Shown: positions 1-64,000 of the stretch, piece after piece
Layout of the letters: every line of letters begins with the position of its first letter
Position numbering within the stretch: the first letter of the stretch is position 1
Assembly (NCBI RefSeq): GCF_037975245.1
Contig: NC_092569.1
Location: 29,596,168 to 29,660,167, forward strand
Source: Apostichopus japonicus
Lineage: Eukaryota > Echinodermata > Holothuroidea > Aspidochirotida > Stichopodidae
Length of the DNA stretch: 64,000 nt
Reading direction: 5' to 3'
Notes under the pieces: model-generated
Database searches by the model: none
Seen by the model: the letters and a program-made list of their open reading frames with translations, nothing else
Told to the model about the DNA's origin: nothing
Program-made: the position numbers and the translations under genes

Positions 1-426
1 AAACACACCTTCAGAAGCAATTTGAATTAATCTAGAATATTTTAAATCATGTATTGGTCGTTCCGTAGTCACATTAACGTTAACATAAATTCATCATTAG
101 GAGATAACACCCCATCCTTTATTGCACAACTGGTCTGAAACAAATAAGTCATACCCTATTTCTGTTTCACAGTTTCTCTCGGTGTTAGTTAACTGCTTTC
201 TGACAACAATGATAGTTCATAACAACATCGAATTTCTTTTGCGTTGGTTCTTCTGATCAAACTGGGAAACGTAACCGATTTTAATGTGTCAACGTCCTGT
301 TGTCCAAACGTTAGATACTGTTTCTTGTTCAGAGCCAAGATAAGTGTTGAGTACGAATCAGTCTTACAGTGAGTGTGTATTCACACTTCAGCTAACGGAT
401 GCATTTTGGAATCTAGTATAAATACG

Positions 427-1146
427 CAGGGATGTAAGTCTTCCGTATTTTACGGAAATCCGGTTTTTTTTCCAGGGATGTAAGTCTTCCGTACTTTTAC
501 GGAAATCCGTTTTTTTTTAATTCCAATAAAGTTCCACAAAATTGTTCGAATATCAAAGACACAACGCGGCAAAAATGCCTGGCCCGTTGCAGCAAGCTAA
601 CTTCAACTTTCACTCATCGATCAATCAAAATACCATTCCTGTTTCGCATCATCGCATTGCACTGTACAACATTGTGCCATGTGAATATCGTTGCGTACGT
701 GCGAACTTCAAATCGCCATAGCTCATTTCTGTCGTTGAAAAACCTTGCCTAATTCACGTTGATTGGACTGCTAATTAATATCTTCGTAACTGCTGGTGCT
801 CGACATAACTTTCGGAATTAATGCTTGTGATATTTGTGAGCGGCGGAAATCTACGGGATACGCATATGAAAGTCGATATTTGTGATCGCATTCAAATGTG
901 AGACTGTTTTTTATTCCGTAGTTCGCTGCGACGTATTCGTAACTTTGAGCTAGCCTAACATAACGATAGTGTGTAAGTAGTAAGAACTAGGGGTAAGATG
1001 TGTTAGCGCTAATACTTCTGAGCTAGCCTAACATAACGATAGTGTGTAAGTAGTCAGAGCTAGGAGTAGGATGTGTTAGGACGGCATTCACCCGGGGTCT
1101 CCGAATAGTTTTCCGGTTTTTTTTTTTGGCTGCACTTACATCCCTG
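427..1146. mobile_element. Candidate non-autonomous DNA-transposon-like element with inverted termini
   Basis: Left end CAGGGATGTAAGT (427-439, with a second tandem copy at 473-485) is the reverse complement of the right end at 1134-1146. The element lies in a block of about 955 bp missing from the duplicated counterpart in gene C, so it is an insertion. It encodes no evident protein. A clear target-site duplication was not found (flanks taaatacg and taatgcaa), so family assignment is open. Confidence 0.55.
946..1079. repeat. 73-bp direct repeat inside the gene A intronic element
   Basis: Two copies beginning tgagctagcctaacataacg at 946 and 1019, each running through a gtgttag end, with a few substitutions. 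Lies within the element at 427-1146. Confidence 0.8.
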
Positions 1147-1454
1147 TAATGCAAGATTAAGCATTTTAACTAAGTGCAGGTACTCAAACTCGTATTTATA
1201 TCATGTTGTAATTGCTACTATATATTGTAGCGCCGTTGTCTCGCTGGTATACTTTATGTATTCTCGTTGTATATGTAATGTACCAGTTTTTTTAAACTAA
1301 GAAAACATACTTGACATACTTTAGTTACAAAAGATCCATTCGTTCTCAGAATAAACCTTCCAGTTTAAACATGTTTACATTTTAAATTTAATAAACGATT
1401 ACGATATTTTTAAATTTTGGCTTTATAATTATTAAGAATGTAAAAGACACTTAC

Positions 1455-1719
1455 CATCTGATTTTACGAATGTACCTAAACTAGAGATATAATATTTCCC
1501 CCATTCATCTGAGATTCGAAACTTGTCGTATGTAACATAGTAAGTATCTCCAGCAACGTTCTCAAAGTCCATTCGCAGTTGGTACCGCTTTTGATTTGTT
1601 AAGAAGGCAATTTTCTCATTTCCGATCCAAAACTCACTTCCAAGAAAGCCAAAGCCATTTCTGAAGTCTTTCCAATTTCTATTAAAATTTACAGAATCCG
1701 ATCTTCGTCGCTGTAATAC
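1455..1719 (-). CDS. Gene A exon 4: FReD1b (central fibrinogen subdomain)
   Basis: 265 nt, phase 0 to 1, acceptor TTGTAG, donor GTAAGT. Encodes VLQRRRSDSVNFNRNW, FGFLGSEFWIGNEKIAFLTN and YYVTYDKFRISDEWGKYY, ending SDG. Classic central FReD block. The next in-frame exon (TIL by analogy) is off the window. Confidence 0.9.
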
Positions 1720-4700
1720 CTACAACGAATATCAAAGAAGTAAGCTTTGACTAGGACGTTATTAAATATTTATTATTCTTTCCTTCATGCAATGCGATTA
1801 GTTGCTAACAGTTAAAACAGAGAAAAAAGAACTTATAATTCCTAATTTTACTTCGTAGTGTGGGCTAGAGGTTTACAGTTTTCTTAGAAGATGAACCACA
1901 CTGTACTTAATTTCAAAATATATAAAATAATTGATTCAAATTTTGTTTCGATAAAAATATCAAAATTATGAAATAACGATTTTGTATTAAATCGCTATAT
2001 ATTCGTCTATGCAAAATTGAATACATTTGTACAAAACTAGTGAAAGTTGAAAAGGAGATATCAAGTAAACACCCATACCGTCCATCCACCACTATCAAGA
2101 TCATTTTTACAGTAAGCCTCAAATGGTTCCGGATAGCCATCTGGTTTAATAAGGTACACTCCAGATGTATTGTGGGTAGAGGAACAGGTATTCGATACTT
2201 CTTTACAATCCCTCGGATACGCTGGTTGTTGAAAAACAAAGTATGATATACCTTTATGAAAAGGAAAACAAAGTAAATATATTATTGCAATTGAAAAATC
2301 AGTTCAATTAATGGAAATATCGCATTTGATTATACGTCAATTGTTATAGAAATGGATTAGTTACTATGAGAGTAAGATACTAGGTCAGTCTTTATACCAA
2401 TTATTATTCAACTACCATATAGAGGAAGATATAGCGACTAAATTAAATACAGTAATCGTCATTTAATTCATATATGTAACTGCTTTGAAGCATTGGTTCT
2501 CAGTCTGCAATGTAAATTTAGAGACCATGTTAATTGAATTTATATTTCATCAAGTTTTCGTAGTTGTCGATCATATCCAAGTTTGATCAAAAGATTTATG
2601 AAAAAAAAGTCAAATTCGATTTAACTTACCTGAACAAAAATAGATGTAGAACGTAGGACTTGATCAAAATATACGACTCAGAGGAAATCAATGTTATAAT
2701 ATATGTAAGGAAATTGTGGCACGATTGAAAAACAAAAAGTCTAGAGCGACCACTAAATAACATTGAACATTCACAGCCTTTCAATTTGTCCAACTGATGT
2801 GTTAACGTTTATAATACATAGGTGATATAACTTACAGAGGTTGCTTCTTATTATAACGTAAATCATATTACATTGCAATTACACCTACCTGAAGATCTTC
2901 CCTCGGCACTGACGATTACCTGTGTAATAATAAACATTTTCTGAATACATTACAAGACATACAGAGTATTGCAGTCAACACTAAGCAGGATCAGATTAAA
3001 TCTAATGTTAATGTATAATGAACCAGTTCGAGGGAAAGGAGGAGCATTTCGAGAACTGGTCCCAAAAAATGTTACATTTAAACAAGTGAAGTCGATTTAA
3101 ACTTTGGTAAATTCTCCTGATCACCACTTTATATGATTTGTTTGTTTTTTCTATATTCCATATCTGATTTACAGGTCAATGATCACTTACAGAGTACAAC
3201 TTTCTTCCAGAAAGCATTAGATTGGCATTTTCCGCTTTTTACAGCCACTCTCGTACATGATATGCAAGCTAAGGCGAGAGAACAAAGGCAATAGCCGGCT
3301 GCTTGAATAAACTGCTGTGTTGCTTAATGTAGACAGATGTTCTTTGTTCATAATATATTTTGACATAAGAACATTTCAGACATGAGTTGTAACGCATTTG
3401 TGTTTGACAGTCCATCGTAACGGGTATGGATCATCAGCTAGCTATTCTTTGTGGAATACAATTACTGTTTCTTGATACTTACCGTGCACGTGAAACACTG
3501 AGATTTAAAAGGTGTCATTTCACTTGTAAGGTAAGTGCATAGACATATACTAATATATCGTACTAAATAAACAAGTGAAGCAGCGCTGTAGAAGCTCAGC
3601 TAAGATTCTATTTGATAAGCTTCTTTCTAGTGTTGTGCAGATATCCTGAATATCGGTTTTGGCCGATATCCGATATTACAATCCCAATATCGGCCCATAT
3701 ACCGATATTTTAAACAGCAATAATGATGGTCAAACTACAAGTTAAGTCTTGCTTTAATACATACAGTATCATAATTATAATCGTCAGTCCTAAGTTATTG
3801 TCGTTTTCACATCACAAACGCAGTAACAGCTAGTTTAACTCTCATTTGCAGAAAAAAGGGCATATTCTATAACCTGTTTCCTATCCTTAATAAACGATTA
3901 TATTTCCCACCAATTAGTTGATATGTATGAAATTGTGTGCTTTCATTTTTGTGTGTAAAACACAAGCCTATCCTTCCTGTTTCTTCTGATGCACTATTCG
4001 TTACTCTGTTTGACCAACTATGTTCAACACTTAGGCTGCAAGTCTTATACAAACTGCCTTCAAATGCAGCCACGAATTTCTTAGCAAAAGTGACATCGTG
4101 TGAAGAATAAGCTCATTTAATGTAGAAAAGAGATGAGCATATCCCGGCTTAGAACTTTAACTACTCCTTGTGTTTAACAGAACGAAAACGAAAACTTGTT
4201 CTTCGATTTTCTAATTTCCGTACACAATTATGTCCTTCCATTAGCCGGCTATACTAACAACTAAGCCTAGCAAAACTTAGCAGGTGCTTCGTGTTTGAAA
4301 TATTTCGTAAACCAGTCGGCAACAAATTGTGATAAGCAAACTTGATTCTCAAAATACAATCTTTTCATTAGCCATTGCTGTTTGACAAAATGCATACATG
4401 GTACTCTTTGCAGCTTTTAAAAGGTACATAATGATTTAGTAGGGGGTTTCCACGTGATATAACTTTTATTCTCAGCTGATTGCTCAGAAGCACTGTGCAA
4501 GTTAGGGTGATAGGCTACTACAAGTCATATACATATAGTCCGATAAGTTACTTCTTACATTGTGTTTTACCCCGGTGCATTTTTCGTAGGTCTGAATATG
4601 CCATATTTACAACTTTGCTTGTGCAAAATGTTTCTTGGACTCTTGCCAAGAATATTTGCAAGGGCAAAACAGGGAAGTTAATTTTTAAGCGCGACAAAGA

Positions 4701-7700
4701 CTGTTTTGTAGGCTATACGTAGCGTTAAGTGGCCTGACTGGTCCGTTTATATCAGTGAATATTAATCAGAACTGCTTGTTTGACTAGCTGATCGGCATAT
4801 TGGCCGCTGGCTATGAATCGAAATCGAAACTGAAGCTAAAATTGTTGAGGACAAATTAATAAAACATTGCAAAAACAAGAAGTGGCTTTGCTGTGGAAAA
4901 AGAAGTTCAATATCGGTTTGCCGTTATCGGCATTGGGCCTTAATTTTACCGATACCGATATGCCGCCGATATCACAAACTATTATCGGCGCAACACTAGT
5001 TTTGATTAGAAATATTTTGAGCAGTTTTATCCATAGTTTTGTTCGTAAGGTATAAGTCATAGGCAAAATAACGATGTCAATCACTTATGCCTTATGCTTT
5101 TTTTTTTCTTCCTCCGTTTATTTGAACTATACATTAATATACAAATATACAAATAACGTATCCATTCAAAAATAGCAAAAGTTAAATAACAATGAAATTG
5201 AGCAACACCATGCAGTATAATAACGACCAACATGGCGGATAGAAAACAAATTACTATGATAAGAACAAGTAGAAGAATAACCACAAGAAGAATTCCAGAC
5301 TTACTAGAAAATATTACAACAAATAACAGCAAATTATAACAATTGAGGATGTGGAAATTGCGAAAAATTAAATATTTGAGGTTTTTATTAATGAGGAGCA
5401 AGCATCCTTGAGTTCCTCGAAATTAATGTTATTCTTATTATTCTTTTTGTTATGACGAAAAATATAGTTCTCCACCTTTAATGCAAACGCGATCTTATGA
5501 ATAAATTCATTACAACTTAAGGTCTTGTTTTGACGCTTGGTACTGAAAATATAGACCTTAAGATGAAGAATGACTGACTTATGCCTTATGCTACTTCTTA
5601 GCAGACATAGGCCTAGTTTGTTACAATGTTAGAAATTTTTAATTCTTCAAATGGTAACACTTTCACAAACTAACTAAAAATGTGAGACAACAATATTAAA
5701 AGCTAACTCAACAAATCCACGTGGTATAGAAAGAAGAATAAAGATTTAACATTAAAATTGTATCATCTATAACATGATGATAACATTACATAGTGTGACA
5801 TTCTCTCGTAACAGTAGAGAAGGGTCGGAAGCAGCTTAAAAAAATACATTTTTCTTGTTTGCTAATTCCGAATAATACCAATATAGACAGGTTAGAACAG
5901 CCGAGCATATTACAATTCAAATTTTATGAAATGACGATGTCATCTGTCAATACAAAAACATAATGTATACCATTTCCAGTACATGAAGTGAATTTAGACA
6001 ATTCTCTGAATAACCAGAAAAAAAACAAGCTGTAAATCATTCCTGAAAGTTAAACAGTTTTCTGATGTTTTCTTCTCCATCAAATTTGTGAAAATTCTTG
6101 AAAACAATGTTTTCTCATGGGTCATCTTGTCAATAGTTTTAACACGTCGAACAGGTCAAGGGTTACTTTTTGGCACAATTTAGTATCCTTCTAGAAGAGT
6201 TTGGCCTTTAGATACAAGACTATGGTATCATATTTACCTAAAGTTATAAATTATCAAATCTACAAAATCGAAATCATTACGTGGATTGATTTGAGCTATT
6301 TAGTAGTACATGTTATACTTTGCTGTTGCCAAAAAGAGTAAAGTACACAATATCATACAATCTCTACAAAGAGATTGAAGCGTAAAGGGGAGGGTGGGGC
6401 CGGGGAGATATATTGTTATCGTCGAATATGTTATTCAGGAAGCAACGACTTACACTGTTTGAGACGTTACTGCTGTATCTGTACACAACATTGTATTTAT
6501 TATCACAGATTGCTAAATATCACATGCCGTATTTTCCCTGTATAAAATGCTCGTGCGAACTATTGCCAGAACATATCATTTGGAGGGATTAATTTTGATA
6601 TCTCTCAACTTATTACCATACATGGTGAAGTTAAAGGTATTTCGACAATACTTTCCAGTTTTTCCAACATGTTAGAAAAGAGACATTTAAATACAGTGTG
6701 ATATATTTGATGTTTAATTTTTACAAGTCTATCATCAATGTCTATTTTAAGTATTGGGAGAGTTCACTTTTGTATACTGAACTACATTACAACTTACATG
6801 TTACTGTTAAACTGTTAAACGACAAACGAAAAATTAAGTTCTTTACTACACCGACCAGCCACATAAAGGGAAGGTGTGAGTCTTGTGGGAAGGAGGGAGT
6901 GATGGAGGACAGGGAAGAGGGAGAGTGTGGGTGGGGATCGGTGACTACTACCATCGTATACATGTTATAGAGATAGAGTACATTTTCAGTAGTAAATCTG
7001 GTCATTAACTATGAACGACGAAATACATGAGCATATCTTCGCGTTAGTTTTACATTTAATTTCTGTATTCAAATTGAGACTATTAAACATTACCTAGTTA
7101 GTCAGTCACAAGGAAGGTTTCATGATTGGCACGACTTCATGGAGCATTTTATGTGAAAATGGGGTAAACTACCCGTGATATGAGAGGTTTAAATAGAGGA
7201 CATTAATATATGTCTTTCTCGTATCAGTTTATTTCCAGATTATACATTGCCACTAAATGAACTATTTCGCACAGATGTTGCTAATATATGCATCAATTAT
7301 TTAATCCTTTAGACGGTGAATAGCCTGTAATATTTCAAAATTTGACAAAAAAATCACTTTGGATTGTCATTAAAATGTTGGTGAATTGGATTATGTCAAA
7401 AGTATTTTTTTCTATAAAAATGAAATTTAATTTACAGTTTACAGATTTATCCTAACTTGAGCTTAAAAAAAACTAAAGACAGAACAAGAAACCATGTTTT
7501 AAAGAATTCCTGATCAACCTAACTTTGCAAGTAAAATAATAGAGTATAATTATTTAAGTACAAGCAACCAGAAAAAAAAAACAATCATGTTAGTTTTAAA
7601 GTGTTAGAAATGTTCTCTGCAGCTACACTGAGTTATTCCCCTAGGAATATGGCCTCTAGTGATTTTCTTATGAAAGGGTGAAATTGTAGTTTTACTTTGT

Positions 7701-10700
7701 CCAGAATATGGCTTATACCTGACACTATAATACAACAAAAGGGATTTAATGGAAGAAAACATACAAATCTTCCGTGAAATTGATTTATTTGATAAGACAT
7801 TACATTGTTTTTAAACAGTTTTCTTTTCTTACTTTTTTCTGGATTGGTGTCACAATGAATAAAGAAACATTCTACTACAAATTTTATTTTGACTATGATT
7901 GAACAAGATAAATGTCTATAAAAATCAAATGCAATGTACATTTTGTTGAGAAAGCTCTCGTTCCAATTATGTTGTACTAATTATTCTCTACGTTGTGTTT
8001 ACTGTTATAGATTAATCCTTATTGGAAGTTAAAAAACAATAACAAAACAATAACAAAACTAAAGACAGAACAATGAACAATGTTTTAAAGAATTCCTGAA
8101 CAACATAACTTTGCATTTAAAATTGAAGAGTGCAATTATTTAAGTATAAGCAGCAAGAATAAGAATCAGGTTATTTTTAAAGTGTTAAAATGTTCTCGGC
8201 CTGTACACTGAATTATTGCCCTAGTAATATAGCTTTTAGTGGTTTCTTATGATAGACTGAAGTTGTAGTTGTACTATGTCTTAGAATATGGCTTATTCTT
8301 GACACTATAATGTAACAAAAGGGATTTAATGGAAGAAAACATACAAATCTGCCGTGAAATTGATTTATTTGATAAAGCATTTACATAGTTTTTAAACAGT
8401 TTTCTTTTTCTAACCTCATGTCGGGATTGATGGCACAAAGAGTAAAGAAAAATATTTTTTTTAGACTATGACTTTATACATATAACTATTATCAACCTTT
8501 AAAATTCACATTGTACTGTGTAAAGATGGGTTTGAAACTTAAATATTTTAAACGACTCAACATAACTATGTACAAAGCTAATGATTAGTTAACATTATTC
8601 AAATGACTCGAAAAGGTAAATCAAATGTTACAAAAATGGCAATTTGTAAGCTCTCATTAAAACCCCATACGCAGAAGTAACGCCTATGACATTAAAAAGC
8701 GCCTTTGTGTGTTTTTTTTTAATTCTATTTTATTCAATTACAGATCGTGTAATAACAATACTATAAGAAAACAATGCTCTTACAATACTATTAGTTGTCA
8801 TTACCATCACCATATCGTTACTGCTTACTAGACTTCAACGTTTTTGAAATTTAAAAGGCATGCGATAGAGATGTTTTTTTTTAAAACTTTGTCGTTTCAA
8901 GTAAAAAAAAATGAACATGTCTTACATTTTTTTGCTCCTATGTCAATAATCTTTTAAAAAGTGCGGTTAACACAAGTGTATTTATCAAGATAAGAAAGCG
9001 GAATATTGGGATAATATTTCCTGGGAATTACTAACAATATAAAGCCTGAAGGAAAATGAGAAACACGGGAAGAGAACGGGAAGAGATGTTTTTTTTTAAA
9101 ACTTTGTCGTTTCAAGTAAAAAAAAATGAACATGTCTTACATTTTTTTGCTCCTATGTCAATAATCTTTTAAAAAGTGCGGTTAACACAAGTGTATTTAT
9201 CAAGATAAGAAAGCGGAATATTGGGATAATATTTCCTGGGAATTACTAACAATATAAAGCCTGAAGGAAAATGAGAAACACGGAAAGAGAAAATTGGAAG
9301 CTAGCCACTACAATCGCTGTAGACATTTTCATGATCGCGTACCATATAATTTTTGCGTGAAGGCAATTTAAAGCCACAACGTAGCATCTAAAAACAGCCG
9401 TTGCGCTCACAAAAGTTGCATTTGTACTTTTCTGGCTTTGTTGAAGTATATTTTTCTTTGATATTTCGTTCTGCTTAGTTTATTATTTTCAGCATTTAAT
9501 ATCCTAAATGTCACCTTTTTTTTATTTTCCATAAATTAGTTTTAAATGAGATTGACGTGTTTACCAGTTATTTTTAATATTATTCAACCTTGTTTCCTTG
9601 AACATGTACATGTACAAAATACGGATCGTAATATTTATGTCTTAAAAATACATTTCAAAACATCGTTACTCTTTGTTATAGACTATTTGTAACATAAATG
9701 CTACTTAAATAACGATACATATTAATGTAATATGATATGAGCATGTGAAGAAGGTAAACATTTAGGTGCTCTTGAGAAATTGTAACGCTGCAAATGTTGG
9801 GTTTGAATGGTAGTTTACAGTAATATTATCACATTTAAACTGAGAATTGCTTTAAATGTGATTAAACCTGAATCGGTCTTGCCACTCTTTTAAAGTTATA
9901 AATATCTTCTTTTTTTTAAAAGGATGTTCCTCATCGTTCAAAATTTTGTTCACAGTAGTGACCCAACTGTTTGACTATTTGAAATGGAAGTTTATTAAAC
10001 AGCTTTATGGTTGGATTATTACATAGAAATGTGTTGCTTTTAGTTTAGCCAACGCAAATTTTGCTTTAATGTATTCATAAGAATAATTTGAACAACAACA
10101 AGCAATACAGTGTCCGTTTTGGAAATCATATCAAAATAACAGAGCTGACAAAGGAAATTGCCTCTATACAGATGGATATCAAGTTATTCGTTTGTAATTT
10201 ATGTCAAATATGAAAAAAGCAAGGCATCAAATAAATAAAAACATTGGAAACGTTTTTACCGTACATAGAGTACCGAGTATCGCTCTGTATCGATAGAGAA
10301 TATGATTATTGGATTTTTAACAAGAAGAAAATTTTTAACTTATGAATCTAGAAATAACTAAACAGCATAGTTTAGCATTTAGTTTTTGCTAAAAAAAAAT
10401 AAGTGAATATGAATTCATGAGCTAGAATATATTTACATGTCAATTTAAGCTCAGTAATTTATAATATGAAATGAAGGAGTGTTGTAGCGTATTGGTACGT
10501 ATCTGTGAAAGGTAAGGTTGGCTATTGGAGGGAGGGGAACCCTGTGCACTGAAGGTTCTTTAAAGGATATGTGGAGAGAGATACACTCACAGTTTGAAAA
10601 GAGACTGCTCTTTTCCCAGCCATATCACAACACGTGATTGAGTTTTAAGCATTGGTTTGTGAAGAAGTCCGTTTGAGATGTTTGAATTAGCTTTTCTTCT

Positions 10701-11149
10701 AAATATTTTACACGTAAGCAAAGTTGAGAGAATAATGTATTTAGGCTTAGGAAAACCAATTAGAACTATTTTACCTTTTTTTTCTATTTCAATATATGTG
10801 GTCAAATTAAAGACGTTTTGTTATAAATCGAAACATTGTTTTCCTATCGCGAAGTTAACAATTCTGAGTATTTTAATTGAAGGTCTTCTTACTGAATATC
10901 ATTTGGTATTTTTATTGCTGTTTTCCTATTTCTTGGAAGATGCTAACCATTCAGTTTGTCACATCATTTAATATTAACAGAGTTAGCCCATCAACACACT
11001 AACGCAACTTATGTTACTTTAGAAAGAGTCAGAAGATATTCAATGGTAAAATACAAAATATATTAAATAAAAGAGAGACTTACCATTTCTGTTCCGAACG
11101 AGTTCCAAACCGCCAAAACAGTCATACAAAATTTGAAAAACTTCTCCAT
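1455..11149 (-). CDS. Gene A: fibrinogen-related protein, 5' four exons only (3' part left of window)
   Basis: Spliced gene read on the minus strand. Exons in order: 11084-11149 (signal peptide), 2889-2919 (linker), 2079-2251 (FReD1a), 1455-1719 (FReD1b). Joins run phase 0, 1, 0 and the last exon leaves phase 1, giving about 178 codons with no stop. The N terminus MEKFFKFCMTVLAVWNSFG looks like a secretion signal. FReD1 carries the family blocks SGVYLIKPDGYPEP, GGWT, VLQRR, FWIGNE and YYVTYDKF. By comparison with gene C, the TIL exon should lie just beyond the left edge (C's intron here is 642 bp; A's carries about 955 bp of extra sequence). Likely role, from the family: a secreted recognition or adhesion protein. 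Exon identity is firm; function is inferred. Confidence 0.85.
2079..2251 (-). CDS. Gene A exon 3: FReD1a (N-terminal fibrinogen subdomain)
   Basis: 173 nt, phase 1 to 0. Contains YPRDCKEVSNTC, SGVYLIKPDGYPEPFEAYC and GGWT, the start of a fibrinogen C-terminal globe including the first Cys pair. The Cys in SNTC is extra relative to the usual family pattern. Donor is GTATGG. Residue after EAYC is Lys here, Asp in the other three genes. Confidence 0.9.
2889..2919 (-). CDS. Gene A exon 2: 31-nt linker exon
   Basis: Acceptor TTACACAG, donor GTAGGT; enters phase 0, leaves phase 1, encoding VIVSAEGRSS plus one base. Too short for ORF finding; supported by the identical size and phase of 20881-20911, 45948-45978 and 62835-62865. 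It is the start of the mature N terminus after the signal peptide. Confidence 0.75.
3630..4998. mobile_element. Decayed inverted-repeat DNA element (hAT-like appearance)
   Basis: Left end CTAGTGTTGTGCAGATA and right end TATCGGCGCAACACTAG are imperfect reverse complements. Both ends carry subterminal GATATCGG-type motifs in multiple copies. The counterpart in gene C (from about 46665) has lost its right end by a deletion near 48004. No intact transposase; no convincing target-site duplication. Confidence 0.55.
5083..5592 (-). mobile_element. Retroposed transcript fragment with poly(A) and 16-bp target-site duplication
   Basis: Identical 16-mers ACTTATGCCTTATGCT at 5083-5098 and 5577-5592 flank about 478 bp. 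Read on the minus strand, the insert ends with AATAAA (complement of 5117-5122) followed by an A-run (complement of 5098-5107). The gene C counterpart near 48010 has a single target copy, i.e. the empty site. This is the mark of LINE-mediated retroposition. The source transcript is not recognised; the insert has no conserved protein. Confidence 0.75.
7440..8500. repeat. Old tandem duplication, period about 586 bp
   Basis: Two diverged copies: for example aactaaagacagaacaa at 7471 and 8057, and gggatttaatggaagaaaac in both. The same pair, period about 580, is in gene C's intron (about 49880-50930), so it predates the block duplication. Confidence 0.75.
8867..9296. repeat. Recent 215-bp tandem duplication in gene A intron 1
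   Basis: Copies 8867-9081 and 9082-9296 are near identical (both start agagatgttttttttt and end with gagaaacacgg). The gene C counterpart near 51300-51490 has a single copy, so it arose after the block duplication. Confidence 0.85.
11084..11149 (-). CDS. Gene A exon 1: signal peptide
   Basis: 22 codons starting ATG GAG AAG, ending GAA ATG before donor GTAAGT, phase 0. A Lys-containing N-region is followed by a hydrophobic core. The same exon exists at 53237-53302 (gene C) and, more diverged, at 27752-27832 (gene B), which supports this ATG. The 5'UTR extent is unknown. Confidence 0.8.
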
Positions 11150-11413
11150 GATTTCTAGTTTGTATAAATGACATGCGAAAATATATTCGATGAAGTGCAA
11201 GATGACAAATGGCACAGAGTCTCTCTATAGGGGTGATCAGCTCCCTATTAAAATGACCGCAGTAGTATGGATGTCCATAGATGCCATTATTTTATTTGAA
11301 GTATAATTTGGTGAACAGCTTATACAAATGTACTGCACATCTGTAGTATCCGTAGGCTTGTATGTAAAGATGACTATTCGACATGCGCAATCCAACTTAA
11401 TAGTATTCAGAGC

Positions 11414-11421
11414 TATTTATA
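11414..11421 (-). promoter_or_regulatory. Candidate TATA box of gene A
   Basis: TATAAATA on the minus strand, 265 bp upstream of the ATG; the same octamer sits at exactly the same distance in gene C (53567-53574). The implied 5'UTR would be about 230 nt. Conservation may only reflect recent duplication, so this is tentative. Confidence 0.35.
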
Positions 11422-12186
11422 TCTTGAACATAGTACAGTAAGCTTAGGTTGTATGATGTTGAATTGTCCTTGATCCGATAACTACAGCATAACGCCTAGT
11501 GTATACTTATTGACTATCGTGCATCTAGTTCCAAGGACAGCAAAGATATTGTAATTCAATAATAGTCAAATGTATTTTGTTTTTGAAACGAATATCAATT
11601 ACGGTGATCGCTTATTTTTTATGTTACATCTAGTGTGGTTCATATTAAAGTCTTTTGTAGTTGTATGTCGAAATAATGACGTCTATGCTTTCAAGCCGAT
11701 GAAAAGAGAAGGAATGGTGATTTGCTTGTTCTGGTTAAGCTGCTTTTATCGATATTTTTAAGAACCCTTTATGAGTGATTAATTTAGCTAAGTTACTACA
11801 CTTTTACGTTGGAAGGCAAAATTAAAGAAGAATGAAAAAGACAGGAAGTGATTCTACTAATCAGCACTATATAACATGCATGGACTAGTACAATACATCT
11901 TATATAACGTGAAATATACTGTATGATCTATTATACACTATCAATATATATAGAGAAATATCTAATTGACACATTTTGGAAAAGGTCGATGATTTGAAGC
12001 GGTAGGCTATATGAAAAATACTTCCTTGTTTATGATGCCTACGTCACACCCTGTTTGCGGAATCGAGTGTCCTCACATCTGATTGAATAAACATGTCAGC
12101 TGTTTTGCTGGGCTTTGACTCAATTATTTTATAGACGGCAAGATTGGCATCCATACTGGCTGTAAATTGTGAAGAAAAGCTTTTCG

Positions 12187-12188
<2 letters not shown>

Positions 12189-12267
<79 letters not shown>
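12189..12267. repeat. (AT)n microsatellite, 79 bp
   Basis: Uninterrupted AT dinucleotides. The duplicated site near 54347-54358 has only about six AT units, so the array expanded in this copy or contracted in the other. Confidence 0.95.
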
Positions 12268-12269
<2 letters not shown>

Positions 12270-14493
12270 ATATTGAATCAAAGAGATTTTAATATCTTTT
12301 GAATAGTTACTTTGATATCAGATAAAAACCTCTCTTTTAATGAAAGTAATTTATATTAATCAGCAGGGGAGTAGCTAGAGCTTCTTTTTAGGCGTAGAGC
12401 TACGTTATAGTTGTAGCTATAGGCGGTTCATTTAAGCGTAGCCTACGGTTATCAGGGGTCTGAGCGTTGGTTCAGTTTTAGCCAACGGATAAATTCTGTC
12501 AGTCAGGTTTTTGGATGAATTATAAAATGAGTGCCAGCATGCCTACAGCATTTTGTTACTTCGCTGACAGTGGCGTAGCCAGAGGTGGAAGGATAGTTGC
12601 CCCTCCCACACACACAAAACATTTTTTGGGGGGGGGGACGATAACTTGGACGGCAAAGAAAACAGCCAAAAGAGAAATAAATAGCACTCATATATGATAC
12701 TGGATAGGCTACTTGATTTTACAGCACTGCTTGGAGTGCTTATCAGAAGGTTTCTCTCTTTAGCTATAGACCCACTAAGCATATAGATTTCTTTCAACAA
12801 GTTAACTTTGAGTCAGTAATTCATACTTCTAGTCAAAGTTGCGCGAGTCGTATGAAGCTGGATTGTCTAAATAAAAAACGCATGCATGTCCGTTTGGATC
12901 ACTGAGAAAGTAGATAAATTCGTATACTTACCCCCATGTATTTGTAAATATTTTATATATTTAATATATGCAAGGCCGTAGCCACTGGAAACACGGGAAA
13001 ACAAACCTGACCTCTATTTTCTTGCAAATGATTAGCATTTTATAACGCATTAACACAACTTTCAAGGTTCTTAGTATCATGGAAATGATGGCATTATTTT
13101 TTTCTAAGCACTCTAACCGAGACAATATTATCTCAAAGGTGAGGGGACACTCCCACTTAGGCCACACCCCACTGCTAAGATCCCTCCACAGGACAGACGT
13201 CAGCACAATGTTGTGGCCCTCCGCCTAAAATTAGAATTGAATTTCGTAACAGAGGGTAGAGACTTTTAATTCCCATAGAAATGAATATCAGAACACTCTG
13301 CAAGTTAACTTAGTATTGTAGTTATGCAGTAGTACACGCACAATCTGTGAACTGTCTGAAATAGTACAGTATTAGTTAATCGAAACTTGTATTGCCAATG
13401 CCAGACATGCAAATATAAAAACAAAATTAAATTCATACACTTCTCAACTATAGGGATGTATTCCACGGCAGTACTAAATCTTTTAGCTAACTCTTTGTAT
13501 TATATCCGGAGAAAAGTGGAACTTTTGGGATACGTTGGGGTTAAGAAATGAAACTTTACATACCAGTCGAAATTTTGCAATAAAATGTCGTACGTTAAGG
13601 TTTGAGCATAATCAGTGGTAATTATGAAATAACGTCTAGTTGAAGTTTTAAATAAGTCTTGATACAATACGTCAAACTTTCGAAGTATTCCTTGCCATTT
13701 CCGGGGTGACTATAGTTGCACGAAAACTTACTCTTAGATAAATTAATTCTCGAAGGCCTTGACTTTAAATACCATATCAGAATTTGACACCTAAAAGTTG
13801 AAATAAATTTGGCAATTTCTGTGGATGAACATGGCCCACATATTAAACCAATTGCTTCAAACAAAACAAAAATAGCAACTTAACAATCTTTGGGAAATCG
13901 CAGAGCTGACAATTGTGCCGATTTCAGCTAGGCTATTCGGGCCCGAATTGGATCTACATTCCCCTTGAAAAAGAATAATTTACGCCCTGTACTTACATTA
14001 CACGTTTTATATTTGTTGTTATGCATTAGGACTGGAAGTTGCGCCAAAGACTTTAGATAAGTTAACTTTACATTTTAGCCTATTAAAATCTTCCATTACA
14101 ATAATGCATGAACAAACTTACATTCAATCACATGCAGTGATAAATATTCAATCACATCTTTATATCCATAATTTGAGAGCGATGTGAATTTTTATCATCT
14201 TCATATAAATGTACTAACAGTTAAAAGGGGCTAAACTTGTGGGAAAAAACTCTTTACATCCCAGCCAGTAAAAAGCAAATTAATTTACAAATCGAGGGAT
14301 TTGCATTGGAATGGTTATATTGATATGAACTATATCATTTATGTTACACTGCTATGTTTTGTTTAATATCAGAAACAGCAATTTCCATCATTGTGTAGAA
14401 GTGGAGTAAGATTAACCTTATCCATCTTTTAGGGTTCAGAAGTCACACTCTTCGTTTATTATTTTACTTCTTATTTTAATTTGTGGCTAATAG

Positions 14494-14605
14494 AGGGCAG
14501 CAGAGCTGGAGAGAGAAGCGGAAGAGGAAGCAAGGAAGGCTCCAGATGCTATAAAACAAGCCAAGAATGCGAAAGAGAGACGAGTGGCTGAGGAGGCTGA
14601 AAAAG
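14494..14605 (+). pseudogene. Captured coiled-coil exon fragment
   Basis: Open between an acceptor-like ctaatag and a donor-like G|GTACAA. It encodes a charged Ala/Glu/Arg/Lys-rich helix (AAELEREAEEEARKAPDA... KERRVAEEAEK). It is the only plus-strand sequence in the window that looks coding. The copy at 56614-56723 has a 1-nt deletion in the codons for AKER and has lost the donor GT. No partner exons were found, so I read it as a relic of an unidentified coiled-coil gene rather than a working exon. Confidence 0.45.
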
Positions 14606-15596
14606 GTACAATTTAAGCAAACCAAATGCAATCAAAGAAGAGGAATTAATTAGCATTTTAGTAGTTTATAAGTAGTTTATATTTTTTAGTTTGGTAATAA
14701 TATCTTAAATTGGCTATAAAACGCACCAAACTACAAACAAACCCCACTCAAAGCGAAAACAAAACGCGGCATAGCATAGAAAAGCAAAGTATGGGAGTTC
14801 GTTTCCATCAAGAATATATAAAGAGAACCAGATTTTCCAAATGCCCTCTAGAGTTCCTTAGGTGATATATTTGCTATACGCAAAGGTAGAGCAAGCTATG
14901 CATTAATGATTTACGCAAGATTTCAAAGGTGAGGTGGTATCGAAAAGATAATTTTTCTCCGACTGAGTTAGTTAAGAGTAAGGTCCTTTATGGAAGGTCA
15001 TTGTGTTGAATAAAGGATGTCATAAAGGAGGAGGTGCGGCTCAGGGGGATTGCATGCTACTTCAAAGCCAAGGAGTTATGGGGTCTAACAACAACAACAA
15101 CCCCCCCCCCTCCCCAAGAAGAGCTAAATGTTGAAACTGGTGCAATCTCCAGGTAAATTTAGTGTATAAATAACAGGGCCCAAATTCGGTATAACCGTAA
15201 AATAAATACTGTTACTTTTTTTTCGAGAGGTTGAAAAGACACACAAGGGTAAGGGTTATAATTCTTACCCATTGCACACCGCACTTAATGTAAACGTACC
15301 CCAACTGAAAGATAGAGGTAAGAGGGGAGGCCATACACTCTTTTACGTGTTTTAGTTGCCAAAGTTATGGATCTACAAATTTACTGCTGTCATTAATATA
15401 GGTCCAATAATGGCCAATCATTTTCAAAAGAAAAAATTGTTTTGTTCCAGAATTTTTGGGAGCAAAATCTCTCCAAAGATTTTTTTTTAGTAGTGTGACG
15501 TTGACATAGCCATATCTTAATTAATTACTAATTCACGCAATGATATACTAAAGAAAAATTCAACGTTACCGACACTGTATTGTATACTTTGTATAG

Positions 15597-15602
15597 TTTA
15601 TT
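15597..15602 (-). terminator. Poly(A) signal of gene B
   Basis: AATAAA on the minus strand about 228 nt past the stop, in context GAATAAACTATAC; conserved at 57718-57723 in gene D. Implies a short 3'UTR. Confidence 0.6.
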
Positions 15603-15829
15603 CGGAAATTCCACATTATTGCAATTTTCAACATTTTAATAATTGTCAATGACCATAACATAATTAAATTAATTAATTGTCACATAAATTAGATATCATA
15701 ATGTAGACATATATGGGTCTATTCATAGTTACGTCCTGCTGCTCCAAACAGAGATGGAATCCAAATTCCTCGATAATACATTAGTACACTCTGTTACATA
15801 GACCACTCCGCAATCAGAATTGTTTATCT

Positions 15830-16158
15830 CTACACCGGCCGTATTTTCATATCTGTGTATTGTAGGCCGCAGTCATATCCACTAAGATCAGTCCAGAATA
15901 TGTTCGTTCCTCGAGTGGAGCCGTCGTAGTCTCCGTTGAGGTGAGAATGCGCACAATAGGCACAGTAATTACTTCCGACAGGGAAATAATCGCAATAATA
16001 TTCATGAGTACGGCAATAGTAATAATAATAATAATAATGACTGCCGAACCACCAAGCTCCTTGATGCTTCTCGGCGCAGTCATAGGAACTCGACTCATCA
16101 TTATCCCGGTCACGTGTGCTGAATGGTTTGTTGTTGCTACGCGACATAGCATCAAAAC
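15830..16158 (-). CDS. Gene B exon 8: FReD2c, terminal exon with poly-Tyr insertion
   Basis: 329 nt including stop TAG. FDAMSRSNNKPFSTRDRDND carries the Ca-site motif; DCAEKHQGAWWFG and CAHSHLNGDYDGS are the canonical binding-region blocks; ends MKIRPV. Between WWFG and CAHSHLNG sits an insertion of about 25 residues, SHYYYYYYYCRTHEYYC and onward. It has seven consecutive Tyr and three extra Cys, with a fourth extra Cys at GYDCGLQ. Confidence 0.92.
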
Positions 16159-19100
16159 CTACGGATTCGAGAAAGAAAACAAACTTCAACTGTTACGTGC
16201 ATGTTTCTTACCGTAATTTACTAATGGTTAATATGATTGTTTTTCTATTGAACTGTTATTTCTTAAAGCTATAAAAAAATTGTTATTTCAGATGTATTAA
16301 CTGAAGGGCTATATTACATCAGTTTATTATATACGATTTCACAGAGAAAAAATCACCATAAAATTGCGTTGCCAAAGTCTCCGTAAGCCTTTCAGTTATA
16401 GGTTTGCCTACGTGTATTTATATAGTAAATTCCTCAATTTTGTCCCCTGCAAACTTTTATTTATTACGAATATTACCGATAACTAGCAGTAAGGTGTAAA
16501 TAATATTATTGTATTTGGCACTCATTAGCAATCATATTGTTCTAAATTTCCAAAACTTTATTCAAATTGGAAACGGCATATTGGGAATGTGTCTGTTTTG
16601 CTTGTTAATTTTCATCTGCTCATTAATAGTTATTTCATCATTCTGCGTTTAGTGCCCGATGTAGTAAACATTTCTTACAGTATTATTTTCCCAAATTCTT
16701 AAAAGTTAAATATTTGTCCTTTACTAAACAACGGAAAAATGAAAAATGCTGCATTCTGGGTCTATAGTTAAAACAGTTCATTCATACAAAATCGATGAAT
16801 CTACGTAGACTATTTCAAAGCTACATTCCATCAATATTTGTGCAAGCTATGAAACTTCTTCCTGTCTAAGTAGCTGTTTTCATACTGATCACGTGGCTAT
16901 CACACAGTAGGCTAACTTGTGGTTTATAACCTTCTTGTTACGCTATTGGCTATTTATGTTCATTTTGTTTTGTTTATATTATGCTTACTTATGTGTGTAA
17001 AAATAACATACTTGTATCATGTGTATTTGACAATGGTGTCCTCAGTACATCACCAAATTGTATCTTTGTCCACACAAATCATGAAGTTCAAATTTTAGAG
17101 ATACAATGACCTTCTTTTGTTAGCACTGTCAGTCAGACTGATTACAAATGACTGAATAAAGATATAAATATGTCACTGCGTGGCTACATTAAGGTACTTT
17201 CTCAATTAATTTAAACATAAAAAGTTGATAAGTTGAAATGTTTATACAATATGTATATGTATGTATATTTCATATGTTTCTTATTTTATTATTTTTTATA
17301 TGATTGATTTTCAATGTAAAAAAGTTAAGAAATAAATGCCCAGTATAGCGTATTTACTTGTCTTTCATGATTTGTAGGTATCGCAACTATATAAAATACG
17401 TTACGAGGGAAACGGAAATTAGATAGGAAGTGTAAATATGAATATAGGGATATTAAATATATTTCAGGTTCAATATGAAGCTCCATGGAAAAGTGACTAG
17501 ATGCTAAGGAGACGAATGAGTTTCACACTTGGGTGTTTGTAGTTGCCTACCTATTACTTCTAATTACCATATTTAGTGAAATATTTGCATTAGTCTTTTA
17601 AGAACTACTAACTATTAACGTGAATATTCCTTGCAATATGTTAATCAATCGTGTGTCATTAGACATATGTAAGATCATATTTAAAAACAGGCAGATACGC
17701 ATTCATTGTAAAACAATGATGAACGTAGAAAACGATATTGTTTTTTTAGGATGTATGTAACTAGAAATTTGCAAATAATAATACTAAAAATTTACAGAAA
17801 TGCTAACCTGAATTTCCATTATATGATCCAATTGATAGTCGATATTTGTCCGCATCATCACTTATACTGAAGGAGGAATAGAGGGCGTAATACGATGAAC
17901 TGCTTGAATCTGTGAGGTCTATCCGGAGACTGTATTCTTTTTGATTGGTAATTGCGTGTATGTAATCATTACCAAGCCAGTGATCACCTATAGGATGTTC
18001 AAATCCGGTCTTGTATTCAGCCCAGGTACGATAGAAATCAACAGCGGCGCTAGATCGTCGCTGAATTACCTATGAATATTAAGAGAAATATACATGTAAC
18101 AGGAGTATGTGAGAAATATGTAATGTGTCTTCCACACTTTTGCAGAACAAATGAATTCAGATACATGACACTGAACTGTATCAAATGTTCTTGCATAACT
18201 CACCGTCCATCCTCCTCCGTTACTTTCCATCTCACAGTAAACCTGAATGCCGCTTGGCCAACCATCGGGGTAAATGGTGTAAACTCCATCACTAGAACCA
18301 TCAACGTAAAGCTCTTGGCAATCCTTTGGGACTGCCTTGCGGGTACACGTAACACCGTCTCCTTCGTAGCCATCTATACAGTAACATCTACGAACGCCTT
18401 CTCTGACATCACAAGTCGCGTCATCACTACAGCGGTAACTATCTTCTACCATGAGTTGGTTATTGCTACAATTAGATCTTCTTGTACATCCTGAATTGAC
18501 GTAAGACTCGCCGTTCTAAATTTAATGGGAAATATTTAAAAAAGAATGTTATGACAAATTAAAACAGTTATTCTGAATTCACCATTGTGACTCACCAGAC
18601 TACCGGACAAATTCACCAGGAATTTTAATTCTGTTTCCGGCAAAAGAAATTGTTTGAAGAAAAATTAAACCACAAGTAAATTGGTTATCGTAAATTATTT
18701 GAAAATATAGAAACTTGCAATGAAATTAAGTATTACCAAACATTTCTTTCTTTTTTGAAATTGTCAATCAAACAAACATTGGGCAGCTGTATCTTCTGCT
18801 TTTAATTATGAAATTGGTTATCATTTCTGTATTTTCGAAAATTATTCACAAAACTTCATTTGTTTCCATCCTCAATGTAAAGAATGAAAGGGAAAGGAAC
18901 TAGTGTCAATACTGACCATTAATACAGTCCCCTTGTCAGCGGCGAAACAGCTGCATTGGTTCTGAGGAATGCAATGCTCATCCTGAATCATGTAATCACC
19001 AACACAAACACATTTCTCTAGTTCTGTACGAGAGGTTGAAGAGATGCATGTGTCAGGGTCATCGCACGTCCTCTCACATGTCTCATTGGAAAATATCTTA

Positions 19101-22100
19101 TTCGTTGGACACCATTCCAAATGAGATTCTAGGAAGGAAGATTGTAAATCATGCAGTAGAGGATCCACTAGGGAAGTGATGCATTGTACTAAACTAATGT
19201 GTTAAATTAAAGTTCTTGAAGCTACTGCCCTTTACCCGACACTACAGAGAGGACATTACAAAGAATTTAAACAACAGTGATTTGTAATGTTCTGGGATGA
19301 CTTGGTAGACCATGCAATTCAGTATTTAACAATATGGATGCCATAGAGTAGACATGTAGTTTGGGATCATTTTCACAACAAAATGTGAAGGAGAAAGTCT
19401 TGGTGGATAGCGTTTGTATCACAAAGCCGATTTCTGATGTCGTCAAGCATTATGACTCCCGAACACAAAGCATAAGTCAGCACTCCCACCTTACTAACAT
19501 TTTATTATAGGGAGTTATATTTGCATATTTGTTAGTTGATTGTTATTATTTATATAACTGAGTCACACCATGGCTAATTTTTAAAATTGACTCACCTGCT
19601 GTTCCTCCGTAAGTTCCTACGCTTGAGAGTTGATATTGCCCCAATTCATCTGAGATACGAAATTGGTCATATGTTACGTAGTAAGAATGTCCTGCAGCAT
19701 TCTCAAAATCCAATCTCAGTTGGTATATTTTTTGGTTCGTTAGAAAAGCTAATTTCTCATTTCCAATCCAAAATTCACTGCCAAGAAAACCAAAGCCGTT
19801 TTTGAAGTCTTGCCAATTCCTATTAAAATTAACAGAATCCAGTCGTCGCCGCTGTAACACCTGCAGTAGATGTCGTACCGGAGTAGAAAGTTACTATCTC
19901 GAATTTGTATCGGTATAATCAACAGCAAAAATGTTTTTATGAATATGATCGCTTATTAAAACAAGTGTTATGTATAAAGTTATAGCTTTATTTTATTTTG
20001 TGACAACTTTCATTGTACCATTTGCATCTATTTAAATTAACTGTAACGTCATACCCCTTAGTTATGTAACCTAAGAGTCCAACAAAAGTGCACGCGTAAG
20101 TTTCTGATCGGTGTATTATATGAATGTAGGCTATTGAAAATGCCAAATCAACTATTGCTGTTCCATAAATTTTTCTGTTACGCTTACTTGAAGTCAACAT
20201 TATTTAACGTGTTTAGAACAATAATATGATTGATAATAAACTACAAAACAGATGATGCGATAACATTCCATGTAATGTGAAATGAAACACAGTAAGGCTT
20301 ACCGTCCATCCACCGTTATTGAATTCATTATCACAGTAAGCTTCAAACGGTTCTGGGTATCCATCTGGTTTGATGAGGTACACGCCAGATGTATTTTGGG
20401 TAGAGGAGCAGGTATTCAATACTTCCTTGCAATCTCTTGGGTATTCAGGTTGTTGAAAAACAAAGTATGAGGAACCTGTGTGAAGAACGAAGATCATTTG
20501 ATATCATGAAATTACCCAAAAAATTAATAAATCCCGTTCCACGTTATTCGTAGAGTGTGAATATTTCAGTATAAGCGTATAACCTGTTTATTCGGCTGTT
20601 TTGTTAAAAAAAAAGTCTCATTTATGATGATAACAAAGTTGAAAAACAAAATATACTAAGGCAATCATGAGTGATATGAAAACTTAAAAAGAAGAAAGTT
20701 TAAAGAATAGCAAACATGAAGAACAGAGTTAAATTCCAAGCGATGACAATGGACATTGGGACATAAAAAAGAGTGAGTTGAATAAAGTAACCAACACAAA
20801 TGTGACCGTCAGCCATTTGTCAGTACTAATAGTAAAGGGTAACCGATTTTCAAAATAAGACTTTCATTAATTTGACCTACCTGATGATTGCTTCCCGACG
20901 CTGGCGACGACCTGTATTTTAAATAAAATAAATGTTACTCCAATTAAAATGACAATTATCTACCTGTATCTATTGACAGTAGTGAAATTGGATTTATAAA
21001 CTATATCAAATGAGTTACAGAATGTCGCAAACTTGGTCTGCTTGGGCAATATTCTTCCGCTCGACTCTTTTGTTCATATTAGAACTTCAATTCAAGCTTA
21101 CTTCCATAAGTCACGGAATAGGTATAATCTCATGGACTTAAGCTTTACTGCAGTTCAGCCCTTCATTTTCTCTTCCTTGCATTTTAATAGATAAAACATG
21201 AGTGACTTTCAAGCAGCTAAAGTTAAGAAACAAACTTTGACCTGCAAACCTTTACAAGAAGACTGAATCACTTTGATGCATTATTGGCAACTAACTACCA
21301 GAACAAAGACAGACAAAACATAAACAACTTTCTTTTCTTTGTTCGTGTCATACGTGTTTGACATATACCTCCTCGCAGTAAAGGATGTATTATGTTACGT
21401 TTGTTATGAAGATGTTCGAAGTATTACAGGTGACAGTATGCAACTATAATTGATTTTTCTTTGGATTTATTCTGATTGCGTGAGAGTATTCAAAGAACAT
21501 GAACGGAAATGATCAGCTGTTGCCATTTTAAACATAAGGTAAGATATTACAAACATTTAGAGTGTTTAAAACTTTAAGAAAGATCAGTGTCATACAGCGC
21601 TCTGATGTCTAGTTTTTTTTCAATCAGAAATTGATTACCTTATATATACTTTTATAATCCAGCAACAAATCAAATATTAAATACAATGTGAGTATCGTAC
21701 GTGGGCTCAGCTATTAAGTAGCTATGGTCTGCTATAGAAATGAAAATGATGGTGAATTGACATTTATGCGTCAATTTCTGTTTCTTTTAATGAATATTAA
21801 TGTAGGGTGGATTTCAAAGAACATTAAAACAAAGATGAAACTTTCTTTAAAGTAAAAATTCGGCAAATGGAAATGAATTTTGTACTCGGTTTTGTGATTT
21901 CAGTTAAACGGATTGTTTATAAAGCTATAATCAGTAAAGTTGCTTGGTAATTATTTACTGACAATTGAGTACATTGCTTGACGCTAAAGAAGTCAATTGA
22001 AAAATAAAATGATCTTTCCCAAAACTAATTTACGAAGACAATAATGAATAATGTTACCATCAAGGCACAGAGTTATTTAATTGAGCTTTTATTGAGCTGA

Positions 22101-25100
22101 CAGTGGGTCACCTTTTCACACAAAAAATCATAAAAGTGAATCTTCGAAGATGCCATATGAGAACAATTCTTCGAAAATAATAAAGTGGGCAACCATAGCA
22201 CACTTGAGTACACTTTAAAAACGTAATACATTCAACGTACAATATGCAAATGAGGTAACACAAGTACTAGATATTACTTGAATGCAAACATAACGTACAT
22301 ATGGTTGGAAACATATTCCATACTGTGTATTTAATACTATATTTGTTAGCAAATTGTAAAACATTTTGCTCGGTATATATTTGAGAGTGAATTAAATAAA
22401 GTTGGTCATTATACTATACTGGAAGCAATATAGCTGGAGACCCTGCCTCCAACAGGTTGATTTAATGAACAAAACTCATTCCTTGGCAAAATATTGTATT
22501 TTCAAAATGTGCTGCCTTTGCGATGGAAAACACACCATTGTTATTACGGAGAATTTGAAAGATTTCCTCATTTGTTCCAAATAATATCGATTTATACATT
22601 GCTTTGACAGTCGTCTGCGACAAGCCAAATTTGCTGGTAACTTCAGACAACATTTACAATTTTTTTATACGATAAGAGTAAATTTAACATATTTGTGTGA
22701 AAACCTAGCAAAAGATATCACGCTTTGGTAAAAAAAAACATGATAATAATGTAAGAACTTTCTGTACTTGATGAAGTTTGAGACACAAACGAATTCTTGG
22801 CTAAACTTTGTTTCTTGACAATGCTTTCTTTTTTTCTATGAAAAGAAAAAAGAAGATGTCGAAACATTTGCTCCTTAGTTCCGAATAATCTCGAACGACT
22901 AATAGCATTCAAAGTTGTCTAGGACAAGCCAAATTTGCTGGTAACTTCACACACATTAACAAATATTTTGTATTTTGACAGTAATTGTGTGATAACCAGA
23001 CCAAGGGAATAACGTTCTAGTATTAAAAATATAATAATGACAATTTCTCGAAGCAGATGAGAGGTAATATCTTTTTGGTTATTTTTCAATTTGACAGACG
23101 TAATCTCAATGTTGAGGCATAATGATCCTTACCCACAACATCTTTAGTTTATGTTAAAACTCTTGAGGACATTATTTGTTTTTTAAAAAGAGGATTTCAA
23201 ATTTATTTCTAATGACATAGTAATGCGTGGAAGCGATTATAAATTTAAATATGGTATAGCATTTACATTCTAGCGTAGTTTAACAGCAGAATGCATTATG
23301 TTTATTTTATTTTGAAGAAATAATTTTGCATAAGGTAACTTTTACTAAAAGAGTATTTCAACAAGTAGATTTCAAAATGAAACAGAAAAGATTTTTAATT
23401 AAATGGCTTGGACAATTGAACATATAACATATGTTTGAATATAACTATTTGAACATTATACGTAAGTCCTATTTGTTATAAGAAACTGACAAATAAATAT
23501 GATGAAATGAGGTTATGAAAACAGGGAATATAGAAGGAATAACAGGTTTAGTGTTTCCTTCTCCTCCAGTGGGAAATAGAATACTGACAATCTTTTCCTA
23601 ACATATCATAAATTTTTGTTGTTAATAACCTGTGCTTTATGAAAATGTACAAACAAAAACTTGGCAAAACTATGTATATATATTTATATGTTATCGGTAA
23701 GTCGCAGAGAAGTAAATGGTGAAATTACGTTGCATGGGTCGCGTAACGTTAAGAATTGATATAGAAATACGTTTTGAAATTTGTTTTCTATAGGTGTTCG
23801 ATTAAAAAATAAATGTCAGTGCCTGAATACGGAACACGTCACTTCGTATACTAACTCAATACAGTGAGCAAAGTGTTTCACACAAGTAAGAGGGAAACAG
23901 TGAATTTTTATGATCATCGTTACAGATAGTAGGGTGAATTTGAAAATGTGGAAAGTGAACATTTCAAAGTTTATATTCACACAAAGCATGATCAATAAAT
24001 GACACGTTTGTAATCTAGAACTAAATAATTTACGCTCGGCTAAGTATTTTTAGCATAATTTAAATTTCACTTAAGCTTTTACATCCCCTCCATCATTTAT
24101 GTGAAACGATGTGAGTTTGAATTCGAAATTGATTATCTGTCTGTTCGATCGGTTTCTGTCGGTTTGAATGGATCTAATTTAAAGGCGTGAGAAGCATACC
24201 ATTTCAATTGGCTAAAATATAGTAATAGTCTTAACATATACAAATGTGTCTTTACTCAAAATAATTAACATTATACAAACAATTCTCTTCGTGCAATTTA
24301 ATAAGAAATATTCTATTTGAGTGAAACGAAAAAGAAAAATAGGGACAATTATCAAAACTGTCAACAACTATAAAATATTTTTTTGGCCGATTTACTTTTG
24401 CAAGATATTTTCAAATAAGATTGAGTACTTGATTAAGTTTGAGAAACAAAATTAATAGTTTGGCTAAACTTTGCTTCTTGACAATGTTTTCGTTTTTTAC
24501 TATGAAAAGAAAATAGAAGAAGTCGAAACATTTCCTCCTTAGTTCCGAATAATCTCGAACGACTGATAGCATTCACAGTTGTCTAGGACAAGCCAAATTT
24601 GCTGGTAACGTGACACACTTTAACAAATAATTTTTGTTTTGACAGTAATCGTGTGATAACCTAAGGAAATAACGTTCTAGTATTTAAATTATAATAATGA
24701 AAATTTCTCCAAGCAGATGAGAGGAAATATCTGTTTGGTTCTTTTTCAATTTGTCAGACGTAATCTCAATGTTGAGGCATAACAAGTCTTACCCACAACA
24801 TCTTCAGTTTGTGTTAAAACTCTTGATGACGCTATTTGTTTTTTTTTTTAAATGGATTTTAAATCTGTTTCTAATGGCATAGTACTGCGTGGCAGCGATT
24901 ACAAATTTAAATATGGTATAGCATTTACATTTCTAGCGTAGTGTAACAGCAGAATGCATTATGTTTATTTTATTTTGACGAAATGCTTTACCATATGGTA
25001 ACTTTTACTAAAAGGGTATTTCAACAAGTAAATTTCAAAATGAAACAAAACAGATTGATAATTAAATGGCTGGGACAATTGAGCATATAATGTATGTTTG

Positions 25101-27832
25101 AATATAAATATTTGAACATTATACGTATTTGTTATAAGAAACTGACCAAAAATATGATGAAATGAGGTTATGAAAACAGGGAAAATAGAAGGAATAATAG
25201 GTTTAATTTTTCCTTCTCATCCTGTGGGAAATGATATACCGACAATCTTTTCCTAACATATCATAATTTTTTGTAATTTGTAACCTGTGCTTTATAAAAA
25301 TGTACAAACAAAAACTTGGCAAAACAATGTATATATATATTTATATGTTATCGAGAGTTATCAAAGTTCATATTCACCCAAAGTATAATCAGTAAATGAA
25401 TCGTTTTTAGTCTACATAATTTATGCTTGGTTTCTTGATATTTTAAGCATGTCCTTCAAATGAAATAAATTTCGCTTAAACCATGACATCCCCTCTATCG
25501 TCTATTCATACGATGTGAGTTTGAATTAGAAATTGGCTATCTAACAGTACGATCGGCTTCTTTCGGATTGAATTGATCTAATTTAAACTGCGAGAGGCAT
25601 ACCATTTAACTTGGCTGAGATATAGTAATAGTGTGAAAAATATCAAAAATATGCTTTTACTCAAAATAGATACATTATATAAAAAAAACCTTCATGTAAT
25701 TTAATAAGCAATACTCTAATTGAAAGAAATGAAAACAGGGTAAAATCTCAAAACATTAACAAATTTTAAAATATTTTCGACTAGTTACTTTTGCAACACT
25801 TTTTTTTTTAATAAATGATTTTTCGATCCTTCTTCAATTAAAGTAGCTACGTGTAAACGATTTTCCAGAGTGGACAAAGCCTTTCTAAACGTCTTAATAT
25901 CATATCAAGTGAATACTACTTCCTTATTTACCATGGTAAGTTGTTTGAATTTTTTTGCAGGTTTATGTCAAATGAACCGCACAGATGTTTTCACGGAAGG
26001 CAAACATTTATTCAAAATCTGAGACACTCTGTACGTTCTGTTTATTGAGCACATCTATATCTATAGAAATATGAAATCATAAAACTTGGCAAGTGTTAAA
26101 TATTTGTGTTAGAGTTTGGAAATTTTTTTGCGAGAAACAACAGAACAGGAAATTACTTTTGTACAGATAAGAGTCACATGACGGTGTAATAAGAACTAAA
26201 TAATTATTTAGAATGCAATGAAAATACAATACTGTGAATGAAGAAATTAAGTTTATATTAGAAAGACCGCGTTAATAAATTATTCACAAAGCAGTTACAA
26301 GTGTACCGTGTAATCGCGAAGTAAAATATAGTTAAGTTTTGTCTCTTTCTAGTCACAGAAACTACAGTTGCTCCTGAATTATGAGTCACATTTAACGATG
26401 TCAAGTTCTCTGCAAGTTGTAGCTACACAATTAAAATTGCCCAAATTAAACTTTAAAATTGCTATAAATTGTCAAAGACAAGTCAAATATTTGTCAAACT
26501 AGTCTAGCAACTGCGTCTTGCTAGTTTTCTAAGATATGAGAAGTAAGATGTTGAATTCAAAATATATGAACATGAAATGGTGAGAGGTACTTTGTTTTAA
26601 AAAGAAACTTAGTATATCTTTGGTATAGACAATTCATTATAATTAATTGAGGTATGTTTGCTAATAAGAGGCTTCAATAGATCGCAAATGCGCATTATGC
26701 ATAGCGTAGTTGTAATTACCTATGAAAATTCATATATTTTAATTTATTAAAGGACCCAATTGTGTAATAAAGTGATTCAAATGATTCGAGTATCAAAGGG
26801 ATCAGTGATTTAAATTATTGAGTTTCATGAATTTGCTATAACAAAGAGAATACACTGATGTGGTCAAGATAATTTTGATGAAAAAATATATAAATTAACT
26901 ACCATATACTGTTCACAGCAGTGACTTGTAGTCTTATTTTAAAGTTGTTCACGCTTTAAAATATAAAAAAAAAATGAATAATTAAGTTTTAGGAAATATG
27001 GTGAACGAATATAGATTGATAAATTTAACTTAGTTTGAAATAAAATTGAACTTAGCGACATACTTTGTAGAACTATTGGGAATAAGAGAGTATAACGTTT
27101 TCAATAAATTCTCGTTCGTTGCAGAAATGTTCATTTGTAAGCCAATATTACGCAAAATAATGAAATGATAACTGTAAGAGACATACCGTGCACAATTAAT
27201 TTATCAGGTAATTGCGTTCAAAACGAATGAAACTCTGCGAGTATTTTTTTAAGACGTGGACATTTGGAAAGAAACTGTTAATATATATACATTAAATCTT
27301 GCCGAGGGGCTAAAAATCCATTTGGAATTTGGAGGTTACTAGAGATTCTTAAGAAAGAAAGACTATAATTACAGTAAAGGAGAGTGCTGTAAATTGATAT
27401 TGAAATTAAAATGCAGTTTAAAATGCAGTGTATCTTCCTTAATTTTATAACTAATATCAAAGTTTGTAACGAGTAACATGTACTCGTATTTATAGAGGTT
27501 TTTGTCCAATTCTATTATAGAGAATTCATGTATACAGGTTGACGAAGATGCACAACAGGTGTTTTGTCTAGAAAGAGTCAAGTAATTGCAGCAGTATTTG
27601 ATACGACCACAAGTTGAAAGCGTTTCCCTTTTACGAAGGACATATTAAGTTTAGTCGAACATCAGAACATATTGATAACTATACACGTCAAAATTTAGAG
27701 CGAAAAATAGTTGAAATATATGAGATGAAAAGCAAAGTTTTAAAGACTTACCATTTCTGATCCAAGTGAATTCCATAGCGTCAACACTGTCAAGAAACTT
27801 TGGCAAACTTGGCTCCCTCGAAATTTCGCCAT
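15830..27832 (-). CDS. Gene B: complete composite fibrinogen-related protein, 8 coding exons, 554 aa
   Basis: Exons: 27752-27832, 20881-20911, 20303-20475, 19596-19860, 18917-19128, 18204-18515, 17808-18069, 15830-16158; 1665 nt with every phase matching. Approximate residues: signal 1-27, linker 28-38, truncated FReD1 40-183, TIL-like 190-250, EGF-like 254-313, full FReD2 314-554. FReD2 keeps FSTRDRDND (the expected Ca site), CAEKHQGAWW, HSHLNGDY and terminal MKIRP. FReD1 lacks any P-subdomain. A Tyr/Cys-rich insertion splits the binding region of FReD2. Ca-dependent ligand binding in body fluid or matrix is inferred from ficolin, tachylectin and FREP relatives. It could be a matrix or wound protein instead of an immune lectin. 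Confidence 0.88.
16016..16036 (-). repeat. Coding (TAT)n microsatellite, 7 Tyr codons, gene B
   Basis: Plus-strand ata/gta triplets encode seven Tyr at about residues 487-493. Copies in C and D have 12 and 5 codons, all in frame. Confidence 0.95.
16159..17807 (-). other. Gene B intron between FReD2b and terminal exon
   Basis: 1.65 kb, highly similar along its length to the introns at 34309-35984 and 58277-59932. No coding or repeat feature seen. Confidence 0.7.
17808..18069 (-). CDS. Gene B exon 7: FReD2b
   Basis: 262 nt, phase 0 to 1. VIQRRSSAAVDFYRTW, HWLGNDYIHAITNQKEYSLR and a Ser run (DSSSSSYYALYS), ending GSYNGNSG. Donor GTTAGC. Only 8 residues off FReD1b's length pattern but clearly a different subfamily. 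Confidence 0.9.
18204..18515 (-). CDS. Gene B exon 6: EGF-like module fused to FReD2a
   Basis: 312 nt, phase 0-0. EGF-like part C-x5-C-x8-C-x-C-x10-C ending GYEGDGVTC, then KDCQELYVDG, SDGVYTIYPDGWPSG and GGGWT. EGF and FReD2a share one exon with no intron between them. Confidence 0.9.
18917..19128 (-). CDS. Gene B exon 5: TIL-like cysteine-rich module
   Basis: 212 nt, phase 1 to 0. Cys-rich string beginning EWCPTNKIFSNETCERTC and ending CIPQNQCSCF-AADKGTVLM. Spacing resembles trypsin-inhibitor-like domains, with a shortened middle. The end is the first half of a VWC-like linker completed by the next exon (NGESYVNSGC). Donor is the weak GTCAGT. Confidence 0.8.
19596..19860 (-). CDS. Gene B exon 4: FReD1b
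   Basis: 265 nt, phase 0 to 1. VLQRRRLDSVNFNRNW, FLGSEFWIGNEKLAFLTNQ, YYVTYDQFRISDELGQY, ending GGTAG/E. Donor GTGAGT is strong. The ending is equally compatible with the TIL exon and with the terminal exon 15830-16158. Confidence 0.9.
20303..20475 (-). CDS. Gene B exon 3: FReD1a
   Basis: Phase 1 to 0. Encodes SSYFVFQQPEYPRDCKEVLN, then SGVYLIKPDGYPEPFEAYC and NNGGWT. Donor GTAAGC. Extra Cys in LNTC as in gene A, which could serve an inter-chain bond (inference). Confidence 0.9.
20881..20911 (-). CDS. Gene B exon 2: 31-nt linker exon
   Basis: Acceptor AATACAG, donor GTAGGT, phase 0 to 1; encodes VVASVGKQSS plus one base. Same size and phase in all four genes. Confidence 0.75.
22462..22653 (-). 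pseudogene. Degraded helix-turn-helix-like protein fragment
   Basis: Encodes EVTSKFGLSQTTVKAMYKS then LFGTNEEIFQIL. Related frames at about 22770-22950 and 24440-24615 share TSKFGLS and LFGTKE but carry a TAG where this copy has CAG. The pattern is reminiscent of Psq or CENP-B type helix-turn-helix regions of pogo/Tigger transposases, but the match is weak and rests on memory of the family. Confidence 0.3.
22730..25800. repeat. Diverged tandem duplication in gene B intron 1
   Basis: About 22730-24415 matches about 24420-25800 at an offset of about 1.66 kb. Shared landmarks include aggacaagccaaatttgctg (22921 and 24585), cttttcctaacatatcat and acaaaaacttggcaaaac. The second copy lacks roughly 260 bp corresponding to 23700-23950. 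Confidence 0.8.
27752..27832 (-). CDS. Gene B exon 1: signal peptide
   Basis: 27 codons, MAKFRGSQVCQSFLTVLTLW then NSLGSEM, donor GTAAGT, phase 0. Five residues longer than in A and C at the N-region, with the same TVLxxWNSxG core. Confidence 0.8.
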
Positions 27833-28529
27833 GATTGCAGCGAATAAATTCTTAAGTAGAAAGGTTTAGGAGAATGATCGTATCTGAAGCGTGAGATGGT
27901 TATGATATAGGAGCTTGGGGGTGACCATCAAACGACTGAAATGACAGGAATGGTACGGATGCTCATCCATACCATATGTAGAAAAAAAAATATCAATTTT
28001 GTTACTGCGCATGATCTAATCGGAAAAGTCGATAAGACCATTGTAGGCGTCCGTTAACGAGGCGTGTCAAGTGACAATGGAAAATAATTATAACGTTCAA
28101 GTTGATGTTCAACAAGTAGTGGAAAATTCCTGTAAAGGGCATTAAGTGCGTTGTCCAATCCAAATTTAGAATCGAGTGGTTTCTTTCGCTGCTTTATTCG
28201 TGTTATATTCTATTTGCTGATATCGTTTGCAAGATATATTTAACACCTTAGCAGTATAGCCAATAAAATAGCTTTCATTGCCTCTTCGCGCTAATTACTT
28301 CATTTGAATATATAAACTAAGTTTGGAACTAAATGGTAATATAACCGCAATATACTTTCAGTCGCCATATATTGTCCAACCTAGCCTCGCGCTTAACTAT
28401 GATGAACAGATCAATATGGGTTTGGTGCAAATAAAATGACATATCCCTTTCAATCTATATAAAATAAGGTTAATATCAGGTTAACATTAACGCTCAGGTG
28501 TTGTTTTTTCTGCTTATCAGTAACTAAGG

Positions 28530-28835
28530 AGCCGATTCACATAGAGATTACGGTAACTACTGCAAATTTTAAAGTTTTGTACTACAGTAACAACTGGATC
28601 GTGCGGATAAATCTGATACATCGGTAGAATGTGCTATTACGAATTCAGTAAGAACTGAGAATGTGTGTAATCCCACAACATGGATCAAACTGGACTTGTT
28701 GGGATTAAACATATCCTCAGTTCTTACTGTAATCCTAATAGCACATGCTACCGATTTGCTAGCACGATCCATTTTTACTGTGGTGAAAAACTTTAAGATT
28801 TATAGTAGTTTCTGTGTTCTCTGTGTGTATCGGGT
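28530..28835. mobile_element. Foldback element with long inverted arms
   Basis: Arms of about 140 bp: ccgattcacatagagattac near 28532 pairs with the complement of the end near 28835. Further in, tcagtaagaactgag (about 28644) pairs with ctcagttcttactgt (about 28715), and ggatcgtgc with gcacgatcc. No ORF; typical of a MITE or foldback unit. Confidence 0.7.
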
Positions 28836-29756
28836 GAACTAAGAGAAGCACAATAATAAATGTCAACTTGAGAAATAGTTCAAATACACTTAAGATACTT
28901 AAAATCCAGTATTCATACATCATGGCTCTTGCACCAATAAGCGTGTTGCAGAATAGAGGGAGCTAGTAGTCCCATGTATGTATGGTAATATTTCAGATGA
29001 ACAAATACACGATAGTATGAGACCTCATAAACATTAGCTCTTCTTTGACTACATCTTTCCTGTAGAGCTCGATAATATATAATTAATATTTTTGTTGAAA
29101 TAATTCCAAAGATTGATTCCAGGATGATTCCAGTGTATGTAAATGTAATCCGATGTTTTCTATTATTCATTATTTAGGAAAAGGTGGTGGGAGAAGGCTG
29201 TTCCTTTTAGGATTTAACACGCAAATAGTTTCAATTTAGTGTTCATATTGTACAAAAGTGTCTAATAGTGTCCATATTGTCGATCCGAGATGTCCATTTT
29301 CAGCTCCCAATTTGAAATTGGCATATTTGCTCAGTCTACATTGTCCAAGTATTCCTGGTCTCATAAGAATGAATTTAACCAAACTATTTCTTGAATAGGT
29401 AAATATAGTCATCCACACTGTACTTTTGTTTTCCAATTGTCCTGACACAACACGTCGAGTCTTGTCTTTCCCGTTTCCGCTATATTATATTTAATTTGTT
29501 TAATTGGAAATAAAGTTTGTTAACCAGGTCATGTAACGTGATCTTGGATCACAAAATCACAGTAAAGCAGAATCCCTGACGTAGTATTGTAGTACAGTGA
29601 AAGATAGATTTATTCTACATTATTCGAAATAATACCAATGAAGTAATCCAACAATATAAAACGTCGCGAATTAATGCAGTATGTAGTTTTACTTTGAAAG
29701 AATATTCCAGAGGTGCTCATATGTATCGTTCATTAAACGAAATATGCAAAACAGCA

Positions 29757-29876
<120 letters not shown>

Positions 29877-30163
29877 TAGGCGTATGAGCCTCATTTGATT
29901 TGGGGGGGGGGGGGGCTGTAACGACTTGCCCGAAAAATATAACCAACATTTTTCGCGCGCTCCGCGCGCGTTCCACATGTTAATGTGCATATCATATAGG
30001 CATTCATCGGTTATTACATCACCTACCAATAACATAAAATCATTTTCCGTGTTATTACCCTTCCATATTGGTTAGAATCATTGGGGAAGTTGTTACAACA
30101 ATAATGATAATAATAATAATATAAGATAAACACATTGCAAATTCTTCTTCTTTCAGTAGGTGC

Positions 30164-30554
30164 CAGTGACGGAGCTAGGGGTATTGGTCAGGGGGGAGAG
30201 AATGGTCTGTAGGGGCGCTTTTGACACTATCTACGCGGAGCGCCACTACAGGTTGGCGCGGAGCGTACAGAAATTTTTTGAGTAAAGACACTCCCTAGAT
30301 CGCCGGAAATTACCCTTTCCGGGCCTTGCTAATTTGCAGATAAACGAAGAATAAATAGGTGTCATCGCCATTTGTCAGAAAATTGCACCAACAAAATGTG
30401 ACAAATGTCAATAGGTATTTGAGAGCACAATAAAAAAGTCAATAATCGCGAATAAGTAAAAAGTGGTAAAAAGCTGAAAAGGGCGCCAGCAGTCCATTTG
30501 AGTCTGTCAGGGGGGAATCCGCCCCCCTCTGACTGTATGGACGCTCCGCCACTG
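30164..30554. mobile_element. Nested hAT-type MITE, 391 bp
   Basis: Ends CAGTGACGGAGC and GCTCCGCCACTG form a 12-bp TIR with one mismatch. Flanked by 8-bp direct repeats gtaggtgc (30156-30163) and gtaggtgg (30555-30562), 7 of 8 identical. TIR sequence and 8-bp duplication fit the hAT superfamily. It interrupts the outer element at 29875-30893. Confidence 0.8.
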
Positions 30555-30567
30555 GTAGGTGGCGCAA

Positions 30568-30853
30568 AATTCTCAGCATATTGCCCAAATTTTTACCAAA
30601 AAAATTGAAAAAAAAACACACTGCAAATTATTATTCTTTCAGTAGGTGCCCGAAAAAATTCTCAGCATATTGCGCGAATTTTCACCAAAAATTTGAAAAA
30701 CACATTGCAAATTATTATTCTTTTAGTAGATGCCCGAAAATTTCTCAGCATATTGCCGAATTTTGACAAAAAAAGAAAAACACATTGCAAATTTTTCTTC
30801 TTCCAGTAGGTGCCCGAAAAATTCTCAGCATATTGCCCGAATTTTCACCAAAA
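30568..30853. repeat. Short tandem repeat array, units of 80-89 bp
   Basis: Four starts of tctcagcatattgc at 30571, 30660, 30743 and 30823, each followed by a-rich sequence, cacattgcaaatt and agtaggtgcccgaaa. A further partial unit lies left of the nested MITE (30131-30163). Confidence 0.85.
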
Positions 30854-30893
30854 AGATTGGTTGGGGGGGGGGCTGCAGCCTCCTACGCCTATG

Positions 30894-30927
30894 ATATATA
30901 TATATATATATATATACATATATGTAT

Positions 30928-30979
<52 letters not shown>
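30894..30979. repeat. (TA)n then (TG)n microsatellite right of the TIR element
   Basis: TA array 30894-30962 continuing into TG 30963-30979. Confidence 0.95.
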
Positions 30980-31037
30980 TGAAACTAGTGTTCCACTAGA
31001 AGTTGTACACAATTACTAGTGGAACACTAGTCTCAAC
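30978..31037. repeat. Perfect-looking hairpin, 22-bp stem
   Basis: gttgaaactagtgttccact plus ag pairs with the complement ending cactagtctcaac, one mismatch, loop of 16 nt. A trailing copy of ctagtctcaac follows to 31047. Confidence 0.8.
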
Positions 31038-31113
31038 TAGTCTCAACATATATTCCGCTCTGTCCACCGGACATAGAGCACTCTGCGCCAAGATAGACGC
31101 CAACCAACCAACC

Positions 31114-31115
31114 AT

Positions 31116-31155
<40 letters not shown>
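31114..31155. repeat. (TA)n microsatellite
   Basis: About 42 bp of TA with one aaat interruption, followed by a short TG run. Confidence 0.95.
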
Positions 31156-31164
<9 letters not shown>

Positions 31165-33652
31165 CATTGCACAGACGTGTTAGCCTATTACGTACGGTCA
31201 AGTCCGAGGTGTGAGGGTTGAGGGGCAAAATCACATCCTTATTTTCAAGCAGTTTCTCATTCATTAATTTTCAGTTTTGTAGTTTTTTAAGTTTTGTTCT
31301 AATTTGCCTTGCCATAACGACCCTCTACACCAACAGCCCGCCGTGCAAGGATTTTTCCCGTAACTGTTAGTAAGCATCTTGTAGTAGGCTACTGAAGTGA
31401 CTTTATATACATTATCGAACATGTGTGTGGAAAACTTGAAATACTTGTATAAATTGTAAATCACTGACAGATTATTGTAAACTATCTAAATTCAAGAGGG
31501 ATCGCTGGATCGATGAAATCATTTAAACTAATAGGCCTAAATATTCCTCGTTTGGTCGTTTTATAATAGCTCCGAAAAATTTAAACGACTGGAAGAAATA
31601 TATAAGAAGAGCATTGCCTTTAATCGAACTTACATCGTACATATAGTATATCATCAAGACGACTAAATGTACAAATTGTCAAATGAAAGTTACGCAATCA
31701 TATTTGTAGTTTTTGTACTAATGGCATGATTGACTTTTTGGTTCAATGGTTCCGATACTATAGAAGCCGGCTAGATTTGGTAATGGTAATCCAAAACATA
31801 TTTTGCTATAACATGTGCAACCCTGTCTTAAAGTAAGGTCTTATTCGCTCTCTTGAGGTGGAATAAGGTGTGATAAGAATGTTTCAAAGTTTGTAAGTGG
31901 ACCACAATGTCACCTTACCCTTAGATCATTACCTCAATGCAGGTCACTACAATTGTGATAGTTTTTTTGACCTGTTCTTACACACAACACATACATACGT
32001 CAAACGTATACTTCTCTCGGAGTATGCAGTGGCGAATTGTGGTTTTTAATAAAAGAGGGGTTCAATCAGGCCCGTAGCTAGACTAAGAATTGATGGGGGA
32101 TGATAATTTTCCGGGGGGGTGTGATATTTTTGTGACAATATCTAAGCGGAGCGCCACCATGTGAACATCACATTATTTTAAGATTGTATGCCTATCGTAA
32201 GAAACGAGCTACGCTCTCCTTAGCCCGAAGAGAAAGAGAAGATTATTACTAAATTATGGCTTCTTTTTCTGCAACTCGAGATCCTTGGTAGGTTATTCGT
32301 TAACTCATATGACTGACTGATGTTGTACGTTGGTGAGCTGTAACCCGGTTACGGTTACCAAAACAATCCCATGGCCAGCCAATTGGTTGGCTACTGTAAG
32401 ATAACTGCTGACAGCATATTGGAAGATTGAGGTGGTTTAGGAGTGAGGGCTTAATTGAAGCAAAACTTGACGAACTTGTTGTGGGAAGTTTTTGGTTCTT
32501 GCGCTATGTCAGCATGCTACATCTGATGAATACGAAGAGAAACATGGACCGCCTTTTTTCTGAACATATCGAGTAAGTTTCCTTCCCGGAAAGGTATAAT
32601 AAAAATTCACTCCTGAAAAATGGGGAGGTCCGGACCCAGTGGAAACCCCCCACCCGTGGATCAGCCCATGGTATGTTTCGATTATCACAAAAGTAGCATT
32701 AACCACACGTGACTTCTAGTGTTCAAGTATTTTACTATTTATTAAATTTCATTTATATTATTGAGTGGAAGTTTTCGGCTCAATCAGTATTCTAGTGTCG
32801 TTTACGACAGTATATGTATTTATTTAGTCAATGGTAATCCAAAACATATTGCTAAAATATGTACTGCTGATCACTGCAGGCTATAGAATCAGTGGATTGG
32901 ATGGTAATGATATATGATGCGATGATGTCAACGAAAGGAGGGGGGGGGTGGTGCAATAAATACTTACAGATAAGGACTGCTTACAATCCTACGGAATATA
33001 ATTAATAACTTCTTTATGTTCGGAACAGATTCATGACAATTTCCTTTAGGTTCCCGAAGGTTGGATATCTGCATGTATAACGTAAATGTAGATCAAGTTG
33101 TGTGCACATATATCAAATGTGCGGGTTACGGGAAATATTACATTTCTTCGACTGACTGAGATAGGGATATGGAACTTTATGGTCACTGTAGTTGAATAAA
33201 GCATATTGTAAACAAGGGAGTATAAGACCCTGGTTTGGTTAAAGGCGACTACCACGTCGGGGAATTTAGGGTCTAGCTAATTAACACTCTTGTGTGTGGT
33301 TGAAAAGGGATGTGCAAACCTAGATGAGTGGTCTCATTCTTTTTCCAATGAAAGTAAAACAAATGTAAAAAAAATAAAAATCATCCGACTGAGCCAACCC
33401 CCCCCCCACCAACGGAGCGATAGAGTAGAAAAGGGATTTTTCCTTGCAAACGCAAATGTTGTTGGACTAAGGTTGCTTATACCGTCAGGAATATCAGTCA
33501 AATATTGGCCAATAGGTATCAAAAGTGAATTGAGTTCATGTCAGAATATTTTAGAGCGAAAGACGGTGGTAATATATTAATACCGGACTATTTTAATTCT
33601 TAGGCAATGAACGAAATGACATGTACAAAGGAGAGGTCAACGTTACCGACGC

Positions 33653-33658
33653 TTTATT
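33653..33658 (-). terminator. Poly(A) signal of gene C
   Basis: AATAAA on the minus strand about 316 nt past the stop. The AATAAA used in B and D is degraded here (GTATAAAATG near 33672-33680), so cleavage may have shifted about 20 nt downstream. Confidence 0.45.
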
Positions 33659-33973
33659 GTATACTTTGTTCATTTTATACGGAAATTAGTGTCACATCAT
33701 CGTAATTCCATCATTATTGTTAATGACATGACATATTGAAATGGCATTGTCACATAGATATATCTTAATGTTGTCGTATAACTAAGTCGATTCATTTCTG
33801 TCTGTTCTGTCGATTTTGGACAGAGTTTGGAGCCATATTCCTCGATTAAAGAAATATTACATTAGGACCCGTGTAACATTCGGTGGAGAGGAGTTCAGTT
33901 GTTTTGAAATGCCTCAATGTTGTTTTTCTACACTCTGTTACATAGACCACTCCGCAAAGAAAATTGTTTATCT

Positions 33974-34156
33974 CTACACTGGCCGTATTTTCATATCTGT
34001 GTATTGAAGGCCGCAGTCGTATCCACTAAGATTAGTCCAGAAAATGTTCGTTCCTCGAGTTGAGCCATCGTAGTCTCCGTTGAGGTGAGAATGCGCACAA
34101 TAGAAACAAGTACTTCCGACAGGGAAATTATCACAATAATATTCATGAGTACGGCA

Positions 34157-34194
<38 letters not shown>

Positions 34195-34308
34195 CGAACC
34201 ACCAAGCTCCTTGATGCTTCTCGGCGCAGTTATAGGAACTCGACTCATCATAATCCCGGTCACGTGTGCTGAATTGTTTGTTGTTGCTACGCGACATAGC
34301 ATCATAAC
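33974..34308 (-). CDS. Gene C FReD2c, terminal exon with longest poly-Tyr run
   Basis: 335 nt including stop. DRDYDESSSYNCAEKHQGAW replaces the DRDND form of B and D, so one Ca-site position is Tyr. WWFG is followed directly by twelve Tyr, then CRTHEYYCDNFPVGSTCFYC and AHSHLNGDYDGS; ends MKIRPV. Confidence 0.92.
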
Positions 34309-37300
34309 CTACGGATTCGAGAAAGAAAACAAATTTCAAATGTTAAGTACACTCCACCGTACCGTTATTTATATTACTAATTGTTAGTATTAGTGCTTAT
34401 CTAGTAATCTTTTATTTCTTAAAGCAATACAAAATGCTGTCATTTCAGATGTATTAACTGAAAGGTGATACCACATCAGTTTATTATATACGATTTCACA
34501 GAGAAAAAAATCACCGTAAAATTGCGTTGCCAAAGTCTCCGTAAGCCTTTCAGTAATAGGTTTGCCTACGTGTATTTATAAAGTAAATTATTCCTCAATT
34601 TTGTCCCCTGCAAACTTTTATTTATTACGAATATTACCGATAACTAGCAGTAAGGTGTAACTAATATTATTGTATTTGGCACTCATTAGCAATCATATTG
34701 TTCTAAATTTCCAAAACTTTATTCAAATTGAAAATGGCATATTGGGAATGTGTCTGTTTTGCTTGTTAATTTTCATCTGCTCCTTAATTCAATAGTAATT
34801 TCATCATTCTGCGTTTAGTGCCCGATGTAGTAACATTTCTTACAGTATTATTTTCCGAAATTCTTAAAAGTTAAATATTTGTCCTTTACTAAACAACGGA
34901 AAAATGAAATGTGCTGCATTCTGGGTCTATAGTTAAAACAATTCATTCATACAAAATCGATGAATCTACGTAGAATGTTTCAAAGCTACATTCCATCAAT
35001 ATTTATGCAAGCTATGAAACTTCTTTCTGTCTACGTAGCTGTTTTCATACTGATCACGTGGCTATCACACAGTAGGCTAAGTTGTGGTTGATAACCTTCT
35101 TGTTACGCTATTGGCTATTTATGTTCATTTTATTTTGTTTATATTATGCTTACTTATGTGTGTAAAAATAACATACTTGTATCATGTGTATTTGATAATT
35201 GTGTCCTCAGTACATCCACCATATTGTGTCTATGTCCACACAAATCATGTAGTTCAAATTTTAGAGATACAATGACCTTCTTTTGTTAGCACTGTCAGTC
35301 AGACTGATTACAAATGACAGTTTAGAGATATAAATATGTCAATGCGTGGCTACATAAAGGCAACTTCTCACTTACTTTTTCAAAAATTTACACATAAAAA
35401 GTCAATCGAAATTTTAAACAATATTTATATGTATATATATTTAATATGTTTCTTATTTTAATATTTTTTATATGATTGATGTTCAATGTGAAAAACTTTA
35501 GAAATAAAATGCCCAGTATAGCGTTTTTACTAGTTTGTCATGATTAGTAGGTAACGCAGCTAGACATAAGTTACGAGAGAAATGGTTATTGGATAGGATG
35601 TGTAAATATGTAGATTAGGATATAAAGTATATTTCAGGTTCAATATGAAGTTTCATGGTTTAGTGACCAGATGCTAAGGGCACAACTGTAATGCTTTTAC
35701 ATTCATGGATGTACTAAGCTACCTGCCTTTTACTTTTACTTACCATGTTTCGTGAGTTATTTGCATTAATCATTTAATTTACTACTAAATATTTACGAGG
35801 AAATTCCTTCCACTATTTGAAACAATCGTGTGTCAACAAACATCTGTTAGATCTGGAGTTAAAAACATGCAGATATGCTTAATGTAAAACAATGATGAAC
35901 GTTGAGAACGCATTGTTATTTTTTAGAATGCATTTAACTAGTAAATCCCAAATAATGATACTAAAAAAGTACAGAGATTCTAACCTGCATTTCCACTATA
36001 TGATCCAATTGATAGTCGGTATTTGTCCGCATCGTCACTGATGCTAAAGGAGGAATAGAGGGCGTAATACGACGACCTTCTTGAATCGGTGAGGTCTATC
36101 CGGAGACTGTATGTTTTTTGATTGGTAATTGCGTGTATATAATCATTACCGAGCCAATGATCTCGACTAGGATGTTCAAATCCGGCCTTGTATTCAGCCC
36201 AGGTACGAAAGAAATCAACAGAGGCGATTGATCGTCGCTGAATGACCTATGAATATAAATGGAAATTTACATGTAACAGGAGTAAGTGAGAAATGTAATG
36301 TGTCTTCCACACTCTCGCAGAACAAATGAATTCAGAAACAAGACACTTAACTGGTTGAAATATTCGTGCACAACTCACCGTCCATCCTCCTCCGTTACTT
36401 TCCATCTCACAGTAAACCTGAATGCCGCTTGGCGAACCATCAGGGTAAATGGTGTAAACTCCATCACTGAGTGTACCGGAACCATGAAGCTCGTAGCAAT
36501 CTTTTGCAATCACGCGGGTACACGTCACTCCTTCTCCTCCGTAGCCATCATTACAGTAACATTTACGGACACCGTTCCTCGTATCACAGGTTGCGTGAGC
36601 ACTACACCGGTAACTCTCATCTATAAGCCGGTTGTTCCTACAGGTTGATTTTCGTGTACATCTTGAATTTGCGTAAAACTGGCCCTCCTAATTTAAGATA
36701 TTCAGTGGGGGAAAAAAATGAATTATGAATGTGTTGTTGTCACAATGAAATGTACAGGATTTAAACGTTGGTGACCAACGCAAACTTCCCCTTGGCTGAT
36801 TATGGTAAAGGTATGAACCTTGATGAAAGTTTTACTAGGTCTTGATACCAAATCCAAGGAAGGGGGTCTACAGGGACTCGCCATGAATGAAAATAGCTGT
36901 TAAATGTTGCATTCAACAACTTATTTCGATATTTTCGATACATTAGGCCTGCAATTGGTTCTAAATGCAAGACCGTGGTAAGAAGTACGAATTAATGTTT
37001 GTGAAGGTTTATAAAGTGGTTGCACACCCGTATAGGAGTGGTCTTATGCTTCCCGGCTAAATTTAATACATCCCGCGACTGACAGTGTTGTCTGGACTGG
37101 CGTCGGAAGTAAGTTCCCAGACCCCTGCATGCCTAACCAATGCAAGCGCTATACGTTTATCTCTGAATGTAATGCGATAACCAACAAGTTTAAGTGGTAA
37201 AAGGTTTTCTTCGCATTATATGGACCATGAAATATGAAAATAAGTATTAAAAATGCCATAATAGAACCATACTGACCCTTAATACACTTCCTTTGTCAGC

Positions 37301-40300
37301 AACGAAGCAGTTGTGGGTGCACGTCACTCCGTCCCCTTGGTAGTTTGGATTGCAGTAACATTTACGGACATCGTTCCTCGTATCACAGGTTGCGTGACTA
37401 CTACACTGGTAACTCTCATCTACAAGCTGGTTGTTCCTACAGGTTGATTTTCGTGTACATCTTGAATTAGCGTAAAACTGGCCCTCCTAATGTAAGATAT
37501 TCAGTGAAAAACAAAAATGAACTATGAATGTGCTGTTGTCACAATGAAATGTACAGGATTTCAACGTTGGGTGACCAAAGCAAAATTCCCCTTGACTGCT
37601 ATATGTAATGGTATGAACCTGGATGAAAGTTTTATGAGGTCTTGATACCAACTCATTAGTGGGGTGGTGGGGGTGGGATTCGCCTTAAAATAGGTAGCTG
37701 CAAAATGCTACATTCAAAGGTTTATTGAGACTATCCATGAGTAGGATAATTATTTCTTACTGCAAGACTGTGGTAAGAAGTATCCATGAATGTTTGTGAA
37801 AGGTTTATAAAGGGGTTTCACACCCGTATACGAGTGGTCTTATGATTCCCGACTAAATGTAGTTTATTCCTCGACTGACAGTTTTGTCTGGACTGGCGTC
37901 GGAAGTGAGGTCCCAGACCCCTGCCCAACCGCGATGCAAGCGCTATTCATTTACATATAAATGTAATGCGATAACCAACAAGTTTAAGTAGTAAAAGGTA
38001 TCCATCCAATAATATGGGCAATAAAGTATGAGAAAAGTATTTAAAATGCCATAACAGAACCGTACTGACCCTTATTACACTTCCTTTGTCAGCAACGAAG
38101 CAGTTGTGGGTGCACGTCAATCCGTCTCCTTGGTAGTTTTGATCGCAGTAACATTTACGGACACCGTTCCTTGTATCACAGGTTGCGTGACTACTGCACT
38201 GGTAACTCTCATCTATAAGCCGGTTGTTCCTACAAGTTGATTTTCGTGTACATCTTGAATTAGCGTAAAACTGGCCCTCCTAATTTAAGATTTTCAGAGA
38301 AAAATGTGAATTATGAATTTGCTGTCGTCACAATAAAATGTAGAGGATTTCAACTTAAGATGACCAATGCAAAATTCCCCTTGACTGATGTAGGTAAGGT
38401 ATGAACCTTGATGAAAGTTTGATGAGGTATTGATACCAACTCCAAAGTAGGGGGCATAGGGATTCCCCATTAATAAAATAGCAATCAAATGTTGCATTCA
38501 ACAACATATTTCGATATTTTCGATACATTAGACCTGCAATTAGTTCTAACTACAGACTGTGGTAAAAAGTATGAACACATTTGTTGTGAAAGGTTTATAA
38601 AGTGGTTGCACACCCGTATAGGAGTGGTCTTATGCTTCCCGGCTAAATTTAATACATCCCTCGACTGACAGTTTTGTCTGGACTGGCGTCGGAAGTGAGG
38701 TCCCAGACCCCTGCCCAACCGCGATGCAAGCGCTATACATTTATCTCTAAATGTAATGCGATAACCAACAAGTTTAAGTAGTAAAAGGTTTCCTTCGCAT
38801 TATATGGACCATGAAATATGAAAATAAGTATTCAAAATGCCATAACAGAACCGTACTGACCCTTAATACACTTCCTTTGTCAGCAACGAAGCAGTTGTGG
38901 GTGCACGTCACTCCGTCCCCTTGGTAGTTTGGATTGCAGTAGCATTTACGGACACCGTTCCTCGTATCGCAGGTTGCGTGACTACTACACTGGTAACTCT
39001 CATCTATAAGACGGTTGTTTCTACAAGTTGATTTTCGTGTACATCTTGAATTAGCGTAAAACTGGCCCTCCTAATGTAAGATAATCATTGAAAAACAAAA
39101 ATGAATTATGAATGTGCTGTTGTCACAATGAAATGTACAAGATTTCAACGTTGGGTGACCAAGCAAAATTCCCCTTAACTGATATATGTAAAGGTATGAA
39201 CCTGGATGAAAGTTTTATGAGGTCTTGAAACCAACTTTGAATTAGTGGGGTGGTGGGGGGGGGGGATAGGGATTCGCCTTAAAATAGGGAGCTGCCAAAT
39301 GTTGCATTCAAGGGTTTATTGAGACTGAGCAGGATAATTATTTCTTACTGCAAGACATTGGTAAGAAGTATCCATGAATGTTTGTGAAAGGTTTATAAAG
39401 GGGTTTCACACCCGTATACGAGTGGTCTTATGATTCCCGACTAAATGTAGTTTATTCCTCGACTGACAGTTTTGTCTGGACTGGCGTCGGAAGTGAGGTC
39501 CCAGACCCCTGGCCAACCGCGATGCAAGCGCTATTCATTTACATATAAATGTAATGCGATAACCAACAAGTTTAAGTAGTAAAAGGTATCCATCCAATAA
39601 TATGGGCAATAAAGTATGAGAAAAGTATTTAAAATGCCATAACAGAACCGTACTGACCCTTATTACACTTCCTTTGTCAGCAACGAAGCAGTTGTGGGTG
39701 CACGTCAATCCGTCTCCTTGGTAGTTTTGATCGCAGTAACATTTACGGACACCGTTCCTTGTATCACAGGTTGCGTGACTACTGCACTGGTAACTCTCAT
39801 CTATAAGCCGGTTGTTCCTACAAGTTGATTTTCGTGTACATCTTGAATTAGCGTAAAACTGGCCCTCCTAATTTAAGATTTTCAGAGAAAAATGTGAATT
39901 ATGAATTTGCTGTCGTCACAATAAAATGTAGAGGATTTCAACTTAAGATGACCAATGCAAAATTCCCCTTGACTGATGTAGGTAAGGTATGAACCTTGAT
40001 GAAAGTTTGATGAGGTATTGATACCAACTCCAAAGTAGGGGGCATAGGGATTCCCCATTAATAAAATAGCAATCAAATGTTGCATTCAACAACATATTTC
40101 GATATTTTCGATACATTAGACCTGCAATTAGTTCTAACTACAGACTGTGGTAAAAAGTATGAACACATTTGTTGTGAAAGGTTTATAAAGTGGTTGCACA
40201 CCCGTATAGGAGTGGTCTTATGCTTCCCGGCTAAATTTAATACATCCCTCGACTGACAGTTTTGTCTGGACTGGCGTCGGAAGTGAGGTCCCAGACCCCT

Positions 40301-43300
40301 GCCCAACCGCGATGCAAGCGCTATACATTTATCTCTAAATGTAATGCGATAACCAACAAGTTTACGTAGTAAAAGGTTTCCTTCGCATTATATGGACCAT
40401 GAAATATGAAAATAAGTATTCAAAATGCCATAACAGAACCGTACTGACCCTTAATACACTTCCTTTGTCAGCAACGAAGCAGTTGTGGGTGCACGTCACT
40501 CCGTCCCCTTGGTAGTTTGGATTGCAGTAGCATTTACGGACACCGTTCCTCGTATCGCAGGTTGCGTGACTACTACACTGGTAACTCTCATCTATAAGAC
40601 GGTTGTTTCTACAAGTTGATTTTCGTGTACATCTTGAATTAGCGTAAAACTGGCCCTCCTAATGTAAGATAATCATTGAAAAACAAAAATGAATTATGAA
40701 TGTGCTGTTGTCACAATGAAATGTACAAGATTTCAACGTTGGGTGACCAAGCAAAATTCCCCTTAACTGATATATGTAAAGGTATGAACCTGGATGAAAG
40801 TTTTATGAGGTCTTGAAACCAACTTTGAATTAGTGGGGTGGTGGGGGGGGGGGGATAGGGATTCGCCTTAAAATAGGGAGCTGCCAAATGTTGCATTCAA
40901 GGGTTTATTGAGACTGAGCAGGATAATTATTTCTTACTGCAAGACATTGGTAAGAAGTATCCATGAATGTTTGTGAAAGGTTTATAAAGTGGTTGCACAC
41001 CCGTATAGGAGTGGTCTTATACTTCCCGACTAAATGTAGTTTATTCCTCGACTGACAGTTTTGTCTGGACTGGCGTCAGAATTGAGGTCCCGGACCCCGC
41101 CCAACCGCGATGCAAGCGCTATTCATTTACACATAAATGTAATGCGATAACCAACAAGTTTAAGTAGTAAAAGGTATCCATCCAATAATATGGGCAATAA
41201 AGTATGAGAAAAGTATTTAAAATGCCATAACAGAACCGTACTGACCCTTATGACACTTCCTTTGTCAGCAACGAAGCAGTTGTGGGTGCACGTCAATCCG
41301 TCCCCTTGGTAGTTTTGATCGCAGTAACATTTACGGACACCGTTCCTCGTATCACAGGTTGCGTGTTCACTACACTGGTAACTCTCATCTATAAGCCGGT
41401 TGTTCCTACAAGTTGATTTTCGTGTACATCTTGAATTAGCGTAAAACTGGCCCTCCTAATTTAAGATTTTCAGTGAAAAAAATGAATTATGAATTTGCTG
41501 TCGTCACAATAAAATGTACAAGATTTCAACGAAAGGTGACCAATGCAAAATTCCCCTTGACTGATGTAGGTAAAGGTATGAACCTTGATGAGGTCTTGAT
41601 ACCAACTCCAAAGTAGGGGGCATATGGATTCCCATTAATAAAATAGCAGTAAATGTTGAATTCAACAACATATTTCGATATTTTCGAAACGTAAGACCTG
41701 CAATTGGTTCTAACTGCAGACTGTGGTAGAAAGGATGAACACATTTGTTGTGAAAGGTTTAAAGGGGTTGCACACCCGTATAGGAGTGGTCATATGCTTC
41801 CCGACTAAATGTAATACATCCATAGACTAACAGTTTTGTCTAAGACTGGCGACCGAAGTGAGGTCCATGGCACCTGGCCAACTGCGATACAAGCGCTATA
41901 TCCATTCATCTCTAAATGTATGCGATAATCGATATGTTTAAATATGAACAGGTTTCCTTCTAAGTGTATGGACAATGAAGTATTAGAAAAGTATTTAAAA
42001 TACCAAAACAGAACCGTACTGACCCTTAATACACTTCCTTTGTCAGCAACGAAGCAGTTGTGGGTGCACGTCGTTCCGTCCCCATTGTAGTTTTGATCGC
42101 AGTAACATTTACGGACACCGGTCCTCGTATCACAGGTTGCTTGTTCACTACACTGGTAACTCTCATCTATAAGACGGTTGTTCCTACAAGTTGATTTTCG
42201 TGTACATCCTGAATTAGCGTGAAACTGGCCCTCCTAAGTTAGATATTCGGTAAAAAAGGTGAATATACGCATTTGCAGTTGTCAAAATGAAATGTACAGT
42301 ATTTTAACGTTGTATGATTAATGCAAAATGACTGATATAGGTATGGGTATGATCCTTCAAGAAAGTTTCATGAGGTCTTGATACCAAATCTAAAGTAGGG
42401 AGGGGGGGGGGTGTAGGAATTCGTTATTAACAAAAAATAGCCGTCAAATGATGCATACAACAACTTATTTCGATATTTTCGATACATTAGGCCTGCAATT
42501 AGTTCACACTGCAAGACTGTGGTAAGGTGTATCTATAAATTTTTGTGTAAGGTTTATGAAGGGGTTGCACACCCGTAAAGGAGAAGTGTTATGCTTCCCG
42601 ACTAAATGTAGTACATCCCTCGACTGACAGTTTTGTCTGGACTGGCGTCGGGAGTGGGTGCATAATCTAGGTTAATCGCGATGCGAACGCTACTTGGTTA
42701 TTTGTTAATGTATTGCGATACTCAACAAGTTTAAATAGTAAAAGGATTCTTTCTAATTATATGGAAAATTAATTAAAAGCAAATCTTATAAAATTTCATA
42801 ACAGGTTTTACTGACCCTTAATACACTTCCTTTGTCAGCAACGAAGCAGTTGTGGGTACACGTCACTCCGTCCCCATGGTAATTTTGATTGCAGTAACAT
42901 TTACGGACACCGGTCCTCGTATCGCAGGTTGCGTGTTCACTACACTGGTAACTCTCTTCTATAAGACGGTTGTTTCTACAAGTTGATTTTCGTGTACATC
43001 CTGAATTAGCGTGAAACTGGTCCTCCTAAGTTAAATATTTAGTGAAAATACCAATAAATGAATTATGAATTGCAGGTGTTAGAGTGCAATGTACCGCATG
43101 ACAGATGCAAAATTACCCTCGATGGATTTAGGTAAAGGTATGAAACTTTAAGAAATTTTTATAAGGTCTTGATACCGTCTCCAAAGAAGGTGGCCTAGGG
43201 ATTCGCATTGAAAACAAATAGCCGTTAAATGTTACATTCAACAACTTATTCGATATTTTCGATACATTAGGCCTGCAATTGGTTCTAACTTGAATACTGT

Positions 43301-46300
43301 GGTAGGAAGTATGTATACTTTTTTTTGAAATGTTTATAAAGGGGTTGCACACCCGTATAGGAGTGGTCTTATGCTTCCCGCTTAAGTTAAATACATCCCT
43401 CGACACATCTTGTATTGATGTAAAAATTGCCCTCCTAATTTAAGATATTCAGCAAAACAAAACTAATAAATAAATCATGAATTTGCGGTTTTAACAGAAA
43501 TTCAGAACGGAATTTCAACGGTGGGTGGCCAATCCTATCAACCGCGTTTCGTATACTTCTCGGTTATATGTTAATGTAATGCAATGATCAACAAGTTAAA
43601 GTAGTAAATGGTTTCCTTTTACTTATATTGAACATTAATTAAAAGTAAATCATTTAAATTGAAATAACCGTACTGACCGTTAATACACTTCCTTTGTCAG
43701 CAACGAAGCAGTTACATTGGTTCAGAGGGATGCATTGTTCTTCCTGTCTCAGATAATCACCGACACAAACACATTGCTCTGTTTCTCTGCGAGACGTAGC
43801 CGAGATGCAAGTGTCAGGGTCATCACAAGTCCTCTCACATATCTCATTGCTAAATATCTCATTAGCCGGACACCGTTCAGGGATTATTCCTAGAGAACAG
43901 GACAGAATAAAATGTAAATAATAGTAACCAGTATCAGACACGAAGTATAAGACACGTGGCAAAGAATAATTTTTGTCATTCCTTCAATACTATCAATACT
44001 GTACAATGGCTATCAGAACGTTACTGAAAAGAAACACACCTTCAGAAGCATTTCGAATTAATCTAGAATATTTTAAATCATCTAGTGGTCGTTCCGTAGT
44101 CACATTAATGTTAATATAAATTCAGCATTACGAGATAACAACCGAATAATCCTTTATTGAACAACTGGTTTGAAACCAAATAGTCATATCCTATTTCTGT
44201 TCACAGTTTCTCTCGGTGTTAGTAAACTGCTTTCTGAAAACAATGATAATTAATAACAACATCGAATTATTTGCGTTGGTTGTTCTGATCAAACTGGGAG
44301 ACGAAACTGTTTTAAGTGTAAACGTTCTGTTGTCCAAACGTTAGATACTGTTTCTTGTTCAGAGCCAAGATAAGAGTTAAGTACGAAGCAGTCTTACAGT
44401 AAGTGTGTAATTACACTTTGGCCAGAATAAACAATTAAGTTTAAACACGTTCACATTTGACATTTAATAAACGATCACAATTATTTTTAAGTTTTGGCTT
44501 TCAATTTAATAAGAATGTAAAAGACACTTACCATCTGATTTTACGAATGTACCTAAACTAGAGATATAATATTTCCCCCATTCATCTGAGATTCGAAACT
44601 TGTCGTATGTAACATAGTAAGTATCTCCAGCAACGTTCTCAAAGTCCATTCGCAGTTGGTACCGCTTTTGATTTGTTAAGACGGCAATTTTCTCATTTCC
44701 GATCCAAAACTCACTTCCTAGAAAGCCAAAGCCATTTCTGAATTCTTTCCAATTTCTATTAAAATTTACAGAATCCGATCTTCGTCGCTGTAATACCTAC
44801 AACGAATATCAAAGAAGTCAAGCTTTGACTAGGACGTTATTAAAAATTTATTATTCTTTCCTTCCTGCAATGCGATTAGTTGCTGACAGTTACAACAGAG
44901 AAAAAGAACTTATAATTTCTAATTTTACTTCGTAGTGTGGACTAGAGGTTTACAGTTTTCTTAGAAGATGAACCACAGTGTACTTAATTTCAAAATAAAT
45001 AAAATAATTGATTCAAATTTCGTTTCGAAAAAAAATATCAAAAATATGAAATAACGATTTTGTATGAAATCGGTATATATTCGTCTATGCAAAATTGAAT
45101 ACATTTGTACAAAACTAGTTAAAGTTGAAAAGGAGAAATCAAGTAAACACCCATACCGTCCATCCACCACTATCAAGATCATTATCACAGTAAGCCTCAA
45201 ACGGTTCCGGATAGCCATCTGGTTTAATAAGGAACACTCCAGATGTATTGTGGGTAGAGGAACAGGTATTCGATACTTCTTTGCAATCCCTTGGATACGC
45301 TGGTTGTTGAAAAACAAAGTATGATATACCTTTATGGAAAGGAAAACAAAGTAAAACTGTTATTGCAATTGAAAAATCAGTTCAATTAATGAATATATCG
45401 CCTTTGATTATACGTCAATTGTTATAGAAATGGATTAGTTACTATGAGAGTAAGATAATAGGTCAGTCTTTATACCAATTATTACTCAACTACCATATAG
45501 AGGAAGATATAGCGACTAAATAGAAATACAGTAATCGTCATTTAATTCATATATGTTTTGAAGCATTGGTTCTCAGTCTGCAATGGAAATTGAATTTATT
45601 TTGCATCAAGTTCCCGTAGTTATCAATCATATCCAAGTTTCATCAAAAGGCTCATGAAAAAAAGTCAAATTCCGTTTAACTTACCTGGAAAAAATAGATG
45701 TAGCACGTAGAACATGACATGATCAAAATATACGGCTCAGAGGAAATCAATGTTATAATATATGTTAGGAAATGGTGGCACGATTGAAAAACAAAACGTC
45801 TAGAGCGACCATTACATAACCTTGAACATTCCAAGACTTTCAATTTGTCCAATTGATGTGTTAACGTTTATAATACATAGGTGATATAACTTACAGAGGT
45901 TGCTTCTTATTATAACGTAAATCATATAACATTACCATTACACCTACCTGAAGATCTTCCCTCGGCACTGACGATTACCTGTGTAATAATAGACATTTTC
46001 TGAATACATTACAAGACATACAGAGTATTGCAATCAACACTAAGCAGGATCAGATTAAATCTAATGTTAATGTATAATGAACCAGTTCGAGGGAAAGGAA
46101 GAGCATTTCGAGAACTTGTCCCAAAAAATGTTATATTAAAACAAGTAAAGTCGATTTGAACTATGGTAAATTCTCCTGATCACCACTTTATATGATTTGT
46201 TTGTTTTTTTCTATATTCCATATCTGATTTACAGGTCAATGATCACTTACAGAGTGCAACTTTCTTCCAGGAAGCATTAGATTGGCATTTTCCACTCTCG

Positions 46301-49300
46301 TACATGATATGCAAGCTAACGCGAGAGAACAAAGGCAATAGCCGGCTGCTTGAATAAACTTCTTTGTTGCTTAATGCAGACAGATGTTCTTTGTTCATGT
46401 TATATTTTGACATAAGAACATTTCAGACATGAGTTGTAACGCATTTGTGTTTGACAGTCCATCATAACGGGTATGGATCATAAGCTACTCTTTCTGGAAT
46501 ACAATTACTGTTTTTTGATACTTACCGTGCACATGAAACACTGAGATTTAAAGGTGCCATGTACTTGTAAGGTAAGTGCATAGACATATTCCATTATACC
46601 TTACTAAATAAACAAGTGAAGCAGCGCTGTAGAAGCTCAGCTAAGCTTCTATTTGATAAGTTTGTTTCAAGTGTTGTGCAGATATCCTGAATATTGGTTT
46701 TAGCCGATATCCGATATTACAATCCCAATATCGGCCCATATTCCGATATTTTAAACAGCAATAATGATGGTCAAACTACACGTTAAGTCTTGCTTTAATA
46801 CATACAGTATCATAATTATAATCGACTGTCTTAAGTTATTGTCGTTTTTCACAACTCAAACGCAGTAACAGCTTATTTAACTATCATTTGCAGAAAAAAA
46901 GGGCATAATCTATAACATGTTTCCTATCCTAAATAAACGATTACATTTCCCACCAAGTTGATATGCATGAAATTGTGTGCTATCATTTTTTTTTGTGTAA
47001 AAACACAAGCCTAGACTTCCTGTTTCTTCTGTTGCACTATTCGTTACTCTGTTTGACCAACTATGTTCAACACTTAGGCTGCAAGTCTTATTCAAACTGC
47101 CTTCAAATGGAGCCACGAATTTCTTAGCAAAAGTGACATCGTGTCATGAATAAGCTCATTTAATGTAGAAAAAACATGAGCATATCCCGGCTAAGAACTT
47201 TAACTACTCCTTGTGTTTAACAGAACGAAAACGAAAACTTGTTCTACGATTTTCTAATTACCGTAGACAATTATGTCTTTCCATTAGCCGGCTACACTAA
47301 CAACTAAGCCTAGCCAAAATGAGCAAGTGCTTCGTGTTTGAAATATTTCGTAAACCAGTCGGCAACAAATTGTGATAAGCAAACTTGATTCTCAAAATGC
47401 AATCTTTTCATTAGCCATTGCTGTTTGACAAAATGCATACATGATACTCTTTGCAGCTTTTGAAAGGTACATAATGATTTAGTAGGGGGTTTCCACGTGA
47501 TATAACTTTTATTCTCAGCTGAGGGCTCAGACGCACTGTGCAAGTTAATGTGATAGGCTACTACAAGTCATATACATATAGATCCATAAGTTACTTCTTA
47601 CATTGTGTTTTACCCCGGTGCATTTTTCGTAGGTCTGAATATGCCATATTTACAACTTTGCTTGTGCAAAATGTTTCTTGGACTCTTGCCAAGAATATTT
47701 GCAAGGGCAAAACAGTGAAATTTATTTTAAAGCGCGACAAAGAATGCTTTGTAGGCTATACGTAGCGTTTAGAGGCCTGACTGGTCCGTTTGTATCAGTA
47801 AATATTAATCAGAACTTGCGCCATGCTTGTTTGACAAGCTGATCGGCATATTGGCCGCTGAATATGAATCGAAATCGAGACTGAGGCTAAAATTGTTGAG
47901 AACAAATTAATAAAACATTGCAATAAACAAGAAGTGGCTTTGTTATGGAAAAAGAAGTTCAATATCGGTTTGCCGTTATCGGCATTGGGCCTTAATTTTA
48001 CCGATGTCAATCCCTTATGCCTTATGCTCCTTCTTAGCAGACATAGGCCTAGTTTGTTACAATGTTAGAAATTTTTAATTCTTCAAATGGTAACACTTTC
48101 ACAAACTAACTAGAAATGTAAGACAACAATATTAAAAGCTAACTCAACAAATCCACTTGGTATAGAAAGAAGAATAAAGATTTAACATTAAATTTGTATC
48201 TTCTATAACATGATGATAACATTACATAGTGTGACAGTAGAGACGGGTCGGAAGCAGCTTAAAAAAATACATTTTTCTTGTTTGCTAATTCCGAATAATA
48301 CCAATATAGACAGGTTAGAACAGCCTAGCCTATTACGATTCAAATTTTATGAAATGACGATGTTATATGTCAATACAAAAACATAATGTATAGCTTTTCC
48401 AGTACCTGAAGTGAATTTAGACAATTCTCTGAATAACCAGAAAAAACAAGCTGTAAATCATTCCTGAAAGTTTAACAGTTTTCTGATGTTTTCTTCTCCA
48501 TCAAATTTGTGAAAATTCTTAAAGACAATGTTTTCTCATGGGTCATCTTCTCAATAGTTTTAACACGTCGAACAGGTGAAGGGTTACTTTTTGGCACAAT
48601 TTAGAATCCTTCTACAAGAGTTTGGCCCTTAGATACAAGACTATGGTATCATATTTACCTAAAGTTATAAATTATCAAATCTACAAAATCGAAATCATTA
48701 CGTGGATTGATTTGAGCTATTTAGTAGTACATTTTATACTTTGCTGTTGCCAAAAGAGTAAAGTACACAATATAATACAATCTCTAGAAAGAGATTGAAG
48801 CGTAAAGGGGAGGGGGTGGGGCAGGGGAGATATATTTTTATCGTCGAATATGTTATTCAGGAAGCAACGACTTACACTGTTTGAGACGTTACTGCTGTAT
48901 CTGTACACAACATTGTATTTATAATCACAGAATGCTAAATATCACATGCCGTATTTTCCCTTTATAAAATGCACGTGCGAACTATTGCTAGAACATATCA
49001 TTTGGAGGGATTAATTTTGAAATCTTTCAACTTATTACCATACATGGAGTAGTTATAGGTGTTACGACAATACTTTCCAGTTTTTGCAACATGTTAGAAA
49101 AGAGACATTTAAATACAGTGTGATATATTTGATGTTTAATTTTTACAAGTCTATCATCAATATCTATTTTAAGTATTGGGAGAGTTCACTTTTGTATACT
49201 GAACTACATTACAACTTACATGTTACTGTTAAACGACAAACGAAAAATTAAGTTCTTTACTACACCGACCAGCCACATGGTATAATAAAGGGAAGGTGTG

Positions 49301-52300
49301 AGTCGTGTGGGAAGGAGGGAGTGGTGGAGGACAGCGAAGAGGGAGAGTGTGGGTGGGGATCGGTGACTACTCCCATCGTATACATGCTGTAGAGATAGAG
49401 TACATTTTCAGTAGTAAATCTGGTCATTAACTATGAGCGACGAAATACATGAGAATATCTTCGCGTTAGCTTTACATTTAATTTTTGTATTCAAATTGAG
49501 ACTATTAAACGTTACCTAGTTAGTCAGTCACAAGGAAGTTTACATGATTGGCACGACTTCATGGAGCATTTTATATGAAAATCAAGTAAACTACGGTATT
49601 TGTGAAATGAGAGGTTTAAAAAGAGGACATAAATATATGTCTTTCTCGTATCAGTTTATTTCCAGATTATACATTGCCACTAAATTAACTATTTTGCACA
49701 GTTGTAGTTTATATATGCATCAATTTTTTAATCCTTTAGACGGTGAAGAGCCTATAATATTCCGAAAGTTGAAAAAAAAAAATCACTTTGGATTATCATT
49801 AAAATGTTAGTGAATTGGAGTATGTCAAAAGTATTTTTTTTTCTTCATAAAAATGAAATATAATTTACAGTTTACAGAGTTATCCTAACTTGGACTTAAA
49901 AAAAAAAACTAAAGACAAAACAAGAAAACATGTTTTAAAGAATTCCTGATCAACATAATTTTGCAATTAAAATTGAAAAGTAAAAATATTTAAGTACAAG
50001 CAACCATAATAAGAATCATGTTAGTTTTAAAGTGTTAAAAATGTTCTTTGCCTCTACACTGAGTTATTCCATTAGGAATATGGCCTTTAGTGATTTTCTT
50101 ATGAAAGGGTGAAATTTTAGTTTTACTTTGTCCTAAATATGGCTTATACCTGACACTATAATGTAACAAAAGGGATTTAATGAAAGAAAACATACAAATC
50201 TTCCGTGAAATTTGATTTATTTGATAAGGCATTTACATAGTTTTCAAACAGTTTTCTTTTTCTATTTGTCTGGATTGGTGGCACAAAGAATAAAGAATCA
50301 TTTACTACACATTATATATTGACTATGATTCAAAAATTGTTTTTTTCAATAAAAATCAAATGCAATTTACATTTTGTTGAGAAAGCTCTCGCTCCAATTA
50401 TGTTGTATTACTAATTCTCTACGTTGCTTTAACTGTTATATATTAATCCTTATTGGAAGTAAAAAACAAAAACAAAACAATAACAAAACTAAAGACAGAA
50501 CAAGAAACCATGTTTTAAAGAATTCCTGATCAACATAACTTTGCATTTAAAATTAAAGAGTGCAATTATTTAAGTACAAGCAGCCAGAATAAGAATCAGG
50601 TTATTTTTAAACTGTTAAAATGTTCTCGGCCTGTACACTGAATTATTTCCCTAGTAATATGGCCTTTAGTGGTTTCTTATGATAGAGTGAAGTTGTAGTT
50701 GTACTATGTCTTAGAATATGGCGTATTCTTGATACTATAATGTAACAAAAGGGATTTAATGGAAGAAAACATACAAATCTGCCGTGAAATTGATTTATTT
50801 GATAAGGAATTTACATAGTTTTTAAACAGTTTTCTTTTTCTAACATCATGTCGGTATTGATGGCACAAAGAGTAAAGAAAAATATTTTTATTTAGACTAT
50901 GACTTTATACATAAAACTATTATCAACCTTTAAAATTCACATTGTACTGTGTAAAGATTGGTTTGAAACTTAAATAATTTAAACGACACAACCTAAACTA
51001 TGTACAAAGCTAATGATTAGTTTACATTATTCAAATGACTCGAAAAGGTAAATCAAATGTTACAAAAATGGCAATTTATAAGCTCTAATAAAAACCCTAA
51101 ACGCAGAAGTAATGCCTATGACATTAAAAAGCGCCTTTGTGTTTTTTCTTTAATTCTATTTTATTCAATTACAGATCGTGTAATAACAATACTATAAGAA
51201 AACAATGCTCTTACACTACTATTAGTTGTCATTACCATCACCAAATCGCTACCGTTTACTAGACTTCAACGTTTTTGAAATTTAAAAGGCATGCGATAGA
51301 GATGTTTTTTTTAACTTTGTCGTTTCAAATCAAATAAATGAACATGTCTTATATTTTTCTGCTCTTATGTCAATAATCTTTTAAAAGTGCGGTTAACACA
51401 AGTGTATATATCAAGATAAGAAAGCGGAATATTGAGATAATATTTCCTGGGAATCACTAACAATATAAAGCCTGAAGGAAAAAGAGAAAAATTGGAAGCT
51501 AGCCACTACAATCGCTGTAGACATTTTCATGATCGCGTACCATATAATTTTTGCGTGAAGGCAATTTAAAGCCACAACGTGGCATCTAAAAACAGCCGTT
51601 GCACTCACAAAAATTGCATTTGTACTTTTCTGGCTTTGTTGAAGTATATTTTTCTTTGATATTTCGTTGTGCATTGTTTATTATTTTCAGCATTTAATTT
51701 CCTAAATGTCCCTTTTTTTATTTTCCATAAATTAGTTTTAAATGAGATTGACGTGTTTACCAGTTAGTTTTAATGTTATTCAACCTTGTTTCATCGAACA
51801 TGTACATGTACAAAATAGGGATCGTAATATTTATGTCTTCAAAATACATTTCAAAACATCTTTACTTTTTGTTGTAGACTATTTGTCACATAATGCTACT
51901 TAAATAACGATATTATTAACGTAATATGATGTAAGCATGAAAAGGAAGTAACATTTAGGTGCTCTTAAGAAATTGTAAAGCTGCAAATGTTAGGTTTGAA
52001 TGATAGTTTACAGCAATATTATCACACTTAAAACTGAGCATTTCTTTAAATGTGATTAAACCTGAATCGGTCTTGCCACTCTTTTAAAGTTATACATATC
52101 TTTTTTAAAAGGATGTTCCTTATCGTTACAAATTTTGTTCACAGTAGTTATCCAACTGTTTGACTATTTGAAATGGAAGTTAATTAAACAGCTTTGTGGT
52201 TAGATTATTACATAGAAATGTTTTGCTTTTAGATTAGCCAACGTAAATTTTGCTTTAATGTATTCATAAAAATAATTTGAACAACAACAAGCAATACAGT

Positions 52301-53302
52301 GTCCGTTTTGGAAATCATATCAAAATAACAGACCTGACAAAGGAAGTTGCCTCTATACAGATGGATATCAAGTTATTCGTATGTAATTTATGTCAAATAT
52401 TAAAAAAGAAGCCAGGCATTAAATAAATAAAAACATTGGAAACGTTTTTACCGTACAGAGAGTACCGAGTATCTCTGTATCGATAGAGAATATGATTATT
52501 GGATTTTTTACAGTGAGATAAATGTTAACATATGAATCTAGAAGTAACTGAATACAATACTTAAGTATTAAGTTTTTCCAAAAAAAAAAAAAATATGGAG
52601 CATGAATTTATGAGCTAGAATAATACACATGTGAATTTAAACTCAGTAATTCATAATATAAAATGAAGGAGTGTTGTAACGTATTGGTATGCATCTGTGA
52701 AAGGTAGGGTTGGCTATTGGTGGTTTTTGTAAAGGATATGTGGAGAAAGATATACTCACAGTTTGAAAAGAGACTGCTCTTTTCCCTACCATATCACGAA
52801 ACGAGATTTACTTTAAAAAAATTGGTGTGTCAAAACCGATTTAGATGTTTGAGTTAGCTTTCTGAAGTATTTACACGTAAGCAAAGTGTAGAGAATACAG
52901 TATTTAGGCATAGGAAACCAGTTTTAACTATTTTAGCCCTTATTTTTTGTTAACGCAATGTGTATGGTTAAATTAAAAGTCGAAACATTGTTGTCCTATC
53001 GCGAAGTTAAAAAATGTGAGTATATTTAATTGAAGGCCTTCTTATTGAATATTATCAGGTATTTTTATCGAAGTTTTCCTACTTCTTGGAAGATGCAAAC
53101 ACTTCAGTTTGTCACATCATTTAATATTAACAGGGTTAGCTCAACAATACACTAACGCAACTTATGTTACTTTAGAAACAGTCAGAAGATATTCAATGGT
53201 AAAATACAAAATATATTTAATAATGGAAAGACTTACATTTTCTGTTCCAAATGAGTTCCAAATCGTCAAAACAGTCAAACAAACTTTGAAAAACTTCTCC
53301 AT
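33974..53302 (-). CDS. Gene C: composite fibrinogen-related protein with an 8-exon EGF-like array, 16 coding exons, 1110 aa
   Basis: Exons: 53237-53302, 45948-45978, 45157-45329, 44532-44796, 43678-43889, then eight 210-nt exons (42816-43025, 42024-42233, 41246-41455, 40449-40658, 39658-39867, 38861-39070, 38070-38279, 37277-37486), then 36379-36687, 35985-36246, 33974-34308. Total 3333 nt, all phases matching. Approximate residues: signal 1-22, truncated FReD1 33-178, TIL 182-249, EGF array 250-809, EGF 810-867, FReD2 868-1110. The array should form a stiff cysteine-rich stalk between the half FReD and the full FReD. The 5' half resembles A, the 3' end resembles B and D. Function inferred as for gene B. 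Confidence 0.87.
34157..34192 (-). repeat. Coding (TAT)n microsatellite, 12 Tyr codons, gene C
   Basis: Twelve in-frame Tyr triplets at about residues 1039-1050. Expansion has also replaced the Ser-His pair that precedes the run in B and D. Confidence 0.95.
34309..35984 (-). other. Gene C intron before terminal exon
   Basis: 1.68 kb, similar along its length to gene B's 16159-17807. No other feature seen. Confidence 0.7.
35985..36246 (-). CDS. Gene C FReD2b
   Basis: 262 nt, phase 0 to 1. VIQRRSIASVDFFRTW, HWLGNDYIHAITNQKTYSLR, ending GSYSGNAG. Confidence 0.9.
36379..36687 (-). CDS. Gene C EGF-like module fused to FReD2a
   Basis: 309 nt, phase 0-0. Starts EGQFYANSRCTRKSTC exactly like the array exons, then GYGGEGVTCTRVIAKDCYEL, LSDGVYTIYPDGSPSG and GGGWT. 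Donor GTGAGT. Confidence 0.9.
37277..37486 (-). CDS. Gene C array exon 1 (most 3'): EGF-like module
   Basis: 210 nt, phase 0-0. CRNNQLVDESYQC and TRNDVRKC variants, ends GSVLR before GTCAGT. Confidence 0.88.
38070..38279 (-). CDS. Gene C array exon 2: EGF-like module
   Basis: 210 nt, phase 0-0. Differs from exon 3 in DQNYQGDGLTC and GSVIR. Confidence 0.88.
38861..39070 (-). CDS. Gene C array exon 3: EGF-like module
   Basis: 210 nt, phase 0-0. CRNNRLIDESYQCSSHATC then NPNYQGDGVTCTHNCFVADK. Eight Cys per module: two in the VWC-like halves, six in the EGF-like core. Confidence 0.88.
39658..39867 (-). CDS. Gene C array exon 4: EGF-like module
   Basis: 210 nt, phase 0-0, apparently identical to the exon at 38070-38279. 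Ends GSVIR. Confidence 0.88.
40449..40658 (-). CDS. Gene C array exon 5: EGF-like module
   Basis: 210 nt, phase 0-0, apparently identical to the exon at 38861-39070. CSSHATCDTRNGVRKCYC, NPNYQGDGVTC. Confidence 0.88.
41246..41455 (-). CDS. Gene C array exon 6: EGF-like module
   Basis: 210 nt, phase 0-0. CSEHATCDTRNGVRKCYC, NYQGDGLTC; ends GSVIR before GTCAGT. Confidence 0.88.
42024..42233 (-). CDS. Gene C array exon 7: EGF-like module
   Basis: 210 nt, phase 0-0. Reads CSEQATCDTRTGVRKC and NYNGDGTTC; shares the RTGV variant with the exon at 42816. Donor GTCAGT. Confidence 0.87.
42816..43025 (-). CDS. Gene C array exon 8 (most 5'): EGF-like module
   Basis: 210 nt, phase 0-0. Starts EDQFHANSGC, unlike the EGQFYANSRC of the others; EEQ/EESYQC and NQNYHGDGVTC variants. 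The most diverged array member. Confidence 0.85.
43405..43434 (-). pseudogene. Relic of a ninth EGF-array exon
   Basis: Acceptor AAATTAG followed by GAGGGC, encoding EGNFYINTRC, then an abrupt switch into array-intron sequence (tgtcgagggatg). The body and donor of the exon are gone, so it should not be spliced in. Confidence 0.7.
43678..43889 (-). CDS. Gene C exon 5: TIL-like module
   Basis: 212 nt, phase 1 to 0. CPANEIFSNEICERTC, DDPDTCISATSRRETEQC, CIPLNQCNCFVADKGSVLT. Donor GTCAGT. Its last 13 codons reappear at the end of each array exon. Confidence 0.85.
44532..44796 (-). CDS. Gene C exon 4: FReD1b
   Basis: 265 nt, phase 0 to 1; close to gene A's exon, with AVLTNQK in place of AFLTNQK and KEFRNGF in place of KDFRNGF. 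Ends SDG, joined to GIIPERC of the TIL exon. Confidence 0.9.
45157..45329 (-). CDS. Gene C exon 3: FReD1a
   Basis: 173 nt, phase 1 to 0; YPRDCKEVSNTC, SGVFLIKPDGYPEP, EAYCDND and SGGWT. Tyr of the usual GVY is Phe here. Confidence 0.9.
45948..45978 (-). CDS. Gene C exon 2: linker exon
   Basis: 31 nt, phase 0 to 1, sequence identical to gene A's linker (VIVSAEGRSS). Confidence 0.75.
45979..53236 (-). other. Gene C intron 1 (7.3 kb)
   Basis: Collinear with gene A intron 1. Lacks the retroposed fragment and the 215-bp duplication of A; has the older ~580-bp tandem pair (about 49880-50930) and a truncated inverted-repeat element from about 46665. Confidence 0.75.
46665..48004. mobile_element. 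Truncated copy of the inverted-repeat element
   Basis: Left end aagtgttgtgcagatatcct as at 3631; right terminal repeat deleted, with sequence running from ttttaccgat directly into gtcaatcccttatgcc. Confidence 0.55.
53237..53302 (-). CDS. Gene C exon 1: signal peptide
   Basis: 22 codons, MEKFFKVCLTVLTIWNSFG then TEN; donor AAT|GTAAGT where A has ATG|GTAAGT, so length and phase 0 are unchanged. Confidence 0.8.
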
Positions 53303-53566
53303 TATTTCGGGTTTGTATAAATGTTACGCGAAAAGATATTCGGTGAAGTGCAAGATGACAAATGGCACAGAGTCTCTCTCTAGGGGTGTGCAACTCTCTA
53401 TGGAAATGGCCGCAGTAGTATGGATGTCTATTAATGCCATCATTTTATTTGAAATATAATTTGGTGAGCAGCTTATACAAATGTACTGCACATCTGTAGT
53501 ATCCGTAGGCTTGTATGTAAACGTGGCTATTCGACATGCGCAATCCAACTTAATAGTATTCAGAGC

Positions 53567-53574
53567 TATTTATA
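53567..53574 (-). promoter_or_regulatory. Candidate TATA box of gene C
   Basis: TATAAATA 265 bp upstream of the ATG, the same spacing as in gene A. Confidence 0.35.
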
Positions 53575-56500
53575 TCTTGAACATTCAGTATATATTACAG
53601 TAAGCTTAGGTTGCATGATGATGATTTGTCCTTGATCCGATAAATGCAATATATCACCTAGTGTATACTTATTGACTATCGTGCATCTAGTTCCCAGGAC
53701 AGTATCGATATTGTAATTCAATAATAGTAAAATGTATTAGGTTTTTGAAATGTATCAATTACGGTGGTCACTTTTATTTTATGTTACATCTAGTGTGGTT
53801 CATATTAAAGTCTTTTGTAATTGTGTGTCGAAATAATGACGTCAATGCTACCAAGCCGATGAAAAGATAAGGAATGATAATTTGCTTGTTCTGGTTAAGC
53901 TGCTATTATCAATACTTTTAAGAACCCTTTATGGGTGATTAATTTAGCTAAGTAACTTCACTTTTATTTGGAAGGCAAAATTAGAGCAGTATCGAAAGGA
54001 CAGGAAGTGATTCTACTAATCAGCAATATATAACATGCATAAACTAGTACAATACATATTATATACCGTGAAATGTACCGTATGATCTATTCTACACTAT
54101 TGATTTTTATGTAAAAATATCTAATTAACTTATTTTAGAAAAGGTCGATGATTTGAAGCGGTAAGCTATGTGAACAATACTTCCTTGTTTATGATGCCTA
54201 CGTCACACCCTGTCTGCGGAATCGAGTGTCCTCACATCTGATTGAATAAACATGCCAGCTGCTTTGCTGGGCTTTGACTCAATTTTTGATTGACGGCAAG
54301 ATTGACATCCATACTGGCTGTAAATTGTGAAGAAAAGCTTTTCGTCATATATATATAAGATATTGAATCTAAGAGATTTTAATCACTTTTGGATAGGTAC
54401 TTTGATATTAGATAAAAACCTCTGTTTAAATGAGAGTAATTTATAATAATACGCAGGGGAGTAGCTAGAGCTTCTTTTTAGGCGTAGAGCTACGTTATAG
54501 TTAAAGCTACTGGCGGTTCAATTAACCGTGGCCCACGGTTATCAGGGGGTCCTGAGCGTTGGTTCCCAACCGTTTTAGCCAACGTTTGAAATATGCCAGT
54601 CAGGTTTTTGGATGAATTATAAAATGAGGGACAGCATGCCTACGACATTTTGTTATTTCGCTGACAGTGGCGTGACCAGAAGTGGGAGGATAGTTCCCCT
54701 CCCACACACAAAGGAAACATTTTTTTAGAGACGATAACTGGGACGGCAAAGAAAATAGCCAAAAGAGAAATAAATAGCTCTCATATATGATACTGGATAG
54801 GCTACTTGATTTTACAGCACCGCTTGGAGTGCTTCTCAGAAGGTTTATCTCTTTAGCTATCGACCCACTAAGCATATAAAGAGGTTTCTCTTAACAAGTT
54901 AATGTTGAGTCAGTAATTTATACTTCTAGTCAAAGTTGCGCGAGTCGTATGAAACTGGATTGTCTAAATAAAAAACGCATGCATGTCCGTTTGGATCACT
55001 GAGAAAGTAAATAAATTCGTTACTTAACCTCATGTACTGTTATGTATTTGTAAATATTTGTAAATATTTAATATATGCAAGGGTGTAGCCACTGGGACCC
55101 CGGGAAAACGAACCTGACCTCTATTATCGTGCAAATGGTTAGCATTTTATAACGCATTAACACAACTTTAAATGTTCTTAATATAAAGGAAATTATGGCA
55201 ATATTTTCTTCTAAGCACTCTGACCGAGACCCAATATTCGCAAAAAGGAGGGGACACTCCCATGCACTTAGGCCACACCCCACTCCTAAGATCCCTCCAC
55301 AGGACAGACGTCAGCACAATGTTGTGGCCCTCCACCTAAAATTTGAATTGAATTTCGTATTGAATTTTCGAGTGTAGAGACTTTTAATTCCCATACAAAT
55401 GAATATCAGTACACGCGGCAAGTTAACTTAGTATTGTAGTTATGCAGTAGTACACGCACAATCTGTGAACTGTCTGAAATAGTGCAGTATTAGTTAATAG
55501 AAACTTGTATTGCCAATGCCAGACATGCAAATATAAAAACAAAATTAAATTCATACACTTCTCAACTATAGGGATGTATTCCACGGCAGTACTAAATCTT
55601 TTAGCTAACTCATTGTATGATATCAGGAAAACAAAGAGGAACTTTGGAGATACGTTGGGGTTAAGAAATGAATTTTTTTCATACCAGTAGATATTTTGAA
55701 ATAAAATGTCGTACTCTAAGATTTGAGCATAATCAGTGGAAATTATAAAATAATGTAATTGAAGCTTTAGATAAGTCTTGATACAATACGTCAAACTTTC
55801 GAAGTATTCTTCGCCATTTCCGGGTGACTATAGTTGCACTCAAACTTACTCTTAGATAAATGAATTGTAGAATGCCTTGACTTTAAATACCATATCAGAA
55901 TTTGTCACCTAAAAGTTGAAACATATTTGGCAATTTCTATGGGTGAACACGGCCACATATTAAACCAATTGATACAAGTAAAACAAGAAAGGCAACTTAA
56001 CCACCTTTGTGAAATCGCAGAGTTGACAGAAATTGTGCCGATTTCAGCTGGGCTAATCGGGCCCGAATTGGATCTACATTCTCCTTGAAAAGAAAGGATT
56101 TACGCCCTGTACTTTTATTACACGTTTTATATTCGTTGTGACGCATTAGGACTGGAAGTTGCACCAAAGACTTAAGTTGACTTTACATTTTAGCTTATTT
56201 GAATCTTTTGTTACGATAATTCATGAATAAACTTTCATTAAATCACATGCAGTGATAAATATTCAATATATCACCTTTTTATATCCATCATTTGAGAGCG
56301 ATGTAAACTTATATCATTCTCATATAAATGTATTAACTTTTAAAAGGGATTAAGCTTGTGGGGAAGAACTGTTTAAATCCCAGCCAGTAAAAAGCAGATT
56401 AATTTACAAATCGAGGGATTTGCATTTGAAGGGTTATATTGATATGAACTATATCACCTATGTTAAACTGCTTCTGTTTTCTTAAATATCCAAAACATCA

Positions 56501-56613
56501 ATTTCCACCATTGTGTAGACGTGGAGCTAGATTAACCTTATCCATCTTTTAGGGTTCAGTAGTCAAACTCTTTGTTTATTATTGTACTTCTTATTTTAAT
56601 TTGTGGCTAATAG

Positions 56614-56723
56614 AGGGCAGCAGAGCTGGAGAGAGAAGCGGAAGAGGAAGCAAGGAAGGCTGAAGATGCTATAACACAAGCCAAGAATGCGAAGAGAGAC
56701 GAGTGGCTAAGGAGGCTGAAAAG
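56614..56723 (+). pseudogene. Frameshifted copy of the coiled-coil exon fragment
   Basis: Same start (agggcagcagagctggagag) as 14494. One A is missing from the aaagagag stretch, breaking the frame, and the donor GGTAC reads GTTAC. It has KAEDA where the other copy has KAPDA. Confidence 0.5.
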
Positions 56724-57717
56724 TTACAATTTAAGCAAACCAAATGCAATCAAAGAAGAGGAATTAATTAGCATTATAGTAGTTTTTAAGTAGTTTATAT
56801 TTATTAGTTTGGTAATAATATCTAAAATAGGCTATTAAAACACACCAAACTACATACAAACAAACCCCACTCAAAGCGAAAAACAAAACGAGGCATAGCG
56901 TAGAAAAGCAAAGTATGGGATTTCGTTTTAATCAAGAATATATAAAGAAAAATAGATTTTCAAAATGCCCTCTAGATTCCCTTAGGTGATGCATCTGCTA
57001 TACGCAAAGGTAGAGCAAGCTATGCATGAATGATTTACGCAAGATTTCAAAGGTGAGGTGGTATCGAAAAGATAATTCTACATTTCTCCGACTCAGTTAG
57101 ATAGGAGTAAGGCCCTTTATGGAAGGTCATTGCGGTGAATTAAGGATGTTAAAAAGGAGGAGGTGAGGCTCAGGGGTGATTGAAGGCCACTTCAAAGCCA
57201 AGGGGTTATGGGGTCTAAGAACACCCCCCCCCCCTCCCAAGAAGAGTTAGATGTTGAAACTGGTGCAATCTCCAGGTAAATTTAGTGTATAAATAACAGG
57301 GCCCAAATTCGGTATAATCGTAAAATAAATACTGTTACCCTTTTTTGAGAGGTTGAAAAGACACACAAGGGTAAGGGTTGTATCTCTTACTCATTCCCCA
57401 CCGCACTGAATGTAAACGTACCCCAACTGAAAGATAGAGGTAAGAGGGGAGGCCATACACTCTATTACATGTTTTAATTGCCGTAGGTATGGATCTAAAA
57501 ATGTACTGCTGTCATTAATATAGGTCCAATAATGGCCAATCATTTTCAAAAGTAAAAATTGTTTTGTTCCAGAGTTTTTGAGAGCAAAATCTCTACAAAG
57601 ATTTTTTTTAGTAGTGTGACGTTAACATAGCTATATCTTAATTAATAACTAATTCACGCAATGATAAATTAAAGAAGAATTCAACGTTACCGACACTGTA
57701 TTGTATACTTTGTATAG

Positions 57718-57723
57718 TTTATT
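57718..57723 (-). terminator. Poly(A) signal of gene D
   Basis: AATAAA on the minus strand about 231 nt past the stop, matching gene B's. Confidence 0.6.
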
Positions 57724-57953
57724 CGAAAATTCCACATTATTGCAATTTCTCAACATTTTAATAATTGTCAATGACCATAACATAATTAAATTAATTAATT
57801 GTCACATAAATTAGATATCATAATGTAGACGTATATCTGGGTCTATTCATAGTTACGTCCTGCTGCTCTAAACAGAGATGAAATCCAAATTCCTCGATAA
57901 TACATTAGTACACTCTGTTACATAGACCACTCCGCAATCAGAATTGTTTATCT

Positions 57954-58276
57954 CTACACCGGCCGTATTTTCATATTTGTGTATTGTAGGCCGCAGTCAT
58001 ATCCACTAAGATCAGTCCAGAATATGTTCGTTCCTCGAGTGGAGCCGTCGTAGTCTCCGTTGAGGTGAGAATGCGCACAATAGGCACAGTAATTACTTTC
58101 GACATGGAAATAATCGCAATAATATTCATGAGTACGGCAATAGTAATAATAATAATGACTGCCGAACCACCAAGCTCCTTGATGCTTCTCGGCGCAGTCA
58201 TAGGGACGCGACTCATCATTATCCCGGTCACGTGTGCTGAATGGTTTGTTGTTGCTACGCGACATAGCATCAAAAC
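57954..58276 (-). CDS. Gene D FReD2c, terminal exon with shortest poly-Tyr run
   Basis: 323 nt including stop. FSTRDRDNDESRPYDCAEKH, WWFGSHYYYYYCRTHEYYC, FHVESNYCAYC, HSHLNGDY, MKIRPV. FHVES replaces the FPVGS of gene B. Confidence 0.92.
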
Positions 58277-61200
58277 CTACGGATTCGAGAAAGAAAACAA
58301 ACTTCAACTGTTACGTGCATGTTTCTTACCGTAATTTACTAATGGTTAATATGAGTGTTTTTCTAGTGAACTGTTATTTCTTTAAGCTATAAAAAAAATT
58401 GTTACTTCAGATGTATTAACTGAAGGGCTATATTACATCAGTTTATTATATACGATTTCACAGAGAAAAAATCACCATAAAATTGCGTTGCCAAAGTCTC
58501 CGTAAGCCTTTCAGTAATAGGTTTGCCTTCGTGTATTTATATAGTAAATTCCTCAATTTTGTCCCCTGCAAACTTTTATTTATTACGAATATTACCGATA
58601 ACTAGCAGTAAGGTGTAACTAATATTATTGTATTTGGCACTCATTAGCAATCATATTGTTCTAAATTTCCAAAACTTTATTCAAATTGGAAACGGCATAT
58701 TGGGAATGTGTCTGTTTTGCTTGTTAATTTTCATCTGCTCATTAATTCAATAGTAATTTCATCATTCTGCGTTTAGTGCCCGATGTAGTAACATTTCTTA
58801 CAGTATTATTTTCCCAAATTCTTAAAAGTTAAATATTTGTCCTTTACTAAACAACGGAAAAATGAAAAATGCTGCATTCTGGGTCTATAGTTAAAACAAT
58901 TCATTCATACAAAATCGATGAATCTACGTAGAATATTTCAAAGCTACATTCCATCAATATTTATGCAAGCTATGCATTACAACTTCTTTCTGTCTACGTA
59001 GCTGTTTTCATACTGATCACGTGGCTATCACACAGTAGGCTAAGTTGTGGTTTATAACCTTCTTGTTACGCTATTGGCTATTTATGTTCATTTTGTTTTG
59101 TTTATATTATGCTTACTTATGTGTGTAAAAATAACATACTTGTATCATGTGTATTTGACAATGGTGTCCTCAGTACATCACCAAATTGTATCTTTGTCCA
59201 CACAAATCATGAAGTTCAAATTTTAGAGATACAATGACCTTCTTTTGTTAGCACTGTCAGTCAGACTGATCACAAATGACTGAATAAAGATATAAATATT
59301 TCACTGCGTGGCTACATTGAGGTACTTTCTCAATTACTTTAAACATAAAAAGTTGATCGAAATGTTTATACAATATGTATATGTATGTATATTTAATATG
59401 TTTCTTATTTTATTATTTTTTATATGATTGATTTTCAATGTGAAAAAGTTAAGAAATAAATGCCCAGTATAGCGTATTTACTTGTCTTTCATGATTTGTA
59501 GGTATCGCAACTATATAAAATACGTTACGAGGGAAACGGAAATTAGATAGGAAGTGTAAATATGAATATAGGGATATTAAATATATTTCAGGTTCAATAT
59601 GAAGCTCCATGGAAAAGTGACTAGATGCTAAGAAGACGAATGAGTTTCACACTTGGGTGTCTGTAGCTGCCTACCTATTACTTCTAATTACCATATTTAG
59701 TGAAATATTTGCATTAGTCTTTTAAGAACTACTAACTATTAACGTGAATATTCCTTGCAGTATGTTAATCAATCGTGTGTCATTAGACATATGTAAGATC
59801 ATATTTAAAAACAGGCAGATACGCATTCATTGTAAAACAATGATGAACGTAGAGAACGATATTGTTTTTTTTAGGATGCATGTAACTAGAAAATTGCAAA
59901 TAATAATACTAAAAATTTACAGAAATGCTAACCTGAATTTCCACTATATGATCCAATTGATAGTCGATATTTGTCCGCATCATCACTTATACTGAAGGAG
60001 GAGTAGAGGGCGTAATACGATGAACTGCTTGAATCTGTGAGGTCTATCCGGAGACTGTATTCTTTTTGATTGGTAATTGCGTGTATGTAATCATTACCAA
60101 GCCAGTGATCACCTCTAGGATGTTCAAATCCGGCCTTGTATTCAGCCCAGGTACGATAGAAATCAACAGCGGCGCTTGATCGTCGCTGAATGACCTATGA
60201 ATATTAAGAGAAGTATACATGTAACAGGAGTATGTGAGAAATATGTAATGTGTCTTCCACACTTTTGCAGAACAAATGATTTCAGATACATGACACTGAA
60301 CTGTATCAAATGTTCGTGCACAACTCACCGTCCATCCTCCTCCGTTACTTTCCATCTCACAGTAAACCTGAATGCCGCTTGGCCAACCATCAGGGTAAAT
60401 GGTGTAAACTCCATCACTACTACCATCAACGTAAAGCTCTTGGCAATCCTTTGGGACTGCCTTGCGGGTACACGTAACACCGTCTCCTTCGTAGCCATCT
60501 ATACAGTAACATCTACGAACGCCTTCTCTGACATCACAAGTCGCGTCATCACTACAGCGGTAACTATCTTCTACCATGAGTTGGTTATTGCTACAATTTG
60601 ATCTTCTTGTACATCCTGAATTGACGTAAGACTCGCCGTTCTAAATTTAATGGGAAATATTTAAAAAAAGAATGTTATGACAAATTAAATCATTGGGCAG
60701 CTGTAATTTCTGCTTTTAATTATGAAAGTGGTTATCATTTCTGTATTTTCGAAAATTATTCACAAAACTTCATTTTTTTCCATCCTCAATGTAACGAATG
60801 AAAGGGAAAGGAACTAGTGACTACAACTGACCATTAATACAGTCCCTTTGTCAGCAGCGAAACAGCTGCATTGGTTCTGAGGAATGCAATTCTCATCCTG
60901 AACCATGTAATCACCAACACAAACACATTTCTCTAGTTCTGTACGAGAGGTTGAAGAGATGCATGTGTCAGGGTCATCGCACGTCCTCTCACATGTCTCG
61001 TTGGAAAATATCTTATTCGTTTGACACCATTCCACTTGAGGTTCTAGGAAGGAAGATTGTAAATCATGTATGTAGAAGATCCACCAGTGAAGTGATGCAT
61101 TCTACTAAACTAATGTGTTAAATTAAAGTAAATCTTGAAGCTATTGACCTTTACCCGAGACTGCCTTGGGGAAAAGTATCGATAGTTCAATCTGCACTGA

Positions 61201-62865
61201 TTTGCTATGTTCTGGTATAACTTGGTAGATCATGCACTTCAATATTTAACAATATGGATGCCATAGAGTAGACATGTAGTTTGGGATCATTTTGACAGAA
61301 AAAATGTGAATAGGAAAATCCGGGTGGATAGCTTTTGTATCACAAAGACGATTTCTGATGTCGTCAAGCATAATGACTCCCGAAACACAAAACACAAGTC
61401 AGCACCCCCACCCACTTCACCAACGGGGGGTAACTAATATTTTATTATAGGGAAGTATATTTGCATATTTGTTAGTTGATTGTTATTATTTATATAATTG
61501 AGTCACACCATGGCTAATTTTAAAATTGACTCACCTGCTGTTCCTCCGTGAGTTCCTACGCTTGAGAGTTGATATTGCCCCCATTCATCTGAGATACGAA
61601 ATTGGTCATATGTTACGTAATAAGACTGTCCTGCAGCATTCTCAAACTCCAATCTCAGTTGGTATAACTTTTGGTTTGTTAGAAAGGCTAATTTCTCATT
61701 TCCAATCCAAAAATCACTGCCAAGAAAACCAAAGCCGTTTTTGAAGTCTTGCCAATTCCTATTAAAATTAACAGAATCCAGTCGTCGCCGCTGTAACACC
61801 TGCAGTAGATATCGTATCGGAGTAGAAAGTTACTATCTAGAATTTGTATCGGTGTAATCAACAGCAAATGTTTTTATGAATATGATCGCTTATTAAAACA
61901 AGTACTATGTATAAAGTTATAGCTTTATTTTATTTTGTGACAACTTTCATTGTACCATTTGCATCTATTTAAATTGACTGTAACGTCATACCCCTTAGTT
62001 CTGTAACCTAAGAATCCAACAAAAGTGCACGCGTAAGTTTCTGATCGGTGTATTATATGAATGTAGGCTATTGAAAATGCCAAATCAACTATTGCTGTTC
62101 CATACATTTTTCTGTTACGCTTACTTGAAGTCAACATTATTTAACGTGTTTAGAACAATAATATGATTGATAATAAACTACAAAACAGACGATGCGATAA
62201 CATTCAATGTAATGTGAAATGAAACACAGTAAGGCTTACCGTCCATCCACCGTTATTGAATTCATTATCACAGTAAGCTTCAAACGGTTCAGGGTATCCG
62301 TCTGGTTTGATGAGGTACACGCCAGATGTATTTTGGGTAGAGGAGCAGGTATTCAATACTTCCTTGCAATCTCTTGGGTATTCAGGTTGTTGAAAAACAA
62401 AGTATGAGGAACCTGTGTGAAGAACGAAGATCATTTTGATATCATGAAATTACCAACAAAAAAAAATAATAATCGCGTTCCACGTTATTCGTAGAGTGTG
62501 AATATTTCAGTGTAAGCATATCGATATCTAACAAGCAAAGCCTGTTTATTCGGCTGATTTGTTAAAAAAAGTTTAGTTTATGATGATAACAAAGTTGAAA
62601 AATAAAATATACTAAGGCAACCATGAGTGATATGAAACGTAAAAAGAAGAAAGTTTAAAGAATGGCAAACATGAAGAACAGAGTTAAGTTCCAAGCGATC
62701 ACAATGAACATTTGAATTAAAAAAGAGTGTATTGAATTAGGTAAGCAACAAAACTGTGACCGTCAGCCATTTGTCAGTACTAATAGTTAAGGGTAACCGA
62801 TTCTCAAAATAAGACTTTCATTAGTTTGACCTACCTGATGATTGTTTACCGACGCTTGCGACGAC
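57954..62865 (-). CDS. Gene D: composite fibrinogen-related protein, seven exons, signal exon right of window
   Basis: Exons: 62835-62865, 62240-62412, 61535-61799, 60832-61043, 60329-60640, 59933-60194, 57954-58276; 1578 nt, 526 codons including stop, entering in phase 0 from a signal exon expected several kb beyond the right edge (gene B's is 6.8 kb from its linker). Domain order equals gene B: truncated FReD1, TIL-like, EGF-like, full FReD2, no EGF array. It is the block-duplicate partner of gene B. The terminal exon has the shortest poly-Tyr run. Secretion is inferred from the family, since the signal exon is not visible. Confidence 0.87.
58140..58154 (-). repeat. Coding (TAT)n microsatellite, 5 Tyr codons, gene D
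   Basis: Five in-frame Tyr triplets, two fewer than gene B; the 6-nt difference accounts exactly for the exon length difference. Confidence 0.95.
58277..59932 (-). other. Gene D intron before terminal exon
   Basis: 1.66 kb, near-identical to gene B's intron. No other feature seen. Confidence 0.7.
59933..60194 (-). CDS. Gene D FReD2b
   Basis: 262 nt, phase 0 to 1; HPRGDHWLGNDYIHAITN, Ser-rich DSSSSSYYALYS retained, ends GSYSGNSG. Confidence 0.9.
60329..60640 (-). CDS. Gene D EGF-like module fused to FReD2a
   Basis: 312 nt, phase 0-0; protein nearly identical to gene B's exon 6. Confidence 0.9.
60832..61043 (-). CDS. Gene D TIL-like module
   Basis: 212 nt, phase 1 to 0. Starts PQVEWCQTNKIFSNETC (Gln where B and C have Pro after the first Cys); CVCVGDYMVQDENC. 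Donor GTCAGT. Confidence 0.82.
61535..61799 (-). CDS. Gene D FReD1b
   Basis: 265 nt, phase 0 to 1. FLGSDFWIGNEK, RLEFENAAGQSYY and ISDEWGQY distinguish it from gene B. Ends GGTAG/E. Confidence 0.9.
62240..62412 (-). CDS. Gene D FReD1a
   Basis: 173 nt; the encoded protein appears identical to gene B's over YPRDCKEVLNTC to NNGGWT, with silent differences. Confidence 0.9.
62835..62865 (-). CDS. Gene D linker exon
   Basis: 31 nt, phase 0 to 1, VVASVGKQSS; synonymous changes only relative to gene B. Confidence 0.75.
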
Positions 62866-64000
62866 CTGTATTTTAAATAAAATAAATGTTACTCGAATTA
62901 AAAGGACAATTATCTACCTGTATCTATTGACAGTAGCGAACATTACATTGGAGTTATATCAAATGAGTTACAGAATGATGCAAACTTGGTCTGCTGGGGC
63001 AATATACTTCCGCTCGATTCTTATGTTCATATTAGAACTTCAATTCAAGCTTACTTCCATAAGTCACGGAATAGGTCAAATCTCATGGACTTAAGCTTAC
63101 TGCAGTCCAGATCCTTCATTTCCCCTTCCTTTCATTTTAATAGATAAAACATGAGTGACTTTCAATCAGCTAAATATAATAAACAAACTTGACCTGCAAA
63201 CCGTTACAGGAAGACTGAATCACTTTGATGCATGATTGGCAACTAACTACCAGAACAAAGACCAAACAAAACGTAAACAACTTTCTTTTCTTTGTTCGTG
63301 TCATACGTGTTGGACATATCTCTCCTCACAGTATAGGATATTATATTTTACGTTTGTTATGGAGAAGATGTTCGAAGTATCACAGGTGACAGTATGTAAC
63401 TAAAATTGATTCTTCTTTAGATTTATTCCGATTGCGTGAGAGTTTTCAAAGAATATGAACGGAAATGATCAGCTGTTGCAATTTTACACTTAAGTTAAGA
63501 TATTACAAACATTTAGAGTGTTTAATACTTTAAGATAGATCAGTGTCATACAGCGCTCTGTTGTATACTTTGTTTTCAATCAGCTTCATATATAATATAT
63601 TAGTTAAGCAAAATATCAAATATTAAATACATTGTTAGTATCGTACGTGGTCTTAGCTATTAAGTAGCTATGGTCTGCTATAGAAATGAAAATGGTGGTG
63701 AATTGACATTTTTGCGTCATTTTCTGTTTCTTTTAATGAATATTAAAGTAGGGTGGATTTCAAAGAACATTAAAACAAAGGTTAACCTTTCTTTAAATTA
63801 AATATTCGGCAAATGGAATTGAATTTTGTACTCAGTTTTGTGATTTCAGTTAAACGGATTGTTTATAAAGCTATTATCAGTAAAGTTGCTTGGTAATTAT
63901 TAACTGACATTTGAGTACATTGTCTGACGCTAAAAAAAACAATTGGAAAATACAATGATCTTTCCCAAAAAACCATGAATAATGTTACCAGCAAGCTACA
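62866..64000 (-). other. Start of gene D intron 1
   Basis: Collinear with 20912-22080 of gene B to the end of the window. Nothing coding seen. Confidence 0.65.

Follow-up and report, generated by a model that had tools for sequence, protein, structure and literature searches.

Poly-tyrosine tracts of Apostichopus japonicus FReD genes as segments of a putative hypervariable, cysteine-framed loop at the ligand face

As judged from sequence, the poly-Tyr tract in the terminal FReD exon of Apostichopus japonicus genes is a segment of a hypervariable, Cys-framed and often Tyr-rich loop in a greatly expanded FReD family, and the poly-Tyr microsatellite is one raw material of this loop family at the FReD ligand face. 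The most likely function, in which we place moderate confidence, is that the variable loops would constitute a germline repertoire of recognition specificities. A more specific picture is offered tentatively: more than 100 FReD receptors, encoded mostly on one chromosome, may carry a CDR3-like, often Tyr-rich, disulfide-pinned loop that is kept diverse by slippage, conversion and selection. The window, which is the whole stretch of 64,000 nucleotides analyzed here, corresponds to C9:29596168-29660167 of a 671.6-Mb, 35-sequence genome and has a G+C content of 34.2%. It contains three genes of interest (B, C and D), whose tracts and inserted loops are as follows:

16016..16036, minus strand: poly-Tyr tract of gene B, (TAT)5 TAC TAT, 7 Tyr
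34157..34192, minus strand: poly-Tyr tract of gene C, (TAT)10 TAC TAT, 12 Tyr
58140..58154, minus strand: poly-Tyr tract of gene D, (TAT)3 TAC TAT, 5 Tyr
15956..16045, minus strand: whole inserted loop of gene B, 30 residues, GSHYYYYYYYCRTHEYYCDYFPVGSNYCAY, between WWF and CAHSHLNG
34100..34195, minus strand: whole inserted loop of gene C, 32 residues
58080..58163, minus strand: whole inserted loop of gene D, 28 residues

Read on the minus strand, the coordinates and the counts of 7 (B), 12 (C) and 5 (D) Tyr given in a preliminary description of this DNA proved exact, and each tract lies in frame between WWFG and C-A-H-S-H-L-N-G, within an open terminal exon and in the FReD frame. TAC TAT ends all three tracts, leaving 5 (B), 10 (C) and 3 (D) uninterrupted TAT units. 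TRF at its lowest threshold listed the B and C tracts and not that of D, which with three uninterrupted units is hardly a microsatellite. The surroundings had been described as otherwise nearly constant. The three exons are indeed closely similar, but in C the Ser-His that precedes the tract is missing, as is a codon that follows it. D and B are separated in this exon by 5 replacement changes, two Tyr codons of tract length and no silent change, too few differences to decide on selection; every coding indel in a comparison of the three genes spans whole codons. The description of the tract as a lone repeat in a constant setting had to be given up, the tract being instead one form of a hypervariable insertion common to all 110 related exons read.

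The genes are built from three FReD exons preceded by EGF-like and TIL-like cysteine-rich exons. The features resolved in the window are:

15830..16158, minus strand: gene B terminal FReD exon (exon 3), with phase-1 acceptor GTAG/GT and stop TAG; Pfam Fibrinogen_C, 9.4e-11
17808..18069, minus strand: gene B FReD exon 2; Pfam, 2.8e-27
18204..18515, minus strand: gene B EGF-like part and FReD exon 1; EGF_3 over the cut-off, TILa below it
18872..19201, minus strand: open frame of the B unit with a TIL-like cysteine-rich exon; Pfam TIL below the cut-off
19546..20503, minus strand: second, partial FReD upstream in the B unit, exons 1 and 2 only (frames 20213-20503 and 19546-19890)
33974..34308, minus strand: gene C terminal FReD exon; Pfam Fibrinogen_C over the cut-off
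35985-36246, minus strand: gene C FReD exon 2
36379-36687, minus strand: gene C FReD exon 1 and EGF-like part
37247..43025, minus strand: gene C tandem series of eight more TILa/EGF-like exons, of which one was covered by the Pfam scan
57954..58276, minus strand: gene D terminal FReD exon; Pfam Fibrinogen_C over the cut-off
59933-60194, minus strand: gene D FReD exon 2
60329-60640, minus strand: gene D FReD exon 1 and EGF-like part

When exons 1, 2 and 3 were joined, B, C and D showed no internal stops and compatible splice phases. The terminal exons scored 42.4, 39.2 and 41.6 bits against Pfam PF00147, for which the curated cut-off is 22, and the exon 1 and exon 2 stretches that were scanned were likewise over it. 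In the ten Pfam-scanned stretches, EGF-like and weak TIL/TILa matches appeared in place of the collagen-like stalk of ficolins, and there was no match to an IgSF domain; the upstream exons covered are a part of the full set, and the 5′ ends of the genes lie outside the resolved models. All three units carry a partial two-exon FReD and a TIL-like exon upstream. Partial FReDs limited to exons 1 and 2, each set having good phase-1 donor sites, lie at window positions 1432-2303, 19546-20503, 44506-45381 and 61503-62449. In the one at 19546..20503, exon 2 ends in phase 1, as would be needed to join either exon 3 or a TIL exon with an acceptor like those examined in the C and D units. Going by phase, the partial FReDs may splice to a TIL exon or, alternatively, to a shared terminal exon, which would make alternative splicing possible. 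Tandem TILa/EGF-like exons occupy window positions 36247-43025 and recur in the left flank on C9 (in window coordinates, -765 to -5692, -66567 to -70832, and about -89734 to -99763); their number differs among neighboring genes from one to at least a dozen.

The position of the insertion emerges from comparison with lectins of known structure. The best PDB matches of these domains are acetyl-binding FReD lectins, namely ficolins, FIBCD1 and tachylectin 5A, with which they share Fibrinogen_C, a D-x-D calcium motif and the ligand-site disulfide pair (C270 and C283 in M-ficolin). A phmmer alignment of gene B with M-ficolin runs to GAWWF-G, breaks off, and resumes 28 residues on at C-A-H-S-H-L-N-G; in the best alignment, residues 168-195 of the B domain have no match, after which C-x-x-S-x-L-N-G follows. 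The two motifs adjoin each other in M-ficolin (WWYADC-HASNLNG). Thus, where the known lectins have two residues between W-W-[FY] and the second, ligand-site Cys, the exons studied here have a loop of 21-43 residues, or 82 in one case, and they further differ from these lectins in the changed equivalents of F274, D282 and H284. The M-ficolin alignment bears out the assignment of the tract to the disulfide loop, just N-terminal of the ligand-site Cys. This Cys forms a disulfide and contacts the ligand in FIBCD1 and M-ficolin (PMC3908420, PMC3088710); in FIBCD1 the cis-peptide bond at this residue orients the backbone NH groups to which the acetyl group is bound (PMC3908420), and in M-ficolin the same bond is described as the pH switch (PMC3088710). 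Because the insertion adjoins the Cys of this disulfide and cis-peptide bond, it stands directly at the ligand site.

The further proposal that the tract belongs to a ficolin-like binding pocket holds for the site and not for most of the pocket residues, since the equivalents of F274, D282 and H284 are changed in nearly all 110 exons. The F274 equivalent is His in 107 exons, that of D282 is Asp in only one, and that of H284 is Ala, Thr, Gly, Ser or Asn in all 110 and never His. In the alignment of gene B, the Y300 and A301 equivalents are Arg and Gly, and that of Y312 stays Tyr. The residue set of the acetyl-binding S1 pocket (M-ficolin F274, D282, H284, Y300, A301 and Y312) was thus not found in these exons; in simulations of M-ficolin, GlcNAc is lost from the H284A variant (PMC3088710). 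The putative D-x-D calcium motif before the first Cys was recognized by pattern in 110 of 110 exons, and B, C and D contain D-x-D-x-D before C as well as both ligand-site Cys. It is very improbable that the tract is a solitary coding microsatellite and that its length polymorphism serves to tune a ficolin-like acetyl pocket that is constant in other respects: the 3 (D), 5 (B) and 10 (C) uninterrupted TAT units within closely similar exons would suit such tuning, but the canonical pocket is mostly lost and the surrounding loop is itself hypervariable.

The standard signature PROSITE PS00514, quoted as W-W-[LIVMFYW]-x(2)-C-x(2)-[GSA]-x(2)-N-G in PMC7588048, matches none of the 110 loop exons, in which 21-82 residues replace the x(2) spacing, and hence misses these loop-bearing domains. 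Three other FReDs fetched from the same genome are all short-spaced by eye; two match PS00514, and the third has one extra residue further on that causes a mismatch despite its short spacing. The loop-bearing exons accordingly read as a variant of the FReD domain and not as a textbook member. An unspliced intron was ruled out as the source of the loop: the frame carries through from one anchor to the other in all 110 exons read, no stop interrupts it in 108, and the loop has conserved Cys; this in-frame count comes from a protein search, in which frameshifted copies are under-represented, and one split copy was seen. Because the AlphaFold prediction for the terminal exon alone was unusable (pLDDT 37.6), we only infer that the loop projects from the domain.

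A genome search with the B exon scored at least 150 matches among 892 candidates, 145 of them on C9, and a Fibrinogen_C search yielded at least 169 matches from the 150 that were scored among its 2,729 first-look candidates. Among the 150 matches listed in the former search, 138 lack an internal stop and 12 contain one, so that most listed copies are intact in exon 3; on this ground pseudogenes were rejected as an explanation. The 110 exons read comprise 109 of the 150 listed (100 fetched and 9 from the window and its 100-kb flanks) and one more in the flanks. Among the 41 unread matches are 10 of the 12 stop-containing ones, together with fragments, low-ranked matches and some whose score equals that of a fetched match. 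Entropy, pN and pair analyses used 107 of the 110, two exons with stops and the one with the 82-residue loop being dropped, and one stretch (p77073) ends before the end of its exon, which possibly affects its Cys count. The exon with the 82-residue loop (L152, C9:29746639-29747109) has nine Cys in the loop, which approaches the size of a small disulfide-rich domain. Three distant members (L113, L114 and L116, at 4.2 and 24.2 Mb of C9) have a shorter loop with a single Cys; they also bear TAT-coded Tyr runs, so that Tyr-rich loops recur across the family. Searches of GTDB genomes and IMG/VR confirmed no relatives, as expected for an animal gene.

The loops differ far more than their surroundings. 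Of 110 loops, 101 are distinct, and entropy per alignment column averages 1.95 bits across the loop versus 0.99 and 1.06 bits across the two flanks (107 exons). In each of six divergence bins, the ratio of loop pN to flank pN lies within 2.1-3.7 (107 exons). Composition differs as well: Tyr makes up 24% of loop residues and 7.5% of flank residues, and Cys 12.4% and 4.0%, respectively (110 exons). The Tyr enrichment is uneven and not general to all loops, amounting to 43.4% in the 24 loops whose longest Tyr run is at least 5, 26.3% in the 26 with a run of 3-4, and 16.3% in the 60 with a run of 2 or less.

These data bear on the main rival to a recognition role, namely that constraint on the loop is relaxed and the insertion simply tolerated, with the TAT repeat and its neighbors drifting on an idle surface while only the Cys and the core are selected. 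We regard this as rather unlikely. In its favor, the 26 of 110 loops without adjacent Tyr have only 9.2% Tyr, near the flank level, which ties much of the enrichment to repeat runs; against it, Tyr still accounts for 17.6% over the whole set minus runs of 3 or more. The Cys framework also speaks against drift, as Cys positions largely persist across loops and 97 of the 110 loops have an odd number of Cys. Counted over the whole exon, the Cys number is even in 92 of 110, a parity that is suggestive of pairing between loop Cys and an extra downstream Cys, although it does not go beyond shuffling (89 of 106 distinct proteins versus a shuffle mean of 83.9 and maximum of 93). Retention of the insertion in 110 of 110 copies likewise argues against relaxed constraint, with the caution that the exons were found with a query itself bearing the insertion.

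Pairwise comparisons place the rate of loop change near neutrality. In 15 disjoint ungapped closest pairs, omega was 1.23 (0.84-1.95) in the loop versus 0.59 in the flank, a ratio of 2.09 (1.12-4.40); the corresponding values were 0.87 versus 0.49 in 24 pairs and 0.87 versus 0.39 in 32 pairs. Without Cys codons, loop omega was 1.53 (0.88-2.86) in 15 pairs and 1.01 (0.76-1.56) in 24 pairs. Loop omega was not significantly above 1 in the 15-, 24- or 32-pair sets, and a value near 1 is what relaxed constraint would give. The ratio of silent change in loop and flank was 2.04 (0.96-3.68), 1.76 (1.14-2.41) and 1.30 (0.93-1.70) in 15, 24 and 32 pairs, respectively; raised silent change in the loop, if true, would point to faster turnover, to conversion homogenizing the flanks, or to alignment error.

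As a neutral standard, 700 bp of intron beside exon 3 was compared in 9 disjoint pairs, across which intron divergence ranges from 1.7% to 20.8%. Relative to the intron rate, replacement divergence in these 9 chosen pairs was 0.82 (0.38-1.69) in the loop and 0.15 (0.08-0.30) in the flank. Of 11 pairs compared, the 9 pooled (the two others share L072) are 9 of the 15 closest pairs; among the 6 closest pairs left out, the loops are identical in four and show 3 differences in a fifth and 17 in the sixth, so that the figure of 0.82 is perhaps biased somewhat upward. The loop is free to change at about the neutral rate, whereas the scaffold is strongly held. Strong positive selection was not established by the omega and intron tests, and because loop replacement runs near the intron rate, as relaxed constraint would also predict, diversifying selection and relaxed constraint are so far indistinguishable.

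Repeat slippage contributes to the variation. Tyr runs of at least 5 occur in 24 of 110 loops and are nearly all coded by TAT. An in-frame uninterrupted (TAT)5 is present in 20 of the 110, which are related loops and not 20 independent events. With 25,237 forward and 25,735 reverse positions of (TAT)5 in the 671.6-Mb genome, about 0.13 in-frame positions would be expected by chance across the 3,557 loop codons read. TAT outnumbers TAC by 676 to 176 in the loops versus 277 to 367 in the flanks, that is, TAT supplies 676 of 852 loop Tyr codons and 277 of 644 flank Tyr codons. Whole Tyr codons separate close paralogs (B and D, B and L029, L077 and L080), frequently alongside other changes, and L085 has a six-Tyr run that is absent from L079 and L072. 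Both the TAT bias and these whole-codon differences uphold the earlier suggestion that frame-preserving triplet slippage is a source of length change, and it is well supported, from comparison of paralogs within one assembled genome, that slippage would explain part of the change in loop length between recent duplicates. Tract lengths would also be predicted to vary among individuals of a population. A survey of proteomes reported that single-amino-acid repeats of Tyr are rare in every one of them (PMC5125637).

The tract was not established as an unusual mutational hotspot. In the aligned block shared by B and D, all 19 listed simple repeats differ in length between the copies; they represent about 17 loci, because a 215-bp tandem repeat makes two of the entries duplicates of others, and all were chosen as long in one copy, one of them being the poly-Tyr tract itself. 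The B-D tract difference of 6 bases lies within the range of the other simple repeats in this duplicated block. Length change alone is thus ordinary, a point on the side of relaxed constraint. The largest listed change is at (AT)39 in window 12189-12267, which has five to six units in the D-block copy near 54346.

Returning to the recognition repertoire, we propose a plausible mechanism by which it could operate. The FReD core would act as a scaffold, on whose ligand face the loop would form a projecting, disulfide-pinned surface; loops would be renewed by tandem duplication and TAT slippage, together with point changes and a measure of gene conversion. The loop of each copy may bind its own varied ligands, such as microbial or endogenous glycans or proteins, with the length of the Tyr run tuning the reach and stickiness of the loop and not the acetyl pocket itself.

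Stretches rich in Tyr and Cys are suited to adhesion or oxidation, and the family could have expanded for structural or regenerative use, with its products serving as extracellular-matrix or coelomic-fluid adhesives whose Tyr-rich loops cross-link or self-adhere; we consider this improbable. It would fit the expansion, tandem arrangement and up-regulation in visceral regeneration described for A. japonicus FREPs (PMC5638244), but common cross-linking needs no diversity of sequence or length between neighboring copies. In that report, FREPs are the most expanded A. japonicus family, with a tandem cluster of 21, and group mainly on one linkage group (PMC5638244); expansion, tandem clusters and concentration on mainly one linkage group are shared with the family described here. 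The words "TIL", "insertion" and "EGF" are absent from the main text of PMC5638244, where no description of the loop, its variability or Tyr tracts was found. A search of the PMC full-text literature, a scope outside which most subscription journals fall, found no description of the inserted loop.

The recognition repertoire has partial counterparts in other animals. Sea urchin 185/333 (SpTransformer) is, to our knowledge, an unrelated protein without a FReD. Its genes too form clusters of immune genes in an echinoderm, in which short tandem repeats occur along with segmental duplications (PMC5103432). The FREPs and FReMs of Biomphalaria are also diversified invertebrate FBG families, and EGF-like plus FBG is the FReM layout (PMC7588048); mollusc FREPs carry one or two IgSF domains N-terminal to FBG, whereas none was detected here in the ten scanned stretches and the diversity lies inside FBG. 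The bovine ultralong CDR-H3 offers an analogy of working and not of descent, being a long variable insertion in a binding loop with variable disulfides (PMC6440498), but it belongs to an unrelated fold and is diversified somatically, whereas the variation seen here is that of germline copies in one assembled genome. If the loop is a recognition surface, an antibody-less animal would possess CDR3-like diversity in a lectin domain shared with human ficolins, with the rest of the domain left far more constant. Specificity in echinoderm immunity would then have a concrete basis open to testing, a known scaffold would offer a set of natural disulfide-framed binding loops, and a further independent route to a highly diverse recognition surface would have come to light.

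Window positions 1-22024 and 44032-63970 form a large duplication, about 88-93% identical by parts, with the C gene between the copies; one copy contains B and the other D, each with two partial FReDs upstream. B and D differ by only 1.8% in intron 2 and might conceivably be two alleles falsely assembled in tandem; the A. japonicus assembly is described as HiFi (PMC10344927). Between B and another copy, m25677, the intron is 3.6% apart and flank pS is 17%. Intron 2 of B and C (window 16368-17103) has a central stretch that is 2-5% divergent, with 11-24% upstream and about 14% beside exon 3. This mosaic divergence, seen in B and m25677, in the patchy B/C intron and in the intron range of 1.7% to 20.8%, suggests gene conversion. 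Elsewhere on C9, three exon-3 pairs, two of them with identical scores, lie 677.6-677.8 kb apart (34.65-34.81 and 35.33-35.42 Mb), and a fourth pair with identical scores lies 610 kb apart; such spacing may reflect either a large segmental duplication of recent date or a duplicate created in assembly.
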